Below are positions 1 through 64,000 of a stretch of 64,000 nt of DNA, one piece after another. Numbering within the stretch: the stretch's first letter is position 1; every line of letters starts with the position of its first letter. The DNA is taken from assembly GCF_900188455.1 (NCBI RefSeq), contig NZ_FZOL01000006.1, positions 62,001-126,000 on the forward strand, written 5' to 3'. The notes below the pieces were generated by a model that worked only from the letters and a program-made list of their open reading frames with translations, was not told the origin of the DNA and searched no databases. Origin of the DNA: Pseudomonas japonica (lineage in GTDB: Bacteria > Pseudomonadota > Gammaproteobacteria > Pseudomonadales > Pseudomonadaceae). A program made the translations under genes and the position numbers.

Positions 1-168
1 CCTCAGAAACCGATTGCAGACAGAACGCAGCGCCACTGTTTATTTTGGCGCCGCGCATTGGCGCCGTTGCCGATGTAACCGCCTCGAGCGGTCTTGAATC
101 GCCCCAGTGGATGTTTCACGACGGATTGCCCATTGCTCAGGAAGGTATTCACCCCTCAGGAGATGGCA

Positions 169-243
169 ATGAAGCATCTGCATTTCGATCGGCGGCCTGT
201 CCAGTCAGGCGGCTTGTACCCCATGGCCAAGGTGTACCTGTGA
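169..243 (+). CDS. possible 24-residue leader peptide upstream of the pentapeptide-repeat gene
   Basis: A short frame begins with ATG behind a good AGGAG (158-162) at a spacing of six bases. It ends in a TGA that overlaps the GTG start of the next gene (GTGA at 240-243). This is the usual arrangement for translational coupling. The peptide starts MKHLHFDRRP and has no recognisable domain. The alternative is that it is the true N-terminus of the downstream protein, separated by a frameshift in this strain or by a sequencing error. I cannot tell the two apart from one sequence. Confidence 0.35.
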   Translation: MKHLHFDRRPVQSGGLYPMAKVYL

Positions 244-2285
244 GCGCGCTGGCGCCGGGTGTGTTCCTGGGCAAGTTCTCCTTCACTTCGCCGACGCAGG
301 GCCGCAAGGCAGGCCTGGCCGTTCTCGAACGGCAGCACAGCGAGCACGAGCGCCGCTCTTTTCCCGCCATGCTCGCCGAGGCCGAGGCGGCGCTCGTCAG
401 CGTTTACCAATCGCCTGACGGCAGCGCTCGTCTGCAGATCGACCAGCGCTGGATCGGCATCGACCCCACGACGGGTAACCTGACCCTGAACAACGCCCTG
501 GCCGCGGCCGCGACCCTGCGCTTGACGGGCGAGCGTCCGGGGCAGGCCTGGGAGGTGCTGGTCGAGGGCAACTGGCTGCCCGTGGTGTTCTGCCCGCAAG
601 CGTCGCAGGCGCTGTTGACCATCGATCGAGAGAGCGCCGCCGAATCGCGGTTCGAACCGACGCTCGTCACGCCCTCGCTGGCCATGCTTACAGCCAGCAA
701 GCAAGGGCGCGGCGTGGACCTGACCCATGTCGTGCTGGACGGCGCGAGTGTCGCGGCGGTGGATTTCACCGGCGCGCGCTTTACCGGCGCCAGCCTGCGC
801 GGCGCGGACTTTTCCGCTTGCACGCTGACCGCCGCTGATTTCCGCGGGGCGCGGCTCGACGGGGTGTCATTCGACGACGCGGTGCTGGACGGTGCCGATC
901 TGAGGGATGTCTTCGCGCTGAAGGCGAGCCTGAAACGCTGTTCGCTGAAGCATATCCGCGGCGGCAATGCCAACTTCACCGCCGCCAACTTTTCCGACGC
1001 CGACCTGCATCAGGCGCAGCTGGATGCCAAGGTGCGGTTGTTCAGCCTGCCCCTGAGCCATGCCGACAATATGGGCAGCGGCCAGGCAGACGAGACCTTG
1101 CTGGCGGCCTTCCTTGACAGCGGTATAGCGTTGCCGCCGGGGCTTGTGATGCGCACGCTGGTGCCGGGGCGGCGCTGGCAACTCGGCGAGCGCAACGAAG
1201 GCTATCTGCTGCTCGGCACAGCCACCGCGATCGATGTCTTCCAGATCGACCCAAACGTGCGCCCGGCGGTTCTGTACAAGGCCATCTGCACCAATGCCCG
1301 CGCCTCCGGGGCCCATCTCGGTGGTGTCGATCTGCGCGCCGTGCAGTGGTGTGGCGAGCAGGCCACGCTCGATCACGCCGACCTCGACGAGGCGGCATTG
1401 AGCAACAGCCTGCTGGTGTCGCTCGACCTGTCCGGGGCATTTCTCAGTGGTGCCGACCTGAGCGGCAGTGTCCTGGTCGATGCGCGGATCGCTGGTTGCG
1501 CCCTCCAGGCGGACGGCGGCGCGCGGGCATTTTCCCTGGAAGGTGCGCAGATCCAGGGCGTCGATTTCAGCGGCAGCACGCTGGTGGATGCCCGGCTGAT
1601 CAATGCCAGCGTGTCGCTGGAGCAGGGGGTACCGCTGTTCACCTTGCCGCCGTCGGTATGGGATGACCTCGGCCCCGCCGGCCTCGCCGTGATGGCCCCG
1701 CGCTTCGCGATGGCCGGCTATCCGCTGGGCGCCGCACCGGGCCTGGAACTGGGGCGCTTCTGGTCGGTCGACGATCGCGACGTTGCCAAGCCTGGCGACT
1801 CTCGGGTCTACACGGTGCGCGAGATCGACGGGCAACTGCAGGTGTTCGATGGCGAGGGGGATACGGACGCGTTGTTCGTCCTGCCCTGGTCGGTGTCGTC
1901 CAGCCTGGAACGAGAGCATCCCGATGTTCTGTTGATCGCCGAGTTCCAGGCGTTCGGGTATGGCTTGTCGGCGACGGCGAGCATCCGCGCGAGCGAAGAC
2001 CCGCAAGTGCGGCCGTCGACCAGCGCGGGCATCGTCGGTCCGTTCGGCTATTCGCGTTTTCGCCTGGCCCGGCGCGGGCATTGGGTACAGGTGTTCGGCA
2101 TGGGGCCGCTGCTGATGCGCGACTGGCCGATGTATCCGTCCGGGGTGGCGTTCAACGCCACCGGCCAGCTGGCGGAGGCGATGTCCGAGCACAGCATCGG
2201 GCCGGCCGGTTACCTGAAGGAGGCCGTGAGCGCCGGCATCCTCGACTGCGAAGCGTTTTTCACGGCGATGCCACGCTTGTCCTGA
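240..2285 (+). CDS. pentapeptide-repeat protein, about 681 aa
   Basis: The protein contains at least two blocks of A(D/N)LXX-type pentapeptide repeats, for example LRGADFSACTLTAADFRGARL near residues 180-230 and LSGADLSGSVLVDARI near 410-440. These should fold as right-handed quadrilateral beta-helices. Between and after them are non-repeat stretches rich in aromatic residues. I see no signal peptide or membrane helix from the chosen start. The frame is open upstream to 45, but the GTG at 240 is preferred because it overlaps the stop of a small ORF that has a strong ribosome site. Its 3' end overlaps the end of the convergent histidine kinase gene by 26 bp. The function is unknown. Proteins of this class range from DNA mimics to effectors and no target can be read here. 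Confidence 0.8.
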   Translation: MSALAPGVFLGKFSFTSPTQGRKAGLAVLERQHSEHERRSFPAMLAEAEAALVSVYQSPDGSARLQIDQRWIGIDPTTGNLTLNNALAAAATLRLTGERPGQAWEVLVEGNWLPVVFCPQASQALLTIDRESAAESRFEPTLVTPSLAMLTASKQGRGVDLTHVVLDGASVAAVDFTGARFTGASLRGADFSACTLTAADFRGARLDGVSFDDAVLDGADLRDVFALKASLKRCSLKHIRGGNANFTAANFSDADLHQAQLDAKVRLFSLPLSHADNMGSGQADETLLAAFLDSGIALPPGLVMRTLVPGRRWQLGERNEGYLLLGTATAIDVFQIDPNVRPAVLYKAICTNARASGAHLGGVDLRAVQWCGEQATLDHADLDEAALSNSLLVSLDLSGAFLSGADLSGSVLVDARIAGCALQADGGARAFSLEGAQIQGVDFSGSTLVDARLINASVSLEQGVPLFTLPPSVWDDLGPAGLAVMAPRFAMAGYPLGAAPGLELGRFWSVDDRDVAKPGDSRVYTVREIDGQLQVFDGEGDTDALFVLPWSVSSSLEREHPDVLLIAEFQAFGYGLSATASIRASEDPQVRPSTSAGIVGPFGYSRFRLARRGHWVQVFGMGPLLMRDWPMYPSGVAFNATGQLAEAMSEHSIGPAGYLKEAVSAGILDCEAFFTAMPRLS

Positions 2286-4254
2286 TCCCGGCGTCGGTGC
2301 AGTCCGCCGGCTGTGGCAGCTCCAGGCAGAAACAGATGAGACGCTGCTCGCCGCGGCTTTCCAGGACCAGGCTGCCGCCGTGCAGTTCGGCGATGCGTTT
2401 GACCAGGTACAGGCCCAGCCCGACCCCCGACAAGTGCTGCGCCTGACTGCCGCGGACGTACTTGTGGAACAGCAGGGGAGCCTGGTCGGCGGGAATTTCC
2501 GCGCCGTCGTTGAGGACGCGGATGCGCACGCCATCGGCGCTTTCGGCGATTTCCAGGAGAATCGGGCACGCCGCCGGCGCATGCCGATCGGCGTTGGCCA
2601 GCAGGTTGCGCAGTGCCACTCGCAGCAGGCCGAAGTCGCAGACCAGGGTGCGCCGCGCGCCGTGCTGCAAGAGGCGGATGCGGCCGGGCGGGAAATCTTC
2701 CAGGCAGCCGTCGAGCAGCTCGCCCAGGTCATGTTCGGCACAGCGCGCTTGCGTTGCGTGCTCCTCGATGCGGTCGTGCTGCAGATAGTCGTCGACCAGC
2801 GCCATCAGGCGCTTCGAGGACTGGTGGATCGTGCGGCAGCGCTGTTCGTTGCGTTCTGGCGATGCCGCCAGGTTGCGGATCATCTGCTGCGCGGAGGTGC
2901 CGATGATCGCCAATGGCGTGCGGAACTCATGGGAAACCATGGCCACGAAGTCGCGTTGCTCCTCGCGCATCTGCTGTTCGTGGTGCAGCGCTTCGCGCAG
3001 GGCCTGAGTGCGCACGCCGATCTCCCGTTCCAGCTCGACGTTCTGCTGCTGGATCAAGGTATTGAAGGCAGTCTCGGCGCGGCGGGTCTGGCGTTGCAGC
3101 CAGCGGTAGTGATGGATGATGCGCAGGCTCATCAGCAGCATGTGCAGCAGCGCGCCGAGGGCCACGGCGTTGTCGGTGAAAAAGGTCGCCGGCAGAAAGC
3201 CGAGGTTGCGCAGGAAGCTGATGGCGATGCCGACGTAGTAGATGCCGAACAGCAGCAGGAAGGCGCGTGCCGGTCGATGCCCGTGGGCCATCGACCACAG
3301 GGCCAGGCCGATGAAGAACGGGATGCTCAGCAGTACGGTGATCTGGTGCAGGGGGGCGCCGATCCGGTAGTGGTCGCTCAGCACCAGCAGGGCCGAGGTC
3401 GTGCCGATCACCAGGCTGGCCCGGACCAGGCCGCGCTGCAGCCGTGCATGACCAGGCAAGCGCAGTTGGCGCAGGGTGAAGATCATGCCCACCGGCAGGC
3501 TCAGGCCCAGGGCGCAACCCAGCAGCGTGTCGCTGATGCCCATGGGCAGGGCGAGCGTCTGCTGGGGCAGGCCCAGGGTCAGGAGTTCCACGATCACGCA
3601 GAAGCTGACATAGGCCAGGTACCAGCCGCTCTCGGGGGCCTGGGTCATGCGCCAGAAGGCGCTGTGGAAAACGATCAGGACCAGGCAGATGCCGAAGTAC
3701 AGGCCGAACCCCAGGTATTCCATGGCCATGCTGTGGGCGAGACGATCGCTGGGCATGAGGCGTACGTTCACCGACAGCGCATTCTTGCTTTTCAGGCGCA
3801 GCAGCAGGGTGCGTGGCTGCTCGGGCTGCAGGACCAGGGGGAATGCCGGTGAGCGGTAGTCCACCGCCCAGTGCTGGCGTCCCAGTGCCTCGCCGCCGGA
3901 CAGGGCGCGGGGTGGGCTGGTGCTCATGTCGAACAGGGTCGCCTCATCGAGCAGGGAGTTGCTCAGTATCAGCATCCATCGCGAGGGTGAGTCGGGCCCG
4001 CTGCGGACTTGCAGGCGCAGCCAGACCACCCCGGAAACGAAGCCTGCGCTCAGGGAGCGCGGCAGTGCCTGCCAGTCGGGCGACGCCAGGGCGGCGGTGG
4101 CATCCAGGCGCTCGTCGGGGTCGTCGAGACGTTCGAGAAAGCCGCTCGCGACCTGGCTGTCGTTGTCCAGCGGCAACGGCGCGGCCGGAGCGCGCAACGC
4201 TACCAGAAGCAGGCAGAACAGCCAGAGCAACGATCGACGCATCGTGGGAGCCAT
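2260..4254 (-). CDS. hybrid-free sensor histidine kinase with 7TM-DISM sensor
   Basis: The N-terminus has a signal peptide (residues 1-25). An extracytoplasmic DISMED2-like beta domain follows at about 30-165, then seven hydrophobic helices at about 180-385 (7TMR-DISM module). A short coiled stretch leads to a HisKA domain with the phospho-accepting His442 in SHEFRTP, and a HATPase_c domain at about 530-645 with a GVGLGLYLVKR glycine box. The DISM class is thought to sense carbohydrates or other small ligands; the ligand here is unknown. The partner regulator lies 32 bp upstream on the same strand, so the two form an operon with the regulator first. MRRSLL, four codons downstream, is an equally good start. 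Confidence 0.88.
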   Translation of the reverse strand: MAPTMRRSLLWLFCLLLVALRAPAAPLPLDNDSQVASGFLERLDDPDERLDATAALASPDWQALPRSLSAGFVSGVVWLRLQVRSGPDSPSRWMLILSNSLLDEATLFDMSTSPPRALSGGEALGRQHWAVDYRSPAFPLVLQPEQPRTLLLRLKSKNALSVNVRLMPSDRLAHSMAMEYLGFGLYFGICLVLIVFHSAFWRMTQAPESGWYLAYVSFCVIVELLTLGLPQQTLALPMGISDTLLGCALGLSLPVGMIFTLRQLRLPGHARLQRGLVRASLVIGTTSALLVLSDHYRIGAPLHQITVLLSIPFFIGLALWSMAHGHRPARAFLLLFGIYYVGIAISFLRNLGFLPATFFTDNAVALGALLHMLLMSLRIIHHYRWLQRQTRRAETAFNTLIQQQNVELEREIGVRTQALREALHHEQQMREEQRDFVAMVSHEFRTPLAIIGTSAQQMIRNLAASPERNEQRCRTIHQSSKRLMALVDDYLQHDRIEEHATQARCAEHDLGELLDGCLEDFPPGRIRLLQHGARRTLVCDFGLLRVALRNLLANADRHAPAACPILLEIAESADGVRIRVLNDGAEIPADQAPLLFHKYVRGSQAQHLSGVGLGLYLVKRIAELHGGSLVLESRGEQRLICFCLELPQPADCTDAGIRTSVASP

Positions 4255-4286
4255 CAGCAGGAAAATGGGCGGTCAGGCAGGTTGCC

Positions 4287-4970
4287 TCACTCGGTGATCA
4301 GCACCTGCTCGTAGAAGCAGTAGCCATTGTTGCGCAGCGTCTTGAGCGGCAGCTCCAGGCCGGTCGCCTGCTCCGCGTTGCGGCGCAGGCGGCGAATCTG
4401 GGTATCGAGGCGACGCAGATCATAGCTGAGCCAGTCTTCCCCCAGCGCTTCAACGATCTGCCGGCGGCTGACCGTGGCGCAGGCGTCCGTCATCAGGCGA
4501 TGCAGCACCAGCGTGTCCTGATTGGACAGGCGCAGTACCTGCCGGTTGGGGGCGGTCAGCTCCCGTGGCCGGGTGTCGAGGCGCCAGGCGGCGCTCTGCT
4601 GCCCCAGGTCCAGGCGACGGACCAGGGCGCACAGCACCGCCGCGAGTTCGTCCAGGTCGCAGCCCTTGCTCAGGTAATGGTCGGCACCGGCATGGAATCC
4701 CTGCACTTTCTGGCTGCTGGTACCGCGTGCGGTGAAGGCGACGATGCCCAGGGCGCAGCCCTGTTCGCGCAGGCCCTGGATCAGGTCCAGGCCATCGCCG
4801 TCCGGCAAGCCCAGATCGAGCACCGCGAGGTGATGGCGCCGCGCGTCGAATGCACGGGCAAAGCCGGCCAGGTCGTGCACCAGCGTCACCACGTAGCCGC
4901 AGTCGCCGAGAAATTCGGCCAGCTCCCCGGCGATCGCGGGTTCGTCTTCAAGCAGGATGAGTTCGAGCAT
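4287..4970 (-). CDS. OmpR/PhoB-like two-component response regulator
   Basis: The 227-residue protein has a receiver domain at residues 1-115. Its acidic pair is Glu8/Asp9, the phosphoacceptor is Asp52 (VLDLGLPDGDG), Thr80 is conserved and Lys102 sits in YLSKG. A winged-helix output domain follows at about 130-225, with the recognition region RRLDTQIRRLRRNAEQ. It probably activates or represses genes in response to the 7TM-DISM kinase encoded 32 bp downstream. The DNA-binding half is more divergent than in classical OmpR proteins. Its targets cannot be deduced. The divergent TraX-like gene starts about 240 bp away and is one candidate. Confidence 0.88.
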   Translation of the reverse strand: MLELILLEDEPAIAGELAEFLGDCGYVVTLVHDLAGFARAFDARRHHLAVLDLGLPDGDGLDLIQGLREQGCALGIVAFTARGTSSQKVQGFHAGADHYLSKGCDLDELAAVLCALVRRLDLGQQSAAWRLDTRPRELTAPNRQVLRLSNQDTLVLHRLMTDACATVSRRQIVEALGEDWLSYDLRRLDTQIRRLRRNAEQATGLELPLKTLRNNGYCFYEQVLITE

Positions 4971-5163
4971 CTGTCGGGTTCGGCACCAGCCGCAACGGCG
5001 TGAATGGAGTGTCGGCGGGCGTGCCGGGCAGTCGCGCAGTTTATCGGGAAGTCAGCAAGGGGTGAACCATGGTCCTCCCGGGCAGGGCGCGGATCACTTG
5101 CAGGTTTGCCCGGGAACACAGAATCTGGCTCGACGCAACGACTGGACGAAACAGGACAACCTC

Positions 5164-5217
5164 ATGAACCGTGAACCGAACACACCGGTCACTTGCCGCA
5201 GCGACCCGTGTCGATGA
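5164..5217 (+). CDS. possible 17-residue leader peptide of the traX-like gene
   Basis: An ATG at 5164 lies behind AGGA at a spacing of about eight bases. It opens a 17-codon frame (starting MNREPNTPVTC) that stops at an ATGA overlap with the TraX-like start at 5214. The TraX-like gene has no ribosome site of its own, which favours translational coupling. The peptide has two cysteines and no known motif. This is a weak call based only on gene geometry. Confidence 0.3.
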   Translation: MNREPNTPVTCRSDPCR

Positions 5218-5903
5218 ACACCGCGTCCCGCTCGACATCCCTCGACCTGCTGAAGTGGCTGGCGATCGTGACCATGGTCGGCGACCACCTGCGTTATCTC
5301 TGGCCGGATCAGGACTGGCTGTTCGTCAGCGGGCGCCTGGCGTTTCCGTTCTTCTGCCTGGCGATGGCCGCCAACGTGGCCCGCTCGAAGACGCTGAAGG
5401 TCGGCTATCTGTACGGTTTCCTCGGCTTTTCACTGCTCTCGGAGCTGGCCTACCGCTGGCTCGACAACGGCTCGCAGACGCTCAATGTAATGCCGACCCT
5501 GGGCCTGGGGCTGCTGGTCGCCTGGGGCGTGCAACTGCGCACCCGCACGGCCGCTGTGCTGGCGCTGGCGGCGGCGTTCGTGGCGACGCTGGGTCATGAA
5601 TGGCTGATGTACGGCCTGCCCGGCGTCCTGCTGCCCGCGGCCTTGCTCGTAGCGCTGCGGGATGGGCGTCTGTTCTGGTTGGGCGGGGTGTTCGCGGTGG
5701 CGGGCAATCTCACCAACAGTTGGTTGTCGCAGCATCCGCTGCAGGGGATTTCGCTGCTGGTCATGGCGGTGGCGTTTCTCAGCGTGCCGCTGGGGCTGGA
5801 GCTACTGCGCCGCGAATGGCCGGCGCGGGTCGCGCCGGTGGGGCGCTGGGCCTGGTGGTTCTATCCGCTGCATCTGGCGCTGATCAAGCTGGCGAGCCTC
5901 TGA
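5214..5903 (+). CDS. TraX-family integral membrane protein
   Basis: The protein is 229 residues and almost wholly hydrophobic, with about seven to eight predicted membrane spans. The N-terminal motif SLDLLKWLAIVTMVGDHLRY and the following FPFFCLAMA stretch are typical of the TraX family. F-plasmid TraX acetylates pilin; chromosomal members are acyltransferase-like proteins of unknown substrate. The last helix ends WWFYPLHLALIKLASL, also family-like. A TTG at 5193 is in frame, but the ATG at 5214 fits the family N-terminus and overlaps a small upstream ORF. The stop abuts the convergent Rrf2 gene with no gap. Confidence 0.8.
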   Translation: MNTASRSTSLDLLKWLAIVTMVGDHLRYLWPDQDWLFVSGRLAFPFFCLAMAANVARSKTLKVGYLYGFLGFSLLSELAYRWLDNGSQTLNVMPTLGLGLLVAWGVQLRTRTAAVLALAAAFVATLGHEWLMYGLPGVLLPAALLVALRDGRLFWLGGVFAVAGNLTNSWLSQHPLQGISLLVMAVAFLSVPLGLELLRREWPARVAPVGRWAWWFYPLHLALIKLASL

Positions 5904-6443
5904 TCAGACCTCGGTCAGCGGAATGTCGCCCGTGCCTTTCTTCTCCCGGCGTCCGCTCATCCAGTCGCCGACCTGTGCGGAAAAACCGCTGGGGGCCTTG
6001 CGCCCGACCTTGCGCGCCAGATCCAGCACGGTCTGCTGGGCCAGGGCCTCTTCCATGCGCTTCTGCGCGGTGATCATCGCCGCATGCACCGCGCACGGAC
6101 CCTCGATGGCCCAGCCTGGCGGCTCGCCGTCGAACAGCGCGCAGCGCCCGCGGATTTCGCGGCAGTCGAAGATCGACTTGCGCCCGTCGATGGCGGTGAC
6201 GATGTCCAGCAGGGTGATTTCGTCGGCGGGACGGGCCAGGCGGAAGCCGCCGCGCACGCCTTCGGTGGCGGCCACCAGGCGCGCCTTGGCCAGCTTGGTG
6301 AAGATCTTCGCCAGGTAGTCCTGCGGCACCCCCTGCAACTCGGCCAGGTCGCGCACGCTGGCATCGCGGCTTTCACCGCCGTCACCGACCAGGAATATCA
6401 GGCAGTGAATGCCGTATTCCACTCCCGCGCTGTAAAGCGACAT
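5904..6443 (-). CDS. Rrf2-family transcriptional regulator with candidate Fe-S cysteines
   Basis: The 179-residue protein starts MSLYSAGVEYGIHCLIFL. It has an N-terminal winged helix (about 1-85) with the ARLVAATEGVRGGFRLAR wing typical of Rrf2 proteins. Three cysteines follow, Cys94, Cys101 and Cys117, the arrangement used by IscR, NsrR and RsrR to hold an iron-sulfur cluster. The frame is open upstream, but homologues begin at this methionine. It is divergent from an NDH-2-like flavoprotein gene, and a near-perfect palindrome lies between them. The likely role is redox- or iron-responsive control of that flavoprotein and of itself. The C-terminal tail (MSGRREKKGTGDIPLTEV) is not part of the fold. 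Confidence 0.88.
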   Translation of the reverse strand: MSLYSAGVEYGIHCLIFLVGDGGESRDASVRDLAELQGVPQDYLAKIFTKLAKARLVAATEGVRGGFRLARPADEITLLDIVTAIDGRKSIFDCREIRGRCALFDGEPPGWAIEGPCAVHAAMITAQKRMEEALAQQTVLDLARKVGRKAPSGFSAQVGDWMSGRREKKGTGDIPLTEV

Positions 6444-6630
6444 CCGCTTATCTCCGACTGAACTGGTCGCAAATACTAGCAGCGAATTGCTGTCTCGGGC
6501 AAAGCCGGTGGTCGCCGCAGCGCTGTGCGAAAATTTTTTGCTGGCGCCATTAGCCTTGAATTCACGGGTGTTCAATGGGTTTTTGGGGCGCGCCGACGGG
6601 GCGGTCGATGAACGGCGGCTTGTTTTTTAA

Positions 6631-6655
6631 AACTACGACTAATAAAGTCGCAGTT
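6631..6655. promoter_or_regulatory. palindromic operator candidate for the Rrf2 regulator
   Basis: A 10-bp inverted repeat, AACTACGACT and AGTCGCAGTT, flanks a 5-bp AATAA centre with a single mismatched pair. It lies 36 bp upstream of the flavoprotein start and downstream of a T-rich stretch. Length and symmetry suit a dimeric Rrf2 protein. The assignment to this regulator is inferred from position only. Confidence 0.6.
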
Positions 6656-6690
6656 ATTGAAGCACGCCTTCCTCACTACGGAGCAACACC

Positions 6691-7893
6691 ATGACGCAGC
6701 ACATCCTCATTCTCGGCGCCGGTTTCGGCGGTCTGTGGAGCGCCCTGAGCGCCGTCCGCCTGCTGGACCGGCAAGGGCGCTCGGATATCCAGGTCAGCGT
6801 GCTCGCACCCCAGGCCGAGTTGCGCATCCGGCCGCGCTTCTACGAAGCCGACGCGGCGAAGCTGGCCGCGCCGCTGGGTGCACTGTTCGACGCGGTGGGC
6901 GTGCGCTTCATCCAGGGTGTGGCGCAACGCATCGACGTTGCCGGCAAGCAGGTCGAATACCGCGACGCCCGGGGCGATGTTGCGATCAGCCGGTTCGACA
7001 AGCTGGTGCTGGCCACCGGTAGCGGGCTGGCGCGGCCGGACATGGCCGGCGTGGCCGAGCACGCCTTCGATGTCGATCAACTGGAAGAAGCCGTGCGCCT
7101 CGAAGAGCACCTGAACGCGCTGGCCCGGCGTCCGCACACGGCGGCGCGCAATACGGTGGTGGTCGCCGGGGGAGGGTTCACCGGTATCGAAACCGCGATG
7201 GAAATGCCGGCGCGCCTGCGTGCGGTGCTGGGTGAGGATGCCGAGGTGAACGTGGTGATCGTCGACCGCGGCGAGGCCATCGGCACCTCCATGGGCGCCG
7301 AGATCGCCGAATCCATCGCCGCGGCCAGCGCCGAGCTGGGCGTGCAATGGCAGTTGAAGTCGTCGGTGGAGGCGGTGGATGCCGAGGGCGTGACCCTCGC
7401 CGATGGCCAGCGCATCGCCGCCGCCACGGTGATCTGGACCACCGGAGTCAAGGCCAGCGACCTGACCGCGCAGATTCCCGGCGAACGTGATCGCCTGGGG
7501 CGGCTGAAGGTGGACGGCAATCTCAAGGTGATCGGCCAGGAGGACATCTACGCCAGCGGCGATACCGCGCATGCGGCCAGCGATGACCTGGGCAACCATG
7601 TGCTGATGACCTGCCAGCACGCGATCATGCTCGGCCGCTATGCCGGTAACAACGTCGCGGCGCAGTTGCTCGGGGTCGAGCCGATCGCCTACAGCCAGCC
7701 GAAGTACGTCACCTGCCTCGACCTTGGCGCCTGGGGCGCGGTGTACACCGAGGGCTGGGATCGCCAGGTGAAACTGGTGCGCGAAGAAGCCAAGCAACTG
7801 AAGACGCAGATCAACACGGTGTGGATCTATCCGCCGGTGGCCGAGCGGGCGGTGGCGTTGGCGGCGGCGGATCCGTTGATTCCGATTGCGTGA
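6691..7893 (+). CDS. NDH-2-like FAD/NAD(P)-dependent oxidoreductase
   Basis: The 400-residue protein has an FAD-binding dinucleotide fold at the N-terminus (HILILGAGFGGLWSA, residues 4-18). A second nucleotide site is VVVAGGGFTGIE near residue 155, and an ATG-type motif (LVLATGSG) lies near residue 108. A second FAD contact is YASGDTAHA near residue 288. This is the layout of type II NADH dehydrogenases and related flavoproteins, which pass electrons from NADH to quinones or other acceptors. The long amphipathic C-terminal membrane anchor of Ndh is not evident. Control by the divergent Rrf2 protein suggests a stress- or redox-inducible enzyme. Its physiological acceptor is unknown. Confidence 0.85.
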   Translation: MTQHILILGAGFGGLWSALSAVRLLDRQGRSDIQVSVLAPQAELRIRPRFYEADAAKLAAPLGALFDAVGVRFIQGVAQRIDVAGKQVEYRDARGDVAISRFDKLVLATGSGLARPDMAGVAEHAFDVDQLEEAVRLEEHLNALARRPHTAARNTVVVAGGGFTGIETAMEMPARLRAVLGEDAEVNVVIVDRGEAIGTSMGAEIAESIAAASAELGVQWQLKSSVEAVDAEGVTLADGQRIAAATVIWTTGVKASDLTAQIPGERDRLGRLKVDGNLKVIGQEDIYASGDTAHAASDDLGNHVLMTCQHAIMLGRYAGNNVAAQLLGVEPIAYSQPKYVTCLDLGAWGAVYTEGWDRQVKLVREEAKQLKTQINTVWIYPPVAERAVALAAADPLIPIA

Positions 7894-7900
7894 TACCTCT

Positions 7901-7971
7901 GGGGCCGCTGTGCGGCCCTTCGCGGTGGCTTGTCGTGTGACGAACCACCGCGAAGGCCTGCAGCGCAGGCC
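7901..7971. repeat. REP-like cluster of three hairpins between convergent genes
   Basis: Three adjacent inverted repeats fill the gap: GGGGCCGC/GCGGCCC (7901-7917), a 12-bp arm pair CCTTCGCGGTGG (7917-7928) with CCACCGCGAAGG (7945-7956), and GGCCTGC/GCAGGCC (7954-7970). The loop of the middle hairpin holds a CTTGTCGTGTGACGAACC sequence that recurs, inverted, at 42497-42514. The cluster probably serves as a two-way terminator and as a scattered REP-type element. Confidence 0.75.
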
Positions 7972-7980
7972 CAATGGACA

Positions 7981-8598
7981 TCAGACGTTCAGCGGATCTT
8001 CCTGATTTTCCCTGTCCTTGCGCAGCTGCGCCGGGTCCGTCGCCTCCACCTCGCTGATTGGCTTGATCAGCGTCTGCGCCGCCACCGCCGCCTGCATCTG
8101 CGGTTCCACGGCGGCCATCGACTTCATCTCGCTTTCTTCCTTCATGCGCTGGGCAATCTGCTTGTCGATCGCGTCCTTCTTCTCCGGCGGCAGCGCTTCG
8201 TAGTCTTCCTCGGTCAACCCCAGCTCGTTGAGCATCTTCAGGCGAATCTTCTCTTCGGGGGAGAGCGCCATGTAGTCGCGGAACTCCTGCGCCGCGCTGG
8301 TGGTTTTCACCGTACTGTCGGACTCGCTCAGGCTGCTGGTGTCGCTGGACTCCGTGGAGCCGGAGTTCTGCAGAACCACCTTGAGCTTGGCGAACGCCTC
8401 GTCCTGGGCGTCCTTGGCATCCTGGTAGGTCGAGTTCGAGGCACCGCCCGTCGCGCTGGCGCTGGCCACGGTGGATACCGCCGAGGCCGTCGCGGTCTCG
8501 GACTGGTAGGCTTGCGCGTCGGCACCGGGGACGGCCGCCAGCGTGCGATGTTGACTGACCGCAATGTTTTGCCAGCCATGGCCATTGATGATGCTCAC
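7981..8598 (-). CDS. hypothetical protein, 205 aa, low-complexity N-terminus
   Basis: The gene starts with GTG behind AAGGAG. The first 75 residues are rich in Ala, Ser and Thr. The C-terminal half carries the stretch DYMALSPEEKIRLKMLNELG followed by acidic and basic helices (EEDYEALPPEKKDAIDKQIAQRMKEE), which looks helical and soluble. I see no signal peptide, membrane segment or catalytic motif. Similar proteins ending in a SPEEKIR...LPPEKKxxI pattern are common in Pseudomonas but have no assigned function as far as I recall. It is monocistronic, with the REP cluster after it. Divergent from it is the sigma-28-driven oxygenase operon. Confidence 0.75.
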   Translation of the reverse strand: MSIINGHGWQNIAVSQHRTLAAVPGADAQAYQSETATASAVSTVASASATGGASNSTYQDAKDAQDEAFAKLKVVLQNSGSTESSDTSSLSESDSTVKTTSAAQEFRDYMALSPEEKIRLKMLNELGLTEEDYEALPPEKKDAIDKQIAQRMKEESEMKSMAAVEPQMQAAVAAQTLIKPISEVEATDPAQLRKDRENQEDPLNV

Positions 8599-8759
8599 GG
8601 GATCACTCTCCTTGGTTTGGGATACGGGTCCCGCTTACAGGGCAATAGCTGTGCCAGATGAGGCGAGCCCAGTAGAGCCGGGGCTTTCAGCCTTTCCGCA
8701 CGGCCTGCGTTTGCCTCCTGTGGGAAGCCCTTTGCCGCTGGCGGCAAGGCGAGCGGCAT

Positions 8760-8786
8760 TAAAGTTTGCGCACGCGGTGCCGATCA
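8760..8786 (+). promoter_or_regulatory. sigma-28 (FliA) promoter for the oxygenase-methyltransferase operon
   Basis: The sequence reads TAAAGTTT, then 11 bases, then GCCGATCA. The family consensus is TAAAGTTT-N11-GCCGATAA, so 15 of 16 positions match with exact spacing. The same architecture precedes flgM, fliC and fliS in this window. The start codon at 8931 is about 145 bp downstream, giving a leader of roughly 135 bases. The 332-bp gap 8599-8930 otherwise holds only the divergent GTG-start gene's upstream region. Confidence 0.75.
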
Positions 8787-8930
8787 CCCGAACACGAGAG
8801 CCGGGCCATGACCCGGTGTCCCATGCGGTTGGAGTTCCCTGCCGGACGGGCAGGGTGGCGTCGCCTTGCGTCCACTTCAATTCATGGCCCGCGCAGGTCG
8901 CGGGCACCGGTCTTTATGAGGAAGAGGCGT

Positions 8931-9797
8931 ATGAATCTTTACATCAACCAGTTGCAGAAGAAGCCGGCGTTCCGCGAGCGCGTCTACGCGGGCGATATCT
9001 TCCTCGATACCAACCTGCGCAGCGCCCACGAGCTGTGCGCGCTGGCCCGGCACAGCATCACCGAGGCCTTCGACGGCGAAACCGACCATGTTTCGCTGCA
9101 CAAGAAGATGCCGGTGGAGACCTTCGTCGAGCACGTCACCCGGCTCAAGCGCAAGTTCACCAACGGCCCGCAGGCCAAGGCCCTGATCCGCGACTTCATC
9201 CTCGAAGTGGGCGCCGACCCCGACGACTACATCTTCGACGTGCCGCGGGTGCGCGTGGTGCCGAACTACGACTACCTGCACGCCGGTGTCAGCTATGCCT
9301 ACAAGCCGCACCGCGACACCTGGTACGGCAGCGTCGATTGCCAGCTCAACACCTGGATGCCGATCTACAGCATCGAGCCCGAGCAGACCATGATGATCAA
9401 CCCGGCCTATTTCGATCGGCCGGTACAGAACTCGTCCCACAGCTGGAGCCTGACCGACTGGATCAACAACCAGCGGCTCAAGGCCAAGGACAACATCACC
9501 CAGGAAAGCCGCGTGCATCCGGTGCCTCTGGAAGAGATCGACACCTCCTCGGAGATCCGCATCGCCGGCAACAGCGGCGAGATCATCACCTTTTCCGGCG
9601 CGCACCTGCACGGTACCGTGGCCAACCATACCGACAGGATCCGTTTCAGCGTGGACTTCCGTCTGATCCACCTGCAGGACCTGATCCAGAAGCGCGGCGC
9701 GCGCAACGTCGACAACGGCTGTTTCGACGTCGAAGCCGGCTTCAAAGACCTTTTCCATGCCAGCGACTTTTCGCAATTCCAGGGAGTTAATCCATGA
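8931..9797 (+). CDS. putative 2-oxoglutarate/Fe(II)-dependent oxygenase (PhyH-like)
   Basis: The 288-residue protein carries the facial-triad pattern of the cupin-like oxygenases. His127 and Asp129 are in KPHRDTWYG, a distal His227 is in GAHLHGT, and Arg236/Arg238 are placed to bind 2-oxoglutarate. The enzyme class hydroxylates small molecules or sugars using oxygen and 2-oxoglutarate. A strong AGGAAGAGG ribosome site fixes the ATG at 8931. The gene is the first of a two-gene unit, overlapping the methyltransferase by ATGA, and has a near-consensus sigma-28 promoter. A substrate on the flagellin glycan is therefore the most economical guess. No homologue with known substrate is recognised. 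Confidence 0.7.
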   Translation: MNLYINQLQKKPAFRERVYAGDIFLDTNLRSAHELCALARHSITEAFDGETDHVSLHKKMPVETFVEHVTRLKRKFTNGPQAKALIRDFILEVGADPDDYIFDVPRVRVVPNYDYLHAGVSYAYKPHRDTWYGSVDCQLNTWMPIYSIEPEQTMMINPAYFDRPVQNSSHSWSLTDWINNQRLKAKDNITQESRVHPVPLEEIDTSSEIRIAGNSGEIITFSGAHLHGTVANHTDRIRFSVDFRLIHLQDLIQKRGARNVDNGCFDVEAGFKDLFHASDFSQFQGVNP

Positions 9798-10516
9798 CCA
9801 AGCGTCGTCTGACTGCTGCCGAGGTCGAGTACAACGAAAAGCGTGCCAGCGTGCTGAGCCGCGTCGATGCCCAGTACGTGGCTGACGCCCCCTTCGTCTT
9901 CGCCAACCGCATCGCCGTGACCGCGGCGCTGTCGCGCATCGAGCTGTTCAAGATGGTCCAGGACATTCCGGGCGCCATCGTCGAATGCGGCGTGTACAAG
10001 GGCAATTCGTTGATGCTGTACATGCAGCTGTCGATGATTCTCGAGCCGTACGCGATCAACCGGTCGATCATCGGCTTCGACACCTTCCAGGGCTTCGCCA
10101 GCATCGATGAGAAGGAAGACCCGAGCGACATCAACGAGAGCATGTTCTCCGACACCGACGAGACCCTGATCCAGGACATGATCGAGGCCAACGACCTGAT
10201 CCGTCCGGTCAACCGCATTCCGCGCTGCGAGATCGTCAAGGGCGACATCCTCGAAACCGTGCCGGCCTTCGTCAAGACCCGTCCGGACCTGGTGGTGGCG
10301 ATGCTGATCCTCGACACCGACCTGTACTCCTCGACCAAGGTCGCCCTGGAAACCTTCCTGCCGTACATGCCGAAAGGCGCCATCGTGGTCCTGGACGAAG
10401 TCGCCTACCGCAACTTCCCCGGCGAAACCGCCGCCCTGCGCGATGTACTGGACCTGAACAAGGTCGAGCTGAAGCGCCTGCCGTTCGATTCGTCGGTGGG
10501 TTACTTCCGCGTCTGA
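9794..10516 (+). CDS. TylF/MycF-like SAM-dependent methyltransferase
   Basis: The 240-residue protein has a Rossmann SAM motif, IVECGVYKGNSLM (near residue 58), then FDTFQGF (about 95). The acidic metal-site segment LILDTDLYSSTKVALE (about 173) and the VVLDEVAYRNFPGE segment (about 200) are family hallmarks. Macrocin-type members use a divalent metal to O-methylate sugar hydroxyls. The ATG overlaps the stop of the oxygenase gene, so the two enzymes are probably made together. With the upstream sigma-28 promoter this suggests O-methylation of a flagellar sugar. A strong terminator follows directly. Confidence 0.82.
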   Translation: MTKRRLTAAEVEYNEKRASVLSRVDAQYVADAPFVFANRIAVTAALSRIELFKMVQDIPGAIVECGVYKGNSLMLYMQLSMILEPYAINRSIIGFDTFQGFASIDEKEDPSDINESMFSDTDETLIQDMIEANDLIRPVNRIPRCEIVKGDILETVPAFVKTRPDLVVAMLILDTDLYSSTKVALETFLPYMPKGAIVVLDEVAYRNFPGETAALRDVLDLNKVELKRLPFDSSVGYFRV

Positions 10517-10533
10517 TCGGTTTACCGGACAAA

Positions 10534-10564
10534 AAAGAAGGCCGCTCAATGAGCGGCCTTCTTT
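10534..10564. terminator. bidirectional intrinsic terminator
   Basis: The stem AAAGAAGGCCGCTC with GAGCGGCCTTCTTT closes a tiny AAT loop. It has an A-run on the left and T-run on the right, so it can end both the methyltransferase operon and the convergent lpdV transcript. Confidence 0.93.
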
Positions 10565-10574
10565 GTTTCATGCT

Positions 10575-11969
10575 TCAGATATGCAACGCATGCCCCAACG
10601 CCCGCAGCGCCGCTTCCTGCACCGCTTCACCCAGGGTCGGATGGGCATGGATGGTCCCGGCCACATCTTCCAGGCGCGCACCCATCTCCAGTGACTGGGC
10701 GAACGCCGTGGACAGTTCGGAGACGCCAACCCCCACCGCCTGCCAGCCGACGATCAGGTGATTGTCACGCCGAGCCACCACCCGCACGAAGCCGCTCTTC
10801 GATTCCAGGGTCATGGCCCGCCCGTTGGCGGCGAACGGGAACTGCGCCACCAGGCAATCCAGCCCTTCTTCCTTCGCCGTCTCCGGCGTCTTGCCCGCCA
10901 CCACGATCTCCGGATCGGTGAAGCACACTGCGGCGATGGCCGTGGGTTCGAAGACGCGCTGCTTGCCGGCGATCAGCTCGGCGACCATCTCGCCCTGGGC
11001 CATGGCCCGGTGCGCCAGCATCGGTTCGCCGGCCACGTCGCCGATCGCCCAGACATTGCGCATGCTGGTCTGGCAGCGCTCGTCGATGGCGACGGCGGCG
11101 CCGTTCATCTTCAGTGCCAGGGCTTCGAGGTTGAAGCCCTTGGTGCGTGGACGCCGGCCCACGGCCACCAGCACCTGGTCGGTGTCCAGGGCCAGTTCGC
11201 CGCCGTCCGGAGTGCGCACGCGCAGGCGTTTGTCCGCCGCATCGAAGCCTTCGACGCTGTGCCCCAGGTACAGCTTGACCCCGAGCTTCTTCAGCGACTC
11301 GGCCACTGGCTGGGTCAGTTCGGAGTCATAGGTCGGCAGGATGCGTTCGCGAGCCTCGACCACGCTGACCTCGACCCCCAGCTTGCGGTAGACGATGCCC
11401 AGCTCCAGGCCGATATAGCCGCCGCCGACCACGGTCAGGCGCTTGGGCAGCGTGCTTGGCGACAGCGCCTCGGTGGACGAAATCACCGCGCCGCCCAGGG
11501 GCAGCATCGGCAGTTCGACACTGCTGGAACCGGTGGCGAGCAGCAGGTGCTCGCAGCGGATGCGCAGGTCCTGGCCGTCGATCTCCACCAGCTTGCCGTC
11601 GATGACCTTGGCCCAGCCGTGGATGACCTTGACGTCGTTCTTCTTCAGCAGGGCGGCGACGCCCGTGGTCAGGCGATCGACGATGCCGTCCTTCCAGGCC
11701 ACGCTCTGGGTGATGTCCAGGCTCGGCGCGGCGACCTTGATGCCGATGTTCGACTTGTGCGCATGCGCTTCGGTCTGATGGAACTGCTCGGCCACATGGA
11801 TCAGCGCTTTCGACGGAATGCAGCCGATGTTCAGGCAGGTGCCGCCGAGGGCCTGGCCTTCCACGAGGACGGTGGGGATGCCCAGTTGTCCGGCGCGGAT
11901 CGCGGCGACGTAGCCGCCGGGGCCGCCGCCGATGATGAGTAGGGTAGTGTCCAGAGTCTGCATGCTCAC
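10575..11969 (-). CDS. lpdV: dihydrolipoyl dehydrogenase, E3 of branched-chain keto acid dehydrogenase
   Basis: E3 re-oxidises the dihydrolipoyl arm of the complex with FAD and NAD+. The 464-residue protein has the FAD motif [14 protein letters not shown] (10-23) and the redox disulfide pair Cys45/Cys50 in [15 protein letters not shown]. Its NAD-binding motif is [12 protein letters not shown], its second FAD motif is [15 protein letters not shown], and the C-terminal interface has HAHPTLGE with the catalytic His-Glu. It is the last gene of the bkd operon, overlapping bkdB by 4 bp. Its placement with bkdA/B identifies it as LpdV, not the E3 of pyruvate dehydrogenase. Confidence 0.96.
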
Positions 11970-13237
11970 TCCACGAACAGGCTGGCGGGTTGTTCGAGCA
12001 GGCCGCGCACGGCCTGGATGAATTGCGCGGCGTCCATGCCGTCGACCACCCGGTGATCGAAGGAGCTGGACAGGTTCATCATCTTGCGCACGACGATCTG
12101 GCCGTTGATCACCATCGGCCGCTCGACCATGCGATTGACCCCGACGATGGCCACTTCAGGGGTGTTGACCACTGGCGTGCTGACGATGCCGCCGAGGGCG
12201 CCGAGGCTGGTCAGGGTGATGGTCGAGCCGCTGAGTTCGTCGCGGCTAGCCTTGTTGTTGCGCGCGGCGTTGGCCAGGCGCGAGATCTCGCTGGCGTTGC
12301 TCCACAGGCTGCCGGCTTCGGCATGGCGCAGCACCGGGACCATCAGGCCGTTGTCGCCCTGGGTGGCGATGCCGACATGCACCGCGCCGTGGCGGGTGAT
12401 GACCTGGCCTTCGTCGTCGTAGGTGGCGTTGATCTGCGGGAAGTCGCGCAGCGCCACGACCATGGCGCGGACCAGGAACGGCAGCAGGGTCAGCTTGCCG
12501 CGGCTCTCGCCGAACTTGCCGTTGAGGTGCTGGCGCAGTTCTTCCAGGGCGGTGACGTCGATTTCCTCGACGTAGCTGAAGTGCGCGACGCGGCGCTTGG
12601 CGTCCTGCATGCGTTGGGCGATCTTGCGGCGCAGGCCGATCACCGGGATCTGCTCGCTGTCCTGGCGCTTGGCATAGCCGCTCGGAGCCGCCTGGCCGCG
12701 GGTCGGCTGGGTCAGGAAGGCATCGAGGTCTTCGTGCAGGATGCGCCCGGCAGGGCCGCTGCCATGCACGTAGCGCAGCTCGATGCCGGCGTCCCAGGCG
12801 CGCTTGCGCACGGCGGGGGAGGCCAGGGGCTTTTCGTTGGCGCCACGGGGTACGATCGGCGCTGCTTCATGGCTGCTGACGGGCGCGGCGACCGGTGCCG
12901 GTTTGGCGGCCGGTGCCTCGACCACGGCGGCTTTCGGCTCGGGCGCGGCGACCGCAGGTGCCGCCTTGCCGGTGCTTTCCTGATGGTTGCCGGCGCCTTC
13001 CACTTCGATGCGGATCAGTTCGCTGCCCACCGCCATGACTTCGCCGGGCTGGCCGCCCAGGGCGAGCACCTTGCCGGACACCGGCGAGGGGATTTCCACC
13101 GTGGCCTTGTCGGTCATGACATCGGCCACGACCTGATCTTCGGTGATGGTGTCGCCGACCTTGACGAACCATTCCACCAGTTCAACCTGCGCGATGCCTT
13201 CGCCAATGTCCGGCATCTTGATGACGTGCGTGCCCAT
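11966..13237 (-). CDS. bkdB: lipoamide acyltransferase E2 of branched-chain keto acid dehydrogenase
   Basis: The protein is 423 residues. One lipoyl domain spans residues 1-80 with the lipoylated Lys44 in MTDKATVEI. An Ala/Pro/Glu-rich linker covers about 85-135. A peripheral-subunit binding domain is at about 138-178 ([20 protein letters not shown]). The catalytic domain runs to the C-terminus with His395 and Asp399 in [11 protein letters not shown]. It transfers branched acyl groups (isobutyryl, isovaleryl, 2-methylbutyryl) to CoA. It sits directly behind bkdA2 (start 13237 against bkdA2 stop 13238) and overlaps lpdV. Confidence 0.96.
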
Positions 13238-14296
<1,059 letters not shown>

Positions 14297-14297
14297 G

Positions 14298-15730
<1,433 letters not shown>

Positions 15731-16222
15731 ATGCGGAAACTGGATCGTACTGACATCGGCATTCTCAACAGCCTTCAGGAAAATGCCCGGGTCACCAATG
15801 CCGAGCTGGCCCGCTCGGTGAATCTGTCGCCGACCCCCTGTTTCAATCGGGTCAAGGCCCTGGAGGAGTGTGGGGTGATCCGCCAGCAGGTGACCCTGCT
15901 TGCGCCCGAGGTGCTGGGGCTGGACGTCAATGTGTTCATCCATGTCAGCCTGGAGAAGCAGGTGGAGCAGTCGCTGCACCGCTTCGAGGAGGAGATCGCC
16001 GAGCGCCCGGAGGTGATGGAGTGCTACCTGATGACCGGCGACCCGGACTATCTGCTGCGGGTGCTGTTGCCGAGCATCCAGGCGCTGGAGCGGTTTCTCG
16101 ATTACCTGACGCGCCTGCCGGGGGTGGCGAACATCCGGTCGAGCTTTGCCCTCAAGCAGGTCAGGTACAAGACCGCGCTGCCGTTGCCGGCCAATGGGTT
16201 GACGCTGCGCGATGTTCGATAA
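15731..16222 (+). CDS. bkdR: Lrp/AsnC-family activator of the bkd operon
   Basis: The 163-residue protein has an N-terminal helix-turn-helix ([45 protein letters not shown]). A C-terminal RAM effector domain covers about 70-150 ([19 protein letters not shown]). It is divergent from bkdA1, as in P. putida, where BkdR activates the operon in response to branched-chain amino acids. A perfect 43-bp inverted repeat begins 5 bp after the stop and may terminate the transcript. Confidence 0.95.
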
Positions 16223-16226
16223 CCCT

Positions 16227-16328
16227 CGTAGGAGCGTGGCTTGCCCGCGAAGGACCGCGCAGCGGTCCCGGACCTCACCGCTATTGGGACCGCTGCGCGG
16301 TCCTTCGCGGGCAAGCCACGCTCCTACG
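16227..16328. repeat. REP doublet forming a perfect 43-bp inverted repeat
   Basis: The left arm 16227-16269 and right arm 16286-16328 are exact reverse complements around a 16-bp spacer. Each arm contains the CGTAGGAGCG head, a TTGCCCGCGAAGG core and a GGACCGCGCAGCGGTCC inner palindrome. This is a REPIN/BIME-type mobile palindrome, common between Pseudomonas genes. It could also act as a terminator or mRNA stabiliser for bkdR. Confidence 0.93.
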
Positions 16329-16464
16329 ACGGAGGGGGTGCGCAATTCACTGGGTGTAGAAAATCACGATCAGTTGGCCACTTATATGCTTGATATTTCG
16401 AACGCCTGCTGCCTATGTTGTGGGGTCGCCGTTTCCGGCATGCGAAAACAACAAGGACAGAGTC

Positions 16465-17808
16465 ATGACGACCAATGTTCAGCGCTCCCTGGAAGAGCGT
16501 TTGACGGGCATTGATGAAATCGAGTGCGTTACGCCTGATCTCAATGGCGTGCCGCGCGGCAAGGTAATGACTGCCGAAGGCTTTCTCGAAGGCCGTCGGC
16601 TGCAACTGGCCCGTGGGGTGCTGTTGCAGTGCATCATGGGTGGCTACCCGCCGGCGCGCTTCTACGGCGGTGACGACGGTGACCTGGCACTGGTCGCCGA
16701 TCCGGCGCAGATCCATCGCCTGCCCTGGAGCGCCGAGCCCCGGGCCCTGGCAATCTGCGACGCGGATGAGCTGAGCGGCGCGAGCTCCGGCCTGTCGACC
16801 CGCGGTCAGCTCAAGGCGGTGATCGCCCGTTACGCCGCCCGTGGCCTGGCCCCGGTCGTGGCGACCGAACTGGAGTTCTTCGTGTTCGCCGCCAACCCCG
16901 ATCCGACCCAGCCGTTCCAGCCGCCTGTCGGCCTGGACGGGCGACGCGAGGACGGTCATTCGGCGTTCAGCATCAGTTCCAACAACGGCCTGCGCCCGTT
17001 CTTCCAGGAGGTCTACCGCTGCATGGCGGCGCTGGGCCTGCCGCGCGACACCTTCATGCACGAGATGGGCGTCAGCCAGTTCGAGATCAACCTGCTGCAT
17101 GGCGATCCGCTGCTGCTGGCCGACCAGACCTTCCTGTTCAAGCACCTGCTCAAGGAAGTCGCGCTCAAGCACGGCCTGAACGTGGTGTGCATGGCCAAGC
17201 CACTGGCGAAAACGCCGGGCAGCTCGATGCATATCCACCAGAGCGTGGTGGAAATCGGCAGTGGGCGTAACGTGTTCAGCGATGCCGATGGCAAGCCGAC
17301 CGATACCTTCTTCCACTTCATCGGCGGGCAGCAGGCGTGCATGGCGGATTTCACCGCGCTGTTCGCGCCCAACGTCAACTCCTACCAGCGCCTGTGCCAT
17401 CCCTATGCGTCGCCGAACAATGCCTGCTGGTCCGAGGACAATCGCGCCGCCGGCCTGCGCATCCCGGCCAGTTCGCCGGTGGCGCGACGGGTGGAAAACC
17501 GTCTGCCGGGGGCCGACGCCAACCCTTACCTGGCCATCGCGGCCAGCCTCGCCGCCGGCCTGCACGGCATCGAGAAGGGCCTGCAACCGGCCCCGGCGAT
17601 CCAGGGTGAATTCGAGGTCCCGGACCACTTGTCCCTGCCGTGCACCCTGCATGCCGCGCTCGAGCGCCTGAAGCGCAGCGAGCTGGCCCGCGAGTTGTTC
17701 GGGCGCGAATTCATCGACGGTTATCTCGCGACCAAGACCCAGGAGCTGACCAGCTTCTTCGATGAAATCACCCCGTGGGAACGTCGCGTGCTGGCCGCTC
17801 AGGCCTGA
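16465..17808 (+). CDS. glutamine synthetase-family protein, gamma-glutamylpolyamine synthetase-like
   Basis: The ATG at 16465 has an AAGGAC ribosome site and gives 447 residues. The glutamine synthetase catalytic fold is clear: TELEFFVF (metal-binding Glu), KPLAKTPGSSMHIHQSV (the His/nucleotide loop) and the RRVENRLPGADANPYLAIAA substrate loop. The protein lacks the adenylylation-loop tyrosine region of GlnA. These traits are typical of the PuuA/PauA/SpuB group, which attaches glutamate to putrescine or other amines. The exact amine cannot be read. It stands alone between the bkdR REP element and a strong terminator. Confidence 0.85.
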   Translation: MTTNVQRSLEERLTGIDEIECVTPDLNGVPRGKVMTAEGFLEGRRLQLARGVLLQCIMGGYPPARFYGGDDGDLALVADPAQIHRLPWSAEPRALAICDADELSGASSGLSTRGQLKAVIARYAARGLAPVVATELEFFVFAANPDPTQPFQPPVGLDGRREDGHSAFSISSNNGLRPFFQEVYRCMAALGLPRDTFMHEMGVSQFEINLLHGDPLLLADQTFLFKHLLKEVALKHGLNVVCMAKPLAKTPGSSMHIHQSVVEIGSGRNVFSDADGKPTDTFFHFIGGQQACMADFTALFAPNVNSYQRLCHPYASPNNACWSEDNRAAGLRIPASSPVARRVENRLPGADANPYLAIAASLAAGLHGIEKGLQPAPAIQGEFEVPDHLSLPCTLHAALERLKRSELARELFGREFIDGYLATKTQELTSFFDEITPWERRVLAAQA

Positions 17809-17848
17809 TTGAATACACCCCGGCCCATGCGGGTCGGAAGTTGACTGG

Positions 17849-17898
17849 ACAGGCGTCCGATCGCGGCATCCATGTCGCATCGGGCGCCTGTTTTTTTA
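17849..17898 (+). terminator. intrinsic terminator after the glutamine synthetase-like gene
   Basis: The outer stem ACAGGCG/CGCCTGT continues with CCGAT/ATCGG and is followed by a run of seven T (17891-17897). It lies 40 bp after the stop. It also argues against the longer open frame of the next gene, which would start inside it. Confidence 0.85.
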
Positions 17899-17982
17899 TG
17901 CCTGTCCGACCGCTCGGCGGAAATAATCACTTATGCTTTCAGGCAGTTTTTCCACCTGCTCAAGAGGCCGTTCGGGACGCTG

Positions 17983-19329
17983 ATGCGCACTATCTGGAAG
18001 TCTTTTCGCGCGTTGTATTTCGCTGCTTTGATGATGCTGATCGGCTCCGGCCTGTTGAGTACCTACCTGGCCCTGCGCCTGAGTGCCGACCAGGTCGACA
18101 GCCTGTGGGTCGGTGCCCTGATGGCGGCCAACTATTTCGGCCTGGCCCTGGGCGGCAAGATCGGTCACCGGCTGATCGCCCGGGTCGGCCATATCCGGGC
18201 CTACGCTACCTGCGCCGGGATCGTCGGTGCGGCGGTACTGGGTCATGGCCTGGTCAGTTTCCTCCCGGCCTGGCTGTTCCTGCGGGTGATCGTCGGCCTC
18301 GGCATGATGTGCCAGTACATGGTCATCGAGAGCTGGCTCAACGAGCAGGCCGACGCCAAGCAGCGCGGCGCGGTGTTCAGCGGCTACATGATCGCTTCCT
18401 ACCTCGGCCTGGTGCTCGGTCAGTTGATCCTGGTGGTGCATCCGCAGCTCGGTCCGGAATTGCTGATGCTGGTCGCCATGTGCTTCGCCCTTTGCCTGGT
18501 GCCGGTGGCGCTGACCCGGCGCATTCACCCGGCACCGCTGCGGCCGGCGCCGATGGAGCCGCGCTTCTTCATCAAGCGGGTGCCACAGTCGTTGAGCACG
18601 GTGCTGGGCTCCGGGCTGATCGTCGGCTCCTTCTATGGCCTGGCGCCGCTGTATGCGTCGAAACAGGGCCTGAGTACCGAGCAGGTAGGTATTTTCATGG
18701 GGGTGTGCATCTTCGCCGGCCTCCTGGTGCAGTGGCCGCTGGGCTGGCTGTCCGACCGCTACGACCGGGCAGTGCTGATCCGCAGCGTGGCCATCGGCCT
18801 GGCGGTGGCCTCGTTGCCGCTGGCGATCCTGCCCGGGGTGCCGATGCTGGTGCTGTTCGTCGCCGGTTTCCTCGTGTCGCTGCTGCAGTTCTGCCTGTAT
18901 CCGCTGGCGGTGGCGTTCTCCAACGACCATGTCGAAAGCGAGCGGCGGGTTTCGCTGACCGCCATGTTGCTGGTGACCTACGGCGTCGGCGCGAGTATCG
19001 GCCCGCTGGCGGCCGGTGTGCTGATGAAGGCCTTCGGCGACCAGATGCTCTATGCCTTCTTCAGCTTCTTCGCGCTGGTCCTGGTCTGGCGTATCCGCCC
19101 GAAAGCGGTGACCGGGTTGCATCAGGTGGTGGATGCGCCGCTGTCCCACGTGGCGATGCCGGCGGCCAGTTCGCCGCTTGCCGCGGCCCTCGACCCGCGG
19201 GTCGACGAACAGGTGGTGCAGGAACAGATGCAGACGCCGGTGGCGGCCGAAGACACCGAAGAGGAGGACGAGAAGGCGGACGTCAGGGAAGGGGAAGGGC
19301 AGGCGCCGGTCAAGCCGAGCCAGGTCTGA
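17983..19329 (+). CDS. MFS transporter, YcaD-like, with acidic C-terminal tail
   Basis: The protein is 448 residues with twelve predicted membrane helices. The MFS loop motifs are recognisable: GGKIGHRLIARVGHIRAYA after helix 2 and GWLSDRYDRAVLIRS after helix 8. Residues beyond about 380 form a long, highly charged cytoplasmic tail with the run EDTEEEDEKADVREGEG. That tail is unusual for the family and may be disordered. The ATG at 17983 is chosen because upstream in-frame starts fall within the preceding terminator. The substrate is unknown. Its position next to a polyamine-type ligase could suggest an amine or amino-acid derivative, but there is a terminator between them. Confidence 0.83.
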   Translation: MRTIWKSFRALYFAALMMLIGSGLLSTYLALRLSADQVDSLWVGALMAANYFGLALGGKIGHRLIARVGHIRAYATCAGIVGAAVLGHGLVSFLPAWLFLRVIVGLGMMCQYMVIESWLNEQADAKQRGAVFSGYMIASYLGLVLGQLILVVHPQLGPELLMLVAMCFALCLVPVALTRRIHPAPLRPAPMEPRFFIKRVPQSLSTVLGSGLIVGSFYGLAPLYASKQGLSTEQVGIFMGVCIFAGLLVQWPLGWLSDRYDRAVLIRSVAIGLAVASLPLAILPGVPMLVLFVAGFLVSLLQFCLYPLAVAFSNDHVESERRVSLTAMLLVTYGVGASIGPLAAGVLMKAFGDQMLYAFFSFFALVLVWRIRPKAVTGLHQVVDAPLSHVAMPAASSPLAAALDPRVDEQVVQEQMQTPVAAEDTEEEDEKADVREGEGQAPVKPSQV

Positions 19330-19331
19330 AC

Positions 19332-19362
19332 GAATCGGGGAGCGCCTTGCGCTCCCCGATTC
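19332..19362. terminator. perfect 14-bp stem between convergent genes
   Basis: GAATCGGGGAGCGC and its exact complement enclose a CTT loop. There is no T-run on either side, so it may act as a transcription barrier or mRNA end stabiliser between the MFS gene and flgZ rather than a classical terminator. Confidence 0.7.
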
Positions 19363-19365
19363 ATG

Positions 19366-20109
19366 TCAATAGTCGTCTTTGTCGAAGCGCCGCGCTTCGC
19401 GCTGCAGCTGATAGACGAAACTCTCGATCTTGCGCTGCATCTGGCCATTGAGGTTGTGGAAGCGTACACCGGCGAAGGTGGCGCCCAGGCGCTCCTCGAA
19501 ATGCAGGTGGCGCAGTTCGACGGACATGTTGGTCAGGCCGAGCGGCGCGCTGGCGGCGAACTTCTCGTAGACCTGGCCCAATTGCAGGCGTTCTTCGATA
19601 TCACCGTCGAAGCGCAGCTTGCAGCCGGTGGCGGAGATATCCAGCAATTTGCCGCGAATGGTGCCGGCACCCTTGAGTTTTTCACCGTCGAGCACGACAT
19701 CGACCAGTTGCGACAGCTTCAGCGCTGCGCGGAAGGCATTGCGGCGCTGGTGATAGGTGACTTCGCTGGGCAGCGTGCCGCGGTAGCAGCGGACCTCGCC
19801 GGAAGAGTCGATGGTCAGCGGCTGACTGCATTCCCAGGCGATCCGCACGCCGTCGTGGAAGCCTTCGACACGGAAGGGTTCGCCATTTTCCAGATAACGC
19901 TCGCCGTCGCGAGGGATCATTTCATCCAGGGCCAGGACGTTGTTGTCGCGATCGACTTCGACCACGTAACTCTGGAAACGCTGGCTGCGCTCATGGAAGG
20001 TAATGATCAGTGGATCATGGCTCTCTTGCAGCAGCCGCAAATTGGCGGCGATCTCCAGAGGCGTGGTGAACACCTTCGGAGGCTGCGGAGCTTCTACGTC
20101 ATTGAACAC
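19366..20109 (-). CDS. flgZ: c-di-GMP-binding flagellar brake protein (YcgR/PilZ)
   Basis: The 247-residue protein has an N-terminal YcgR domain (1-115) and a PilZ domain (about 118-240). The c-di-GMP signature is R123-NAF-R127 followed by D157-I-S159-A-T-G162. It slows or alters flagellar rotation when c-di-GMP is high. The GTG start ([11 protein letters not shown]) is chosen because it matches the family N-terminus and has a CTGGAG site upstream. The longer open frame to 20163 is not supported. It is the third gene of the flgM-flgN-flgZ unit and probably shares the sigma-28 promoter of flgM. Confidence 0.93.
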
Positions 20110-20184
20110 GGTTGATGAATCTCCAGGCAAAAACGGCACACTCAGCGGGCATTCTGCCAGCATGCGGTGTGCCTTGATAGAGGG

Positions 20185-20652
20185 TCACGCCTGGCTGAGC
20201 GCACGAGGCTTGGAGAGCGGCGAGGTGGAACCCCGGCTGTCGTAGAGCGAAGGGGCTTCACCGCCATTGAGAATTCTGATCTGGTTGGCCGTGGTGGCCT
20301 GCTGCAGCACGATGGATTCGCCGTTGCGCTCGTTGACCGACTTGCACTCGTTGAGCAGGTTGCCCAGCACGTCGAGCTGTTGCAGCAGTTGCGGACCGAG
20401 GTGCGACTGGCTGGCCAGGACCTCGACACCGGCGCGGTCCGGGGTCAGGCCGATGCTGGCAAGCAGTTCACTGCGCCGACGCCCATGCTGATCAAGCAGC
20501 ACTACCAGCGATTGCTTGTAGGCCAGGATGTTTTCCAGCGTCGGCATGTCCCGGCCGTGCAGGGCGACATATTCGTCCCGCAGCAGCTGGAGCAGTTGTT
20601 CCGCCGGGCCGATATCTTCTTCGATCAGTTGCAGCAGGGTCGTGTCGTGCAT
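20185..20652 (-). CDS. flgN: flagellar export chaperone FlgN
   Basis: This 155-residue, mostly helical protein (HDTTLLQLIEEDIGPAEQLLQLLRDEYVAL) binds and protects hook-filament junction proteins FlgK and FlgL before export. The C-terminal 30 residues (GGEAPSLYDSRGSTSPLSKP) are flexible and are the usual client-binding end. It lies 45 bp after flgM and 75 bp before flgZ on the same strand. Confidence 0.93.
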   Translation of the reverse strand: MHDTTLLQLIEEDIGPAEQLLQLLRDEYVALHGRDMPTLENILAYKQSLVVLLDQHGRRRSELLASIGLTPDRAGVEVLASQSHLGPQLLQQLDVLGNLLNECKSVNERNGESIVLQQATTANQIRILNGGEAPSLYDSRGSTSPLSKPRALSQA

Positions 20653-20697
20653 GGCTGGCTCTGGGTTTTGGCGTCCTTGAAGTCAGCGCGCCGAAGG

Positions 20698-21015
20698 CTA
20701 GCGCTGGGCTTCGAAATTGAGCAGTTTGCTGGCGACGCGGTTGGCGTCGACCTGGTAGCTGCCGTCGGCGATGGCCTGTTTCAACGCGGCCACGCGGTCG
20801 CTGTTGACGATAGGCTGGTCGCGCAGCTTGTCGCTGACCTGTTGCAACTGCTGGGCCTCATGGCTGAGGTGTACGGTTTCCCCGCTCTGGGCAGTGTTGC
20901 CGACCGCTTCGGACTGGCCTGCGCGGTTACCGGCGGCAGTGTCCTGGCTGGTGCCAGTGCGCAGGCCGCCCGTCACTGACGGGGAGTTATTCAAACGACT
21001 GAAGTCGATGACCAT
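20698..21015 (-). CDS. flgM: anti-sigma-28 factor FlgM
   Basis: The 105-residue protein starts [10 protein letters not shown] and has a disordered, polar N-terminal half. The conserved C-terminal helices are [21 protein letters not shown] and [21 protein letters not shown]. It holds FliA inactive until the hook is complete, then is secreted. A sigma-28 promoter lies directly upstream (21054-21080), giving the usual feedback loop. Confidence 0.95.
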
Positions 21016-21053
21016 GATCAGAAAACCTCTCGGGAATTTGGACGCTTGCCCTT

Positions 21054-21080
21054 TTCTCGGCCAACCCGAAGAAAACTTTA
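21054..21080 (-). promoter_or_regulatory. sigma-28 promoter of flgM-flgN(-flgZ)
   Basis: On the minus strand the site reads TAAAGTTT, 11 bases, GCCGAGAA. This is a perfect -35 and seven of eight -10 positions with exact spacing. The flgM start is about 39 bp downstream. Confidence 0.85.
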
Positions 21081-21194
21081 GGCGCGAATGAATGGATTCG
21101 CGGCATCGCCATCAACCCGTAATGCGCACAGTCTAGAAAATGCGCTGCCTGATCGCCAGCCTCGATCGGCCGGGCGGTGCTCTGCGTCACAAGG

Positions 21195-21947
21195 TCACAT
21201 GGAGACCTCCACCTGACCGGGCCCGGTGACCCGGGCCTTGACCACCCGTTTGGAGTTGAGATTGCGCACCCGGATCTGTTCGCTCATGCCGCCCTTGCTC
21301 AGCGCCTCGCCGGGCATGCGCACCGCCAGGGTGCCGCTGCGGGCGGTGATGACCACCTGGTCACCCTTGCGGATCACTTCCGCCTGTTCCAGATGAACCG
21401 GGGTGATGACCTGGTCGATGACCATTGGTCGGACGACTTTCTGCCCGATCGCCTGATCGACGCTGGACAGGAAGCCCTGGTTGAGCAGGCCGACATCGCG
21501 TTCGCGCAGGGAAACGTCCAGTTCGTCCACCACCGCCTCGCGCTTGAGCGGACGGCTGACCACCACCACATCGCGGTACAGCTTGACCTGGGCCGGCACG
21601 AACACGGTCCAGGGCGCGCTACCATCGCAGCGCACCCGCACGGTGACCCGACCCAGGGGCTGGGCCGGGCTTTCCAGGCTGGCACCGAGCTGTTCGCTGC
21701 ACAACGGCATGCGCAGGCGTGGGTCGAGGTTGTTCACCTGGATCTCGTAGCGGCCCTCGGTATGGGTCTTCTGCAAATAGTCTTCGACAGTGAACTCAAG
21801 AAACCCCTGGGTGACACCGATAAGCTGTTCAGGCAAGGTGAACGCGTCAGCCAGAGTTCGAGCGCCGGGAGTCAACAGGCACAGCGCAGCAAGGAAGCCG
21901 GGCAGATGGCGGTGCAGGCGTCGGAAAAATGTCGTTTTCGTATTCAT
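21195..21947 (-). CDS. flgA: P-ring assembly chaperone FlgA
   Basis: This 250-residue periplasmic protein has a signal peptide ending near ARTLADA (residues 1-34) and a C-terminal SAF domain (LKREAVVDELDVSLRERDVG ... KGDQVVITARSGTLAVRMPGEAL). It helps FlgI assemble into the P ring. The ATG at 21947 is the only start that keeps the signal peptide intact. A sigma-54 element lies so close upstream that the predicted transcript begins at or next to this ATG. The gene is divergent from cheV. Confidence 0.93.
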   Translation of the reverse strand: MNTKTTFFRRLHRHLPGFLAALCLLTPGARTLADAFTLPEQLIGVTQGFLEFTVEDYLQKTHTEGRYEIQVNNLDPRLRMPLCSEQLGASLESPAQPLGRVTVRVRCDGSAPWTVFVPAQVKLYRDVVVVSRPLKREAVVDELDVSLRERDVGLLNQGFLSSVDQAIGQKVVRPMVIDQVITPVHLEQAEVIRKGDQVVITARSGTLAVRMPGEALSKGGMSEQIRVRNLNSKRVVKARVTGPGQVEVSM

Positions 21948-21958
21948 AAAAGTTAAAA

Positions 21959-21975
21959 AGCAAGGCGCGTGCCGA
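21959..21975 (-). promoter_or_regulatory. sigma-54 promoter of flgA
   Basis: On the minus strand the site reads TCGGCACGCGCCTTGCT, with GG and GC doublets ten bases apart and the full GGCACG and TTGC blocks. In P. aeruginosa flgA is a FleQ/RpoN-dependent class II gene, which fits. The expected start point, about position 21948, is immediately before the ATG. Confidence 0.8.
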
Positions 21976-22014
21976 CCGGGTGCGCTGCCCCAAGCTTCGG
22001 TTGAGGAGTCTGGC

Positions 22015-22947
22015 ATGGCTGGTGTTATGGATTCGGTGAACCAGCGCACGCAACTGGTGGGACAGAATCGTCTCGAACTGCTGCTGTTCCGCCTGCGCGG
22101 GGATCAGTTGTACGGGATCAACGTGTTCAAGGTTCGGGAAGTGCTGCAATGCCCGAGCCTGACGCTTCTGCCCAAGGCCAGCCGGGTCGTGCGCGGTGTC
22201 GCGAATATTCGTGGGGCGACCATCCCGATCCTGGATCTGGCGATGGCCACGGGTCTGCCTCCCCTGGAAAATCAGGACCCGAGCAAGAGTTTCGTCATCA
22301 TTACCGAGTACAACACCAAGACTCAGGGGTTCCTGGTGCATTCGGTCGAACGCATCGTCAACATGAACTGGGAAGAGATCCATCCGCCACCCAAGGGGAC
22401 CGGTCGCGATCACTACCTCACGGCGGTGACCCGGGTCGACAACAAGATGGTCGAGATCATCGACGTCGAGAAGATCCTCGCCGAAGTGGCGCCGGCTTCC
22501 GAAGCGGTCTCCACCGGCGTGGTCAATGCCGAGGTGCACAGCAAGGCGGTGTCCTTGCGGGTGCTCACCGTCGACGACTCGTCGGTGGCGCGCAAGCAGG
22601 TCAGTCGCTGCCTGCAGACCGTCGGGGTGGAGGTGGTCGCGCTCAACGATGGTCGTCAGGCGCTGGACTACCTGAGGAACCTGGTCGACGAGGGCAAGCG
22701 TCCGGAAGAGGAATTCCTGATGATGATCTCGGACATCGAGATGCCGGAGATGGACGGTTACACGCTGACCGCGGAGATCCGCAACGACCCGCGCATGCAA
22801 AACCTGCACATCATCCTGCATACTTCGCTGTCCGGGGTGTTCAACCAGGCGATGGTGAAGAAGGTCGGCGCCGACGACTTCCTCGCCAAGTTCAGGCCGG
22901 ACGACCTGGCGCAGCGGGTGGTCGACCGGATCAATGCCACACACTAA
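22015..22947 (+). CDS. cheV: chemotaxis coupling protein CheV
   Basis: The 310-residue protein has a CheW-like domain (about 15-160, LELLLFRLRGDQLYGINVFKVREVL) fused to a receiver domain (about 180-305). The phosphoacceptor aspartate is in MMISDIEMPEMDGYTL. It couples chemoreceptors to CheA and tunes adaptation. The ATG at 22015 follows TTGAGGAG. CheR is 56 bp downstream and probably co-transcribed. In P. aeruginosa this pair is FliA-dependent, but I found no well-spaced sigma-28 site here. Confidence 0.95.
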   Translation: MAGVMDSVNQRTQLVGQNRLELLLFRLRGDQLYGINVFKVREVLQCPSLTLLPKASRVVRGVANIRGATIPILDLAMATGLPPLENQDPSKSFVIITEYNTKTQGFLVHSVERIVNMNWEEIHPPPKGTGRDHYLTAVTRVDNKMVEIIDVEKILAEVAPASEAVSTGVVNAEVHSKAVSLRVLTVDDSSVARKQVSRCLQTVGVEVVALNDGRQALDYLRNLVDEGKRPEEEFLMMISDIEMPEMDGYTLTAEIRNDPRMQNLHIILHTSLSGVFNQAMVKKVGADDFLAKFRPDDLAQRVVDRINATH

Positions 22948-23003
22948 CGAATGGCCGGGGGCTTCGGTCCCTGGCGTTGCACACGATTTAAGAGGCGGCA
23001 CCA

Positions 23004-23831
23004 TTGTCTACGGGTAATTTGGATTTCGAACAGTTCCGGGTCTTCCTGGAAAAAGCCTGTGGCATCCTGCTGGGCGAAAATAAGCAGTACCTGGTCTCCA
23101 GCCGTCTCAACAAGCTGATGGAACAGCAGGGGATCAAGACGCTCACCGAACTGGTGCAGCGTATCCAGAGCCAGCCGCGCAGCGGTTTGCGCGAGCAGGT
23201 GGTCGATGCCATGACCACCAACGAGACCCTCTGGTTTCGCGATACCTATCCGTTCGAGGTGCTGAAGAACAAGGTCATCCCCGAGCTGACCCGCAACAAT
23301 CCGGGCCAGCGCCTGCGCATCTGGTCGGCGGCCTGTTCGTCCGGCCAGGAGCCGTACTCGATCTCGATGAGCCTCGACGAGTTCGAACGCAGCAACGTCG
23401 GCCAGTTGAAGATGGGGGCGCAGATCGTCGCCACCGATCTGTCCGGCTCGATGCTGGCCAACTGCAAGACCGGTGAATACGACAGCCTGGCGATTGCCCG
23501 CGGTCTGTCCCAGGAGCGTCTGCAGCGCTACTTCGACCCCAAGGGGCCGGGGCGCTGGGCGATCAAGGCGCCGATTCGCAGTCGTGTGGAATTCCGTTCC
23601 TTCAACCTGCTCGACAGCTATGCCGCCCTCGGCAAGTTCGACATCGTGTTCTGCCGCAACGTGCTGATCTACTTCTCGGCGCAGGTGAAGAAGGACATCC
23701 TGACTCGCATCCACGCCACGCTGAAGCCGGGCGGCTATCTGTTCCTCGGGGCTTCCGAGGCGCTGAACGGCTTGCCGGATCACTACCAGATGGTTCAGTG
23801 CAGTCCGGGGATCATCTACCAGGCCAAATAA
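23004..23831 (+). CDS. cheR: chemoreceptor glutamate methyltransferase CheR
   Basis: The 275-residue protein has the N-terminal helical CheR domain (FRVFLEKACGILLGENKQYLVSSRL) and a SAM methyltransferase domain. Its SAM and catalytic markers are IWSAACSSGQEPYSISM, ATDLSGSMLANCKTG and FDIVFCRNVLIYF. It methylates receptor glutamates with SAM. The start is TTG at 23004 behind AGAGGCGG, reading MSTGNLDFEQF as in other Pseudomonas. A strong terminator follows. Confidence 0.95.
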   Translation: MSTGNLDFEQFRVFLEKACGILLGENKQYLVSSRLNKLMEQQGIKTLTELVQRIQSQPRSGLREQVVDAMTTNETLWFRDTYPFEVLKNKVIPELTRNNPGQRLRIWSAACSSGQEPYSISMSLDEFERSNVGQLKMGAQIVATDLSGSMLANCKTGEYDSLAIARGLSQERLQRYFDPKGPGRWAIKAPIRSRVEFRSFNLLDSYAALGKFDIVFCRNVLIYFSAQVKKDILTRIHATLKPGGYLFLGASEALNGLPDHYQMVQCSPGIIYQAK

Positions 23832-23842
23832 GTCCAGAGCAC

Positions 23843-23877
23843 AAAAAAGCCCCCGATCTCGCGATCGGGGGCTTTTT
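23843..23877. terminator. bidirectional intrinsic terminator after cheR
   Basis: The stem AGCCCCCGATC / GATCGGGGGCT has a TCGC centre, an A-run on the left and T-run on the right. It can stop cheVR and the convergent autotransporter transcript. Confidence 0.93.
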
Positions 23878-23892
23878 CATTTCAGGCGTTCA

Positions 23893-26496
23893 TCAGAAGT
23901 CGTAACGCACCTTCGCCGAGAACACATCGGCATCGAAGCCCGATTTGCCGATGTAGTCGTAGTTCACGCCCAGGGTTACCGCGCCCAGCTTGTAGTCGGT
24001 ACCGATACCGGCTTCGTAGCTGTTGCGCACGGCCTTGGCGCCGGTGGTGACGAACGGCGTGCTGCCCAGCAGGAAGGTCGAGGTGCTGCTGGCCTGGTCG
24101 GCGGCGAAGTCGTGCCAGGCCATCAGCTTGACCTGCGGTTCCAGGGTGCCGGCACCGAGGTTGAAGCTGCCGGCGACACGCACGCCCGCGCCCAGTTCGA
24201 TGGCTTCGTAGCGCTGGTCTTCGACTTTCAGCGCGGCGGAGGAGCCCTTCTCGCGATAACCATCGATGTTCACCAGGCTGTAGCGCGCGGCCAGGCGCGG
24301 CTCGACCAGGACCTGCGGATTGATCTTCCAGGTGTAGCCACCGACCAGGTTCAGGCCGAGCAGGTCGCTGTCGTAATCGGCCTTCGCCAGGGTGCCAGCG
24401 ATATGACGCTTGCTGTCGTTATCGTTGAAGCCATAGGTCAGGCTGCCATCGACGAAGTAGTTGCCCAGCTCATAGCCGCCGTAGAGGGTGAAGGCTTGGC
24501 TGTCGACTTCGGTCTTGTTGCCGCTCTTGCCGTTCACGTCGGTGTTGATGAAGCTGTAGGCCAGGCCCAGGGTCAGGTTGTCGTTCAGCTTGCCATCGGC
24601 GCCCACCGCGATGCCGCGGCTGTGGGCGTTGTAGCCGGCCACGCCGTCACGCAGGTCCTGGGTGGCGTCGCTGTACAGGCTCTGCACCCAGACGCCGGCT
24701 TCCTTGAAGGCGTCGCCGGACGAGGCGCCGCGCAGGCCGCTGGTGCGGTTGCCGGTAGCGTTGCTGACCAGATGCTGGCTGGTGGTCGCGGCCTGGGTCG
24801 CGCCGCCGTTGGTTTCCGGGGCCAGTTGTTCGGCGATGCGGGTCAGGTCGGCTTCGTTGGTGTTGAGCAGGGTCTGCAGCAGCGGGTCGTTGGGATTCTG
24901 TTCGCGGATGCGTTTGATCACGCTGTCGCTGACCAGGCTGCCCACGGCTTTCTGACCGTTGGCCGAGCCACCGTTGCCGATGACGATTTCCTGGACTTCT
25001 TCCTTGCCCTTGCCGGTGACGGTGGCGACCAGGGTGTTGTTTGCCAGCGTATAGCTGTCGATGTTGAGCAGGGCGGAGGTGCTGCTCAGATTGAGTTTGC
25101 CGTTCGGGTCCAGCGTGATGTGATCGTCCTTCAGGACTTCGATCTGTCCCGCCTCGATCAGCTTGTAGGTGGTGCCGTTCGCGGAGAAATCACTGCCTTG
25201 CGCGGCCAGCTGAATCTGCGAATCCTTGTCGAACTGAAGCGTGCCGGAAACGCTGAGTACCGCAGTATCAGGCTTGGTGGCGCTGGAGAGATTCAGGATC
25301 AGCGATGCGTCGTTGGCGACATAGACCCGGCCATCGATGCTGGTGTGAGGGGACAGCAAGTTGAACCGGGTGGGGCCGAATGCAGTGCTGCCGATGTCGA
25401 CCGAACTGTATTCGTTGTACAGGCGGATGTTCGCACCGTCGGCCTGGGTATCGGTGCCGGTGAATTCGACATTGCCGGTGATATAGACGTCATGCAGGCC
25501 GATCAGGTTGCCGGTCACCTTGCTGCCGTCCAGCAGGCGCAGCCAGACCCGGCCATTGGCATCGGCGGCATCGACGGCTTCGTCGGCGGAAATCAGTGTG
25601 CCACTGTTGACGATGCGCAGGGGGAAGCCGGAGTTGTCATCGATGTCGAAGCGGCCCACGTGAATCGCTGCATCGGTGGCCTGGATGGTACCGGTATTGA
25701 CGATGTGGTCGATCGCATAGGTGAAGCTGGCGTTCTCGATGCGAATGCCGTTGGCGTCCGCTCCGGTGGCAATGATGGTGCCGTGGTTCTCGATGCCGCG
25801 CAGGTCGGTGCGGTCATAGTTGGGGCCATTGAAGCCGCCCGAGACTTCCAGTCCGACGGCATCCTCGCCGCTTGCCTGGATCAGCCCGTTGTTGATGACC
25901 TTGCCGACGATTTCCCCGCCGGTCAGGTAGATCCCGGTGGCATCCTCACCTTCGACAACGATCTTGCCGCTGGTGGCATTGACCAGGTCGCCCTTTATGG
26001 TGGTCGAACCACTCATGTCGATACCGGTGGCGATATCCACGCCGCCGTCATCTTCCAGCGGCTCACCCTTGGCCGACAGCAGGCCTTCGTTGATCACGTT
26101 GCCGCCGATGATCGCCGGGTCGATGCGCAGGGCATTGGCGCCGCCGCCGACCGCGCTGATGCTGCCCTTGTTGATCAGGTTGCCGTCGATGCGGTTGTTG
26201 ATCCAGTTGCCCGGAGCCTCGTAGACGTCCATGTCCACGCCGCCGGCGAAATTGCCGGTGCTGTTGATGGTGGCGTTGAGGATCAGGTCCTTCTGCACAT
26301 GACTGCCATGCAGCTCGATAGGGTCGTCATTGCCGCTGCCGCTGTAGCTGCCGGAGATCTCCAGGTTTTCGCTGTAGGTCTGGTTTTCGCTCTTGAAGCC
26401 GGCATTGGTCAGTTGCACGGTCTGGGCATAGGCAGGGACGGTGGTAGTGGTAACCGCCAGGGCGAGGAGGGTCTTGCGAAATAGCATGGAAGCCAC
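23893..26496 (-). CDS. autotransporter outer-membrane protein (type Va secretion)
   Basis: The 867-residue protein has a signal peptide (residues 1-24, ending PAYAQ). A passenger of about 560 residues made of short NxGTI/INxGLI repeats should form a beta-helix. A linker follows, then a C-terminal autotransporter beta-barrel of about 260 residues that ends in aromatic Phe (KVRYDF). The GTG start at 26496 has AAGGA eight bases upstream. I see no catalytic triad or RGD motif in the passenger, so adhesion or surface structure is likelier than enzyme activity. The gene interrupts the otherwise co-directional cheVR-flgB series on the opposite strand, within flagellar DNA. Confidence 0.88.
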   Translation of the reverse strand: MASMLFRKTLLALAVTTTTVPAYAQTVQLTNAGFKSENQTYSENLEISGSYSGSGNDDPIELHGSHVQKDLILNATINSTGNFAGGVDMDVYEAPGNWINNRIDGNLINKGSISAVGGGANALRIDPAIIGGNVINEGLLSAKGEPLEDDGGVDIATGIDMSGSTTIKGDLVNATSGKIVVEGEDATGIYLTGGEIVGKVINNGLIQASGEDAVGLEVSGGFNGPNYDRTDLRGIENHGTIIATGADANGIRIENASFTYAIDHIVNTGTIQATDAAIHVGRFDIDDNSGFPLRIVNSGTLISADEAVDAADANGRVWLRLLDGSKVTGNLIGLHDVYITGNVEFTGTDTQADGANIRLYNEYSSVDIGSTAFGPTRFNLLSPHTSIDGRVYVANDASLILNLSSATKPDTAVLSVSGTLQFDKDSQIQLAAQGSDFSANGTTYKLIEAGQIEVLKDDHITLDPNGKLNLSSTSALLNIDSYTLANNTLVATVTGKGKEEVQEIVIGNGGSANGQKAVGSLVSDSVIKRIREQNPNDPLLQTLLNTNEADLTRIAEQLAPETNGGATQAATTSQHLVSNATGNRTSGLRGASSGDAFKEAGVWVQSLYSDATQDLRDGVAGYNAHSRGIAVGADGKLNDNLTLGLAYSFINTDVNGKSGNKTEVDSQAFTLYGGYELGNYFVDGSLTYGFNDNDSKRHIAGTLAKADYDSDLLGLNLVGGYTWKINPQVLVEPRLAARYSLVNIDGYREKGSSAALKVEDQRYEAIELGAGVRVAGSFNLGAGTLEPQVKLMAWHDFAADQASSTSTFLLGSTPFVTTGAKAVRNSYEAGIGTDYKLGAVTLGVNYDYIGKSGFDADVFSAKVRYDF

Positions 26497-26712
26497 GGTT
26501 CAGTCCTTAAACGTCGTAGAAGTCACGGTGCGTCCTTTGCGTGGCCAAGCCTGGTTGGTGGTAATGGCCAAGTGCCACGCAACGAGCGGACTGGATGGTA
26601 TAGAACTAGTCATCAAAATGACATGCTTCTGGCGCCGGCTTTCCGTGGCCCATTGCCGCTTTTCGCCACCATTGTCGGCACCCAGCGGAAATCCATTGCC
26701 GCTTTTCTGGCA

Positions 26713-26728
26713 TTGCCGCCCCCGGCAA
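26713..26728. promoter_or_regulatory. palindrome TTGCCG-N4-CGGCAA upstream of flgB, candidate FleR site
   Basis: The perfect 6+6 palindrome TTGCCGCCCCCGGCAA lies 38 bp upstream of the flgB sigma-54 element. The same palindrome with one different centre base occurs upstream of flgF. Two further TTGCCG half-sites with identical flanks (CATTGCCGCTTTTC) lie at 26651 and 26694. FleR, the enhancer-binding protein for flgBCDE and flgF-L in P. aeruginosa, is the obvious candidate ligand. Confidence 0.6.
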
Positions 26729-26765
26729 AACTGTGAAAACCCCGGTTTTACTGGGGTTTCCTTTT

Positions 26766-26782
26766 TTGGCATGGGACTTGCT
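26766..26782 (+). promoter_or_regulatory. sigma-54 promoter of flgB operon
   Basis: TTGGCATGGGACTTGCT has GG and GC doublets ten bases apart and differs from consensus TTGGCACG-N4-TTGC only at one base. The flgB start is 50 bp downstream. The remaining 335-bp gap (26497-26831) carries TTGCCG repeats and the upstream region of the autotransporter. Confidence 0.88.
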
Positions 26783-26831
26783 GCCTCTCCGCCAACGAAC
26801 CATCCGGTCAACCTTCGAAGGTTTCCCCGAC

Positions 26832-27242
26832 ATGAGCATCAGCTTCGACAAAGCGCTCGGTATCCACGAAAAGGCCCTGGGCTTCCGCGCCCAGCGCGCC
26901 GAGGTGCTGGCCAACAACATCGCCAACGCCGACACGCCGAACTACAAGGCGCGGGACATGGATTTCTCCAAGGTGCTCGCCGCCGAAACCGAGAAGACCC
27001 AGCAGGGCGGCCATTTCGCCCTCGATCGGACCAATTCCCGGCATATCGATGCCGAGGGCGTGACCCTCAGCGACGAGTCGCTGCAATACCGCACGCCGAT
27101 GCAGCCTTCGATCGACCAGAACACCGTCGACGCGCAGCTCGAACAGTCGAACTACGCCGAGAACGCCGTGGGTTTCCAGGCCAGCTTCACGCTGCTCAAC
27201 AGTAAATTCAAAGGGCTGGTGTCGGCCCTGCGCGGAGAGTAA
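26832..27242 (+). CDS. flgB: proximal rod protein FlgB
   Basis: The 136-residue protein has the conserved N-terminal rod motif (RAEVLANNIANADTPNYKARDMDF), the hallmark of axial rod proteins. It forms part of the proximal rod with FlgC and FlgF. The ATG at 26832 is chosen over longer open frames because it lies 50 bp after the sigma-54 element and behind GAAGG. It is followed after 3 bp by flgC. Confidence 0.96.
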   Translation: MSISFDKALGIHEKALGFRAQRAEVLANNIANADTPNYKARDMDFSKVLAAETEKTQQGGHFALDRTNSRHIDAEGVTLSDESLQYRTPMQPSIDQNTVDAQLEQSNYAENAVGFQASFTLLNSKFKGLVSALRGE

Positions 27243-27245
27243 TTC

Positions 27246-27686
27246 ATGTCCCTCGCCAGTGTTTTCAACATCGCCGGTAGCGGCATGAGTGCCCAGACCA
27301 CCCGTCTGAACACCGTCGCCTCGAACATCGCCAACGCCGAGACCGTCTCGTCGAGCATCGACCAGACCTACCGCGCTCGTCACCCGGTGTTCGCCACCAC
27401 CTTCCAGCAGGCGCAGAACGGCAGTCAGTCGCTGTTCCAGGATCAGGACGCGGCCGGGCAGGGCGTGCAGGTGCTCGGCGTAGTCGAGGACCAGAGCAAC
27501 CTCGAAGCGCGCTACGAGCCGAACCACCCGGCGGCGAACAAGGACGGCTACGTCTACTACCCGAACGTCAACGTGGTCGAGGAAATGGCCGACATGATCT
27601 CGGCCAGCCGCTCGTTCCAGACCAACGCCGAGTTGATGAACACGGCCAAGACCATGATGCAGAAAGTACTGACCCTGGGTCAGTGA
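27246..27686 (+). CDS. flgC: proximal rod protein FlgC
   Basis: The 146-residue protein has the N-terminal rod signature (SGMSAQTTRLNTVASNIANAETV) and the C-terminal NVNVVEEMADMISASRSFQTNAELMNTAKTM helix. These pair as a coiled coil in the rod. Length and both ends match the family. It is the second gene of the flgBCDE operon. Confidence 0.97.
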   Translation: MSLASVFNIAGSGMSAQTTRLNTVASNIANAETVSSSIDQTYRARHPVFATTFQQAQNGSQSLFQDQDAAGQGVQVLGVVEDQSNLEARYEPNHPAANKDGYVYYPNVNVVEEMADMISASRSFQTNAELMNTAKTMMQKVLTLGQ

Positions 27687-27702
27687 TTGAGGGACCGAGC
27701 CA

Positions 27703-28434
27703 ATGGCCAGCGTCAACGATACGACCTCCGGAACGAACCTCAACGATGTCATCAAGGCGTCCGGGGTCAAGAAAACCTCCACCACCGACCAGACCAGTGT
27801 CGCGTCGTCCACCAACAGCAAGACCGGTGGCAATACGCTGGGCAAGGATGCGTTCCTGCAGTTGCTGGTAACCCAGATGCAGCACCAGAACCCGCTGGAT
27901 CCGCAGGACAACAGCGAGTTCGTCGCCCAGTTGGCGCAATTCAGCAGCCTCGAAGGCATCACCACGCTGAACGAGTCGGTCACCGCGATTTCCGGCAACT
28001 ACAAATCGTCCCAGGCCCTGCAGGCCTCGTCGCTGGTCGGTCGCTCGGTGATCGCCCAGACCGACAAGGCGATGGTCGACACCACCAAGAGCATGACCGG
28101 TTCGGTGGTCGTGCCGCAGTCGGTGAGCAGCGCCGCCGTGACCATCAAGGACAAGGACGGCAACGTCGTGCGCACCCTGCAGCTGGGTGAGCAGAAGGCC
28201 GGCAACGCGTCCTTCGTCTGGGACGGCAAGAACGAGAAGGGCGAGGTGATGTCGCCAGGTACCTATACGTTTAAGGCCACCACCAAGGTCGATGGCAAGG
28301 AGGCGGAAATGTACACCTTGCTGCCCGCCACGGTGAGCAGCGTCACCATCAGTCAGACAGGGGGCGAGATGATGCTCAATCTCGCCGGTCAGGGCAGCGT
28401 CGCGCTGTCCAAAGTGCAAACCATCGGTATATAG
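27703..28434 (+). CDS. flgD: hook-cap scaffold protein FlgD
   Basis: The 243-residue protein has the N-terminal signature LGKDAFLQLLVTQMQHQNPLDPQDNSEFVAQLAQFSSLEGI. A FlgD Ig-like domain (about 120-220) with the FVWDGKNEKGEVMSPGTYTF stretch follows. It caps the growing hook and is later replaced by FlgK. A GAGGGA ribosome site precedes the ATG. Confidence 0.97.
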   Translation: MASVNDTTSGTNLNDVIKASGVKKTSTTDQTSVASSTNSKTGGNTLGKDAFLQLLVTQMQHQNPLDPQDNSEFVAQLAQFSSLEGITTLNESVTAISGNYKSSQALQASSLVGRSVIAQTDKAMVDTTKSMTGSVVVPQSVSSAAVTIKDKDGNVVRTLQLGEQKAGNASFVWDGKNEKGEVMSPGTYTFKATTKVDGKEAEMYTLLPATVSSVTISQTGGEMMLNLAGQGSVALSKVQTIGI

Positions 28435-28461
28435 AGCCGGCTAACGGCACAGGAGTGAAAG

Positions 28462-29793
28462 ATGTCCTTCAATATCGGCCTTAGCGGTCTCTATGCGGCA
28501 AACAAGCAACTGGACGTGACCGGCAACAACATCGCCAACGTTGCCACCAACGGCTTCAAGTCGTCCCGTGCGGAATTCCAGGACGTGTACTCGGCGAGCA
28601 AGCTGGGCGTGGGCAGCAAGACCGTCGGCAACGGCGTGAGTCTGGCGGCGATTTCCCAGCAGTTCGGCCAGGGTGACGTGAACAACACCGGCAACGTGCT
28701 GGATATGGCGATCCAGGGCCAGGGCTTCTTCGTGCTCAGCGACAACGGCTCGCTCAGCTACACCCGCGCCGGCGCTTTCCAGACCAGCAAGGACAGCTAT
28801 GTCGTCACCTCCGACGGCCTGCGCCTGCAGGGCTACGCCGCCGACGAAAACGGCAAGATCCTGACGTCCAGCCTGACCGACCTCAAGATCGATACCCTGT
28901 CGCAGCCGCCGAAGGCCACCAGCCTGGTCAGCCAGGGGATCAACCTGAACTCCGAGGCCACTCCGATTGCGTTGCCGACCGCGACGCCACCGGGGCCGAC
29001 CTTCGTGCCGACCGACGAAACCACCTACACCAAGAAGTTCTCGACCGAGATCTACGATACCCAGGGCAACAAGCACACCCTGGAGCAGTACTATCGCAAG
29101 ACCGACCAGAACACCTGGACCATGTACTCCCTGATCGACGGGCGCAACCCGCAGAACCCGGCCAGCACCACGCCGCTGGTGGGTACCATGACCTTCAAGT
29201 CCGACGGCAGCATCAATACCATGACCGGCTCGGTGGCGCCGGACGACAGCTTCTCCGTGGTCAACAACGTCTTCACCGTGAAGGGCTGGATTCCGGCGAC
29301 CTACAACGCCACGACCGGTACCTGGGGTTCCAACGGCTCCGCCGCCAATCCCGCCGGTGTGCGTCTGGACATGAGCTCGACCACCTCCTACAACACCGAT
29401 ACCGCGCGTCTGCCGCCAACCCAGGACGGTTATGCCACCGGTCTGCTGTCCAGCCTGAGCATCGACTCCAGCGGCGTAATGTTCGCCAGCTTCAGCAACC
29501 AGCAGTCCCGTGCCATCGGCCAGGTGGCGATCGCCAGCTTCGCCAACGAGCAGGGCCTGGAGCAGCAGGGCGGTACCCGCTGGAAGCAGACCTTCGCCTC
29601 GGGTAGCCCGGGCATCGACACGCCGAAAACCGGCACCCTGGGTTCGATCTCGTCCAACTCCCTGGAGCAGTCCAACGTCAACCTGACCCAGGAACTGGTC
29701 GAGCTGGTCAAGGCGCAGTCCAACTACCAGGCCAACGCCAAGACCATTTCCACCCAGAGCTCCATCATGCAGACCATCATCCAGATGACCTGA
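28462..29793 (+). CDS. flgE: flagellar hook protein FlgE
   Basis: The 443-residue protein has the N-terminal axial motif (YAANKQLDVTGNNIANVATNGFKSSRAEFQDVY). The hook body domains include QGQGFFVLSDNGSLSYTRAG. The C-terminal coiled end is SSNSLEQSNVNLTQELVELVKAQSNYQANAKTI. It polymerises into the hook outside the cell. A hairpin and a small secreted-protein gene separate it from flgF. Confidence 0.97.
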   Translation: MSFNIGLSGLYAANKQLDVTGNNIANVATNGFKSSRAEFQDVYSASKLGVGSKTVGNGVSLAAISQQFGQGDVNNTGNVLDMAIQGQGFFVLSDNGSLSYTRAGAFQTSKDSYVVTSDGLRLQGYAADENGKILTSSLTDLKIDTLSQPPKATSLVSQGINLNSEATPIALPTATPPGPTFVPTDETTYTKKFSTEIYDTQGNKHTLEQYYRKTDQNTWTMYSLIDGRNPQNPASTTPLVGTMTFKSDGSINTMTGSVAPDDSFSVVNNVFTVKGWIPATYNATTGTWGSNGSAANPAGVRLDMSSTTSYNTDTARLPPTQDGYATGLLSSLSIDSSGVMFASFSNQQSRAIGQVAIASFANEQGLEQQGGTRWKQTFASGSPGIDTPKTGTLGSISSNSLEQSNVNLTQELVELVKAQSNYQANAKTISTQSSIMQTIIQMT

Positions 29794-29817
29794 TGCTGGC
29801 CGGGTAGTGTGAAAGCG

Positions 29818-29844
29818 AGCCCCTTCCCGTTTCGGGTGGGGGCT
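29818..29844 (+). terminator. weak hairpin after flgE
   Basis: The outer stem AGCCCC/GGGGCT and inner stem CCCG/CGGG enclose a TTT loop. Only a poor T-run (TGTCGTTTG) follows, so it may attenuate readthrough or protect the flgBCDE mRNA end rather than stop all transcription. Confidence 0.5.
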
Positions 29845-29866
29845 TGTCGTTTGAGTGAGGTGAAAA

Positions 29867-30052
29867 ATGAAGCGACTGATGGTCGGGTTGTTGCTCGGAG
29901 CGGTGCTGACGGGCCAGGCTGCGGCGGCCATGGCGCCATGGTTTCGCTGGGAAAGCCAGGCCGACGGGCGTCTGGTGTGCTCGCAGCATTCGCCGGGGGA
30001 AGGCTGGAAGCGCTTTGCCGGGCCGTTCAACAATGCCGGCTGCCGGCCCTGA
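29867..30052 (+). CDS. small secreted protein of 61 residues between flgE and flgF
   Basis: The ATG follows GTGAGGTGA, a clear ribosome site. Residues 1-21 form a signal peptide (KRLMVGLLLGAVLTGQAAAA). The mature part is about 40 residues, tryptophan-rich, with two cysteines (near residues 38 and 59) that could form one disulfide. No family is recognised. The position, transcribed in the same direction inside the flagellar series, may be a coincidence or may mark a periplasmic accessory. The gene has no overlap with its neighbours. Confidence 0.7.
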   Translation: MKRLMVGLLLGAVLTGQAAAAMAPWFRWESQADGRLVCSQHSPGEGWKRFAGPFNNAGCRP

Positions 30053-30071
30053 TCTCTTGGGTGTTCTTCCG

Positions 30072-30137
30072 GGTCTCATCGCGGGCTTTGGAGTCGCCGC
30101 GGACCTTGTGGGAGCGGGCGTTGCCCGCGATGAGGCC
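30072..30137. repeat. REP-type palindrome pair upstream of flgF
   Basis: The left segment GGTCTCATCGCGGGC (30072-30086) faces GCCCGCGATGAGGCC (30123-30137). The right half also contains the GTGGGAGCGGGCGTTGCCCGCGATGAGG core found at 48980-49008. This is a REP doublet lying only 27 bp upstream of the candidate FleR site of flgF. Confidence 0.8.
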
Positions 30138-30163
30138 CGAAAGGCAGACGAAAGGGCGGGATC

Positions 30164-30179
30164 TTGCCGCCACCGGCAA
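30164..30179. promoter_or_regulatory. palindrome TTGCCG-N4-CGGCAA upstream of flgF, candidate FleR site
   Basis: TTGCCGCCACCGGCAA matches the flgB upstream palindrome except for one central base. It lies about 97 bp upstream of the flgF sigma-54 element. A CGGCAAA half-site is also present at 30231. Confidence 0.6.
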
Positions 30180-30275
30180 AGCCAGCGCCGATAATTTGTC
30201 TTCTCCCTCTGCTACAGCCTTCCCAAAAACCGGCAAAGTCCCGAAAACACGGGCCTTTTCCCGGCTGTTCAAAAA

Positions 30276-30292
30276 CTGGATCGAAAATTGCT
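30276..30292 (+). promoter_or_regulatory. sigma-54 promoter of flgF operon
   Basis: CTGGATCGAAAATTGCT has GG and GC doublets ten bases apart and a full TTGC block. The -24 block is TGGA rather than TGGC. The flgF start at 30352 is 60 bp downstream. Known FleR/RpoN control of flgF-L in P. aeruginosa agrees. No other gene lies in 30053-30351. Confidence 0.78.
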
Positions 30293-30351
30293 TTCATCGC
30301 ACGACAGCAGCGGTGAACGGCAAGTGTTCGCCAGCGCAGCGGAGGATGACT

Positions 30352-31092
30352 GTGGACAAGATGCTTTACGTGGCCATGACCGGCGCCAGCCAGAACGCGC
30401 TGGCGCAGAAGGCCCACGCCAACAACCTGGCGAACATTTCCACCAGTGGTTTCCAGCGCGACCTCGAACAGGCGCGCTCGATGCCGGTATTCGGTGACAG
30501 CTTTCCGGCGCGGGCCTATGCCATGACCGAGCGCCCGGCGACCGACTTCACCCCGGGTGCGCTGCAGGAAACCGGCCGTGACCTGGATATCGCCGTGGGT
30601 GGCGACGGTTTCATCGCCGTCCAGGCCCCCGACGGCAGCGAAGCCTACGTGCGCACCGCCAGCCTGAACATTGACGCGGTCGGCGTGCTGCGCGCCGGCA
30701 ACGGCATGCCGGTGATGGGCAACGGTGGTCCGATCGCCGTGCCGCCGGAGCAGAAGGTCGAAGTCGGCCAGGACGGCACCATCAGCATTCGCGCCATGGG
30801 CGAAGGCCCGCGGGTGATGGCCGAGGTCGATCGCATCAAGCTGGTCAACCCCGACCTGAAGAACATGACCAAGGGCCTCGATGGCCTGATCCACACCAAG
30901 AGTGGCCAGCCTGCCGACGCCGATGCCAATGTGCAGGTGGTGTCCGGTTTCCTCGAGGCCAGCAACGTCAACGCGGTGGAAGAGATGACCTCGGTGCTGG
31001 CCCTGGCCCGGCAATTCGAATTGCACGTAAAGATGATGAACACGGCCAAGGAAGGCGACGAAGCCATGGCTCGGGTTTTGCAAATCAGCTAA
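30352..31092 (+). CDS. flgF: proximal rod protein FlgF
   Basis: The 246-residue protein starts with GTG (MDKMLYVAMTGASQNALAQKAHANNLANI). The ribosome site GGAGG at 30341-30345 is six bases before the GTG and abuts the ATG at 30346, so the GTG is chosen. The C-terminal NVNAVEEMTSVLALARQFELHVKMMNTAKEGDE helix is typical. FlgF joins proximal and distal rod. Confidence 0.96.
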   Translation: MDKMLYVAMTGASQNALAQKAHANNLANISTSGFQRDLEQARSMPVFGDSFPARAYAMTERPATDFTPGALQETGRDLDIAVGGDGFIAVQAPDGSEAYVRTASLNIDAVGVLRAGNGMPVMGNGGPIAVPPEQKVEVGQDGTISIRAMGEGPRVMAEVDRIKLVNPDLKNMTKGLDGLIHTKSGQPADADANVQVVSGFLEASNVNAVEEMTSVLALARQFELHVKMMNTAKEGDEAMARVLQIS

Positions 31093-31138
31093 TTGACACA
31101 GGCGTTGCGCCGTAAAACAGGCGTACGAGGAGAACAGC

Positions 31139-31924
31139 ATGCTTCCGGCTCTTTGGGTCAGTAAAACCGGTCTGTCCGCCCAGGACACCAACCTGACCGT
31201 CATTTCCAACAACCTGGCCAACGTTTCGACCACCGGCTTCAAGCGCGATCGCGCCGAATTCCAGGACCTGCTCTACCAGGTGAAACGCCAGCCGGGCGCC
31301 CAGTCGACCCAGGACAGCGAGCTGCCGTCGGGTCTGCAGGTAGGTACCGGTGTGCGCATCGTCGGCACCCAGAAGAACTTCATGACCGGCAGCCTGCAGA
31401 CCACCGAAAACCCGCTGGACATGGCGGTCAACGGTCGTGGTTTCTTCCAGGTCCTGCAGCCGGACGGCACCGTTTCCTACACCCGTGACGGCACCTTCCA
31501 CCTGAACTCCGATGGCCAGATCGTCACCGCCAACGGCTTCGCCCTGGAGCCGGCCATCGTCGTGCCGCCGGACGCGCAGACCTTCACCGTCGGCCAGGAC
31601 GGCACCGTGTCGATCACCACCGCCGGCAACCCGGCCGCGCAGATCATCGGCAACATCCAGACCGCCGACTTCATCAACCCGGCCGGCCTGCAGTCCATGG
31701 GTGGCAACCTGTTCCTGGAAACCGCCGCCAGCGGCGCGCCGCAGATCGGCACCCCGGGCCTGAACGGCTTCGGTACCACCATGCAGCAGACCCTGGAGAA
31801 CTCCAACGTCAGCACCGTGGAAGAACTGGTCAACATGATCACCACCCAGCGCGCCTACGAGATGAACTCCAAGGTGATTTCCACCGCCGACCAGATGCTC
31901 TCGTACGTTACCCAGAACCTGTAA
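31139..31924 (+). CDS. flgG: distal rod protein FlgG
   Basis: The 261-residue protein has the axial N-terminus (MLPALWVSKTGLSAQDTNLTVISNNLANVSTTGFKRDRAEFQDLLYQ). The conserved NVSTVEELVNMITTQRAYEMNSKVISTADQML C-terminus is present. Length is exactly that expected for FlgG. A GAGGAG-type site precedes the ATG. Confidence 0.97.
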   Translation: MLPALWVSKTGLSAQDTNLTVISNNLANVSTTGFKRDRAEFQDLLYQVKRQPGAQSTQDSELPSGLQVGTGVRIVGTQKNFMTGSLQTTENPLDMAVNGRGFFQVLQPDGTVSYTRDGTFHLNSDGQIVTANGFALEPAIVVPPDAQTFTVGQDGTVSITTAGNPAAQIIGNIQTADFINPAGLQSMGGNLFLETAASGAPQIGTPGLNGFGTTMQQTLENSNVSTVEELVNMITTQRAYEMNSKVISTADQMLSYVTQNL

Positions 31925-31975
31925 TTGAACCTTCAGGTACTCCCGCGCCATCCGTTACACCGTGAGGTCAGAGTC

Positions 31976-32671
31976 ATGAGCCGTTTGTTGTCCGTTTTCG
32001 CCCTGGGGGGGGTGGTGTTGCTGGCAGGTTGCGTCGCGCCGACGCCCAAGCCCAACGATCCGTACTACGCGCCGGTATTGCCGCGTACGCCCCTGCCGGC
32101 GGCCGCCAACAACGGCTCGATCTACCAGGCGGGGTTCGAGCAGAACATGTACGGCGACCGCAAGGCGTTCCGGGTCGGTGACATCATCACCATCACCCTC
32201 AACGAGCGCACCCAGGCGAGCAAGAACGCGGGCTCGCAGGTGGCCAAGGACAGCAACGCCAACATCGGCCTGACCTCGCTGTTCGGTTCGAGCCTGACCA
32301 CCAACAACCCGATCGGCGGCAACGACCTGAGTCTCAGCGCTGGCTACAGCGGCGAGCGGGCGACCAAGGGCGACAGCAAGGCGGCCCAGGGCAACACCCT
32401 GACCGGCTCGATCACGGTGACCGTGGCCGACGTGCTGCCCAACGGCATCATCGCCGTGCGCGGCGAGAAGTGGATGACCCTGAACACCGGTGACGAGCTG
32501 GTGCGCATCGCCGGCCTGGTGCGGGCGGACGACATCTCCACCGACAACACCGTGCCGTCGACCCGGGTGGCGGATGCGCGCATCACCTATTCGGGCACCG
32601 GAGCCTTCGCCGACGCCAGTCAGCCGGGCTGGTTCGACCGTTTCTTCCTCAGCCCGCTTTTCCCGTTCTAG
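31976..32671 (+). CDS. flgH: L-ring lipoprotein FlgH
   Basis: The 231-residue protein has a lipoprotein signal with lipobox LLAGC (Cys19). The domain [28 protein letters not shown] and the C-terminal [16 protein letters not shown] region are FlgH hallmarks. It forms the outer-membrane bushing around the rod. The ATG at 31976 follows GTGAGGTCAGAGTC. Confidence 0.97.
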
Positions 32672-32683
32672 GTCCGGCCGTCC

Positions 32684-33793
32684 ATGTTCAACTTCAAGCA
32701 ACTCGTCGCGGCGACCCTCCTGCTGGCCTCGGCATTCAGTGCCCAGGCCGAGCGCCTGAAGGACATCGCCAGCATTTCCGGCGTGCGCTCCAACCAACTG
32801 ATCGGCTATGGCCTGGTGGTGGGGCTGAACGGCACGGGTGACCAGACCACCCAGACGCCGTTCACCCTGCAGACCTTCAACAACATGCTCTCGCAGTTCG
32901 GCATCAAGGTGCCGGCGGGCTCGGGCAACGTGCAGTTGAAGAACGTCGCCGCGGTGTCGGTGCACGCCGACCTGCCGCCGTTCGCCAAGCCGGGGCAGGT
33001 GGTCGACATCACCGTGTCGTCCATCGGCAACTCCAAGAGCCTGCGTGGCGGCAGCCTGTTGATGACGCCGCTCAAGGGTATTGACGGCAACGTCTACGCC
33101 ATCGCCCAGGGCAACCTGGTGGTCGGCGGTTTCGACGCCGAGGGTCGCGACGGTTCGAAGATCACCGTCAACGTTCCGTCGGCCGGGCGGATTCCCGGCG
33201 GTGCCAGCGTCGAGCGCGCCGTGCCCAGTGGGTTCAACCAGGGCAACAGCCTGACCCTGAACCTCAACCGTCCGGACTTCACCACCGCCAAGCGCATCGT
33301 CGACAAGGTCAACGAACTGCTCGGCCCGGGGGTCGCCCAGGCCGTCGATGGCGGTTCGGTGCGGGTGACCGCGCCGCTCGATCCGGGCCAGCGGGTCGAC
33401 TACCTGTCGATCCTGGAAAACCTCGAGATCGATCCGGGCCAGGCGGTGGCCAAGGTCATCATCAACTCGCGCACCGGGACCATCGTCATCGGCCAGAACG
33501 TCAAGGTGTCGCCGGCGGCCGTGACCCACGGCAGCCTCACCGTGACCATCACCGAAGACCCGATCGTCAGCCAGCCCGGCGCCTTCTCCAATGGCCAGAC
33601 CGCCGTGGTTCCGCGTTCGCGGGTCAACGCCGAGCAGGAAGCCAAGCCGATGTTCAAGTTCGGTCCGGGCACCACGCTCGACGAGATCGTCCGTGCCGTC
33701 AATCAGGTGGGCGCCGCGCCCAGTGACCTGATGGCCATCCTCGAAGCCCTGAAGCAGGCCGGTGCGTTGCAGGCCGACCTGATCGTGATCTGA
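32684..33793 (+). CDS. flgI: P-ring protein FlgI
   Basis: The 369-residue periplasmic protein has a signal peptide (residues 1-21, ending SAQAE). Strongly conserved stretches include [32 protein letters not shown] and the C-terminal [21 protein letters not shown]. It builds the P ring with help from FlgA, encoded 11 kb away on the other strand. Confidence 0.97.
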
Positions 33794-33805
33794 GGACGCG
33801 CGCCC

Positions 33806-34999
33806 ATGGACATGCCGAAAAGCACGACGTTCAGCACCGCCGACAGCGGTGCCTATACCGACCTCAATCGCCTCAATTCGCTGAAGGTCGGCGACCGTGA
33901 CAGCGAGGGCAACCTGCGCAAGGTGGCCCAGGAGTTCGAGTCGCTGTTCCTCAACGAAATGCTCAAGTCGGTGCGTTCGGCCACCGACGTGCTGGCCAAG
34001 GACAACCCGCTCAACACCGAGACCACCAAGCAGTACCAGTCGATGTACGACCAGCAGCTGGCGGTGAGCCTGTCCCGCGAGGGCGGTGGCATCGGCCTGC
34101 AGGACGTGCTGATGCGCCAGTTGTCCAAGCAGAAGGCCAGCGCCCCGAACACCAGCCCGTTCCCGCGGGTCGATACCCAGCAGCGCGCGCTGTGGGCGAG
34201 CAAGGTGGCCGAGCCGGTGCGCAGCGGCGACGACTCGACTGGCACGCGCAACGATGTCGCCGCGCTCAACTCGCGGCGCCTGGCGCTGCCGGGCAAGCTC
34301 ACCGATCGCCTGCTGGCCGGTATCGTGCCGACGGCGGCCACCACCAACAACGCCGCGATTCCGGGGCGGACCACGGCCATGACCGACGCGGTGGTCAAGG
34401 GCGACTGGGAACCGGCGCAGACCTTCGCCGCGCCGGGTTCGTCCATGCGCATCTACGGCCGTGCCGTGGCCCAGCCACCACTGGCACCGGCGAAGAAGGC
34501 CTTCGACTCCAGCGACGACTTCGTCGCCACCATGCTGCCGATGGCCGAGCAGGCGGCGAAGCGCATCGGCATCGATCCCCGCTATCTGGTGGCCCAGGCC
34601 GCGCTGGAAACCGGCTGGGGCAAGTCGGTCATGCGCGCCGCCGACGGCGGCAGCAGTCACAACCTGTTCGGCATCAAGGCCAGTGGCAACTGGCAGGGCG
34701 ATTCGGCGCGGGCGATCACCAGCGAGTTCCGCGATGGCAAGTTCGTCAAGGAAACCGCGGCGTTCCGTTCCTACGACTCGTACCAGGACAGCTTCCACGA
34801 CCTGGTCAGCCTGCTGCAGAACAACGCGCGCTATCAAGATGCGGTGAAGGCTGCCGATAACCCAGAACAATTCGTGCGAGAGCTGCAGAAAGCCGGGTAC
34901 GCGACCGACCCGGCCTACGCCAGCAAGATCTCGCAGATCGCAAAACAGATGAAGTCGTACGAAAGCTACGCGGCGCTCAGCCCAACGACGAAACTATAA
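33806..34999 (+). CDS. flgJ: rod-cap peptidoglycan hydrolase FlgJ
   Basis: The 397-residue bifunctional protein has an N-terminal rod-binding domain (about 30-100, VAQEFESLFLNEMLKSVRSA). A long Ala/Thr-rich linker leads to a GH73 glucosaminidase domain (about 235-390). The catalytic glutamate is in AQAALETGWGKS, near residue 267. It opens the peptidoglycan so the rod can pass. The linker is long compared with the enterobacterial protein, as usual in Pseudomonas. Confidence 0.96.
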   Translation: MDMPKSTTFSTADSGAYTDLNRLNSLKVGDRDSEGNLRKVAQEFESLFLNEMLKSVRSATDVLAKDNPLNTETTKQYQSMYDQQLAVSLSREGGGIGLQDVLMRQLSKQKASAPNTSPFPRVDTQQRALWASKVAEPVRSGDDSTGTRNDVAALNSRRLALPGKLTDRLLAGIVPTAATTNNAAIPGRTTAMTDAVVKGDWEPAQTFAAPGSSMRIYGRAVAQPPLAPAKKAFDSSDDFVATMLPMAEQAAKRIGIDPRYLVAQAALETGWGKSVMRAADGGSSHNLFGIKASGNWQGDSARAITSEFRDGKFVKETAAFRSYDSYQDSFHDLVSLLQNNARYQDAVKAADNPEQFVRELQKAGYATDPAYASKISQIAKQMKSYESYAALSPTTKL

Positions 35000-35009
35000 G
35001 GTTTGAACC

Positions 35010-37061
35010 ATGGCGAGTTTGATCAGCATCGGGATGTCGGGACTTGGGGCCGCTCAGTCGGGCCTGCATACCACAGGTAACAACATTGCCAATGCCGACG
35101 TGGCCGGCTATTCGCGCCAGCAGAACGTCCAGACCACGACCGGTTCGATCCGCTATGGCCAGGTCTACATTGGCTCCGGTACCACCCTGGCCGACGTGCG
35201 CCGGGTGTACAACGCCTTTCTCGACAACCAGTTGCAGGCCAGCACCTCGCTGAACAGCGATGCCGCCGCGTACCTGAAGCAGATCACCTCGGTGGACAAC
35301 CTGCTGTCGGATGCCAACACCGGTGTCACCGGTGCCCTGAAGAGCTTCTTCAGCGCGCTCCAGGGCCTTTCCGCCAAGCCCAATGACGATGCCTCGCGCC
35401 AGCTGCTGCTGACCAACGCCGAATCGCTGGCCAACCGCTTCAACACCATCAGCGCGCAGTTCAAGGAACAGAACAGCAATATCAACGGCAACCTCAAGTC
35501 GATGACCGAACAGGTCAACAACCTGGCCAAGACCGTTGCCTCGCTCAACGAACAGATCGCCAAGGTCGCCGCGATCAACGGCCAGCCCAACGACCTGATG
35601 GACCAGCGGGATGAAACCATTCGCCAGTTGAACGAGCTGGTCGGGGTACAGACCACCAACCGCAACGGCAATATCGACGTCACCCTGGCCAACGGCCAGT
35701 CGCTGGTCCTGGGCACCAGCGTCAATGCCCTGAGCGTGGTCACCAGCACCACCGACCCGAGCCAGGTATCGATCAAGCTGGGTTACAACAACTCCACCGT
35801 GGACGTGACCAACTCCCTCACCGGTGGCGAGATCGGTGGCCTGCTGCGCTATCGCAAGGACACCCTGATCCCGGCGCAGAACGAGATCGGCCGCCTGGCC
35901 CTGGTCATGGCCGACAAGGTCAACTCCCAGCTGGCCCAGGGCATCGACAAGAACGGCGAGTTCGGCGCGGCCCTGTTCAACGACATCAACAGTGCGCTGT
36001 CGATGGCCGGGCGCAGCCTCGCCATGAGCGGCAACAGCGCCGGCTCCGGCAACCTCGACGTGGTGATCAAGGACACCAGTCTGCTGAGCACCAGCGACTA
36101 CCAGGTGACCTTCACCAGCGCCACCAGCTACACCGTGCGCAAGCTGCCGGACAACACCAGCATGGGCAGCTTCGACCTCAACACCACGCCGCAGCCGGTG
36201 ATCGACGGTTTCAGCCTCAACCTCAGGGGTGGGGCGCTCAGCGCCGGCGACAGCTTCAAGATCACTCCGACCCGCAACGGCGCGGCCAACCTCGACGTGG
36301 TCATGACCGACTCGAAGAAGCTGGCCATGGCCGCTCCGCTGAGCGCCACCGCGGGCGGCAGCAACACCGGTACCGGCGTGATCAGTCAGCCGGTGCTGAA
36401 ATCGGTCCTCGACATCGCCGATCCGGCCCAGCGTCTGGAACTGCAGAACGGCATCAAGCATTCGACACCGGTACGCCTGGTCTTCGGTGACGAAAACGTG
36501 ACCCCGCAGACCTACCAGATGGTCAACGCCAAGGGTGACCCGATCGGTGCGCCCGGTACCTTCATTCCCGGCCAGGGCAACACCCTGCAGTTGAACATCC
36601 CGATGGTGGACGCCAGCGGTGCGCCGGTGCTCGACGGCAGTGGCGTGCAGAAGACCATCGCCGTGCAGATGGATGTCAGCGGCGCGCCGAAGAAGGGTGA
36701 CAGCTACAGCATCGCCCTGACCGGCGCCTCGTCCTCGGACAACCGCAACGGCCTGAGCCTGCTGGAGCTGCAGAACAAGCAAACTGTCGACGTCGGCAGC
36801 GCGACCAAGGGCGTCAGCCTCACCGATGCCTACGGCAAGCTGGTGGAAAGCGTCGGTGCCAAGACCCAGCAGGCCAAGATGGACAGCTCGGCGACCGGGG
36901 CCATCCTGACCCAGGCCAAGGCTTCGCGCGACTCCCTGTCCGGCGTGCAGCTGGATGAAGAGGCCGGCAACCTGGTCAAGTACCAGCAGTACTACACCGC
37001 TTCGTCGCAGATCATCAAGGCGGCGCAGGAAGTCTTCAACACGCTGATCAGTGCGCTTTAA
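35010..37061 (+). CDS. flgK: hook-filament junction protein FlgK (HAP1)
   Basis: The 683-residue protein has the axial N-terminus (LISIGMSGLGAAQSGLHTTGNNIANADVAGYSRQQ). A large variable middle covers about 250-580. The C-terminal coiled region is SGVQLDEEAGNLVKYQQYYTASSQIIKAAQEVFNTLI. It joins hook and filament and is a FlgN client. Confidence 0.97.
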   Translation: MASLISIGMSGLGAAQSGLHTTGNNIANADVAGYSRQQNVQTTTGSIRYGQVYIGSGTTLADVRRVYNAFLDNQLQASTSLNSDAAAYLKQITSVDNLLSDANTGVTGALKSFFSALQGLSAKPNDDASRQLLLTNAESLANRFNTISAQFKEQNSNINGNLKSMTEQVNNLAKTVASLNEQIAKVAAINGQPNDLMDQRDETIRQLNELVGVQTTNRNGNIDVTLANGQSLVLGTSVNALSVVTSTTDPSQVSIKLGYNNSTVDVTNSLTGGEIGGLLRYRKDTLIPAQNEIGRLALVMADKVNSQLAQGIDKNGEFGAALFNDINSALSMAGRSLAMSGNSAGSGNLDVVIKDTSLLSTSDYQVTFTSATSYTVRKLPDNTSMGSFDLNTTPQPVIDGFSLNLRGGALSAGDSFKITPTRNGAANLDVVMTDSKKLAMAAPLSATAGGSNTGTGVISQPVLKSVLDIADPAQRLELQNGIKHSTPVRLVFGDENVTPQTYQMVNAKGDPIGAPGTFIPGQGNTLQLNIPMVDASGAPVLDGSGVQKTIAVQMDVSGAPKKGDSYSIALTGASSSDNRNGLSLLELQNKQTVDVGSATKGVSLTDAYGKLVESVGAKTQQAKMDSSATGAILTQAKASRDSLSGVQLDEEAGNLVKYQQYYTASSQIIKAAQEVFNTLISAL

Positions 37062-37074
37062 GGAGTCGTAGACC

Positions 37075-38649
37075 ATGCGTATTTCCACCTCCCAGTACTA
37101 CGAATCCAGCGCGGCCAACTACCAGCGCAACTACTCCAACGTGGTCAAGAGCGGCGAGGAAGCCAGCGACCTGATCCGCGTGCGCACCGCCGCCGACGAT
37201 CCGGTGGGTGCCGCGCGCCTGCTGCAGCTCGACCACCAGAGCTCGATGCTGGAGCAGTACGCCACCAACACCACCTCGGTGCGCAACAGTCTGAGTCAGG
37301 CCGAAACCACGCTGAACTCGATCAACACCCTGCTGCAGCGGGTCAACGAGCTGGCCCTCGGCGCGGGCAACGCGACCTTCACCGACACCGAGCGCAAGGC
37401 CACCGCCACCGAGCTGGGCAAGCTCGAAGAGCAGTTGCTGAGCCTGATGAACACCCGTGACGAAAACGGCCAGTACCTGTTCTCCGGGTCCCGGGGCGAT
37501 ACCCAGCCGTTCGCGCGCAACGCCGATGGTACCTACGCCTACATGGGTGACGAGGGCGAGCTGCAACTGCAGGTCGGCGACATGCTCACCATGGCGGCCG
37601 GCAACAGCGGCGCCACGGCGTTCCAGCAGGCGCTGAACACCAACCGCACGCAGACCACCCTGACCGCGCCGACCCCGGATGACGGCCGCGTGCGCCTGAC
37701 CGACGGGCAGATGTCCAGTGCCGTGGGCTACAACGACCAGTTCCGCAGCGGCCAGCCGTATACCGTGACCCTGCTCAGCAGCACCCAGTTCAAGATCACC
37801 GACGGCGCCGGCAACGACGTCACCACCGAAGCGACCAACTCCGGCACCTTCGACCCGGGTACCATCGGTGGCAGTTCGGTCACCTTCCGCGGCGTCGATC
37901 TGCGCCTGAACATCAACCTGCAGCCGGGCGACACCAACCCCGACGCGGTGGTCGCCGGCCATAGCTTCACCCTGCAAAGCAAGCCGGACACCATCACCGG
38001 CATCCGCAGTCCGGGCAACGGCTCCAGCACCCAGGTCAGTTCGACCCAGGTGGTCGACGCCGACAAGTACGCCAAGGCCTTTCCGTCCGGCGGCGCGGTG
38101 ATCAAGTTCACCAGCGCCACCGATTTCGAGCTGTATGCCCAGCCGCTGGGACCTGACAGCCGTCCGGTGGCCAACGGTACCGTTTCCGGTACGCCGCCGA
38201 CCGCCACCGCGGCCGGTGTGCAGTTCACCTTCAGCGGTGCGCCTGGCGCCACTGACCAGTACACCGTGCAGGTCAACAAGCATCAGACGCAAAGCGTGCT
38301 GGATACCGTCAGCCAACTGCGCCAGGCGCTGGAGAAGCCGATCGACGGCAGCGTCGCCGGTCAGCAGCAACTGCGCGAAGACCTCGATGCCGCCATCTCC
38401 AACATCAGCAGCGGACAGAACCAGCTGGCCTACACCGTCACCTCCATCGGTGCCCGTGGCAAGGCCCTGGACCTGCAGGAACTGGCCAACGAAAGCCTGA
38501 GCATTGCCAACTCCACCACCCAGTCGTCGATCCGCGACTCGGATCCGGCCGAGGTGATGACCCGCCTGACCCTGCAGCAGACCATGCTCCAGGCGTCGCA
38601 GATGGCCTTCAGCAAGATCAGCCAGCTGAGCCTGTTCAACCGTCTGTAA
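37075..38649 (+). CDS. flgL: hook-filament junction protein FlgL (HAP3)
   Basis: The 524-residue protein has the flagellin-like N-terminus RISTSQYYESSAANYQRNYSNVVKSGEEASDLIRVRTAADDPVGAARLLQL and the C-terminal LTLQQTMLQASQMAFSKISQLSLFNRL. It is longer than the enterobacterial protein because of an insert at about 190-430. It is the last gene of the flgF-L series and is followed directly by the glycosylation island. Confidence 0.96.
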   Translation: MRISTSQYYESSAANYQRNYSNVVKSGEEASDLIRVRTAADDPVGAARLLQLDHQSSMLEQYATNTTSVRNSLSQAETTLNSINTLLQRVNELALGAGNATFTDTERKATATELGKLEEQLLSLMNTRDENGQYLFSGSRGDTQPFARNADGTYAYMGDEGELQLQVGDMLTMAAGNSGATAFQQALNTNRTQTTLTAPTPDDGRVRLTDGQMSSAVGYNDQFRSGQPYTVTLLSSTQFKITDGAGNDVTTEATNSGTFDPGTIGGSSVTFRGVDLRLNINLQPGDTNPDAVVAGHSFTLQSKPDTITGIRSPGNGSSTQVSSTQVVDADKYAKAFPSGGAVIKFTSATDFELYAQPLGPDSRPVANGTVSGTPPTATAAGVQFTFSGAPGATDQYTVQVNKHQTQSVLDTVSQLRQALEKPIDGSVAGQQQLREDLDAAISNISSGQNQLAYTVTSIGARGKALDLQELANESLSIANSTTQSSIRDSDPAEVMTRLTLQQTMLQASQMAFSKISQLSLFNRL

Positions 38650-38764
38650 TACCGCGTTTCCCGCCGCGTCGTCCCACTGACGCGCGGCGGTTCCATCCGC
38701 CATTCCCCACGCTCCAGGCTGTTCCGATTCACCCGAGAGCAGTCTCCGGCCGAGAGTCTTCGTC

Positions 38765-41700
38765 GTGAATCCAGCGCCTCTTGTCAGTCTCGTCATTCCC
38801 GCCAACAGTGCGCGTTTCTTCCGTGCGACGCTGGTCAGTGCCTTGGCCCAGAACTACGAAAACCTCGAAGTCATCGTCTGCGACGAAGGTCGCGACGACG
38901 AGATCAAGGCGATCGTCGACGAACTCGAACCGCTGTCCCGTTGCCCCTTGTACTACCAGCGCAATGCGCAGCCGCTGGGCCTGCCGCGCAACCTGCTGGC
39001 CGGGCTGGAACTGGCCCGGGGCGACTACGTGCGCTTTCTCTGCGATGACGACCGTCTGCTGGCGGGCTGCATCGACAGCGAGATGCAATTGTTCCTCGCC
39101 AACGAGGACGTCAGCCTGGTCGTCACCCGCCGCAACCTGGTCGACGGCGATGATTTCGCCCTGTCCCAGCGTCTGGAGAACAGCTGGTTCACCTGGGGCG
39201 ACACGGTCTATCACGGCAACGACCTGCTGGATTTCTTCGAGAGCAACCCGCTCAACTTCATCGGCGGTTTCAGCAACACATTGATGCGTGCCAGGGACCT
39301 CGGCGAGTTGTTGCCGGCGCTGGTCGAGGCGGGCTTCCACGCCCATATCGATTTCGCCCTGTTCGTCTGTCTGCTGCGTCGCGGCAACCTGGCGGTCACC
39401 GCCCAGGTGCACTGCATCGAGCGCGTCCATCCGCAGCAGCTGCGCCGTCAGGCCGACCTGCAGAGCGCCCGCGCCACCGAGCTGCAGTGGCTGCGCAACA
39501 TGTTCGCCGCGCGCCCGCCGGCCACCGAGACCTTCTCCGGCTGGGTGCGCATCCATGTGCTGCCGGTGGATGGCAGCCGCGCTGCGCGGGTCTGGGAAAA
39601 CCTGTTCCTGGTCCACGTCCTGCGGAGCCTGCAGGCGATCCAGGAATCCCAGGTGGGCGATGACAGCGACACCTTCGCCGACCTCTACGGCAAGTGGCTC
39701 GGCTGCCGCCAGGACCCGCTGGTCCTGCGCCGCCTGATGCGCCTGAGCGAGCACTGGGACTGGCAACCGCGGATCGCCGTGGTGGTGATCGACGAGGAGG
39801 GCGACAGCCAGGCGCGCCAGCGCACCCTGGAGAGCATCGGTCGTCAATGCTATGGCGCCGCGACGACCCTGCTGCTGGCGGCGGGCAAGCTGCCGGGCAG
39901 TCTCGACGAAGGCCTGATCAGCCGGGCGCTGCAAGGCGACTGGGCGCGGCAGCTCAACGAACTGCTGCCCGAGCTGGAAGGCATCGACTGGTTCTGGCTG
40001 GTGCGTGCCGGCGACCGCCTCAGCGAGTTCAGCCTGATGCTGCTGGCCGAACGCGCCGTGCGCCTGGCGGAGATCGCCTGCGTCTACGGTGACGAAGGCG
40101 GCCTGAGCGACGAGGCGTCGAGCGAGCCGGTATTCAAGCCGGACTTCAACCTCGACCTGCAGCGTGCCTACCCCTTCACCGGGCGGGTACTGGCCTTCTC
40201 CCGCACGGCTTGCCTGGCGGCGGGTGGTTTCGCCAGCGGTTACCAGGAACTGGCGCCCCATGACCTGCTCTGGCGCCTGCTGGAAAGCCATGGCCCGCAG
40301 GCCATCGAGCATATCCCCGAGGTGCTGGTGGAGTGCGCGCCCGGCTTTGCCGCCTGGGTTTCCTCGGCCAGGGTGATCGCGGAAAACCCGCGGGTGCTGG
40401 ACGCGCACCTGCGCCGCCTGGGCGTGGACTACCACCTGCGCAACGAGGCGGGCGCGGCGATCAACCAGATCCGCTACCTGCATGCGACGCAGCCGCTGGT
40501 GACCCTGGTGGTCAGCTTCCGTGATCAGGTGGCGGCGCTGGAGCGTTGCCTGGAAAGTGTGCTGGGTCGCACCGCGTATCCCCATTACGAAATCCTGGTG
40601 ATCGACAACGCCAGCGAGGGCGAGGCGTCCCGGGCCTGGCTGGCGGCCATGGCGCAGATGGGCGATCGCTTGCGCGTGCTGTCGCTGGAGGAACAAACCT
40701 CGTTCCCGCGGCAGATCAACCTGGCGGCGCAACACGCTCGAGGCGACTACCTGCTGCTGCTCGATCCCTGCACGGTGGTCACCGAGGCCGACTGGCTGGA
40801 CGAACTGGTCGCCCATGGTCAACGCGCGGAAGTCGGCATGGTCGGCGCCGAGCTGTGCAATGCCCACGGGCTGGTGGTCAACGCGGGCGGCATTCTTGGT
40901 CTGCGCGGCGCGGTGTATTCGCCGTTCGTCGGCGAGATGACCGAGACCGGCGGTTACATGCAGCGTTTGCAGGTGGCGCAGAACTATTCCGCCCTCGGCG
41001 CCGACTGCCTGCTGGTGCGCAAGCAGCTGTTCCTCGAACTGGGCGGGTTGAACGAGGAAGACTTCAGCGCCGCGTTCAGCGACGTCGACCTGGGGCTGCG
41101 CATGCGTCAGGCCGGTTACCTCTGCGTGTGGACGCCACGGGCGCGCCTGGTCCTGGATCGTCCGCCCGGTCCGGCACTGGATGCGGAGCAGGAAGCACAG
41201 CGGCAGACAGTCCTGGTGCGGCAGCACGAAAACTTCCAGCAGGCCTGGATGCCGGTGATCGCCCGCGATCCGGCCTACAACGTCAACCTGGCCCTCAAGG
41301 AGTCGGCATTCCGCCTGGAGCCTGGGCTCAAGGACGGCTGGCTGCCCTTCGTCGGGCGTTCGCTGCCGCACATCCTGGCCTTGCCGATGAACAAGAGTGC
41401 GGTGGGGCATTACCGGGTGATCAAGCCGCTGACCGAGCTGGAAGCGGCGGGCTGGGTTACCCAGCAGCAGTATTTCGAGATCCCCAGCAACGTCGAGCTG
41501 GCGCGTTCCGCGCCGGACGTAGCGATCCTCCAGGGCCGCTACACCGAGGGCTTCATCAAGGAAATCGAACGCCTGAAGACCTACTCCAAGGGCTTCGTCA
41601 TCTACGAGCTGGACGACTACGTGATCAAGGTGCCGAAGAAGAACGGCCACCTCAAGCACACCCCGCGCGACCTCGAGGGCTCGCTGCGCCGTGGCATTGC

Positions 41701-42349
41701 CCGCTGTGATCGCCTGGTGGTGTCCACCGAGCCGCTGGCCGATGCCCTGAGCGATACCCACCACGACATCCGCGTGCTGCCCAACATGCTCGCCGAGGAA
41801 CTGTGGGTCGGGCGTCGGGCCCAGCGCCGCACATCGAGCAAGCCACGGGTAGGGTGGGGCGGTGGCACCAGCCATACCGGCGACCTGGAAGTGATCGCCG
41901 ACGTGATCAAGACCCTGGCCAACGACGTCGAGTGGGTCTTCTTCGGCATGTGCCCGCCGGCGCTGCGCCCTTACATCCACGAGTTCCATCCGCCGGTGGG
42001 TCTTGGCGCCTATCCGGCCAAGCTGTCCAGCCTCAACCTGGACCTGGCCCTGGCGCCGCTGGAGTTCCACATCTTCAACGACTGCAAGAGCAACCTGCGT
42101 CTGCTGGAGTACGGGGCCTGCGGCTATCCGGTGATCGTCACCGACACCGCGGCCTACCGCGGCTACCTGCCCTGCACCCGGGTCAAGAGCAACTCCACCG
42201 AGGAATGGCTGGAAGCGATCCGCATGCACCTGGCCGACCCCGAGGCCAGCTACCGCATGGGTGACCAGTTGCATGACGAGGTGATGCGCAACTATGTGCT
42301 GCGGCCGGAGCATGTGCAGGTCTGGTATGACGGCTGGATGCCGAGCTGA
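38765..42349 (+). CDS. multi-domain flagellar glycosyltransferase, 1194 aa (Fgt1-like)
   Basis: This giant cytoplasmic protein contains several transferase modules. An N-terminal GT-A (GT2) domain (1-260) has VSLVIPANSARFFRATLVSAL and the DDD metal motif in FLCDDDRLL. A divergent domain covers about 320-560. A second GT2 domain (about 574-830) has LVTLVVSFRDQVAALERCLESVL, and a GT-B-like C-terminal domain (about 870-1190) has RVGWGGGTSHTGDLEVIADVI. The order and size resemble Fgt1 of P. syringae, which glycosylates flagellin; that comparison is from memory. The start is GTG without a strong ribosome site. It probably builds a multi-sugar chain on flagellin using the CDP sugar made downstream. 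Confidence 0.85.
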   Translation: MNPAPLVSLVIPANSARFFRATLVSALAQNYENLEVIVCDEGRDDEIKAIVDELEPLSRCPLYYQRNAQPLGLPRNLLAGLELARGDYVRFLCDDDRLLAGCIDSEMQLFLANEDVSLVVTRRNLVDGDDFALSQRLENSWFTWGDTVYHGNDLLDFFESNPLNFIGGFSNTLMRARDLGELLPALVEAGFHAHIDFALFVCLLRRGNLAVTAQVHCIERVHPQQLRRQADLQSARATELQWLRNMFAARPPATETFSGWVRIHVLPVDGSRAARVWENLFLVHVLRSLQAIQESQVGDDSDTFADLYGKWLGCRQDPLVLRRLMRLSEHWDWQPRIAVVVIDEEGDSQARQRTLESIGRQCYGAATTLLLAAGKLPGSLDEGLISRALQGDWARQLNELLPELEGIDWFWLVRAGDRLSEFSLMLLAERAVRLAEIACVYGDEGGLSDEASSEPVFKPDFNLDLQRAYPFTGRVLAFSRTACLAAGGFASGYQELAPHDLLWRLLESHGPQAIEHIPEVLVECAPGFAAWVSSARVIAENPRVLDAHLRRLGVDYHLRNEAGAAINQIRYLHATQPLVTLVVSFRDQVAALERCLESVLGRTAYPHYEILVIDNASEGEASRAWLAAMAQMGDRLRVLSLEEQTSFPRQINLAAQHARGDYLLLLDPCTVVTEADWLDELVAHGQRAEVGMVGAELCNAHGLVVNAGGILGLRGAVYSPFVGEMTETGGYMQRLQVAQNYSALGADCLLVRKQLFLELGGLNEEDFSAAFSDVDLGLRMRQAGYLCVWTPRARLVLDRPPGPALDAEQEAQRQTVLVRQHENFQQAWMPVIARDPAYNVNLALKESAFRLEPGLKDGWLPFVGRSLPHILALPMNKSAVGHYRVIKPLTELEAAGWVTQQQYFEIPSNVELARSAPDVAILQGRYTEGFIKEIERLKTYSKGFVIYELDDYVIKVPKKNGHLKHTPRDLEGSLRRGIARCDRLVVSTEPLADALSDTHHDIRVLPNMLAEELWVGRRAQRRTSSKPRVGWGGGTSHTGDLEVIADVIKTLANDVEWVFFGMCPPALRPYIHEFHPPVGLGAYPAKLSSLNLDLALAPLEFHIFNDCKSNLRLLEYGACGYPVIVTDTAAYRGYLPCTRVKSNSTEEWLEAIRMHLADPEASYRMGDQLHDEVMRNYVLRPEHVQVWYDGWMPS

Positions 42350-42371
42350 ATTTCTCGAAGCTGCCCACGAT

Positions 42372-42528
42372 CCTGTAGGAGCTGGCTTGCCTGCGATGGA
42401 CCGCGTAGCGGTCCCGGTTCCTGATCTACATTCAGGCCAACGATCTCTATGCGACTTCGGATCGGGAACCGGGACCGCTGCGCGGTCCATCGCAGTGGTT
42501 CGTCACACGACAAGCCAGCTCCTACAGG
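42372..42528. repeat. REP doublet with a 15-bp insertion in one arm
   Basis: The left arm (42372-42421) and right arm (42465-42528) are inverted copies. They share the CCTGTAGGAGCTGGCTTG head, a CTGCGATGGACCGCG core and a GGTCCCGGTTCC end. The right arm carries an extra 15 bases, TGGTTCGTCACACGA, absent from the left arm. With its flank this reads GGTTCGTCACACGACAAGCC, which is the inverse of the loop element at 7926-7946. The rest of the 306-bp gap 42350-42655 holds only the leader of the rfbF operon. Confidence 0.88.
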
Positions 42529-42655
42529 CAAGCAACCTGAACAATCTGGCGCGTTTCCTGCAAGTCCCCCTCCCATCGCCATAAATCCCGCGCCTGCGCG
42601 ATTTATCCGGACGGCCCGCCGCGCGCGGGCCCTGTGACGTACGAGAGGGAAGGAC

Positions 42656-43429
42656 ATGAAGGCAGTAATACTGGCCGGTGGACTGGGCACTCGCATCAGC
42701 GAAGAGTCGCACCTCAAGCCGAAGCCGATGATCGAGATCGGCGGCAAGCCAATTCTCTGGCACATCATGAAGCAGTACTCGGCCCACGGTATCCACGACT
42801 TCGTGATCTGCCTCGGCTACAAGGGCTACGCGATCAAGGATTTCTTCGCCAACTACTTCCTGCACACCTCCGACGTCACCTTCGACATGCGCGCCAACCG
42901 CATGGACGTGCACCAGAACTACAGCGAGCCATGGCGCGTGACCCTGATCGACACCGGTGAGGAAACCATGACCGGTGGCCGCCTGCGCCGCGCCGCGCGC
43001 TACGTGGAAGACGAGAAGGCCTTCTGCTTCACCTACGGCGATGGCGTTTCCGACCTGAACATCGGTGCCCTGGTGGATTTCCACCTGAGCCACGGCAAGC
43101 TCGCCACCGTCACCGCGGTACAGCCGCCCGGACGCTACGGCGCGCTGCAGCGCGACGGCGACGCCGTGCGCGGCTTCATCGAGAAGCCACGCGGTGACGG
43201 CGGCTGGATCAACGGCGGCTTCTTCGTCCTTTCGCCAAAAGTGCTGCCCTACGTCAGCGACGACCACACCTCCTGGGAATCCGAACCCCTCGCGCAGCTG
43301 GCCGCCGAAGACCAGTTGCAGGCTTTCCAGCACGACGGCTTCTGGCATCCGATGGACACCCTGCGCGACAAGAACCATCTCGAACACCTCTGGCAGAGCG
43401 GGGAGGCCCCATGGAAACAGTGGGCTTGA
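42656..43429 (+). CDS. rfbF: glucose-1-phosphate cytidylyltransferase
   Basis: The 257-residue protein has the nucleotidyltransferase N-terminus MKAVILAGGLGTRISEESHLKPKPMIEIGGKPILWHIMKQY and the metal-binding GDGVSD motif. The MDTLRDKNHLEHLW C-terminus is characteristic of CDP-glucose pyrophosphorylases. It makes CDP-glucose from CTP and glucose 1-phosphate, the first step of CDP-6-deoxy sugars. It is the first gene of a seven-gene overlapping operon (42656-48942), overlapping rfbG by 19 bp. Confidence 0.94.
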   Translation: MKAVILAGGLGTRISEESHLKPKPMIEIGGKPILWHIMKQYSAHGIHDFVICLGYKGYAIKDFFANYFLHTSDVTFDMRANRMDVHQNYSEPWRVTLIDTGEETMTGGRLRRAARYVEDEKAFCFTYGDGVSDLNIGALVDFHLSHGKLATVTAVQPPGRYGALQRDGDAVRGFIEKPRGDGGWINGGFFVLSPKVLPYVSDDHTSWESEPLAQLAAEDQLQAFQHDGFWHPMDTLRDKNHLEHLWQSGEAPWKQWA

Positions 43430-44493
43430 ACAGCGATTTCTGGCAGGGCAAGCGCGTCCTGCTGACCGGCCACACCGGTTTCAAGGGCAGCTGGCTGGCA
43501 TTGTGGCTGCGTGAACTGGGCGCCGAAGTCACCGGCTTCGCCCTCGATCCTCTGCCGGGCCCCAACCTCTACGAACTGGCCGCGGTCGGGCGCGAGATCA
43601 AGGACGCCCGTGGCGACCTGCGTGACCTCGGCGCGCTGCTCGAAGTGGTGGCCGAGGCGCAGCCGGAGATCGTCCTGCACCTGGCCGCGCAACCGCTGGT
43701 GCGCGAGGCCTATCGCGATCCGCTGGGTACCTATTCCAGCAACGTCATGGGCACCCTCAACCTGCTCGAAGCGATCCGTCAGGTCGGCGGCGTGCGTTCG
43801 GTGGTGCTGGTCACCACCGACAAGGTCTACGCCAACCAGGAATGGCCATGGCCCTACCGCGAGAACGAGGCGCTGGGCGGGCACGATCCGTACAGCAGCA
43901 GCAAGGCCTGCTGCGAGCTGCTGGCGCAGTCCTACACGGCCTCCTTCTTCCCGCCGGACAAGCATGCCGAGCACGGCCTGGCCCTGGCCACCGCGCGCGC
44001 CGGCAACGTCCTCGGCGGTGGCGACTTCGCCGCCGAACGGCTGATTCCCGATGTGCTCAAGGCCTGGGATGCCGGGCACCCGGTGACCTTGCGTTATCCA
44101 CAGGCGGTACGCCCGTGGCAGCACGCCCTGGAGCCGCTGGCCGGCTACCTGCTGCTGGCCCATCGGCTGTACACCCAGGGTCCGGAATTCTCCGGGGCGT
44201 GGAACTTCGGCCCCAACGAAGGCGACATGTGCAGTGTCGGCGAAGTGGTCGCCCACCTGTCCCGGCAGTGGCCGGATTCGCCGGGGATCCGCGTCGAGCC
44301 GAGCGAGCTGCATGAGGCCGGCGTGCTGCGCCTGGACAGCGGCCGCGCGCGCCAGTTGCTCGGCTGGCGTACGCGCTGGTCGTTGCGCGAGTGCCTGGAG
44401 CACACCCTGCAATGGCACCTGGCCTGGAAGCGCGGCGGCGACCTGCGCGCGGTGACCCTCGACCAGCTCAACCTGTACGCGGAGCTGTCGTGA
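43411..44493 (+). CDS. rfbG: CDP-glucose 4,6-dehydratase
   Basis: The 360-residue short-chain dehydrogenase-type protein has the NAD motif LLTGHTGFKGSWLALWL. The TTDKVY segment and catalytic Tyr-Lys in DPYSSSKACCELL are present. The RPWQHALEPLAGYLLLA stretch is typical of RfbG. It converts CDP-glucose to CDP-4-keto-6-deoxyglucose. It overlaps both neighbours (19 bp with rfbF, 4 bp with the epimerase). Confidence 0.94.
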   Translation: METVGLNSDFWQGKRVLLTGHTGFKGSWLALWLRELGAEVTGFALDPLPGPNLYELAAVGREIKDARGDLRDLGALLEVVAEAQPEIVLHLAAQPLVREAYRDPLGTYSSNVMGTLNLLEAIRQVGGVRSVVLVTTDKVYANQEWPWPYRENEALGGHDPYSSSKACCELLAQSYTASFFPPDKHAEHGLALATARAGNVLGGGDFAAERLIPDVLKAWDAGHPVTLRYPQAVRPWQHALEPLAGYLLLAHRLYTQGPEFSGAWNFGPNEGDMCSVGEVVAHLSRQWPDSPGIRVEPSELHEAGVLRLDSGRARQLLGWRTRWSLRECLEHTLQWHLAWKRGGDLRAVTLDQLNLYAELS

Positions 44494-45050
44494 GCGACCT
44501 GCAACTGCAGGCGCTGCCGCTGGCAGGCCTGTTCAGCGTCCAGCACAAGCGCCACGGCGACGCCCGCGGGCAGTTCGCCCGGCTGTTCTGCGAAGGCAGC
44601 CTGACCGGGCTCGGCACGCCGTTCCATATCCGCCAGATCAACCATTCGCGCACCGTCGGCGAAGGCTCCGTGCGTGGCCTGCACTACCAGCAGGGCGACC
44701 AGCCGGAAGCCAAGCTGATCACCTGCCTGCGCGGCGCGGTGTGGGATGTGGCGGTGGACCTGCGCCAGGGCTCGCCGACCTTCCTGCGCTGGCACGCCGA
44801 ACGCCTCGAAGCCGGCGACGGCCGCAGCCTGCTGATCCCCGCCGGTTTCGCCCACGGCTTCCAGGTCCTGGGCGACGAAGCCGAACTGCTCTACCTGCAC
44901 AGCGCCGACTACGCGCCGGGCCGCGAGGGCGGGCTGTCGGTGCACGACCCGCGCCTGGCGATCGACTGGCCGCTGCCTGTCAAGAATCTGTCGGCCCGGG
45001 ATGAAGCCCATCCCTGGCTGGATCATCATTTCACCGGAGTGTCCGCATGA
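44490..45050 (+). CDS. RmlC-like NDP-4-keto-6-deoxyhexose epimerase
   Basis: The 186-residue cupin has the RmlC pattern: the substrate-binding and catalytic His in VRGLHYQQGDQ, AVWDVAVDLRQGSPTF, and the FAHGFQVLGDEAELLYLHSADYAP segment with the acid tyrosine. It would epimerise C3 and/or C5 of the CDP-4-keto-6-deoxyglucose made by RfbF/RfbG. The GTG start overlaps the rfbG stop (GTGA). Whether both positions are epimerised cannot be read. The presence of a C-methyltransferase directly downstream suggests a 3- or 5-epimerised, then branched sugar. Confidence 0.86.
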   Translation: MSDLQLQALPLAGLFSVQHKRHGDARGQFARLFCEGSLTGLGTPFHIRQINHSRTVGEGSVRGLHYQQGDQPEAKLITCLRGAVWDVAVDLRQGSPTFLRWHAERLEAGDGRSLLIPAGFAHGFQVLGDEAELLYLHSADYAPGREGGLSVHDPRLAIDWPLPVKNLSARDEAHPWLDHHFTGVSA

Positions 45051-46270
45051 ATTGCCGTGGCTGTGGCGCAGCGTTGAGCCTGCCGCTGATCGACCTGGGC
45101 ACCGCGCCGCCTTCCAACGCCTACCTGCGCGCCGAACAGCTGGCCCAGGCCGAGGCCTGGGTGCCGCTGAAAGTCGGCGTCTGCCAGCAGTGCTGGCTGG
45201 TGCAGACCGAGGACTACACCCGCGCCGACGCGCTGTTCGATGCCGACTACGCCTATTTCAGTTCCTACTCCACTTCCTGGCTGGCCCACGCCCGCCAGTA
45301 CGTCGAGGACATGAGCGCGCGTTTCGACCTCGCTGAACACAGTCGCGTGGTGGAGATCGCCGCCAACGACGGCTACCTGCTGCAATACGTCGCCGCCCGC
45401 GGCATTCCCTGCCTCGGTGTCGAACCGACCCGCAGCACGGCCCAGGCGGCGCGGGAAAAAGGTCTGGAGATCCGCGAGCTGTTCTTCGGCGAAGCGAGCG
45501 CGCGAGCGCTGGTGGAAGAGGGCTGGGCCGCCGACCTGATGGCGGCCAACAACGTGCTGGCGCATGTGCCGGACATCAACGATTTCCTTCGCGGTTTCGC
45601 CACCCTGCTCAAGCCGGCGGGCGTCGCCACCTTCGAGTTTCCGCACCTGCTCAGCCTGATGGCCGAGCACCAGTTCGACACCCTGTACCACGAGCACTAT
45701 TCCTACCTGTCGCTGACCGCCGTGCGCACCCTGTGCCAGCGCAATGGCCTGGAGATCTTCGACGTCGAGGAACTGCCGACCCATGGCGGTTCGCTGCGGG
45801 TCTTCGTGCAGCGCGCGGGCGGTCCGCAGGCCGTCTTGCCGGCGGTGCGGGCACTGCTGGAAACGGAAGACAAGGTCGGCGTGACCAGCGCGGACTTCTA
45901 CGCGACCCTGGCGCCCGCCGCCGAACGCATCAAGCACCAGCTGCTGCGCTTCCTGCTCCAGGCGAAGGCGGAGGGCAAGCGCGTGGTCGGCTACGGCGCC
46001 GCGGCCAAGGGCAACACCCTGCTCAACTACGCCGGGGTACGTGCCGACCTGCTGGCCTGGGTCGCCGACGCCAACCCGCACAAGCAGGGCAAGTTCCTTC
46101 CGGGCAGTCGCATTCCGGTGGTGGCACCGGAGCGCCTGGCCATCGAGCAGCCGGACTACGTGCTGGTGTTGCCGTGGAACCTGCTCAAGGAGGTCAGCGA
46201 ACAGCAGGCGCTGGTGCGTGAATGGGGCGGCCGCTTCGTCATCGCCGTGCCGGAGTTGACCGTCCTGTGA
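45047..46270 (+). CDS. sugar C-methyltransferase (TylCIII/NovU type)
   Basis: The 407-residue protein has three family parts. An N-terminal zinc-binding segment has four cysteines (MNCRGCGAALSLPLIDLG ... VCQQCWLVQ). A SAM domain (about 90-240) has VVEIAANDGYLLQYVAARGIPCLGVEP. A C-terminal Methyltransf_14-like domain has VVGYGAAAKGNTLLNYAGV. Known members add a methyl carbon to C3 of NDP-4-keto-6-deoxy sugars, giving branched sugars such as mycarose or noviose precursors. The conserved His in YHEHYSYLS is present. Start overlaps the previous stop by ATGA. The likely substrate is the CDP sugar of this operon. Confidence 0.88.
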   Translation: MNCRGCGAALSLPLIDLGTAPPSNAYLRAEQLAQAEAWVPLKVGVCQQCWLVQTEDYTRADALFDADYAYFSSYSTSWLAHARQYVEDMSARFDLAEHSRVVEIAANDGYLLQYVAARGIPCLGVEPTRSTAQAAREKGLEIRELFFGEASARALVEEGWAADLMAANNVLAHVPDINDFLRGFATLLKPAGVATFEFPHLLSLMAEHQFDTLYHEHYSYLSLTAVRTLCQRNGLEIFDVEELPTHGGSLRVFVQRAGGPQAVLPAVRALLETEDKVGVTSADFYATLAPAAERIKHQLLRFLLQAKAEGKRVVGYGAAAKGNTLLNYAGVRADLLAWVADANPHKQGKFLPGSRIPVVAPERLAIEQPDYVLVLPWNLLKEVSEQQALVREWGGRFVIAVPELTVL

Positions 46271-47127
46271 TGAAGGTATTGCTCACCGGTGCCAGCGGTT
46301 TCGTTGGCCAGCACCTTGTCGCCGCCTTGCTGGAGCGCGGCTGCCAGGTCCGCGCCGTGGCCCGGCGCGAAGAGCCGGCACGGGCGCAGCCCTGGTTCGA
46401 CCAGGTCGAGTTCGTCGGCGCCGATATCCACAGTGCGGACACCGACGTCGCCGCCCTGTGCGAGGGGGTCGATGCGCTGGTCCATCTGGCCTGGCCGGGG
46501 CTGCCGAATTACCAGGGCCTGTTTCACCTCGAACACAACCTGATGGCCGACTACGGCTTCATCAAGCGCGCGGTCGAGGCCGGGGTAGGGCAGGTGCAGG
46601 TCACCGGCACCTGCTTCGAATACGGCCTGCAGAGCGGCCCGCTGGCTGAAGAGCTGGAATGCCGTCCGGGCAATGCCTACGGCCTGGCCAAGCACAGCCT
46701 GCGCCTGTTCCTCGATACCCTGCGCCAGCAGCAGCCGTTCACCCTGCAATGGGCGCGACTGTTCTACCTGTACGGCCCGGGGCAGAACCCCAACAGCCTG
46801 CTGGCGGCACTGGACCGGGCGATCGATGCCGGGCAGGCGCGTTTCGACATGTCCGCGGGCGAGCAGCTGCGCGATTTCCTGCCGATCGAGACGGCCACCG
46901 CCCACCTCGCGGATCTGCTGCTGCGCCGCGATTTCAGTGGTGTGGTCAATGTCTGCAGTGGCCAGCCGGTGTCGGTCCGCGGCCTGGTGGAGCGCCACTG
47001 CGCCGCGCGCGACGCGCGCATTGCCTTGAACCTCGGTCACTACCCTTACCCGACGCACGAGCCCATGGCCTTCTGGGGCGATGCCCGGCGCCTGCGTGCC
47101 TTGCTGGGAGCACAACATGAAGCATGA
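46270..47127 (+). CDS. NAD(P)-dependent sugar epimerase/4-ketoreductase
   Basis: The 285-residue extended SDR has the N-terminal nucleotide motif KVLLTGASGFVGQHLVAALL and the Tyr-Lys pair in NAYGLAKHS. A C-terminal half for NDP-sugar binding follows. It probably reduces the 4-keto group of the branched CDP sugar, the usual last step of such pathways. Start and upstream stop share one base (TGATG). Which stereoisomer is produced cannot be deduced. Confidence 0.85.
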   Translation: MKVLLTGASGFVGQHLVAALLERGCQVRAVARREEPARAQPWFDQVEFVGADIHSADTDVAALCEGVDALVHLAWPGLPNYQGLFHLEHNLMADYGFIKRAVEAGVGQVQVTGTCFEYGLQSGPLAEELECRPGNAYGLAKHSLRLFLDTLRQQQPFTLQWARLFYLYGPGQNPNSLLAALDRAIDAGQARFDMSAGEQLRDFLPIETATAHLADLLLRRDFSGVVNVCSGQPVSVRGLVERHCAARDARIALNLGHYPYPTHEPMAFWGDARRLRALLGAQHEA

Positions 47128-48190
47128 GCTGTACCGCGCCAGCGCCCTGCCGGTGCTGCAGAACCGCACCTTCGCCGATGCCGCCAGCGCCCGCGCCAGT
47201 GCCAGCGCCGACATGCGTCTGGTGCAGGACAGCCGCACCGGCCTGGTCTTCAACGACGCCTTCGATGCCGACAAGCTCAACTACGACAGCGACTACCAGA
47301 ACGAGCAGGCCCATTCCGCGCAGTTCCAGCGCCACCTGAACGATGTCGAGGCCATCGTCGCCCGTCATTTCACGGGACGCAGCCTGATCGAAGTCGGGTG
47401 CGGCAAGGGGTACTTCCTTGAGCTGCTGCGCGAGCGCGGCTACGCCGTGACCGGTATCGACCCGGCCTACGAAGGCGACAACGCCGACGTGATCAAGGCG
47501 CCGTTCACCCCCGCGCTGGACCTGCGCGCCGAGGCCATCGTCCTGCGTCATGTGCTGGAGCACATCGCCGACCCGGTGAGCTTCCTCCACGAGATCGCCC
47601 GGGCCAATGGCGACAGCGGCCTGATCTACATCGAAGTGCCGTGCCTGGACTGGATCATCGAGCACAAGGCCTGGTTCGACCTGTTCTACGAGCACGTCAA
47701 CTACTTCCGCCTCGCCGACCTGCAGCGTCTGTTCGGTCGCGTGCTGGAAGGCGGCCGCCTGTTCGGCGGGCAGTACCTGTACGTGGTCGCCGACCTCGCC
47801 AGCCTCCGTCGTCCGGACGCTGGTGGAGGTGAACCGCTGCGCCTGCCCGACGACTTCAGTGCCAGCCTGGAGCGCGCGGTGGCCATCGTCCGCAGCGATG
47901 CCGACAAGGGCTCGGCGATCTGGGGCGCCTCGTCCAAGGGCGTGATCTATTCGCTGTTCCTGCAGCGCGCCGGGGTGGCGGTCGACCAGGTGGTCGACAT
48001 CAATCCGGCCAAACAGGGCCGCTACCTGCCGCTCAGCGGCGCGCGCGTATCGTCGCCGCAGGAGGCCATGGCCGCCTTGCCCGACGGCGCCAACCTGTTC
48101 GTGATGAATTCCAACTACCTCGAAGAAATCCGCCGCATGACCGCCGACCGCTTCGTCTACCACGCCGTCGACAGCGCCGCATTTCAATGA
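47117..48190 (+). CDS. second SAM methyltransferase with C-methyltransferase-type C-terminal domain
   Basis: The 357-residue protein has a SAM domain with LIEVGCGKGYFLELLRERGYAVTGIDP and the LRHVLEHIADPVSFL motif. Its C-terminal domain (about 250-357, IWGASSKGVIYSLFLQRAGVAVDQVVDINPAKQGRYLP) is of the Methyltransf_14 type also present at the end of the 45047 protein. It lacks the cysteine-rich zinc segment at the N-terminus. It may be a divergent C- or O-methyltransferase on the same sugar or on the next one. It overlaps both neighbours by 11 and 4 bp. Function beyond methyl transfer is unknown. Confidence 0.8.
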   Translation: MKHELYRASALPVLQNRTFADAASARASASADMRLVQDSRTGLVFNDAFDADKLNYDSDYQNEQAHSAQFQRHLNDVEAIVARHFTGRSLIEVGCGKGYFLELLRERGYAVTGIDPAYEGDNADVIKAPFTPALDLRAEAIVLRHVLEHIADPVSFLHEIARANGDSGLIYIEVPCLDWIIEHKAWFDLFYEHVNYFRLADLQRLFGRVLEGGRLFGGQYLYVVADLASLRRPDAGGGEPLRLPDDFSASLERAVAIVRSDADKGSAIWGASSKGVIYSLFLQRAGVAVDQVVDINPAKQGRYLPLSGARVSSPQEAMAALPDGANLFVMNSNYLEEIRRMTADRFVYHAVDSAAFQ

Positions 48191-48210
48191 CTTCCCAGAG
48201 AGACAGCACC

Positions 48211-48942
48211 ATGACCGACGTTATCAAAGCCTTCGAAGCCGAATGCGCAGCCGGCATCCACGCCCAGGGCCAGGACGAGCAGCTCAAGGGCCTGGCCCGG
48301 GACTTCTTCAACGAGTCGGCCAAGCACAAGTACAGCTACCACTTCTCCTGGATGGGCCGGCCGATCATCCAGCTGCCCCAGGACATGCTGGCGATGCAGG
48401 AGATCATCTGGCGGGTCAAGCCGGACCTGATCATCGAGTGCGGCATCGCCCACGGCGGTTCGATCATCTACTACGCCTCGCTGCTGGAGCTGCAGGGACA
48501 TGGCGAGGTGCTGGGCATCGATCTGGACATCCGTCCGCACAACCGCGACGCCATCGAAAGCCATCAGATGGCCAAGCGCATCTCGATGATCGAGGGTTCG
48601 AGCATCGATCCGGCCGTGGTCGAGCAGGTGCGCGCGATCGCCGAAGGCAAGAAGGTCATCCTCGTGCTGGACTCCAACCACACCCATGAGCACGTCCTCG
48701 AAGAGCTGCGCGCCTATGCGCCGCTGGTGGCGCTGGGCAGCTACTGCGTGGTGATGGACACCGTGGTCGAGGACATGCCGGCGGAGTTCTTCCCGGACCG
48801 TCCGTGGGGGCCGGGGGACAACCCGAAGACCGCGGTCTGGGCCTACCTGAAGGAAAACAGCGACTTCGAGATCGACCAGCAGATGCAGGACAAGCTGCTG
48901 ATCAGCGTCGCCCCGGATGGCTATCTGCGCCGGGTGCGCTGA
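48211..48942 (+). CDS. CmcI/cephalosporin hydroxylase-family methyltransferase
   Basis: The 243-residue protein (MTDVIKAFEAEC start) has the SAM-binding core IIECGIAHGGSIIYYASLLELQ and the metal-site segment VLDSNHTHEHVLEELRAYAPLV. Family members include rhamnosyl O-methyltransferases as well as CmcI; despite the family name, hydroxylation is not expected. An upstream in-frame ATG at 48187 overlaps the previous stop (ATGA) and would add eight residues, but AGAGAG lies before 48211. It closes the CDP-sugar operon, giving three methyltransferase-type genes there. Confidence 0.83.
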   Translation: MTDVIKAFEAECAAGIHAQGQDEQLKGLARDFFNESAKHKYSYHFSWMGRPIIQLPQDMLAMQEIIWRVKPDLIIECGIAHGGSIIYYASLLELQGHGEVLGIDLDIRPHNRDAIESHQMAKRISMIEGSSIDPAVVEQVRAIAEGKKVILVLDSNHTHEHVLEELRAYAPLVALGSYCVVMDTVVEDMPAEFFPDRPWGPGDNPKTAVWAYLKENSDFEIDQQMQDKLLISVAPDGYLRRVR

Positions 48943-48957
48943 AGCCGTTCATTTGAT

Positions 48958-49008
48958 GGCCTCATCGCCACCTGATCTGTAGGAGCGGGCGTTGCCCGCG
49001 ATGAGGCC
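48958..49008. repeat. REP palindrome between CmcI-like gene and second glycosyltransferase
   Basis: GGCCTCATCG (48958-48967) faces CGATGAGGCC (48999-49008), and the right half includes TGTAGGAGCGGGCGTTGCCC. The core is the same as in the element upstream of flgF. It ends 37 bp before the next start codon. Confidence 0.8.
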
Positions 49009-49044
49009 CTGAAGATCACCGCCGATTTCCCGTCAGGTACCGAC

Positions 49045-51924
49045 ATGCCTAGCCCTATCCTGAATACCCAGTTCACCCTGGTCATGCTGACCCACAAGCG
49101 CCCGGGCTTCCTGCGTCGCGCCCTGCAGTACTACAAGGACTTTCCGGGGACCCTGCTGGTCCTGGATTCCTCCCCCGAGCCTGCCGCCGGTGTCGCCGAG
49201 CGCTTCCCGCGGGTCGACTACCGCCACCTGCCACAGTTCGACTACCAGGGCTTCCAGGCCAAGATCCAGTACGGCCTGGGCCTGGTGACCACGCCGTACA
49301 TGGCCATGGTGGCGGATGACGATTTCATCCTGCCGCAGGCCATCGCCGAGTCGCTGGACTTCCTCGAGGCCCACCCGGACTACGGTATCTGCCAGGGCTA
49401 CAGCATGATGTACCTGGCCGAAGCCGGGCACATCAACTACTACCGCCGCGACAAGAAGCTCGGCCAGGAAGACTACGCCAGCGACGATCCGCGCCAGCGC
49501 ATCCTCGATTACCTGTACGCCTTCATCCCGCCGTTCTATGCGGTGACCCGCACCGCGCTGCTGCAGGACTGGATCGCGCAGATTCCGCCGAAACTGCGCT
49601 TCGAATGGCTGGAGATCAGCCATGTCTGGTTCCTCCTGGCCAGCGCCAAGGCGCGCCTGCTGCCGATTCCCTACGCGCTGCGCGAGGCCAACTACGGTGC
49701 CTCCGAGCACAACACCGAGGTCACCTACGCCCTGGCCCTGCCGGACCCGGTCTCGGTGGCCAGCCGCGAGGAGTTCACCGAGGTCCTGGCTGGCCTGGAC
49801 ACGCCGCTCAAGGGTGAGCGCGAGCAACTGCGCGCCTTTGCCCGGCAGAGCTTCGCGCTGACGTACGAGGGCCTGGCGGGCGGGCGCTCGCTGACCATCG
49901 AGGCGATCTTCTCGTCCGTCGTCAACGGCCCGGGCGAGGCACCGACCCGCTCGTTCCTGCCGACCCAGTACGTCGACCTGCCGTTCTACAACCAGGCCTT
50001 CTTCGAGCGGCTGGACGAGATCGAATTCCTCCTCCACGCCATGCCCGCCGGGCGCCTGCAACAGGAAAAACTGGAGCCGCTGTGGCTGCAGCAGGAGCGT
50101 CTGCTCGCCGAGCGCGGCGACGACCACGCGCACAGCCGCATCGTGCGTGCCCGCCACGCGCTGGAGATCGCGCCGTACAACCTGAAGGTGGTCAGGCACC
50201 TCGCCGAACTGCTGCACGACAACGGCGAAACCGAGGAAGCCGACAAGCTGCGCGGCTGGGCACGGCGCCTGGAAGCGGTGGCCAGCGATGGCGGTCGCGC
50301 GCTGCTCAGTGCCCAGCCCTCCGGGCGCCTGCTCGACTGGCTGGAGACGCGCCAGCCCGAGCAGAGCGTGCGCGAAGCCGTCAGCGCGCACCTCGGGCAG
50401 CATCAGGGTGGTCCGCAGATCGGCATTCTCCTGCTCAACCTGGAGCACGACGAAGCCAAATTGCAGGCGACCTTCGACAGCCTGCTCGGCGGGGTCAGCC
50501 GCTCGTTCCGCATCGTCGTGTTCACCACCGGCGCGCTGCCGGCGATGACCACCCTGCAGCAGACCCTGCACTTCGTGCGGGTGAGCAAGGACGACTATGT
50601 CGACAAGATCAACCAGATCGCCCGGCAGATGTCCTGCGACTGGCTGATGCTGGCCGAGGCGGGTGACGAGTTCACCAGCACCGGTCTGCTGCGTGCCGGC
50701 CTGGAGTTGCTCGACGCGCCGGACTGCCGTGCGGTGGCGGTGGACGAGATCCAGCAACTGGGTGGCGGTGCCTGGCGCGAGGTGCTGCGCCCGGGGATCA
50801 ACCTCGACTTGCTGCAGAGCCTGCCGGTGCTGATGGCGCGGCACTGGCTGGTGCGCCGCGAGGTGCTGCTGGAGGCAGGCGGCTTCGCCAGCGAATTCAG
50901 CGATGCGCTGGAATACGAACTGCTCCTGCGCCTGATCGAGAAAGGTGGCCTGAACGGCCTGGCCCACCTCGACGAGCCACTGCTGATCAGCCCCGCCCCG
51001 GAACTCAAGCACAACGAGCATGCCCGTCAGGCTCTGGCCCGGCACCTGTCCGGACGTGGCTACAAGGCTCAGGTCAGTTCGGCGCAGCCGGGTGCCCTGC
51101 GCGTCGACTACCGCCATCTGGAGCGGCCGCAGGTATCGATCATCCTGCGCAGCGAGGACAACCAGCAGGCCCTGCAGCGCTGTCTGGAAAGCATCCTCCA
51201 GCGCACCCGCTACATGCGTTACGAGGTGCTGATCGCCGACAACGCCAGTCAGTCGCCGCAGCATCTGCAATGGCTGGAGCAACTGCAGAAGCTCGGCGGA
51301 CGCGTGCGCGTGCTGCAAAGCCCGCAGCGTCTGAGTGGCGCGGCACTGATCAACGCCGCCAGCGCCGAAGTCGGTGGTGAATACCTGGTGCTGCTGGCCG
51401 CCGATGCCGAGGTGGTCAACGCCAACTGGCTGGAGCTGCTGCTCAACCAGGCGCAGCGTCCGGAAGTCGGTGTGGTCGGCGCCAAGCTGGTGGACGAGCA
51501 CGGCAAGGTCACCCAGGGCGGCCTGATGCTCGGCGCCGACGGCGTGCGGGCGGCGCATGTCGGCCTGGCCAAGGGTGAAACCGGCTACCTCGGCCAGGCC
51601 GGGGTGGAACAGAACTACCCGGCGGTTTCGGCGGCTTGCCTGATGGTGCGCAGCGAAGTGTTCCGTGCCCTCGGCGGGCTGGACGAAGAGGCCTTCGCCG
51701 ACAGCTATGCCGATGTCGACCTGTGCCTGAAAGTCGCCGATGCCGGTCTGTTGACCGTGTGGACGCCACAGGTCCAGGTGATCCATCCGGGCCTGCTGCC
51801 GGACGATGCCGTGGCGCTCGCCGCCCTGCGCCAGAAGTGGAGTGGCCTGTGGCACAGCGCTGCCCACGACCGCAGCCTGACGCCGGCCAACGCCGCGTTC
51901 GACTGGAAAGCCCTGATCGGCTGA
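49045..51924 (+). CDS. second multi-domain glycosyltransferase, 959 aa (Fgt2-like)
   Basis: The N-terminal domain (1-320) is of the TIGR00180 type (FTLVMLTHKRPGFLRRALQYY ... MVADDDFILPQAIAESL). A linker and middle domain cover about 430-680. The C-terminal GT2 domain (about 693-930) starts PQVSIILRSEDNQQALQRCLESIL and contains DLCLKVADAGLLTVWTPQVQV. The middle and C-terminal parts are clearly related to residues 450-830 of the 38765 product. It probably extends the flagellin glycan. The position between the CDP-sugar and pseudaminic acid operons suggests it uses one of these donors. No promoter was identified. Confidence 0.84.
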   Translation: MPSPILNTQFTLVMLTHKRPGFLRRALQYYKDFPGTLLVLDSSPEPAAGVAERFPRVDYRHLPQFDYQGFQAKIQYGLGLVTTPYMAMVADDDFILPQAIAESLDFLEAHPDYGICQGYSMMYLAEAGHINYYRRDKKLGQEDYASDDPRQRILDYLYAFIPPFYAVTRTALLQDWIAQIPPKLRFEWLEISHVWFLLASAKARLLPIPYALREANYGASEHNTEVTYALALPDPVSVASREEFTEVLAGLDTPLKGEREQLRAFARQSFALTYEGLAGGRSLTIEAIFSSVVNGPGEAPTRSFLPTQYVDLPFYNQAFFERLDEIEFLLHAMPAGRLQQEKLEPLWLQQERLLAERGDDHAHSRIVRARHALEIAPYNLKVVRHLAELLHDNGETEEADKLRGWARRLEAVASDGGRALLSAQPSGRLLDWLETRQPEQSVREAVSAHLGQHQGGPQIGILLLNLEHDEAKLQATFDSLLGGVSRSFRIVVFTTGALPAMTTLQQTLHFVRVSKDDYVDKINQIARQMSCDWLMLAEAGDEFTSTGLLRAGLELLDAPDCRAVAVDEIQQLGGGAWREVLRPGINLDLLQSLPVLMARHWLVRREVLLEAGGFASEFSDALEYELLLRLIEKGGLNGLAHLDEPLLISPAPELKHNEHARQALARHLSGRGYKAQVSSAQPGALRVDYRHLERPQVSIILRSEDNQQALQRCLESILQRTRYMRYEVLIADNASQSPQHLQWLEQLQKLGGRVRVLQSPQRLSGAALINAASAEVGGEYLVLLAADAEVVNANWLELLLNQAQRPEVGVVGAKLVDEHGKVTQGGLMLGADGVRAAHVGLAKGETGYLGQAGVEQNYPAVSAACLMVRSEVFRALGGLDEEAFADSYADVDLCLKVADAGLLTVWTPQVQVIHPGLLPDDAVALAALRQKWSGLWHSAAHDRSLTPANAAFDWKALIG

Positions 51925-52078
51925 AACGGCGCGATGGCCAGGGAGTGGCCTGACTCTTGCTTCGCGCTTGGGTAAACAGGGCAGAGGTCAGAAAAACGTT
52001 GGTTTTCCGCCCTCCGCCCACTGCGAGTTCCGGTCGTCGCCCCATCCCCCGGGGCGGCGACCCTGCCAGGATTCAGGC

Positions 52079-53413
52079 ATGTTCGACGACAAGTCCCTCT
52101 TTACTTCCAGCGTCATCGGCGCGTTCGGCCGCACGCTGTCCGGCGCGTCGGTGGAACTGGCCGGCAGCCTGGCCGCGCCATTGCCGTCGGCGAGCGTCAG
52201 CCGGATGCCGCTGGCCGAGAGGTGCCTGCCGGTCGAACCGGCCACGAACATTCCCTATGGCCGGCAGAACGTCGATCAGGCCGATATCGATGCCGTGGTC
52301 GAGGTGCTGCGTTCCGACTGGCTGACCCAGGGTCCGACCCTGGAGCGTTTCGAGCTGGCGGTGGCCGAACGCTGCCGCGCCGCTCATGCGGTGGCGGTCA
52401 GCAATGCCACCGCCGGCCTGCACCTGGCCTGCCTGGCCGCCGGGCTCGGCGCCGGCGACTGGCTGTGGACCAGTCCCAACAGTTTCGTCGCCTCGGCCAA
52501 CTGCGCGCGCTACTGTGGCGCCGCGGTGGATTTCGTCGATATCGACCCGCTGACCTGGAACCTCGACGTCCGTGCCCTGGCGCGCAAGCTGGAGCTGGCC
52601 CGCGACGCGGGGCGTCTGCCCAGGGTGCTGGTTGCGGTGGCGTTCTCCGGACAGAGCTGCGACATGGCCGAGATCGCCCGCCTGGCCCGTGAATACGGGT
52701 TCCGCGTGATCGAGGATGCCGCCCATGCCTTTGGCGCCGACTATGCCGGCGAGCCGGTGGGCTGCGGTCGTCATGCCGACATGACGGTGTTCAGCTTCCA
52801 CCCGGTGAAGATCATCACCAGCGGCGAAGGCGGCATGGTCCTGTGCAACGATCCCGAACTGGCCCGGCACCTGCGCGGCCTGCGCAGCCACGGTATCACC
52901 CGCGATCCGGCGCGGATGAGCGAAGCCACCCATGGCGACTGGTACTACCAGCAGACCGAACTGGGCTTCAATTACCGCATGTGCGACATCCAGGCCGCCC
53001 TCGGCCTGTCGCAGTTGCGCCGGCTCGACGCCTTCCTCGAGCGCCGCCGCCAACTGGCGGCGCGCTACCAGCGCCTGTTGGCCGGCCTGCCGCTGCAGTT
53101 GCCGACGGCGCAGGCCGATGCGCATTCGGCCTGGCATCTCTACGTGGTGCGCCTGCATGAGCACCTCGAGGGCCATCATCGTGCGGTGTTCGACGGCCTG
53201 CGCGAGGCGGGCATCAACGTCAACCTGCACTACATCCCGATTCACCTGCAGCCGTACTACCGCGACCTCGGCTTCGCCCCCGGCGACTTCCCCGAGGCGG
53301 AGCGCTACTACCGCCAGGCCATCACCCTGCCGTTGTATCCGGACCTCAGCGAGGCCCAGCAGGATCGCGTGGTGGCGGTGCTCGCCGGGCTGTTGTCGGA
53401 GGTCCGGGCATGA
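52079..53413 (+). CDS. pseC: UDP-4-amino-4,6-dideoxy-N-acetyl-altrosamine transaminase with odd N-terminal extension
   Basis: The 444-residue protein contains the DegT/AHBA aminotransferase core from residue 58 (NIPYGRQNVDQADIDAVVEVL) to the end. The PLP lysine is Lys244 in FSFHPVKIITSGEGG. PseC adds the 4-amino group in pseudaminic acid synthesis. The first 57 residues are extra. They start MFDDKSLFTSSVIGAFGR, which resembles the first 18 residues of PseB (MFxDKSILITGGTGSFGR) but without the glycine-rich NAD motif. A CAGGA site supports the ATG at 52079; the ATG at 52207 (MPLAERC) is an alternative. The gene overlaps pseF by 4 bp. Confidence 0.88.
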   Translation: MFDDKSLFTSSVIGAFGRTLSGASVELAGSLAAPLPSASVSRMPLAERCLPVEPATNIPYGRQNVDQADIDAVVEVLRSDWLTQGPTLERFELAVAERCRAAHAVAVSNATAGLHLACLAAGLGAGDWLWTSPNSFVASANCARYCGAAVDFVDIDPLTWNLDVRALARKLELARDAGRLPRVLVAVAFSGQSCDMAEIARLAREYGFRVIEDAAHAFGADYAGEPVGCGRHADMTVFSFHPVKIITSGEGGMVLCNDPELARHLRGLRSHGITRDPARMSEATHGDWYYQQTELGFNYRMCDIQAALGLSQLRRLDAFLERRRQLAARYQRLLAGLPLQLPTAQADAHSAWHLYVVRLHEHLEGHHRAVFDGLREAGINVNLHYIPIHLQPYYRDLGFAPGDFPEAERYYRQAITLPLYPDLSEAQQDRVVAVLAGLLSEVRA

Positions 53414-54123
53414 GCGGCGCGGTGGCGATCATCCCGGCGCGCGGCGACAGCAAGCGGATCCCCGGCAAGAACCGCAAGCTGTTCCAGGGCGAGCCGATCA
53501 TGGCCTATTCGATCCGCGCCGCGCTGGGCAGCGGCCTGTTCGAGCGGGTGGTGGTCAGTACCGACGATCCGCTGATCGCCGACGTGGCCCGCGAGCTGGG
53601 TGCCGAGGTGCCGTTCATGCGCCCGGCGAACCTCGCCGACGACCATGCCAGTACCCTCGCGGTGATCCTGCACGCCTTGCGCGTCCTGGAAGAGCAGGGC
53701 TACTGGGCCGAACTGGCGTGCTGCGTGTATGCCACCGCGCCGCTGCTGCAGAAGCGCTACCTGCGCGCGGGCTACGAGACCCTGATGGCGCATCCGCGCA
53801 AGGACTACGCGTTTTCCGTCTGCAGCGTCGGCTTCCCGGTACAGCGGGCGCTGACCCTGACCGACGACGGCGCCCTGACGCCGCTGTATCCGCAGTACCG
53901 CGACACCCGCTCGCAGGACCTGCCCCATGCCTACCAGGATGCCGCCCAGTTCTACTGGGGACGCAGCGAGGCCTGGGTGCGTGGCGAGCCGCTGTTTTCC
54001 GAGCGCAGCCTGCCGGTGATGGTGCCGCGGCACCTGGTCCAGGACATCGACACCGAGGACGACTGGGTGCGCGCCGAATACCTGTACCGCGTGCTGCGCG
54101 ACGCCGGGGAACTGGACGATTGA
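53410..54123 (+). CDS. pseF: pseudaminic acid cytidylyltransferase
   Basis: The 237-residue protein has the CMP-sialic acid synthetase N-terminus (AIIPARGDSKRIPGKNRKLFQGEPIMAYSI) and DIDTEDDWVRAE at the C-terminus. It makes CMP-pseudaminic acid from CTP and the free sugar. Its ATG overlaps the pseC stop and its stop overlaps the pseG TTG. Confidence 0.93.
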   Translation: MSGAVAIIPARGDSKRIPGKNRKLFQGEPIMAYSIRAALGSGLFERVVVSTDDPLIADVARELGAEVPFMRPANLADDHASTLAVILHALRVLEEQGYWAELACCVYATAPLLQKRYLRAGYETLMAHPRKDYAFSVCSVGFPVQRALTLTDDGALTPLYPQYRDTRSQDLPHAYQDAAQFYWGRSEAWVRGEPLFSERSLPVMVPRHLVQDIDTEDDWVRAEYLYRVLRDAGELDD

Positions 54124-55190
54124 ACCTGCTGTTTCGCGTGGATGCTGGCAGTTCGCTGGGCATCGGCCATGTCGCCCGCTGCCTGACCCTGGCGGCGGAG
54201 CTGGTGGCCTGCGGGGCGAAAGTGGCCTTTGCCTGCCGGGAACTGGTCGGGCACCAGATGGCGCGTATCGCCGCGGCGGGGCATGAGGTCTTCGCCCTGT
54301 CGCCGGACACGGCGGACGAGATGCTGGCGCTGCGCGCGGTGTTGCCGCAAGGGGCGTTTTTCGACTGGATCGTCGTCGACCACTACCAGCTCGATGCAAC
54401 CTGGGAAACCGCGGCGCGCCAATGGGCGCGGCGGATCATGGCGATCGACGACCTGGCCGATCGCCCCCACGCCTGCGACCTGCTGCTGGATCAGAACTTC
54501 ACCGCCAGCGCCGCGCTCTACCAGGCGCTGCTGCCCGGCACCTGCCATCTGCTCGCCGGGCCGCGCTACGCCTTGCTGCGCCCGGCGTTTCGGCGCGAAC
54601 GCGAGGCGACGGCCGAGACGGCCCGGCGCGTGCTGGTCAGCTTCGGCGGTTTCGACCAGGCCGGCATGACCCTGAAAACCCTGCGGGCCCTGGCCGGCAT
54701 CGAGCGGGTCGCGGTGCAGTGCATCGCCGGCCAGGCCAGTGCCGACCTGGCGGCGCTGCGTGCCTTGGTCGAGCAGCAGCCTGGCTGGCAACTGCTGGCC
54801 TTCGTCGACGACCTGGCCGAGCGCATGGGCGCCGCCACGCTGTTCATCGGCGCTGGCGGCGGGACGACCTGGGAGCGCGCGGCCATGGGCCTGCCGAGCC
54901 TGTGCGTCAGCGTCGCCGACAACCAGGTGGCCAATGCCCAGGCCCTGGCCCGGGCGGGCGTGCATCGGTATCTGGGCGATGCCGGGCAGGCCACGGTGGA
55001 CGGGCTGCGCCAGGCCATCACCGTGCTGCTGGACAATGCGCCGCTGCGTCAACAATTCGCCGCGCGCAGTCGGCAACTGGTCGATGGCCTGGGCGCGCGC
55101 CGGGTCGCGGTGGCCTTGCTCACCGATCACTTACAGGCCGAGTGCCATTTCGAACGGGTATTGAAGGATTCGCAAGATGAGCAGTTTTGA
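54120..55190 (+). CDS. pseG: UDP-2,4-diacetamido-2,4,6-trideoxy-altropyranose hydrolase
   Basis: The 356-residue protein starts with TTG at a TTGA overlap with pseF; no ATG or GTG is suitably placed upstream. It has the PseG signatures FRVDAGSSLGIGHVARCLTLAAEL and the late IGAGGGTTWERAAMGLPSLC (UDP-binding). It cleaves UDP from the diacetamido sugar. No N-acetyltransferase (PseH) domain is fused. The last 14 bp overlap the pseI start. Confidence 0.91.
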   Translation: MNLLFRVDAGSSLGIGHVARCLTLAAELVACGAKVAFACRELVGHQMARIAAAGHEVFALSPDTADEMLALRAVLPQGAFFDWIVVDHYQLDATWETAARQWARRIMAIDDLADRPHACDLLLDQNFTASAALYQALLPGTCHLLAGPRYALLRPAFRREREATAETARRVLVSFGGFDQAGMTLKTLRALAGIERVAVQCIAGQASADLAALRALVEQQPGWQLLAFVDDLAERMGAATLFIGAGGGTTWERAAMGLPSLCVSVADNQVANAQALARAGVHRYLGDAGQATVDGLRQAITVLLDNAPLRQQFAARSRQLVDGLGARRVAVALLTDHLQAECHFERVLKDSQDEQF

Positions 55191-56229
55191 CATCGGCCAG
55201 CGCCGCGTCGGCGTCGAGGTCGCGCCCCTGGTGATCGCCGAGATGAGCGGCAACCACAACCAGTCCCTGGAGCGTGCGCTGCAGATCGTCGAGGCGGCGG
55301 CGAAAGCCGGGGCCCATGCGCTGAAACTGCAGACCTATACCGCCGATACCATGACCCTGGACCTGCGCCACGGCGAGTTCTTCATCGAAGACCCCAGCAG
55401 CCTGTGGGCCGGTTCGTCGTTGTACGAGCTGTACCAGAAGGCGCATACGCCATGGGATTGGCACGAGCCGATTTTCCGGCGCGCCCGCGAGCTGGGCATG
55501 CTGGCCTTCTCCACGCCGTTCGACGAAACCGCCGTGGACTTCCTCGAAAGCCTCGACGTTCCGGCCTACAAGATCGCCAGTTTCGAGAACACCGACCTGC
55601 CGCTGATCCGCAAGGTGGCCGCCACCGGCAAGCCGATGATCATCTCCACCGGCATGGCCAGCCTCGCCGAACTGGACGAAACCGTGCGCGCCGCGCGCGA
55701 GGCCGGCTGTCGCGACCTGGTCCTGCTCAAATGCACCAGCACCTATCCGGCCAGTCCGGAAAACAGCAACGTGCGAACCATTCCGCACCTGCGCGAACTG
55801 TTCGGCTGCGAGGTCGGCCTGTCCGATCACACCCTCGGCGTCGGTGGCGCGGTGGCGGCCGTGGCGCTGGGGGCCAGTGTGGTGGAAAAACATTTCACCC
55901 TGGATCGTGCCGAGGGCGGCGTGGATGCGGCGTTTTCCCTGGAACCGGCGGAAATGGCCGGGCTGGTGCAGGAAACCGAGCGCGCCTGGCTGGCCCTGGG
56001 CCAGGTCAACTACGGTGCCAGCCAGGCCGAACAGGCCTCGAAACGCTTCCGCCGCTCGCTCTACGTGGTCCGCGACATGGCTGCCGGCGAGGCGTTCGAC
56101 CGCAGCAACGTGCGCGCCATTCGCCCGGGGCTGGGTCTTGCGCCCAAACATCTGGATTCCCTGCTCGGGCGCAAGGCCCGGCAGCCGCTGAAACGCGGCA
56201 CGGCACTCGACTGGTCGCTCGTCGAATAG
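55177..56229 (+). CDS. pseI: pseudaminic acid synthase
   Basis: The 350-residue NeuB-family enzyme has the N-terminal TIM barrel (PLVIAEMSGNHNQSLERALQIVEAAAKAGAHALKLQTY), the KCTSTYPA motif and ASVVEKHFTLDRA. A C-terminal antifreeze-like SAF domain is present (RSLYVVRDMAAGEAFDRSNVRAIRPGLGL). It condenses the trideoxy sugar with PEP. It is the last gene of the pse operon. Confidence 0.94.
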   Translation: MSSFDIGQRRVGVEVAPLVIAEMSGNHNQSLERALQIVEAAAKAGAHALKLQTYTADTMTLDLRHGEFFIEDPSSLWAGSSLYELYQKAHTPWDWHEPIFRRARELGMLAFSTPFDETAVDFLESLDVPAYKIASFENTDLPLIRKVAATGKPMIISTGMASLAELDETVRAAREAGCRDLVLLKCTSTYPASPENSNVRTIPHLRELFGCEVGLSDHTLGVGGAVAAVALGASVVEKHFTLDRAEGGVDAAFSLEPAEMAGLVQETERAWLALGQVNYGASQAEQASKRFRRSLYVVRDMAAGEAFDRSNVRAIRPGLGLAPKHLDSLLGRKARQPLKRGTALDWSLVE

Positions 56230-56473
56230 GGCTCGCGCCTCTCTGGCGCGCGCTCTGACTGGGCGCGCCCTAGGAAAATATGCCATTGTCTGGGAAAATC
56301 CGTGACCTATCGGTCAGAACGGACATCTGTGTCTCTATCGTTGATGGAAGTGGCGGGCCGTGTCACCGCCATTTCCACTGCCGCCCAGTTCAGCGGGCGG
56401 TGGGAATCCCTGTTTTCTGGCGCCTCTCGAATCATGCGAGCGGTGATCTTCAGCAGTTTTTCATTGGGAAGCC

Positions 56474-57403
56474 ATGATGATTGGCATAAAAAGCATTGCG
56501 AGCTACGTTCCGGCCGCCGGCCTGGACAACTACGCACAAGGCGCCAAGTTCGGCAAGGATGAAGAGTTCATCCTCGGCAAGATCGGCTCGGCCTTCCTGC
56601 CGCGCAAAGGCGACGAGCAGGAAACCTCGGACCTCTGCGTCGAGGCGGTCAACGCGCTGTTCGCCGCCAACCCCGCGCTGTCGCGCGATGCCATCGACGC
56701 CCTGATCGTCGTCACCCAGAACGGTGACGCCGAAGGCCTGCCGCACACCGCGGCCATCGTCCAGGACAAGCTCGGCCTGCCGACGCATGTCGCGGCCTTC
56801 GACATTTCCCTGGGGTGCTCCGGTTACGTCTACGGCATCTACGCGCTGAAGGGCTTCATGGAGGCCGCGGGCCTGAAGAACGGTCTGCTGGTCACCGCCG
56901 ATCCGTACTCGAAGATCGTCGACCCGGAAGATCGCAATACCGTCATGCTGTTCGGTGACGCCGCCACCGCCACCTGGATGGGTGAGGATCCGGTCTGGGC
57001 CCTCGGCAAGTCGGCGTTCGGCACCGACGGTTCCGGCGCGCCGCACCTCAAGGTGACCGACGGCGTGTTCTTCATGAATGGCCGTCAGGTGTTCAACTTC
57101 GCCCTGCTCAAGGTCCCGGCGCATCTGCACGAACTGCTCGAACAGTCGCAGTTGGCCGCGGACGATATCGATGCCTTCTGCATTCACCAGGGCAGCGCGG
57201 CCATCGTCGATGCCGTGGCGCGCCGCTTCGAGGACAAGCCGGAGAAGTTCGTCAAGGATATGGTCGAGACCGGCAATACCGTGTCGTCGAGCATCCCGCT
57301 GCTGCTGGAAAAGCACGCCCTGGACACCACCTGGAAGCGCGTCGCGATCAGCGGTTTCGGCGTTGGCCTGTCGTGGGGTTCGGCGATTCTTCATCGGCCG
57401 TGA
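56474..57403 (+). CDS. ketoacyl-ACP synthase III-like protein of the glycosylation island
   Basis: The 309-residue thiolase-fold protein has the complete FabH triad: Cys115 (ISLGCSGYVYG), His238 (AFCIHQGS) and Asn268 (VETGNTVSS). The N-terminal IKSIASYVPAAGLDN is typical. A FabH homologue also lies next to flagellin glycosylation genes in P. syringae (from memory). It may make or transfer a short acyl group, such as the acyl on an amino sugar of the glycan. ATG codons at 56474 and 56477 are both possible; GGGAA favours the second. The 244-bp upstream gap contains only a weak GC-rich hairpin (56227-56271). Confidence 0.88.
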   Translation: MMIGIKSIASYVPAAGLDNYAQGAKFGKDEEFILGKIGSAFLPRKGDEQETSDLCVEAVNALFAANPALSRDAIDALIVVTQNGDAEGLPHTAAIVQDKLGLPTHVAAFDISLGCSGYVYGIYALKGFMEAAGLKNGLLVTADPYSKIVDPEDRNTVMLFGDAATATWMGEDPVWALGKSAFGTDGSGAPHLKVTDGVFFMNGRQVFNFALLKVPAHLHELLEQSQLAADDIDAFCIHQGSAAIVDAVARRFEDKPEKFVKDMVETGNTVSSSIPLLLEKHALDTTWKRVAISGFGVGLSWGSAILHRP

Positions 57404-57460
57404 CCTGAAGTCTTCGCCGAGGTAATCTCGGGCGTTTCGCAGGCAAAGGGATGCTCATCG

Positions 57461-58750
57461 ATGAGCGAGTTTTTCCAGCACAACGCCCGAATTCTCCAGG
57501 AACGCTGGCCGGCGCTGTTCGAACGCATCGCGCGCGAGGACAGCGAGCGCATCAACGCAGTGCTGGTCGAAGGGCAGGGGTCGACCCTGAGCATCGACGG
57601 CATCCAGCTGAGCAGTCGCCATGATCGCGTCGCCGAGGCGCGTTTCCAGGCCGCGAGCCTGCCCGACAGTGCCGTGCTGCATGTCTATGGCAGCGGCCTG
57701 GGCGACCTGCAGGCGATCCTCCTGGAGCGTCCCGGGCTGCAGCGTCTGCACGTTCATGTGCTCAACGGCGCGCTGTTCGCCCTGGTCCTGCACCTGCTCG
57801 ACCAGCGCCAGTGGCTGGCCGATCCGCGCATCGAGCTCGACTATGCCGGCGACAGCGCGGAAATCGCCCTGCCGTATTTCGCCCTGCCGGCGGAGCTGGT
57901 CCTGGCCGACGACTTCAACGCGAAGATCCGCGATCGCCTGATCAGCGAAACCCACCTGACCTTCAACAACACCCACTTCGATGTGGCCGACCCGCATCTG
58001 GTCGAACTGCTGGAGCGCAGCCTGCCGTTGCTGCGCGCCGACCGCGATGTGGCGCAGCTGTTCGGCAGCCGGGTCGGGGAGAGCGCCTTCGTGATCGCCA
58101 CCGGGCCGACCCTGCAAGGCCACCTGCCGGCCTTGAAGCACATTCGCGAGCAGGCGCGACGGCCGCTGTTCATTGCCGTCGACACGGCCTACAAGCCACT
58201 GCTGGCGGCGGGTGTCACGCCGGACATCGTGGTCAGCGTCGATCACAAGATTCGCCTGCATCACCTGCCGCCAGAGGCTTCGGCGAGCACCGCGCTGGTC
58301 TACATGCCGATGCTCGATGTCGAGACCGTGGCGGGCTGGCGTGGTCCGCGCTATGCCGGCTACTCCGACAGCGCGCTGTACGACCGGGTGCGCGAAGCGC
58401 TGCCGCGGGGGCACCTGTTCGTCGGTGGCAGCGTCATTCATCCGGCGGCGGACCTGGCGGTGAAGATGGGGATCAGCCGCATCACCCTGTTCGGTGCCGA
58501 TTTCGCCTTTCCCGGCAACCGCACCCACACCGGCTGGGACGACGGCGTACTCGGCCCGCAGGTATCGATGGCCCGGCACTGGGTGCTCGACGGCCATGGC
58601 CAGCGGGTGCGTACCCAACTCAACTTCCGTGGCTATCTGATCGAGCTGGAGCGCTTCATCGCCCGCCATCCACAGGTGGCGTTCTTCAATACCAGTCGTG
58701 CCGGCGCCGCGATCGCCGGCACGGTGTTCGATGGGGAGTTCTGCCAATGA
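57461..58750 (+). CDS. Maf-type flagellin glycosyltransferase (DUF115/MptE-like)
   Basis: The 429-residue protein contains the MAF_flag10/DUF115 core. Markers are ESAFVIATGPTLQGHLPALKHIREQ near residue 207, DIVVSVDHKIRLHH, and GISRITLFGADFAFPGNRTHTG near 340. Maf proteins attach pseudaminic or legionaminic acid to Ser/Thr of flagellin. Its presence just downstream of the pse operon and upstream of fliC makes it the probable final transferase. It overlaps the next small gene by ATGA. Confidence 0.88.
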   Translation: MSEFFQHNARILQERWPALFERIAREDSERINAVLVEGQGSTLSIDGIQLSSRHDRVAEARFQAASLPDSAVLHVYGSGLGDLQAILLERPGLQRLHVHVLNGALFALVLHLLDQRQWLADPRIELDYAGDSAEIALPYFALPAELVLADDFNAKIRDRLISETHLTFNNTHFDVADPHLVELLERSLPLLRADRDVAQLFGSRVGESAFVIATGPTLQGHLPALKHIREQARRPLFIAVDTAYKPLLAAGVTPDIVVSVDHKIRLHHLPPEASASTALVYMPMLDVETVAGWRGPRYAGYSDSALYDRVREALPRGHLFVGGSVIHPAADLAVKMGISRITLFGADFAFPGNRTHTGWDDGVLGPQVSMARHWVLDGHGQRVRTQLNFRGYLIELERFIARHPQVAFFNTSRAGAAIAGTVFDGEFCQ

Positions 58751-59007
58751 GCGCTGTGCAGCAACACCTGCGCCGCTGCGCCGGCCTGTTCCGCCTGGGG
58801 CGCGATGTCGAGGCGGCGGTAGCGATGGTCGAGCCGCTGGAGATCGCCGCGCGCCAGTTCGCCGAGGCCCCGCCGGCCGTGCAGGCGCAGTTCGCGACGC
58901 TGTTCGGACAACTGCTGGCGGCCCAGCAGCGCCAGGACTGGATCGACCTGGCCGACAGTCTGGAGTACGAACTGGTGAATTTGATCGAGCAGGCAGTTTC
59001 CGTCTGA
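58747..59007 (+). CDS. small helical protein of 86 residues coupled to the Maf gene
   Basis: The start ATG overlaps the maf stop (ATGA), implying translational coupling. The protein is predicted helical throughout (LRRCAGLFRLGRDVEAAVAMVEPLEIAARQF ... WIDLADSLEYELVNLIEQAV). It has no signal peptide, one cysteine and no recognised domain. It could be an accessory or stabilising partner of the Maf transferase. No function is known to me. Confidence 0.75.
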   Translation: MSAVQQHLRRCAGLFRLGRDVEAAVAMVEPLEIAARQFAEAPPAVQAQFATLFGQLLAAQQRQDWIDLADSLEYELVNLIEQAVSV

Positions 59008-59118
59008 AAGCGTGATGCCCGTCACACCCCGCTGACCGTTTGCGCTGCTGGCCATTACCGGCAAGTGCCTGATTTACAAGGGGTGGCGGTGTGATGGCAT
59101 TTTTTTTCGAAAAACCCC

Positions 59119-59145
59119 TAAAGCAACCCGCCAAGCCGACGATAA
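59119..59145 (+). promoter_or_regulatory. sigma-28 promoter of fliC
   Basis: The site reads TAAAGCAA, 11 bases, GACGATAA, with seven of eight -10 bases and the invariant TAAA. It is 81 bp upstream of the fliC ATG. The flagellin gene is FliA-dependent in all Pseudomonas studied. Confidence 0.87.
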
Positions 59146-59225
59146 ACATTACGAAGGTTCTCTAGGCCACACCCGGCGGATGCCAGGGCCGGAAGCCGCA
59201 GTATCCATCCAACGAGGAATTCGTC

Positions 59226-60080
59226 ATGGCATTAACCGTTAACACCAACACCACTTCGCTGGGCGTGCAGAAGAACCTGAACAAAGCTTCCGACGCTCTG
59301 AGCAACTCGATGACCCGTCTGTCGTCCGGCCTGCGCATCAACAGCGCCAAAGACGACGCCGCTGGTCAGCAGATCGCCAACAAGCTGCAGACCATGGTCA
59401 CCGGCACCACCGTTGCGATCAAGAACGCCAACGACGGTAACTCGATCACCCAGACCGCTGAAGGCGCTCTGTCGGAAATCACCAACATCCTGCAGCGTAT
59501 GCGTGAGCTGGCTCTGCAAGCACGTAACGACTCGAACGGCACCACTGAACGTGCGGCGCTGAACAAAGAGTTCGCGGCCAAGTCTGACGAAATCACCCGT
59601 ATCGCCACCTCCACCACCTACGGCACCAGCAAGCAACTGCTGAACGGTTCCGCTGGCACCATGGAGTTCCAGGTCGGTGCGATGACTGGTACCAGCCAGA
59701 TCCTGAGCGTTTCGATGACCTCCAGCTTCGCGGCTACCGCCCTGGCTGTTGGTACCGGCGCCCTGGCGATCTCCGGTACTTCCGACTCCGCAGTTCACAC
59801 CGCTGTTGACGGCGCGATCACCGCCATCGACGCCGCCCTGCAGAAAGTTGACGACAAGAAATCGGAGCTGGGTGCTATCCAGAACCGCTTCCAGAGCACC
59901 ATCAACAACCTGCAGAGCATGAACGAGAACTCGGCTTCGGCTCTGGGTCGCGTTCAGGACACCGACTTCGCCGCGGAAACCGCTCAGCTGACCAAGCAGC
60001 AGACCCTGCAGCAAGCGTCCACCGCAGTTCTGGCCCAGGCCAACCAACTGCCATCCGCTGTACTGAAACTGCTTCAGTAA
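59226..60080 (+). CDS. fliC: flagellin FliC, short form
   Basis: The 284-residue protein has the D0/D1 ends of flagellin: ALTVNTNTTSLGVQKNLNKASDALSNSMTRLSSGLRINSAKDDAAGQQIA and QTLQQASTAVLAQANQLPSAVLKLLQ. The central domain is short (about residues 150-195) and Ser/Thr-rich, giving potential glycosylation sites. Codon choice is more uniform than in neighbours, as expected for a very highly expressed gene. The nearby maf and glycosyltransferases probably modify it. Confidence 0.97.
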   Translation: MALTVNTNTTSLGVQKNLNKASDALSNSMTRLSSGLRINSAKDDAAGQQIANKLQTMVTGTTVAIKNANDGNSITQTAEGALSEITNILQRMRELALQARNDSNGTTERAALNKEFAAKSDEITRIATSTTYGTSKQLLNGSAGTMEFQVGAMTGTSQILSVSMTSSFAATALAVGTGALAISGTSDSAVHTAVDGAITAIDAALQKVDDKKSELGAIQNRFQSTINNLQSMNENSASALGRVQDTDFAAETAQLTKQQTLQQASTAVLAQANQLPSAVLKLLQ

Positions 60081-60094
60081 TAGCTACGATGAAG

Positions 60095-60129
60095 AGCGAG
60101 GGGGTGCGCGAGCATTCCCTCGCTTTTTA
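60095..60129 (+). terminator. intrinsic terminator after fliC
   Basis: AGCGAGGG and CCCTCGCT form the stem around a 14-base loop. A run of five T follows. It lies 14 bp after the fliC stop and precedes flaG by about 20 bp. Confidence 0.85.
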
Positions 60130-60147
60130 CTTTGGAGGTGATGGGCG

Positions 60148-60516
60148 ATGGACATGAGCGTCAGATTGAACGCGTCTTACCCGGCTCCAGCGGCAGCTGC
60201 GGCCCAGCAGGATAAAAGCGCTGAACAGGGTGCGTCCGACAAGGTCAACAACAAGCCGGCCCTCGCGGCGGTGGAAAAAAGCGAAGAGCGCCCCGCATCC
60301 GATCTGCAGTCGGCGGTGAAAGCGCTACAGGATTACGTCCAGTCGTTGCAGCGCAACCTGGAATTTTCGATGGATGATTCCACCGGAACGGTTGTCGTCA
60401 AGGTGGTTGCCCGTGACAGCGGCGAAGTGATTCGGCAGATTCCGTCCGAAACCGCGCTGGAACTCGCAAAGAGCCTGCAAGACGTCAACAGCCTGCTTTT
60501 CAACGAGAAAGTCTGA
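60148..60516 (+). CDS. flaG: flagellar protein FlaG
   Basis: The 122-residue protein has a low-complexity Ala/Gln-rich N-terminus and the conserved FlaG C-terminal region (LQRNLEFSMDDSTGTVVVKVVARDSGEVIRQIPSETALELAKSL). It influences filament length. A TTTGGAGGTGATG site precedes the ATG. It follows the fliC terminator, so it is transcribed by readthrough or its own promoter. Confidence 0.94.
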   Translation: MDMSVRLNASYPAPAAAAAQQDKSAEQGASDKVNNKPALAAVEKSEERPASDLQSAVKALQDYVQSLQRNLEFSMDDSTGTVVVKVVARDSGEVIRQIPSETALELAKSLQDVNSLLFNEKV

Positions 60517-60595
60517 AAGCGGTACGAAAATTGATACATCCCTGGTTCGTGCAGTGATGGTCAAGCGTTTGGCGTGAACCAACAAGGAGAGAACA

Positions 60596-62008
60596 ATGGC
60601 AAGTCCAATTCTACCGGCCCTCGGTCTGGGCAGTGGTCTGGATACCACCGCGATCGTCAAAGCCCTGGTTAACGCCGAGAAAACGCCCAAGCAGAACCAG
60701 CTCGATCGGCAGACCAAGGCCAATACCGCGTCGATTTCCGCCATCGGCAGCCTGAAGAGCGCCCTGGCGACCTACAAGACCGCGCTGGAGAAGCTTGGCA
60801 GCTCGACCACGCCGCAGTTCATCGCCTACTCGGCGACCACGTCCGACGACAAGACCGTCAAGGCTACGGCCGGTGCCACGGCGGTGAATGGCAGCTACAG
60901 CGTCATCGTCAAAGAACTGGCGACGGCGTCCAAGGTAGCCAGCCAGCGTTTCGCCAACAGCAGCGATGCGATCAGCCAGGGCACCCTGGTGGTGTCGCAG
61001 AATGGCACCAACTACAACGTCGAGATCGGTGCCGGTGCCACCCTGCAGTCGGTACGCGACTCGATCAACGGCTCGCTCACCGCCAAGGGCATCACCGCCA
61101 ACATCATCAACGATGGTACCGGTTCGCGCCTGGTCCTGACCTCGACCACCACCGGTGCGGGTTCGGACATCTCCGTCAGCGGTATCAGCGAACTGGCGAT
61201 CAACGGCACGACCCAGATTTCGGGGGCGGGGGCCGGGTTCATTTCGGCGAAGGCGCAGGATGCCTCGTTCTCCGTGGACGGCATGGACCTGACCAGCAAG
61301 TCGAACAAGATCGACAATGCCGTCAGCGGCCTGACCTTCGAGCTGGTCGCCAAAAGCGCCACGCCGACCACCGCGACCACGGTGACCGTGGGGACCAACA
61401 ACGACGGCCTGAAGAAGTCGGTGCAGGGCTTCGTCGATGCCTACAACGCCCTGGTGAACACCATCAACGGCATGAGCCAGACGCCGAAGAATGCGGACGG
61501 TACGATGGGGACCGCACCTGCGCTGGCGGGTGACTCCATGGTTCGCGGCATGCTCTCGGCGCTGCGCAACGAGCTGGTGGTTCCCAATGCCAGTGGCAAT
61601 GGCACCTTGAAGGTGCTGTCGCAGCTCGGTATCAACACCGTGCAGAGCACCGGTCTGCTGGAGTTCGACAGCACCAAGTTCACCGCGGCGATCGACACCC
61701 AGAAGCTGGGCGGTCAGATCCAGGGCATGTTCTCTGGTGAAACGGGTCTTGCCAATCGCATGACCAAGGCCCTTGAACCGTTCACCGCGACCGACGGTCT
61801 GCTGGCCGACCGCTCGAAGATCCTGGAGGGTGCCAAGAAGAAGCTGTCGCTGCAGCAGTCGAACCTGGATGCCCGGATCGCGGCGATGACCACCTCGCTG
61901 ACCAAGAAGTACAACACGATGGATACCCTGGTCGGCAGGCTCAATGCCCAGCGCGATAACATCACGTCCATCTTCGACGCGATGTCGGCGCGGCAGAAGA
62001 ACTCCTGA
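60596..62008 (+). CDS. fliD: filament cap protein FliD
   Basis: The 470-residue protein has the FliD N-terminus (LGLGSGLDTTAIVKALVNAEKTPKQNQLDRQTKANTASISAIGSLKSAL) and C-terminus (LTKKYNTMDTLVGRLNAQRDNITSIFDAM). It caps the filament and folds flagellin, and in Pseudomonas acts as a mucin adhesin. A terminator follows it. Confidence 0.96.
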   Translation: MASPILPALGLGSGLDTTAIVKALVNAEKTPKQNQLDRQTKANTASISAIGSLKSALATYKTALEKLGSSTTPQFIAYSATTSDDKTVKATAGATAVNGSYSVIVKELATASKVASQRFANSSDAISQGTLVVSQNGTNYNVEIGAGATLQSVRDSINGSLTAKGITANIINDGTGSRLVLTSTTTGAGSDISVSGISELAINGTTQISGAGAGFISAKAQDASFSVDGMDLTSKSNKIDNAVSGLTFELVAKSATPTTATTVTVGTNNDGLKKSVQGFVDAYNALVNTINGMSQTPKNADGTMGTAPALAGDSMVRGMLSALRNELVVPNASGNGTLKVLSQLGINTVQSTGLLEFDSTKFTAAIDTQKLGGQIQGMFSGETGLANRMTKALEPFTATDGLLADRSKILEGAKKKLSLQQSNLDARIAAMTTSLTKKYNTMDTLVGRLNAQRDNITSIFDAMSARQKNS

Positions 62009-62022
62009 TCCGTCATCCCGCC

Positions 62023-62068
62023 AAAAGCCCGGCAGTGCCACAGCGGCATGTCGGGCTTTTTGCTTTTT
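62023..62068 (+). terminator. intrinsic terminator after fliD
   Basis: AAAAGCCCG and CGGGCTTTT pair around a loop that itself holds a small GTGCC/GGCAT hairpin. TTTTTGCTTTTT follows. It separates fliD from the sigma-28 promoter of fliS. Confidence 0.85.
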
Positions 62069-62071
62069 CCC

Positions 62072-62098
62072 TAAAGTTTTTTGACGCGGCGCCGATAG
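62072..62098 (+). promoter_or_regulatory. sigma-28 promoter of fliS
   Basis: The site reads TAAAGTTT, 11 bases, GCCGATAG, with a perfect -35 and seven of eight -10 bases. The fliS ATG is about 42 bp downstream. Confidence 0.83.
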
Positions 62099-62139
62099 CC
62101 CTGTCATAGAGACAATCGAGTTTTGGTGAGGTACACGCA

Positions 62140-62523
62140 ATGAATCCGATGTTGGCCCTTCGGCAGTATCAGAAAATCAGTGCACAGGCGCAGACGTCCG
62201 AAGCCAGCCCGCACCGTTTGGTGCAGATGCTGATGGAAGGTGGTCTGGACCGTATCGCCCAGGCCAAGGGCTCCCTCGAGCGCAGGGACATCGCAGGCAA
62301 GGGCATCGCCATCGGCAAGGCCATCGGTATCATCGGTGGTCTGCGCGAAGGCCTGGATCGCGACAACATGACGTCGGAGCTGGAGCGTCTGGACAACCTC
62401 TATCTCTACATGACCCGCCGTCTGACCGACGCCAACCTGAAGAACGATATCGCCGCGCTCGACGAAGTGAGCGATCTGTTGACCACGGTCAAGGAAGGCT
62501 GGGACGCGGTCGCCCCACAATAA
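62140..62523 (+). CDS. fliS: flagellin export chaperone FliS
   Basis: The 127-residue four-helix protein has the family start (NPMLALRQYQKISAQAQTSEASPHRLVQMLMEGGLDRIAQAKGSLE). It binds flagellin in the cytoplasm before export. It is 24 bp before the fliT-like gene. Confidence 0.96.
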   Translation: MNPMLALRQYQKISAQAQTSEASPHRLVQMLMEGGLDRIAQAKGSLERRDIAGKGIAIGKAIGIIGGLREGLDRDNMTSELERLDNLYLYMTRRLTDANLKNDIAALDEVSDLLTTVKEGWDAVAPQ

Positions 62524-62547
62524 CCAGTTGCGATAGAGGGTATCGTG

Positions 62548-62844
62548 ATGAGTGCTGTGCTCAAGCGAATCGAGGAAACCCGGGAGGCGCTGGTCGGTGC
62601 ATTGGCCAAGCGCGACTGGGAGGCGGTGGGTGAGCTGGACCAGGCTTGCCGTGTCTGCATGGACGAGGTGATGAGCGCGGAAGTGGTCGACGAGGAAGCC
62701 CTGCGGGACAATCTCCAGGACCTGCTCGGGGTCTATCGGCAGTTGATCGACGTGGCGACGGAAGAGCGTCAGGCGATTGCCGACGAGATGTCAAAGATCA
62801 AGCAGGCACAGCAGGCGACAAAGGTATACCATCTGTACCGCTGA
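62548..62844 (+). CDS. fliT: FliT-like small flagellar chaperone
   Basis: The 98-residue, wholly helical protein (SAVLKRIEETREALVGALAKRDWEAVGELDQACRVCMDEVM) sits in the FliT position behind fliS. GAGGG lies seven bases before ATG 62548, which is preferred over the GTG at 62545. FliT-type proteins bind FliD and affect flagellar gene expression. The sequence similarity to enteric FliT is low, so the symbol rests mainly on position, size and fold. Confidence 0.78.
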   Translation: MSAVLKRIEETREALVGALAKRDWEAVGELDQACRVCMDEVMSAEVVDEEALRDNLQDLLGVYRQLIDVATEERQAIADEMSKIKQAQQATKVYHLYR

Positions 62845-62877
62845 CGGTTGATCGAAAATCAGTTACGCGCCATAAAT

Positions 62878-62906
62878 TTGACTGTGAAAGGTTTTTTGAC
62901 TTAACT
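62878..62906 (+). promoter_or_regulatory. sigma-70-type promoter candidate of fleQ
   Basis: TTGACT and TTAACT are separated by exactly 17 bases within an AT-rich stretch. They lie about 108 bp upstream of the fleQ ATG. The -35 matches five of six and the -10 four of six consensus positions. In P. aeruginosa fleQ is transcribed by sigma-70. Confidence 0.55.
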
Positions 62907-63013
62907 AGTGGCTGTTTTCTAATTTCAGACGTCGGAACACTGACCGTTCAGTCGGAATGATGTCGAGCATGCCCTTCGAAGGGTCTCGAGTTGACTAGGG
63001 AAGTTGCTATTGC

Positions 63014-64000
63014 ATGTGGCGTGAAACCAAAATTCTCCTGATCGATGACGATGGTGCTCGCCGCCGTGACCTGGCGGTGGTGTTGAATTTTCTTGGGGAA
63101 GAAAATCTGCCGTGCTCCAGCCATGACTGGGAGCAGGTTGTCGAGTCATTGTCGTCCAGTCGTGAAGTTCTCTGTGTGCTTGTCGGGACCGTGAATGCTC
63201 CGGCCAGCCTTCTGGGCTTGCTTAGGACAGTGGCTGCCTGGGATGAGTTCCTTCCGGTTTTGCTTTTAGGCGAACTTTCTTCGCTGGAGTTGCCGGAAGA
63301 GCTGCGCCGTCGCGTCCTCTCCAACCTCGAAATGCCGCCGAGCTACAGCAACCTGCTCGATTCGCTGCACCGTGCCCAGGTCTATCGCGAGATGTACGAC
63401 CAGGCGCGTGAGCGTGGTCGCCAGCGCGAGCCGAACCTGTTCCGCAGCCTGGTCGGCACCAGTCGGGCGATCCAGCATGTGCGGCAGATGATGCAGCAGG
63501 TGGCCGATACCGACGCCAGCGTGTTGATCCTCGGCGAGTCGGGTACCGGCAAGGAAGTGGTCGCGCGCAATCTGCACTATCACTCCAAGCGCCGCGAAGC
63601 GCCGTTCGTGCCGGTCAACTGCGGGGCGATTCCCGCCGAGTTGCTGGAAAGCGAGCTGTTCGGTCACGAGAAGGGCGCCTTCACCGGGGCGATCACCAGC
63701 CGCGCCGGGCGTTTCGAGCTGGCCAACGGTGGCACCCTGTTCCTCGACGAAATCGGCGACATGCCGCTGCCGATGCAGGTCAAGCTGCTGCGCGTCCTGC
63801 AGGAGCGGACGTTCGAGCGGGTCGGCAGCAACAAGACCCAGAGCATCGACGTGCGCATCATCGCCGCGACCCACAAGAACCTCGAAAGCATGATCGAGGT
63901 CGGTTCGTTCCGCGAGGACCTGTACTACCGCCTCAATGTCTTCCCCATCGAGATGGCCCCGCTGCGCGAGCGCGTGGAGGACATCCCGCTGCTGATGAAC
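63014..64000 (+). CDS. fleQ: flagellar master regulator FleQ, first 329 codons
   Basis: The gene runs off the end of the window. The N-terminal FleQ receiver-like domain (1-115) lacks the phosphoacceptor aspartate at the usual place (CVLVGT). The AAA+ sigma-54 activation domain begins near 140. The c-di-GMP motif LFRS is at 142-145, Walker A GESGTGKE at 174-181, Arg185-Asn186 as in P. aeruginosa, and the sigma-54 contact loop GAFTGA at 221-226. FleQ activates class II flagellar genes with sigma-54 and controls exopolysaccharide genes in response to c-di-GMP. Numbering fits the known protein. Confidence 0.97.

Follow-up and report, generated by a model that had tools for sequence, protein, structure and literature searches.

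A predicted FliA-controlled oxygenase-methyltransferase pair that probably tailors the flagellin glycan

The 64-kb window (the whole stretch of DNA analysed here) contains a two-gene unit which is probably an accessory cassette for tailoring the flagellin glycan. Judging from sequence comparison, the pair would be timed by FliA and would hydroxylate and O-methylate a deoxysugar. Decoration of the flagellar sugar coat is its most likely role because it combines a promoter of the filament type with co-occurrence with one kind of sugar island. Flagellin glycans are usually attributed to sugar-gene islands, which often adjoin fliC. The relevant features of the window are as follows.

8760..8786, + strand: predicted FliA (sigma-28) type promoter of the pair, TAAAGTTT-N11-GCCGATCA, 15/16, with boxes conserved over 31 upstream regions
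8787..8930, + strand: leader of 144 bases, from the promoter match to the oxygenase ATG
8931..9797, + strand: predicted 2-oxoglutarate/Fe(II) oxygenase, 288 aa, with His127/Asp129/His227 and Arg238
9794..10516, + strand: predicted CalS11/TylF-type sugar O-methyltransferase, 240 aa, with putative catalytic base Asp176
10534..10564, no strand assigned: palindrome with 15-bp arms (found by eye) where the methyltransferase and lpdV genes converge, a possible two-way terminator
21054..21080, - strand: FliA site of flgM, 15/16, for comparison
38765..58750, + strand: flagellin glycosylation island, lying between flgL and fliC
42656..46270, + strand: core common to the pair-bearing islands examined (glucose-1-P cytidylyltransferase, CDP-glucose 4,6-dehydratase, RmlC-like epimerase, C-methyltransferase)
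59226..60080, + strand: fliC, flagellin, 284 aa, with a FliA-like site (12/16) 80 bp upstream
62072..62098, + strand: FliA site of fliS, 15/16, for comparison

The oxygenase and methyltransferase genes share an ATGA overlap and occur as one unit. The methyltransferase gene follows the oxygenase gene at all 31 named loci, and orthologues of both are found in the identical 9 of 298 family genomes. The first-pass annotation had described a TylF-like methyltransferase coupled by ATGA to the oxygenase, about 9 kb from the nearest flagellar gene. This description holds: in window coordinates, the end of the methyltransferase gene is ~8.9 kb from ycgR and ~10.2 kb from flgM. A terminator scan gave no call around the pair, the palindrome included.

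The FliA (sigma-28) consensus is TAAAGTTT-N11-GCCGATAA. The site upstream of the pair (8760-8786, + strand) reads TAAAGTTT-GCGCACGCGGT-GCCGATCA; it agrees with the consensus at 15 of 16 positions and has an 11-bp spacer, as originally noted. The same layout had been claimed for flgM, fliS and fliC; it is found at flgM and fliS, but the fliC site is weaker. Four FliA sites with three or fewer mismatches are present in the window, against 0.06 expected. No more than one mismatch is seen at just three sites of the 6.7-Mb genome; these lie upstream of the pair, flgM and fliS, all within the window. The genome-wide class with up to three mismatches is close to background (24 sites, compared with 20 for the reversed pattern) and thus provides no evidence by itself. 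FliA is encoded in the genome (TIGR02479, 276 bits; cut-off 189.6).

The two promoter boxes are conserved across the window and 30 orthologues, with pairwise identities of 0.85 and 0.77, while the spacer and flanks drift. Because the sites in this footprint were chosen by consensus match, site picking was redone on shuffled upstream regions; this gave mean identities of 0.38 and 0.40, with maxima of 0.45 and 0.48 in 50 rounds. The best upstream site was equalled by no more than 4 of 500 dinucleotide shuffles in 26 of the 31 orthologous regions, and by none in 20. It is near chance in the other five (L059, L060, L070, L071 and L075; 14 to 44 of 500). Leader lengths are 40-165 in orthologues of the bkd context and 31-34 in those of the gingeri, frederiksbergensis and syringae types. 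In Silvimonas the site upstream of the pair scores only 11/16 (17 of 500 shuffles) and the fliC site 14/16. Among distant oxygenase relatives, the best upstream FliA-like site reaches 10/16 at most (18 of 18). A simple scan found no sigma-70-type promoter near the pair. A chance match was considered for the promoter and is rejected on the genome scan, the shuffles and the footprint of the boxes. Predicted FliA control of the pair through the conserved footprint is well supported, and the FliA-type regulation first proposed stands at the level of comparison between orthologous upstream regions.

The flagellin glycosylation island encodes two large GT2 glycosyltransferases and a CDP-glucose deoxysugar set with a C-methyltransferase. 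It also encodes a CmcI-type O-methyltransferase, PseC/PseF/PseI, a KASIII-like protein and a Maf-like protein (MptE domain). A five-gene core (NTP-RmlB-RmlC-CMT-CmcI) is present in all 14 pair-bearing islands examined, the window's included, and each of these adjoins flgL and/or fliC. Two island versions occur with the pair; the C-methyltransferase is followed either by an epimerase/reductase and MT23 or by a DegT aminotransferase. The first-pass annotation had proposed a genome search for co-occurrence of the pair with the island. The marker, which is the island's C-methyltransferase, is found in all 30 named pair genomes tested, at 76% identity or more in 29 and at 58% in Silvimonas. In the family sample the marker is present in 9 of 9 pair genomes versus 44 of 298 overall (hypergeometric 1.6e-8, a figure which ignores kinship). 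The named and family-sample pair genomes overlap, with at least four shared. Of the 33 family genomes whose marker reaches at least 77% identity, 24 lack the pair, which is thus optional. By this co-occurrence, a link between the pair and the flagellin glycan is well supported.

The pair occupies four or five different positions in the genomes, some of them near flg genes or a glycosyltransferase island. At 10 of 31 loci it is near flg genes or adjoins a glycosyltransferase island. It lies within 10 kb of flgL-flgK-flgI at eight named loci and near ycgR-flgM at one; its position outside the flagellar locus is therefore true of the window but not of these loci. In Silvimonas, a betaproteobacterium, the pair and the five-gene core are in an island directly adjoining fliC-flaG. 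No obvious biosynthetic genes were found among the neighbours examined in the lpdV/bkd and CorA/LysR contexts. At one locus (L068), the cluster adjoining the pair looks like the viosamine island in the sizes and families of its proteins. Searched among 76 relatives, a VioT-like glycosyltransferase of L068 had matches at 36-46% in 10 genomes.

The methyltransferase matches the Pfam family PF05711 (TylF) with 51.2 bits against a cut-off of 23 (1.4e-13). Its best PDB sequence match is CalS11 (1.1e-57 over ~211 residues), followed by MycF and NovP. Asp176 is invariant in 19 methyltransferases and aligns with Asp191, the putative catalytic base of CalS11 (counted by eye). Being CalS11-like, the enzyme likely O-methylates a deoxysugar. 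Two distant relatives (37-38%; G056 and G874) are encoded inside fliC-adjacent sugar islands. For two others, no window-like island or flagellar gene was found in the 16 kb examined (G275) or within 3.6 kb of it (G006). No methyltransferase relatives were found in viral contigs.

The oxygenase triad named in the first-pass annotation (His127, Asp129, His227) is invariant across 27 aligned oxygenases, as is Arg238, which from its place would be the 2-oxoglutarate-binding arginine. All Pfam matches are under the cut-off, and among PDB sequences the oxygenase has a weak match to PtlH (0.013). Weak matches to TIGR04324 (SpoChoClust_2, sporadic carbohydrate cluster 2OG-Fe(II) oxygenase) are found in 25 of the 27 aligned sequences (best 1.5e-8); the window oxygenase scores 25.2 bits against a cut-off of 150, and can thus be described as a relative of this family and not a member. 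The nearest NCBIfam model bears a carbohydrate-cluster label. A poor structure model (pLDDT 44) resulted from 22 close orthologues; with two viral relatives added, pLDDT is 75.9 and pTM 0.81, and the HxD loop is weakly modelled (pLDDT below 50 at 125-135). This model aligns with PtlH (Z 13.7-13.8, 224-231 residues, rmsd 3.7-3.9, 11-12% identity) and PHYHD1 (Z 12.2), and as modelled the enzyme would have a double-stranded beta-helix fold. KanJ and EvdO1, from antibiotic pathways, are likewise among the match lists. A viral oxygenase relative lies near a C-methyltransferase related to that of the island. The predicted fold and the triad make hydroxylation plausible. Of the flagellin-glycan role first put forward, the link to the island is retained through co-occurrence; O-methylation is likely and hydroxylation plausible. 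What comparison shows is a conserved promoter footprint, two genes that go together, their confinement so far to genomes with the marker, and the fold and the family of each enzyme.

FliA is released upon export of FlgM after hook completion, as established in Pseudomonas (PMC8036289). We infer FliA dependence of the pair, as well as the substrate, chemistry, order of steps and position modified. Once freed, FliA would direct coupled transcription of both genes alongside those of the filament. The oxygenase, a PhyH-like enzyme dependent on Fe(II) and 2-oxoglutarate, would hydroxylate a deoxysugar, or a methyl or acyl substituent on it; this sugar would come from the island's CDP-glucose-derived, C-methylated sugar pathway. 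O-methylation of this hydroxyl, or of one next to it, by the CalS11-like methyltransferase would come second and most likely take place on the nucleotide sugar, after which the glycosyltransferases of the island would transfer the sugar to flagellin.

The pair could be FliA-controlled and act on the flagellin glycan but modify a rhamnose or pseudaminic residue in place of the CDP-derived C-methylated sugar. CalS11, the closest solved relative of the methyltransferase, methylates TDP-rhamnose; the window's island has PseC/PseF/PseI too, and the pair tolerates both island versions. However, the CDP-sugar core is in all 14 islands, and no NeuB (PseI) gene turned up in the stretches examined from the G290, G774 and G772 islands, a comparison which covers those stretches alone; the stretches of G766, G759 and G764 end near that position. 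A viral oxygenase relative also neighbours a C-methyltransferase. This reading is unlikely; pseudaminic acid, considered as the common substrate, is made less likely by the NeuB result. G290 has a PseF relative.

A FliA-controlled pair might instead make a small molecule, or modify another surface glycan or protein (flagellin lysines, for example). FliA regulates other genes as well, including some for biofilm (PMC8036289); solved 2-oxoglutarate oxygenases and TylF-type methyltransferases belong mostly to secondary metabolism, and in the window the pair stands outside the island. Such a target is nevertheless quite improbable given the lack of obvious biosynthetic neighbours in the lpdV/bkd and CorA/LysR contexts examined, the way the pair follows the island marker across two classes and four or five genomic positions, the use of a sugar nucleotide by the nearest solved methyltransferase relative, and the carbohydrate-cluster label of the nearest NCBIfam model. 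That the FliA site is a coincidence or a relic, with the pair expressed otherwise and its island association due to descent, is very hard to credit: five of the 31 upstream sites are near chance, the genome-wide three-mismatch class is near background and the co-occurrence figure ignores kinship, but the boxes are conserved in several contexts where spacer and flanks drift, and the simple scan found no sigma-70-type promoter nearby.

Tailoring of the flagellin glycan is thus the preferred role. A bolder version, evenly balanced between true and false, is that the pair is a mobile cassette with its own sigma-28 promoter, travelling apart from the island. It would have entered at least four sites in two proteobacterial classes, be kept only where a CDP-deoxysugar island exists, and perform the first 2-oxoglutarate-dependent flagellin-glycan hydroxylation known, followed by O-methylation. 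If this is true, a strain could alter its flagellar surface chemistry through gain or loss of two genes, which would be switched on at the filament stage. Flagellin glycans affect the surface encounters of Pseudomonas flagella (PMC8036289), and virulence of P. syringae pv. tabaci requires them (PMC3927599). The pair suggests that glycan-decorating enzymes can be encoded off-island, under the filament sigma factor, and gained or lost independently. This could explain flagellin mass differences of 14 or 16 Da between strains. The pair offers a defined genetic handle, and it suggests that glycan-tailoring genes away from the island can be found by FliA-promoter scans combined with co-occurrence. 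The oxygenase, if confirmed, would bring a new activity to flagellin modification.

The first-pass annotation knew of no system of this kind. This stands for the oxygenase: among the matches listed from the open-licence literature, none described a flagellin glycan as the target of a 2-oxoglutarate oxygenase. Searches of that literature gave no paper joining TylF with flagellin, and none joining phytanoyl-CoA dioxygenase with flagella, glycosylation and Pseudomonas together. It does not stand for the other elements, which have precedents. The sfmABCDE operon of Shewanella oneidensis (SO_3261-3265) serves flagellin modification and is preceded, at 57 bp, by a predicted FliA consensus; the Shewanella modification bears O-methyl groups (PMC3765264). 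It is like the pair in its upstream FliA consensus and in the role proposed here for the pair. Unlike the pair, it has five genes, one encoding a NeuB-domain synthase; the first four are required for soft-agar motility, and the text of PMC3765264 mentions no oxygenase. The sfm genes build the modification, whereas the pair would add to one. In P. syringae pv. tabaci 6605, flagellin glycans made without the methyltransferase VioM each have one methyl fewer on their terminal sugar (PMC3927599). VioM (241 aa) is close in size to the window methyltransferase (240 aa). It is encoded inside the viosamine island, and the gene table of PMC3927599 shows no oxygenase partner. CalS11, the calicheamicin TDP-rhamnose 3'-O-methyltransferase, is like the window methyltransferase in sequence (1.1e-57) and in its Asp191, the counterpart of Asp176, but serves antibiotic biosynthesis and has no flagellar link. 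PtlH/PhyH-type 2-oxoglutarate oxygenases share the predicted fold and the HxD...H + Arg arrangement; with 11-12% identity and unrelated substrates, the likeness of PtlH is one of fold and not of reaction. FliA-driven flagellin modification (sfm) and flagellin-glycan O-methylation (VioM) are both known, and the pair can thus be regarded as a variation on a known theme.

The oxygenase and methyltransferase genes of the window form an isolated pair: the 5' neighbour is divergent and the 3' neighbour convergent. The 3' neighbour encodes dihydrolipoyl dehydrogenase and adjoins the gene for the 2-oxoisovalerate dehydrogenase beta subunit; this set is named lpdV/bkd here. The pair overlaps by ATGA, and its closest named relatives are in Pseudomonas. 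Promoter sites were scored against the 16-position FliA consensus.

8760-8786: FliA-type site TAAAGTTT-N11-GCCGATCA, 15/16 consensus positions, ending 144 bp 5' of the ATG
8931-9797: oxygenase gene, 288 aa
9794-10516: methyltransferase gene, 240 aa
10534-10564: palindrome of 31 bases with 15-bp arms between the convergent genes, spotted by eye

The terminator scan has no entry for the palindrome. The divergent gene (7981-8598, minus strand) encodes an Ala/Ser-rich 205-aa protein with no family match above the cut-off; relatives are present in 9/12 loci where the pair lies beside lpdV/bkd (the bkd context).

The FliA-type site, with its N11 spacer, is as the first-pass annotation described it. 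The same layout had been claimed for flgM, fliC and fliS; this is correct for flgM and fliS (at most one mismatch), but the fliC site is weaker (12/16). The window contains four FliA-type sites with up to three mismatches, against 0.06 expected. The 6.7-Mb genome, which carries a FliA gene, has 24 such sites and 20 for the reversed pattern used as a control; genome-wide, this class is near background. With one mismatch or none there are only three sites in the genome, all inside the window: those of the pair, flgM and fliS. Nine genes of the glycosylation island (the flagellin glycosylation cluster between flgL and fliC) have no FliA-like site above 10/16 in the 300 bp upstream, which argues that, judged by sequence, the promoter arrangement of the pair is that of the filament genes and differs from that of these nine. 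Elsewhere, 14/16 FliA-like sites lie 5' of a MotA-type motor gene (L005) and of a gene whose uncharacterised product of 152 aa matches FlxA weakly and below the cut-off (L006:1501-2021; G000:C30:245340).

A scan of genome contigs gave 31 named loci with orthologues (68-95% identity). For each, the best FliA-like site in the 250 bp upstream was compared with 500 dinucleotide shuffles; it is equalled by at most 4 shuffles in 26/31 loci and by none in 20/31. In L059, L060, L070, L071 and L075 it is equalled by 14 to 44. An alignment of the window with 30 loci (all except L075, Silvimonas) has a mean pairwise identity of 0.85 for the -35 box and 0.77 for the -10 box; the spacer reaches 0.42, and the 40-base flanks on the two sides 0.31 and 0.38. 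The 13 bkd-context sequences give 0.98, 0.85, 0.46, and 0.33 and 0.53, respectively. Picking sites by consensus match inflates box identity, so picking was rerun on shuffled upstream regions; box identity was then 0.38 and 0.40, and the mean site score was 8.9 of 16 versus 13.2 in the real regions. Across 18 loci of more distant oxygenase relatives, the best FliA-like site in 450 bp upstream is 10/16 or less.

The methyltransferase gene follows the oxygenase gene in 31/31 named loci. Its ATG is at an identical offset in 30/31 and is shifted by one base in P. bharatica (L076), where the oxygenase frame also reads as broken (L076:10001-10867, strain CSV86), by real change or sequencing error. 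Among 298 Pseudomonadaceae genomes, P. japonica included, nine contain an orthologous oxygenase (68% or more), and the same nine carry the orthologous methyltransferase (83% or more). The pair occupies several genomic sites:

lpdV/bkd: 11 named loci with lpdV, plus incomplete L051
flgL-flgK-flgI within 10 kb (gene names checked): 8 loci, plus incomplete L066
CorA gene (L059, L071-L074) and/or LysR gene (L060, L071-L074), plus incomplete L070
syringae group, L077: near ycgR-flgM
syringae group, L068: adjoining a glycosyltransferase/KASIII/short-chain-reductase island
Silvimonas amylolytica, a betaproteobacterium (L075): 3' of tRNA-Met (9579-9654)

L077 and the bkd context share a transporter and ycgR-flgM on the right and may derive from one ancestral site, so the sites number four or five. 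The protein tree groups the flg-type sequences together and likewise the CorA/LysR-type ones; the two from the syringae group fall among the bkd sequences, and Silvimonas branches with the flg and CorA/LysR types. tRNA genes are common landing sites for acquired DNA. In 200 sampled genomes of its order, a methyltransferase match at 1e-40 is found only in Silvimonas itself and in one other genome, whose protein is a 39% relative, which suggests that the Silvimonas pair was acquired by transfer. The pair of L051, a MAG contig titled Paucimonas, groups tightly with that of P. putida GM4FR; the label may be wrong. In L068 (7607-9900) and L077 (7617-9906), two genes lie directly 5' of the pair and are themselves preceded by a 13/16 FliA-like site: one of response-regulator/TPR type and one for a histidine-kinase-type ATPase, with the families tested for L068.

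The window island encodes two large GT2 proteins and a set of CDP-sugar enzymes: glucose-1-phosphate cytidylyltransferase, CDP-glucose 4,6-dehydratase, an RmlC-like epimerase and a C-methyltransferase. It also encodes an epimerase/reductase, further methyltransferases (one of CmcI type), PseC/PseF/PseI, a KASIII-like protein and a Maf-like protein. Co-occurrence of pair and island, proposed earlier as a check, was found using the C-methyltransferase as marker. The marker is present at 1e-120 in 44/298 family genomes, and at 77% identity or more in 33, which include all nine pair-bearing genomes (hypergeometric 8.5e-10 with the set of 33, 1.6e-8 with the set of 44, and no kinship correction). 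It is also present in 30/30 named-locus genomes (29 at 76% or more, Silvimonas at 58%; L070, a 4.7-kb contig, left out), at least four of which are shared with the nine, having identical coordinates. A five-gene core (cytidylyltransferase, dehydratase, epimerase, C-methyltransferase, CmcI) is found in 14/14 pair-bearing islands examined (that of the window, eight, and five others). The Silvimonas island has this core and abuts fliC-flaG; the FliA site of that fliC scores 14/16. The other 24 of the 33 family genomes lack the pair, which argues that the pair is, on gene content, an optional add-on to the island; neither gene is present in the 19.9 kb around the marker in the 20 fetched. In six of these stretches (G095, G163, G194, G228, G212, G288) the two large glycosyltransferases have no relative; these genomes evidently carry a different island version.

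The best PDB match of the methyltransferase profile is CalS11 (TDP-rhamnose 3'-O-methyltransferase; 1.1e-57), ahead of MycF and NovP. CalS11 is described as working at the sugar-nucleotide stage with Asp191 as putative base; this residue aligns with the invariant Asp176 of the methyltransferase (correspondence counted by eye). Sequence matches of the oxygenase to families and PDB chains are weak. Its proposed triad (His127/Asp129/His227) is kept in 27/27 aligned sequences, as is Arg238. The predicted model (pLDDT 75.9, pTM 0.81; HxD loop poorly modelled) matches PtlH (Z 13.7-13.8, rmsd 3.7-3.9, 224-231 residues), followed by PHYHD1 (Z 12.2) and KanJ (10.9).

We read the pair as a candidate FliA-timed cassette for tailoring the flagellin glycan. 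The oxygenase would hydroxylate, and the CalS11-like enzyme would O-methylate, a sugar that the island produces or uses. For the substrate, a CDP-derived C-methylated sugar is the likelier candidate: all pair-bearing islands examined contain the genes for it, whereas NeuB was not found in three island stretches (G290, G774, G772). Two island versions carry the pair; the C-methyltransferase is followed by an epimerase/reductase and MT23 in one and by a DegT aminotransferase in the other, which makes C4 an unlikely position for the modification.

More distant methyltransferase relatives are found between fliC and flaG alongside the same CDP-sugar genes (37%; G056, another genus) and inside an island whose end is fliC (38%; G874). 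For two others, the fetched stretches of 16 kb (G275) and 3.6 kb (G006) contain neither a flagellar gene nor an island like that of the window. Fourteen further Pseudomonadaceae genomes (L034-L047) contain distant relatives of the oxygenase (26-31%), with no methyltransferase homologue in the fetched stretch and an upstream FliA-like site of 10/16 or less. A viral relative (32%) lies in a sugar cluster (L192:1089-6555, IMGVR_UViG_3300021962_008382) with an FkbM methyltransferase, and is flanked by a DegT aminotransferase and an epimerase; 3' of these lies a gene whose product has a C-terminal C-methyltransferase part matching the enzyme of the island (4e-47).

The first-pass annotation knew of no described system of this kind. 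For a 2OG oxygenase acting on flagellin glycan, or a comparable pair, there is indeed none among the matches listed from open-licence literature, but FliA-consensus flagellin modification and O-methylation are known. For Shewanella oneidensis, a FliA consensus is described at a flagellin-modification operon, and O-methyl groups in the flagellin modification itself (PMC3765264). In P. syringae pv. tabaci, VioM is reported to be required for the methyl of the terminal flagellin sugar (PMC3927599). In Pseudomonas, FliA is described as driving class IV genes, fliC and flgM among them, and fliS and fliD as FliA-dependent in P. putida KT2440 (PMC8036289).
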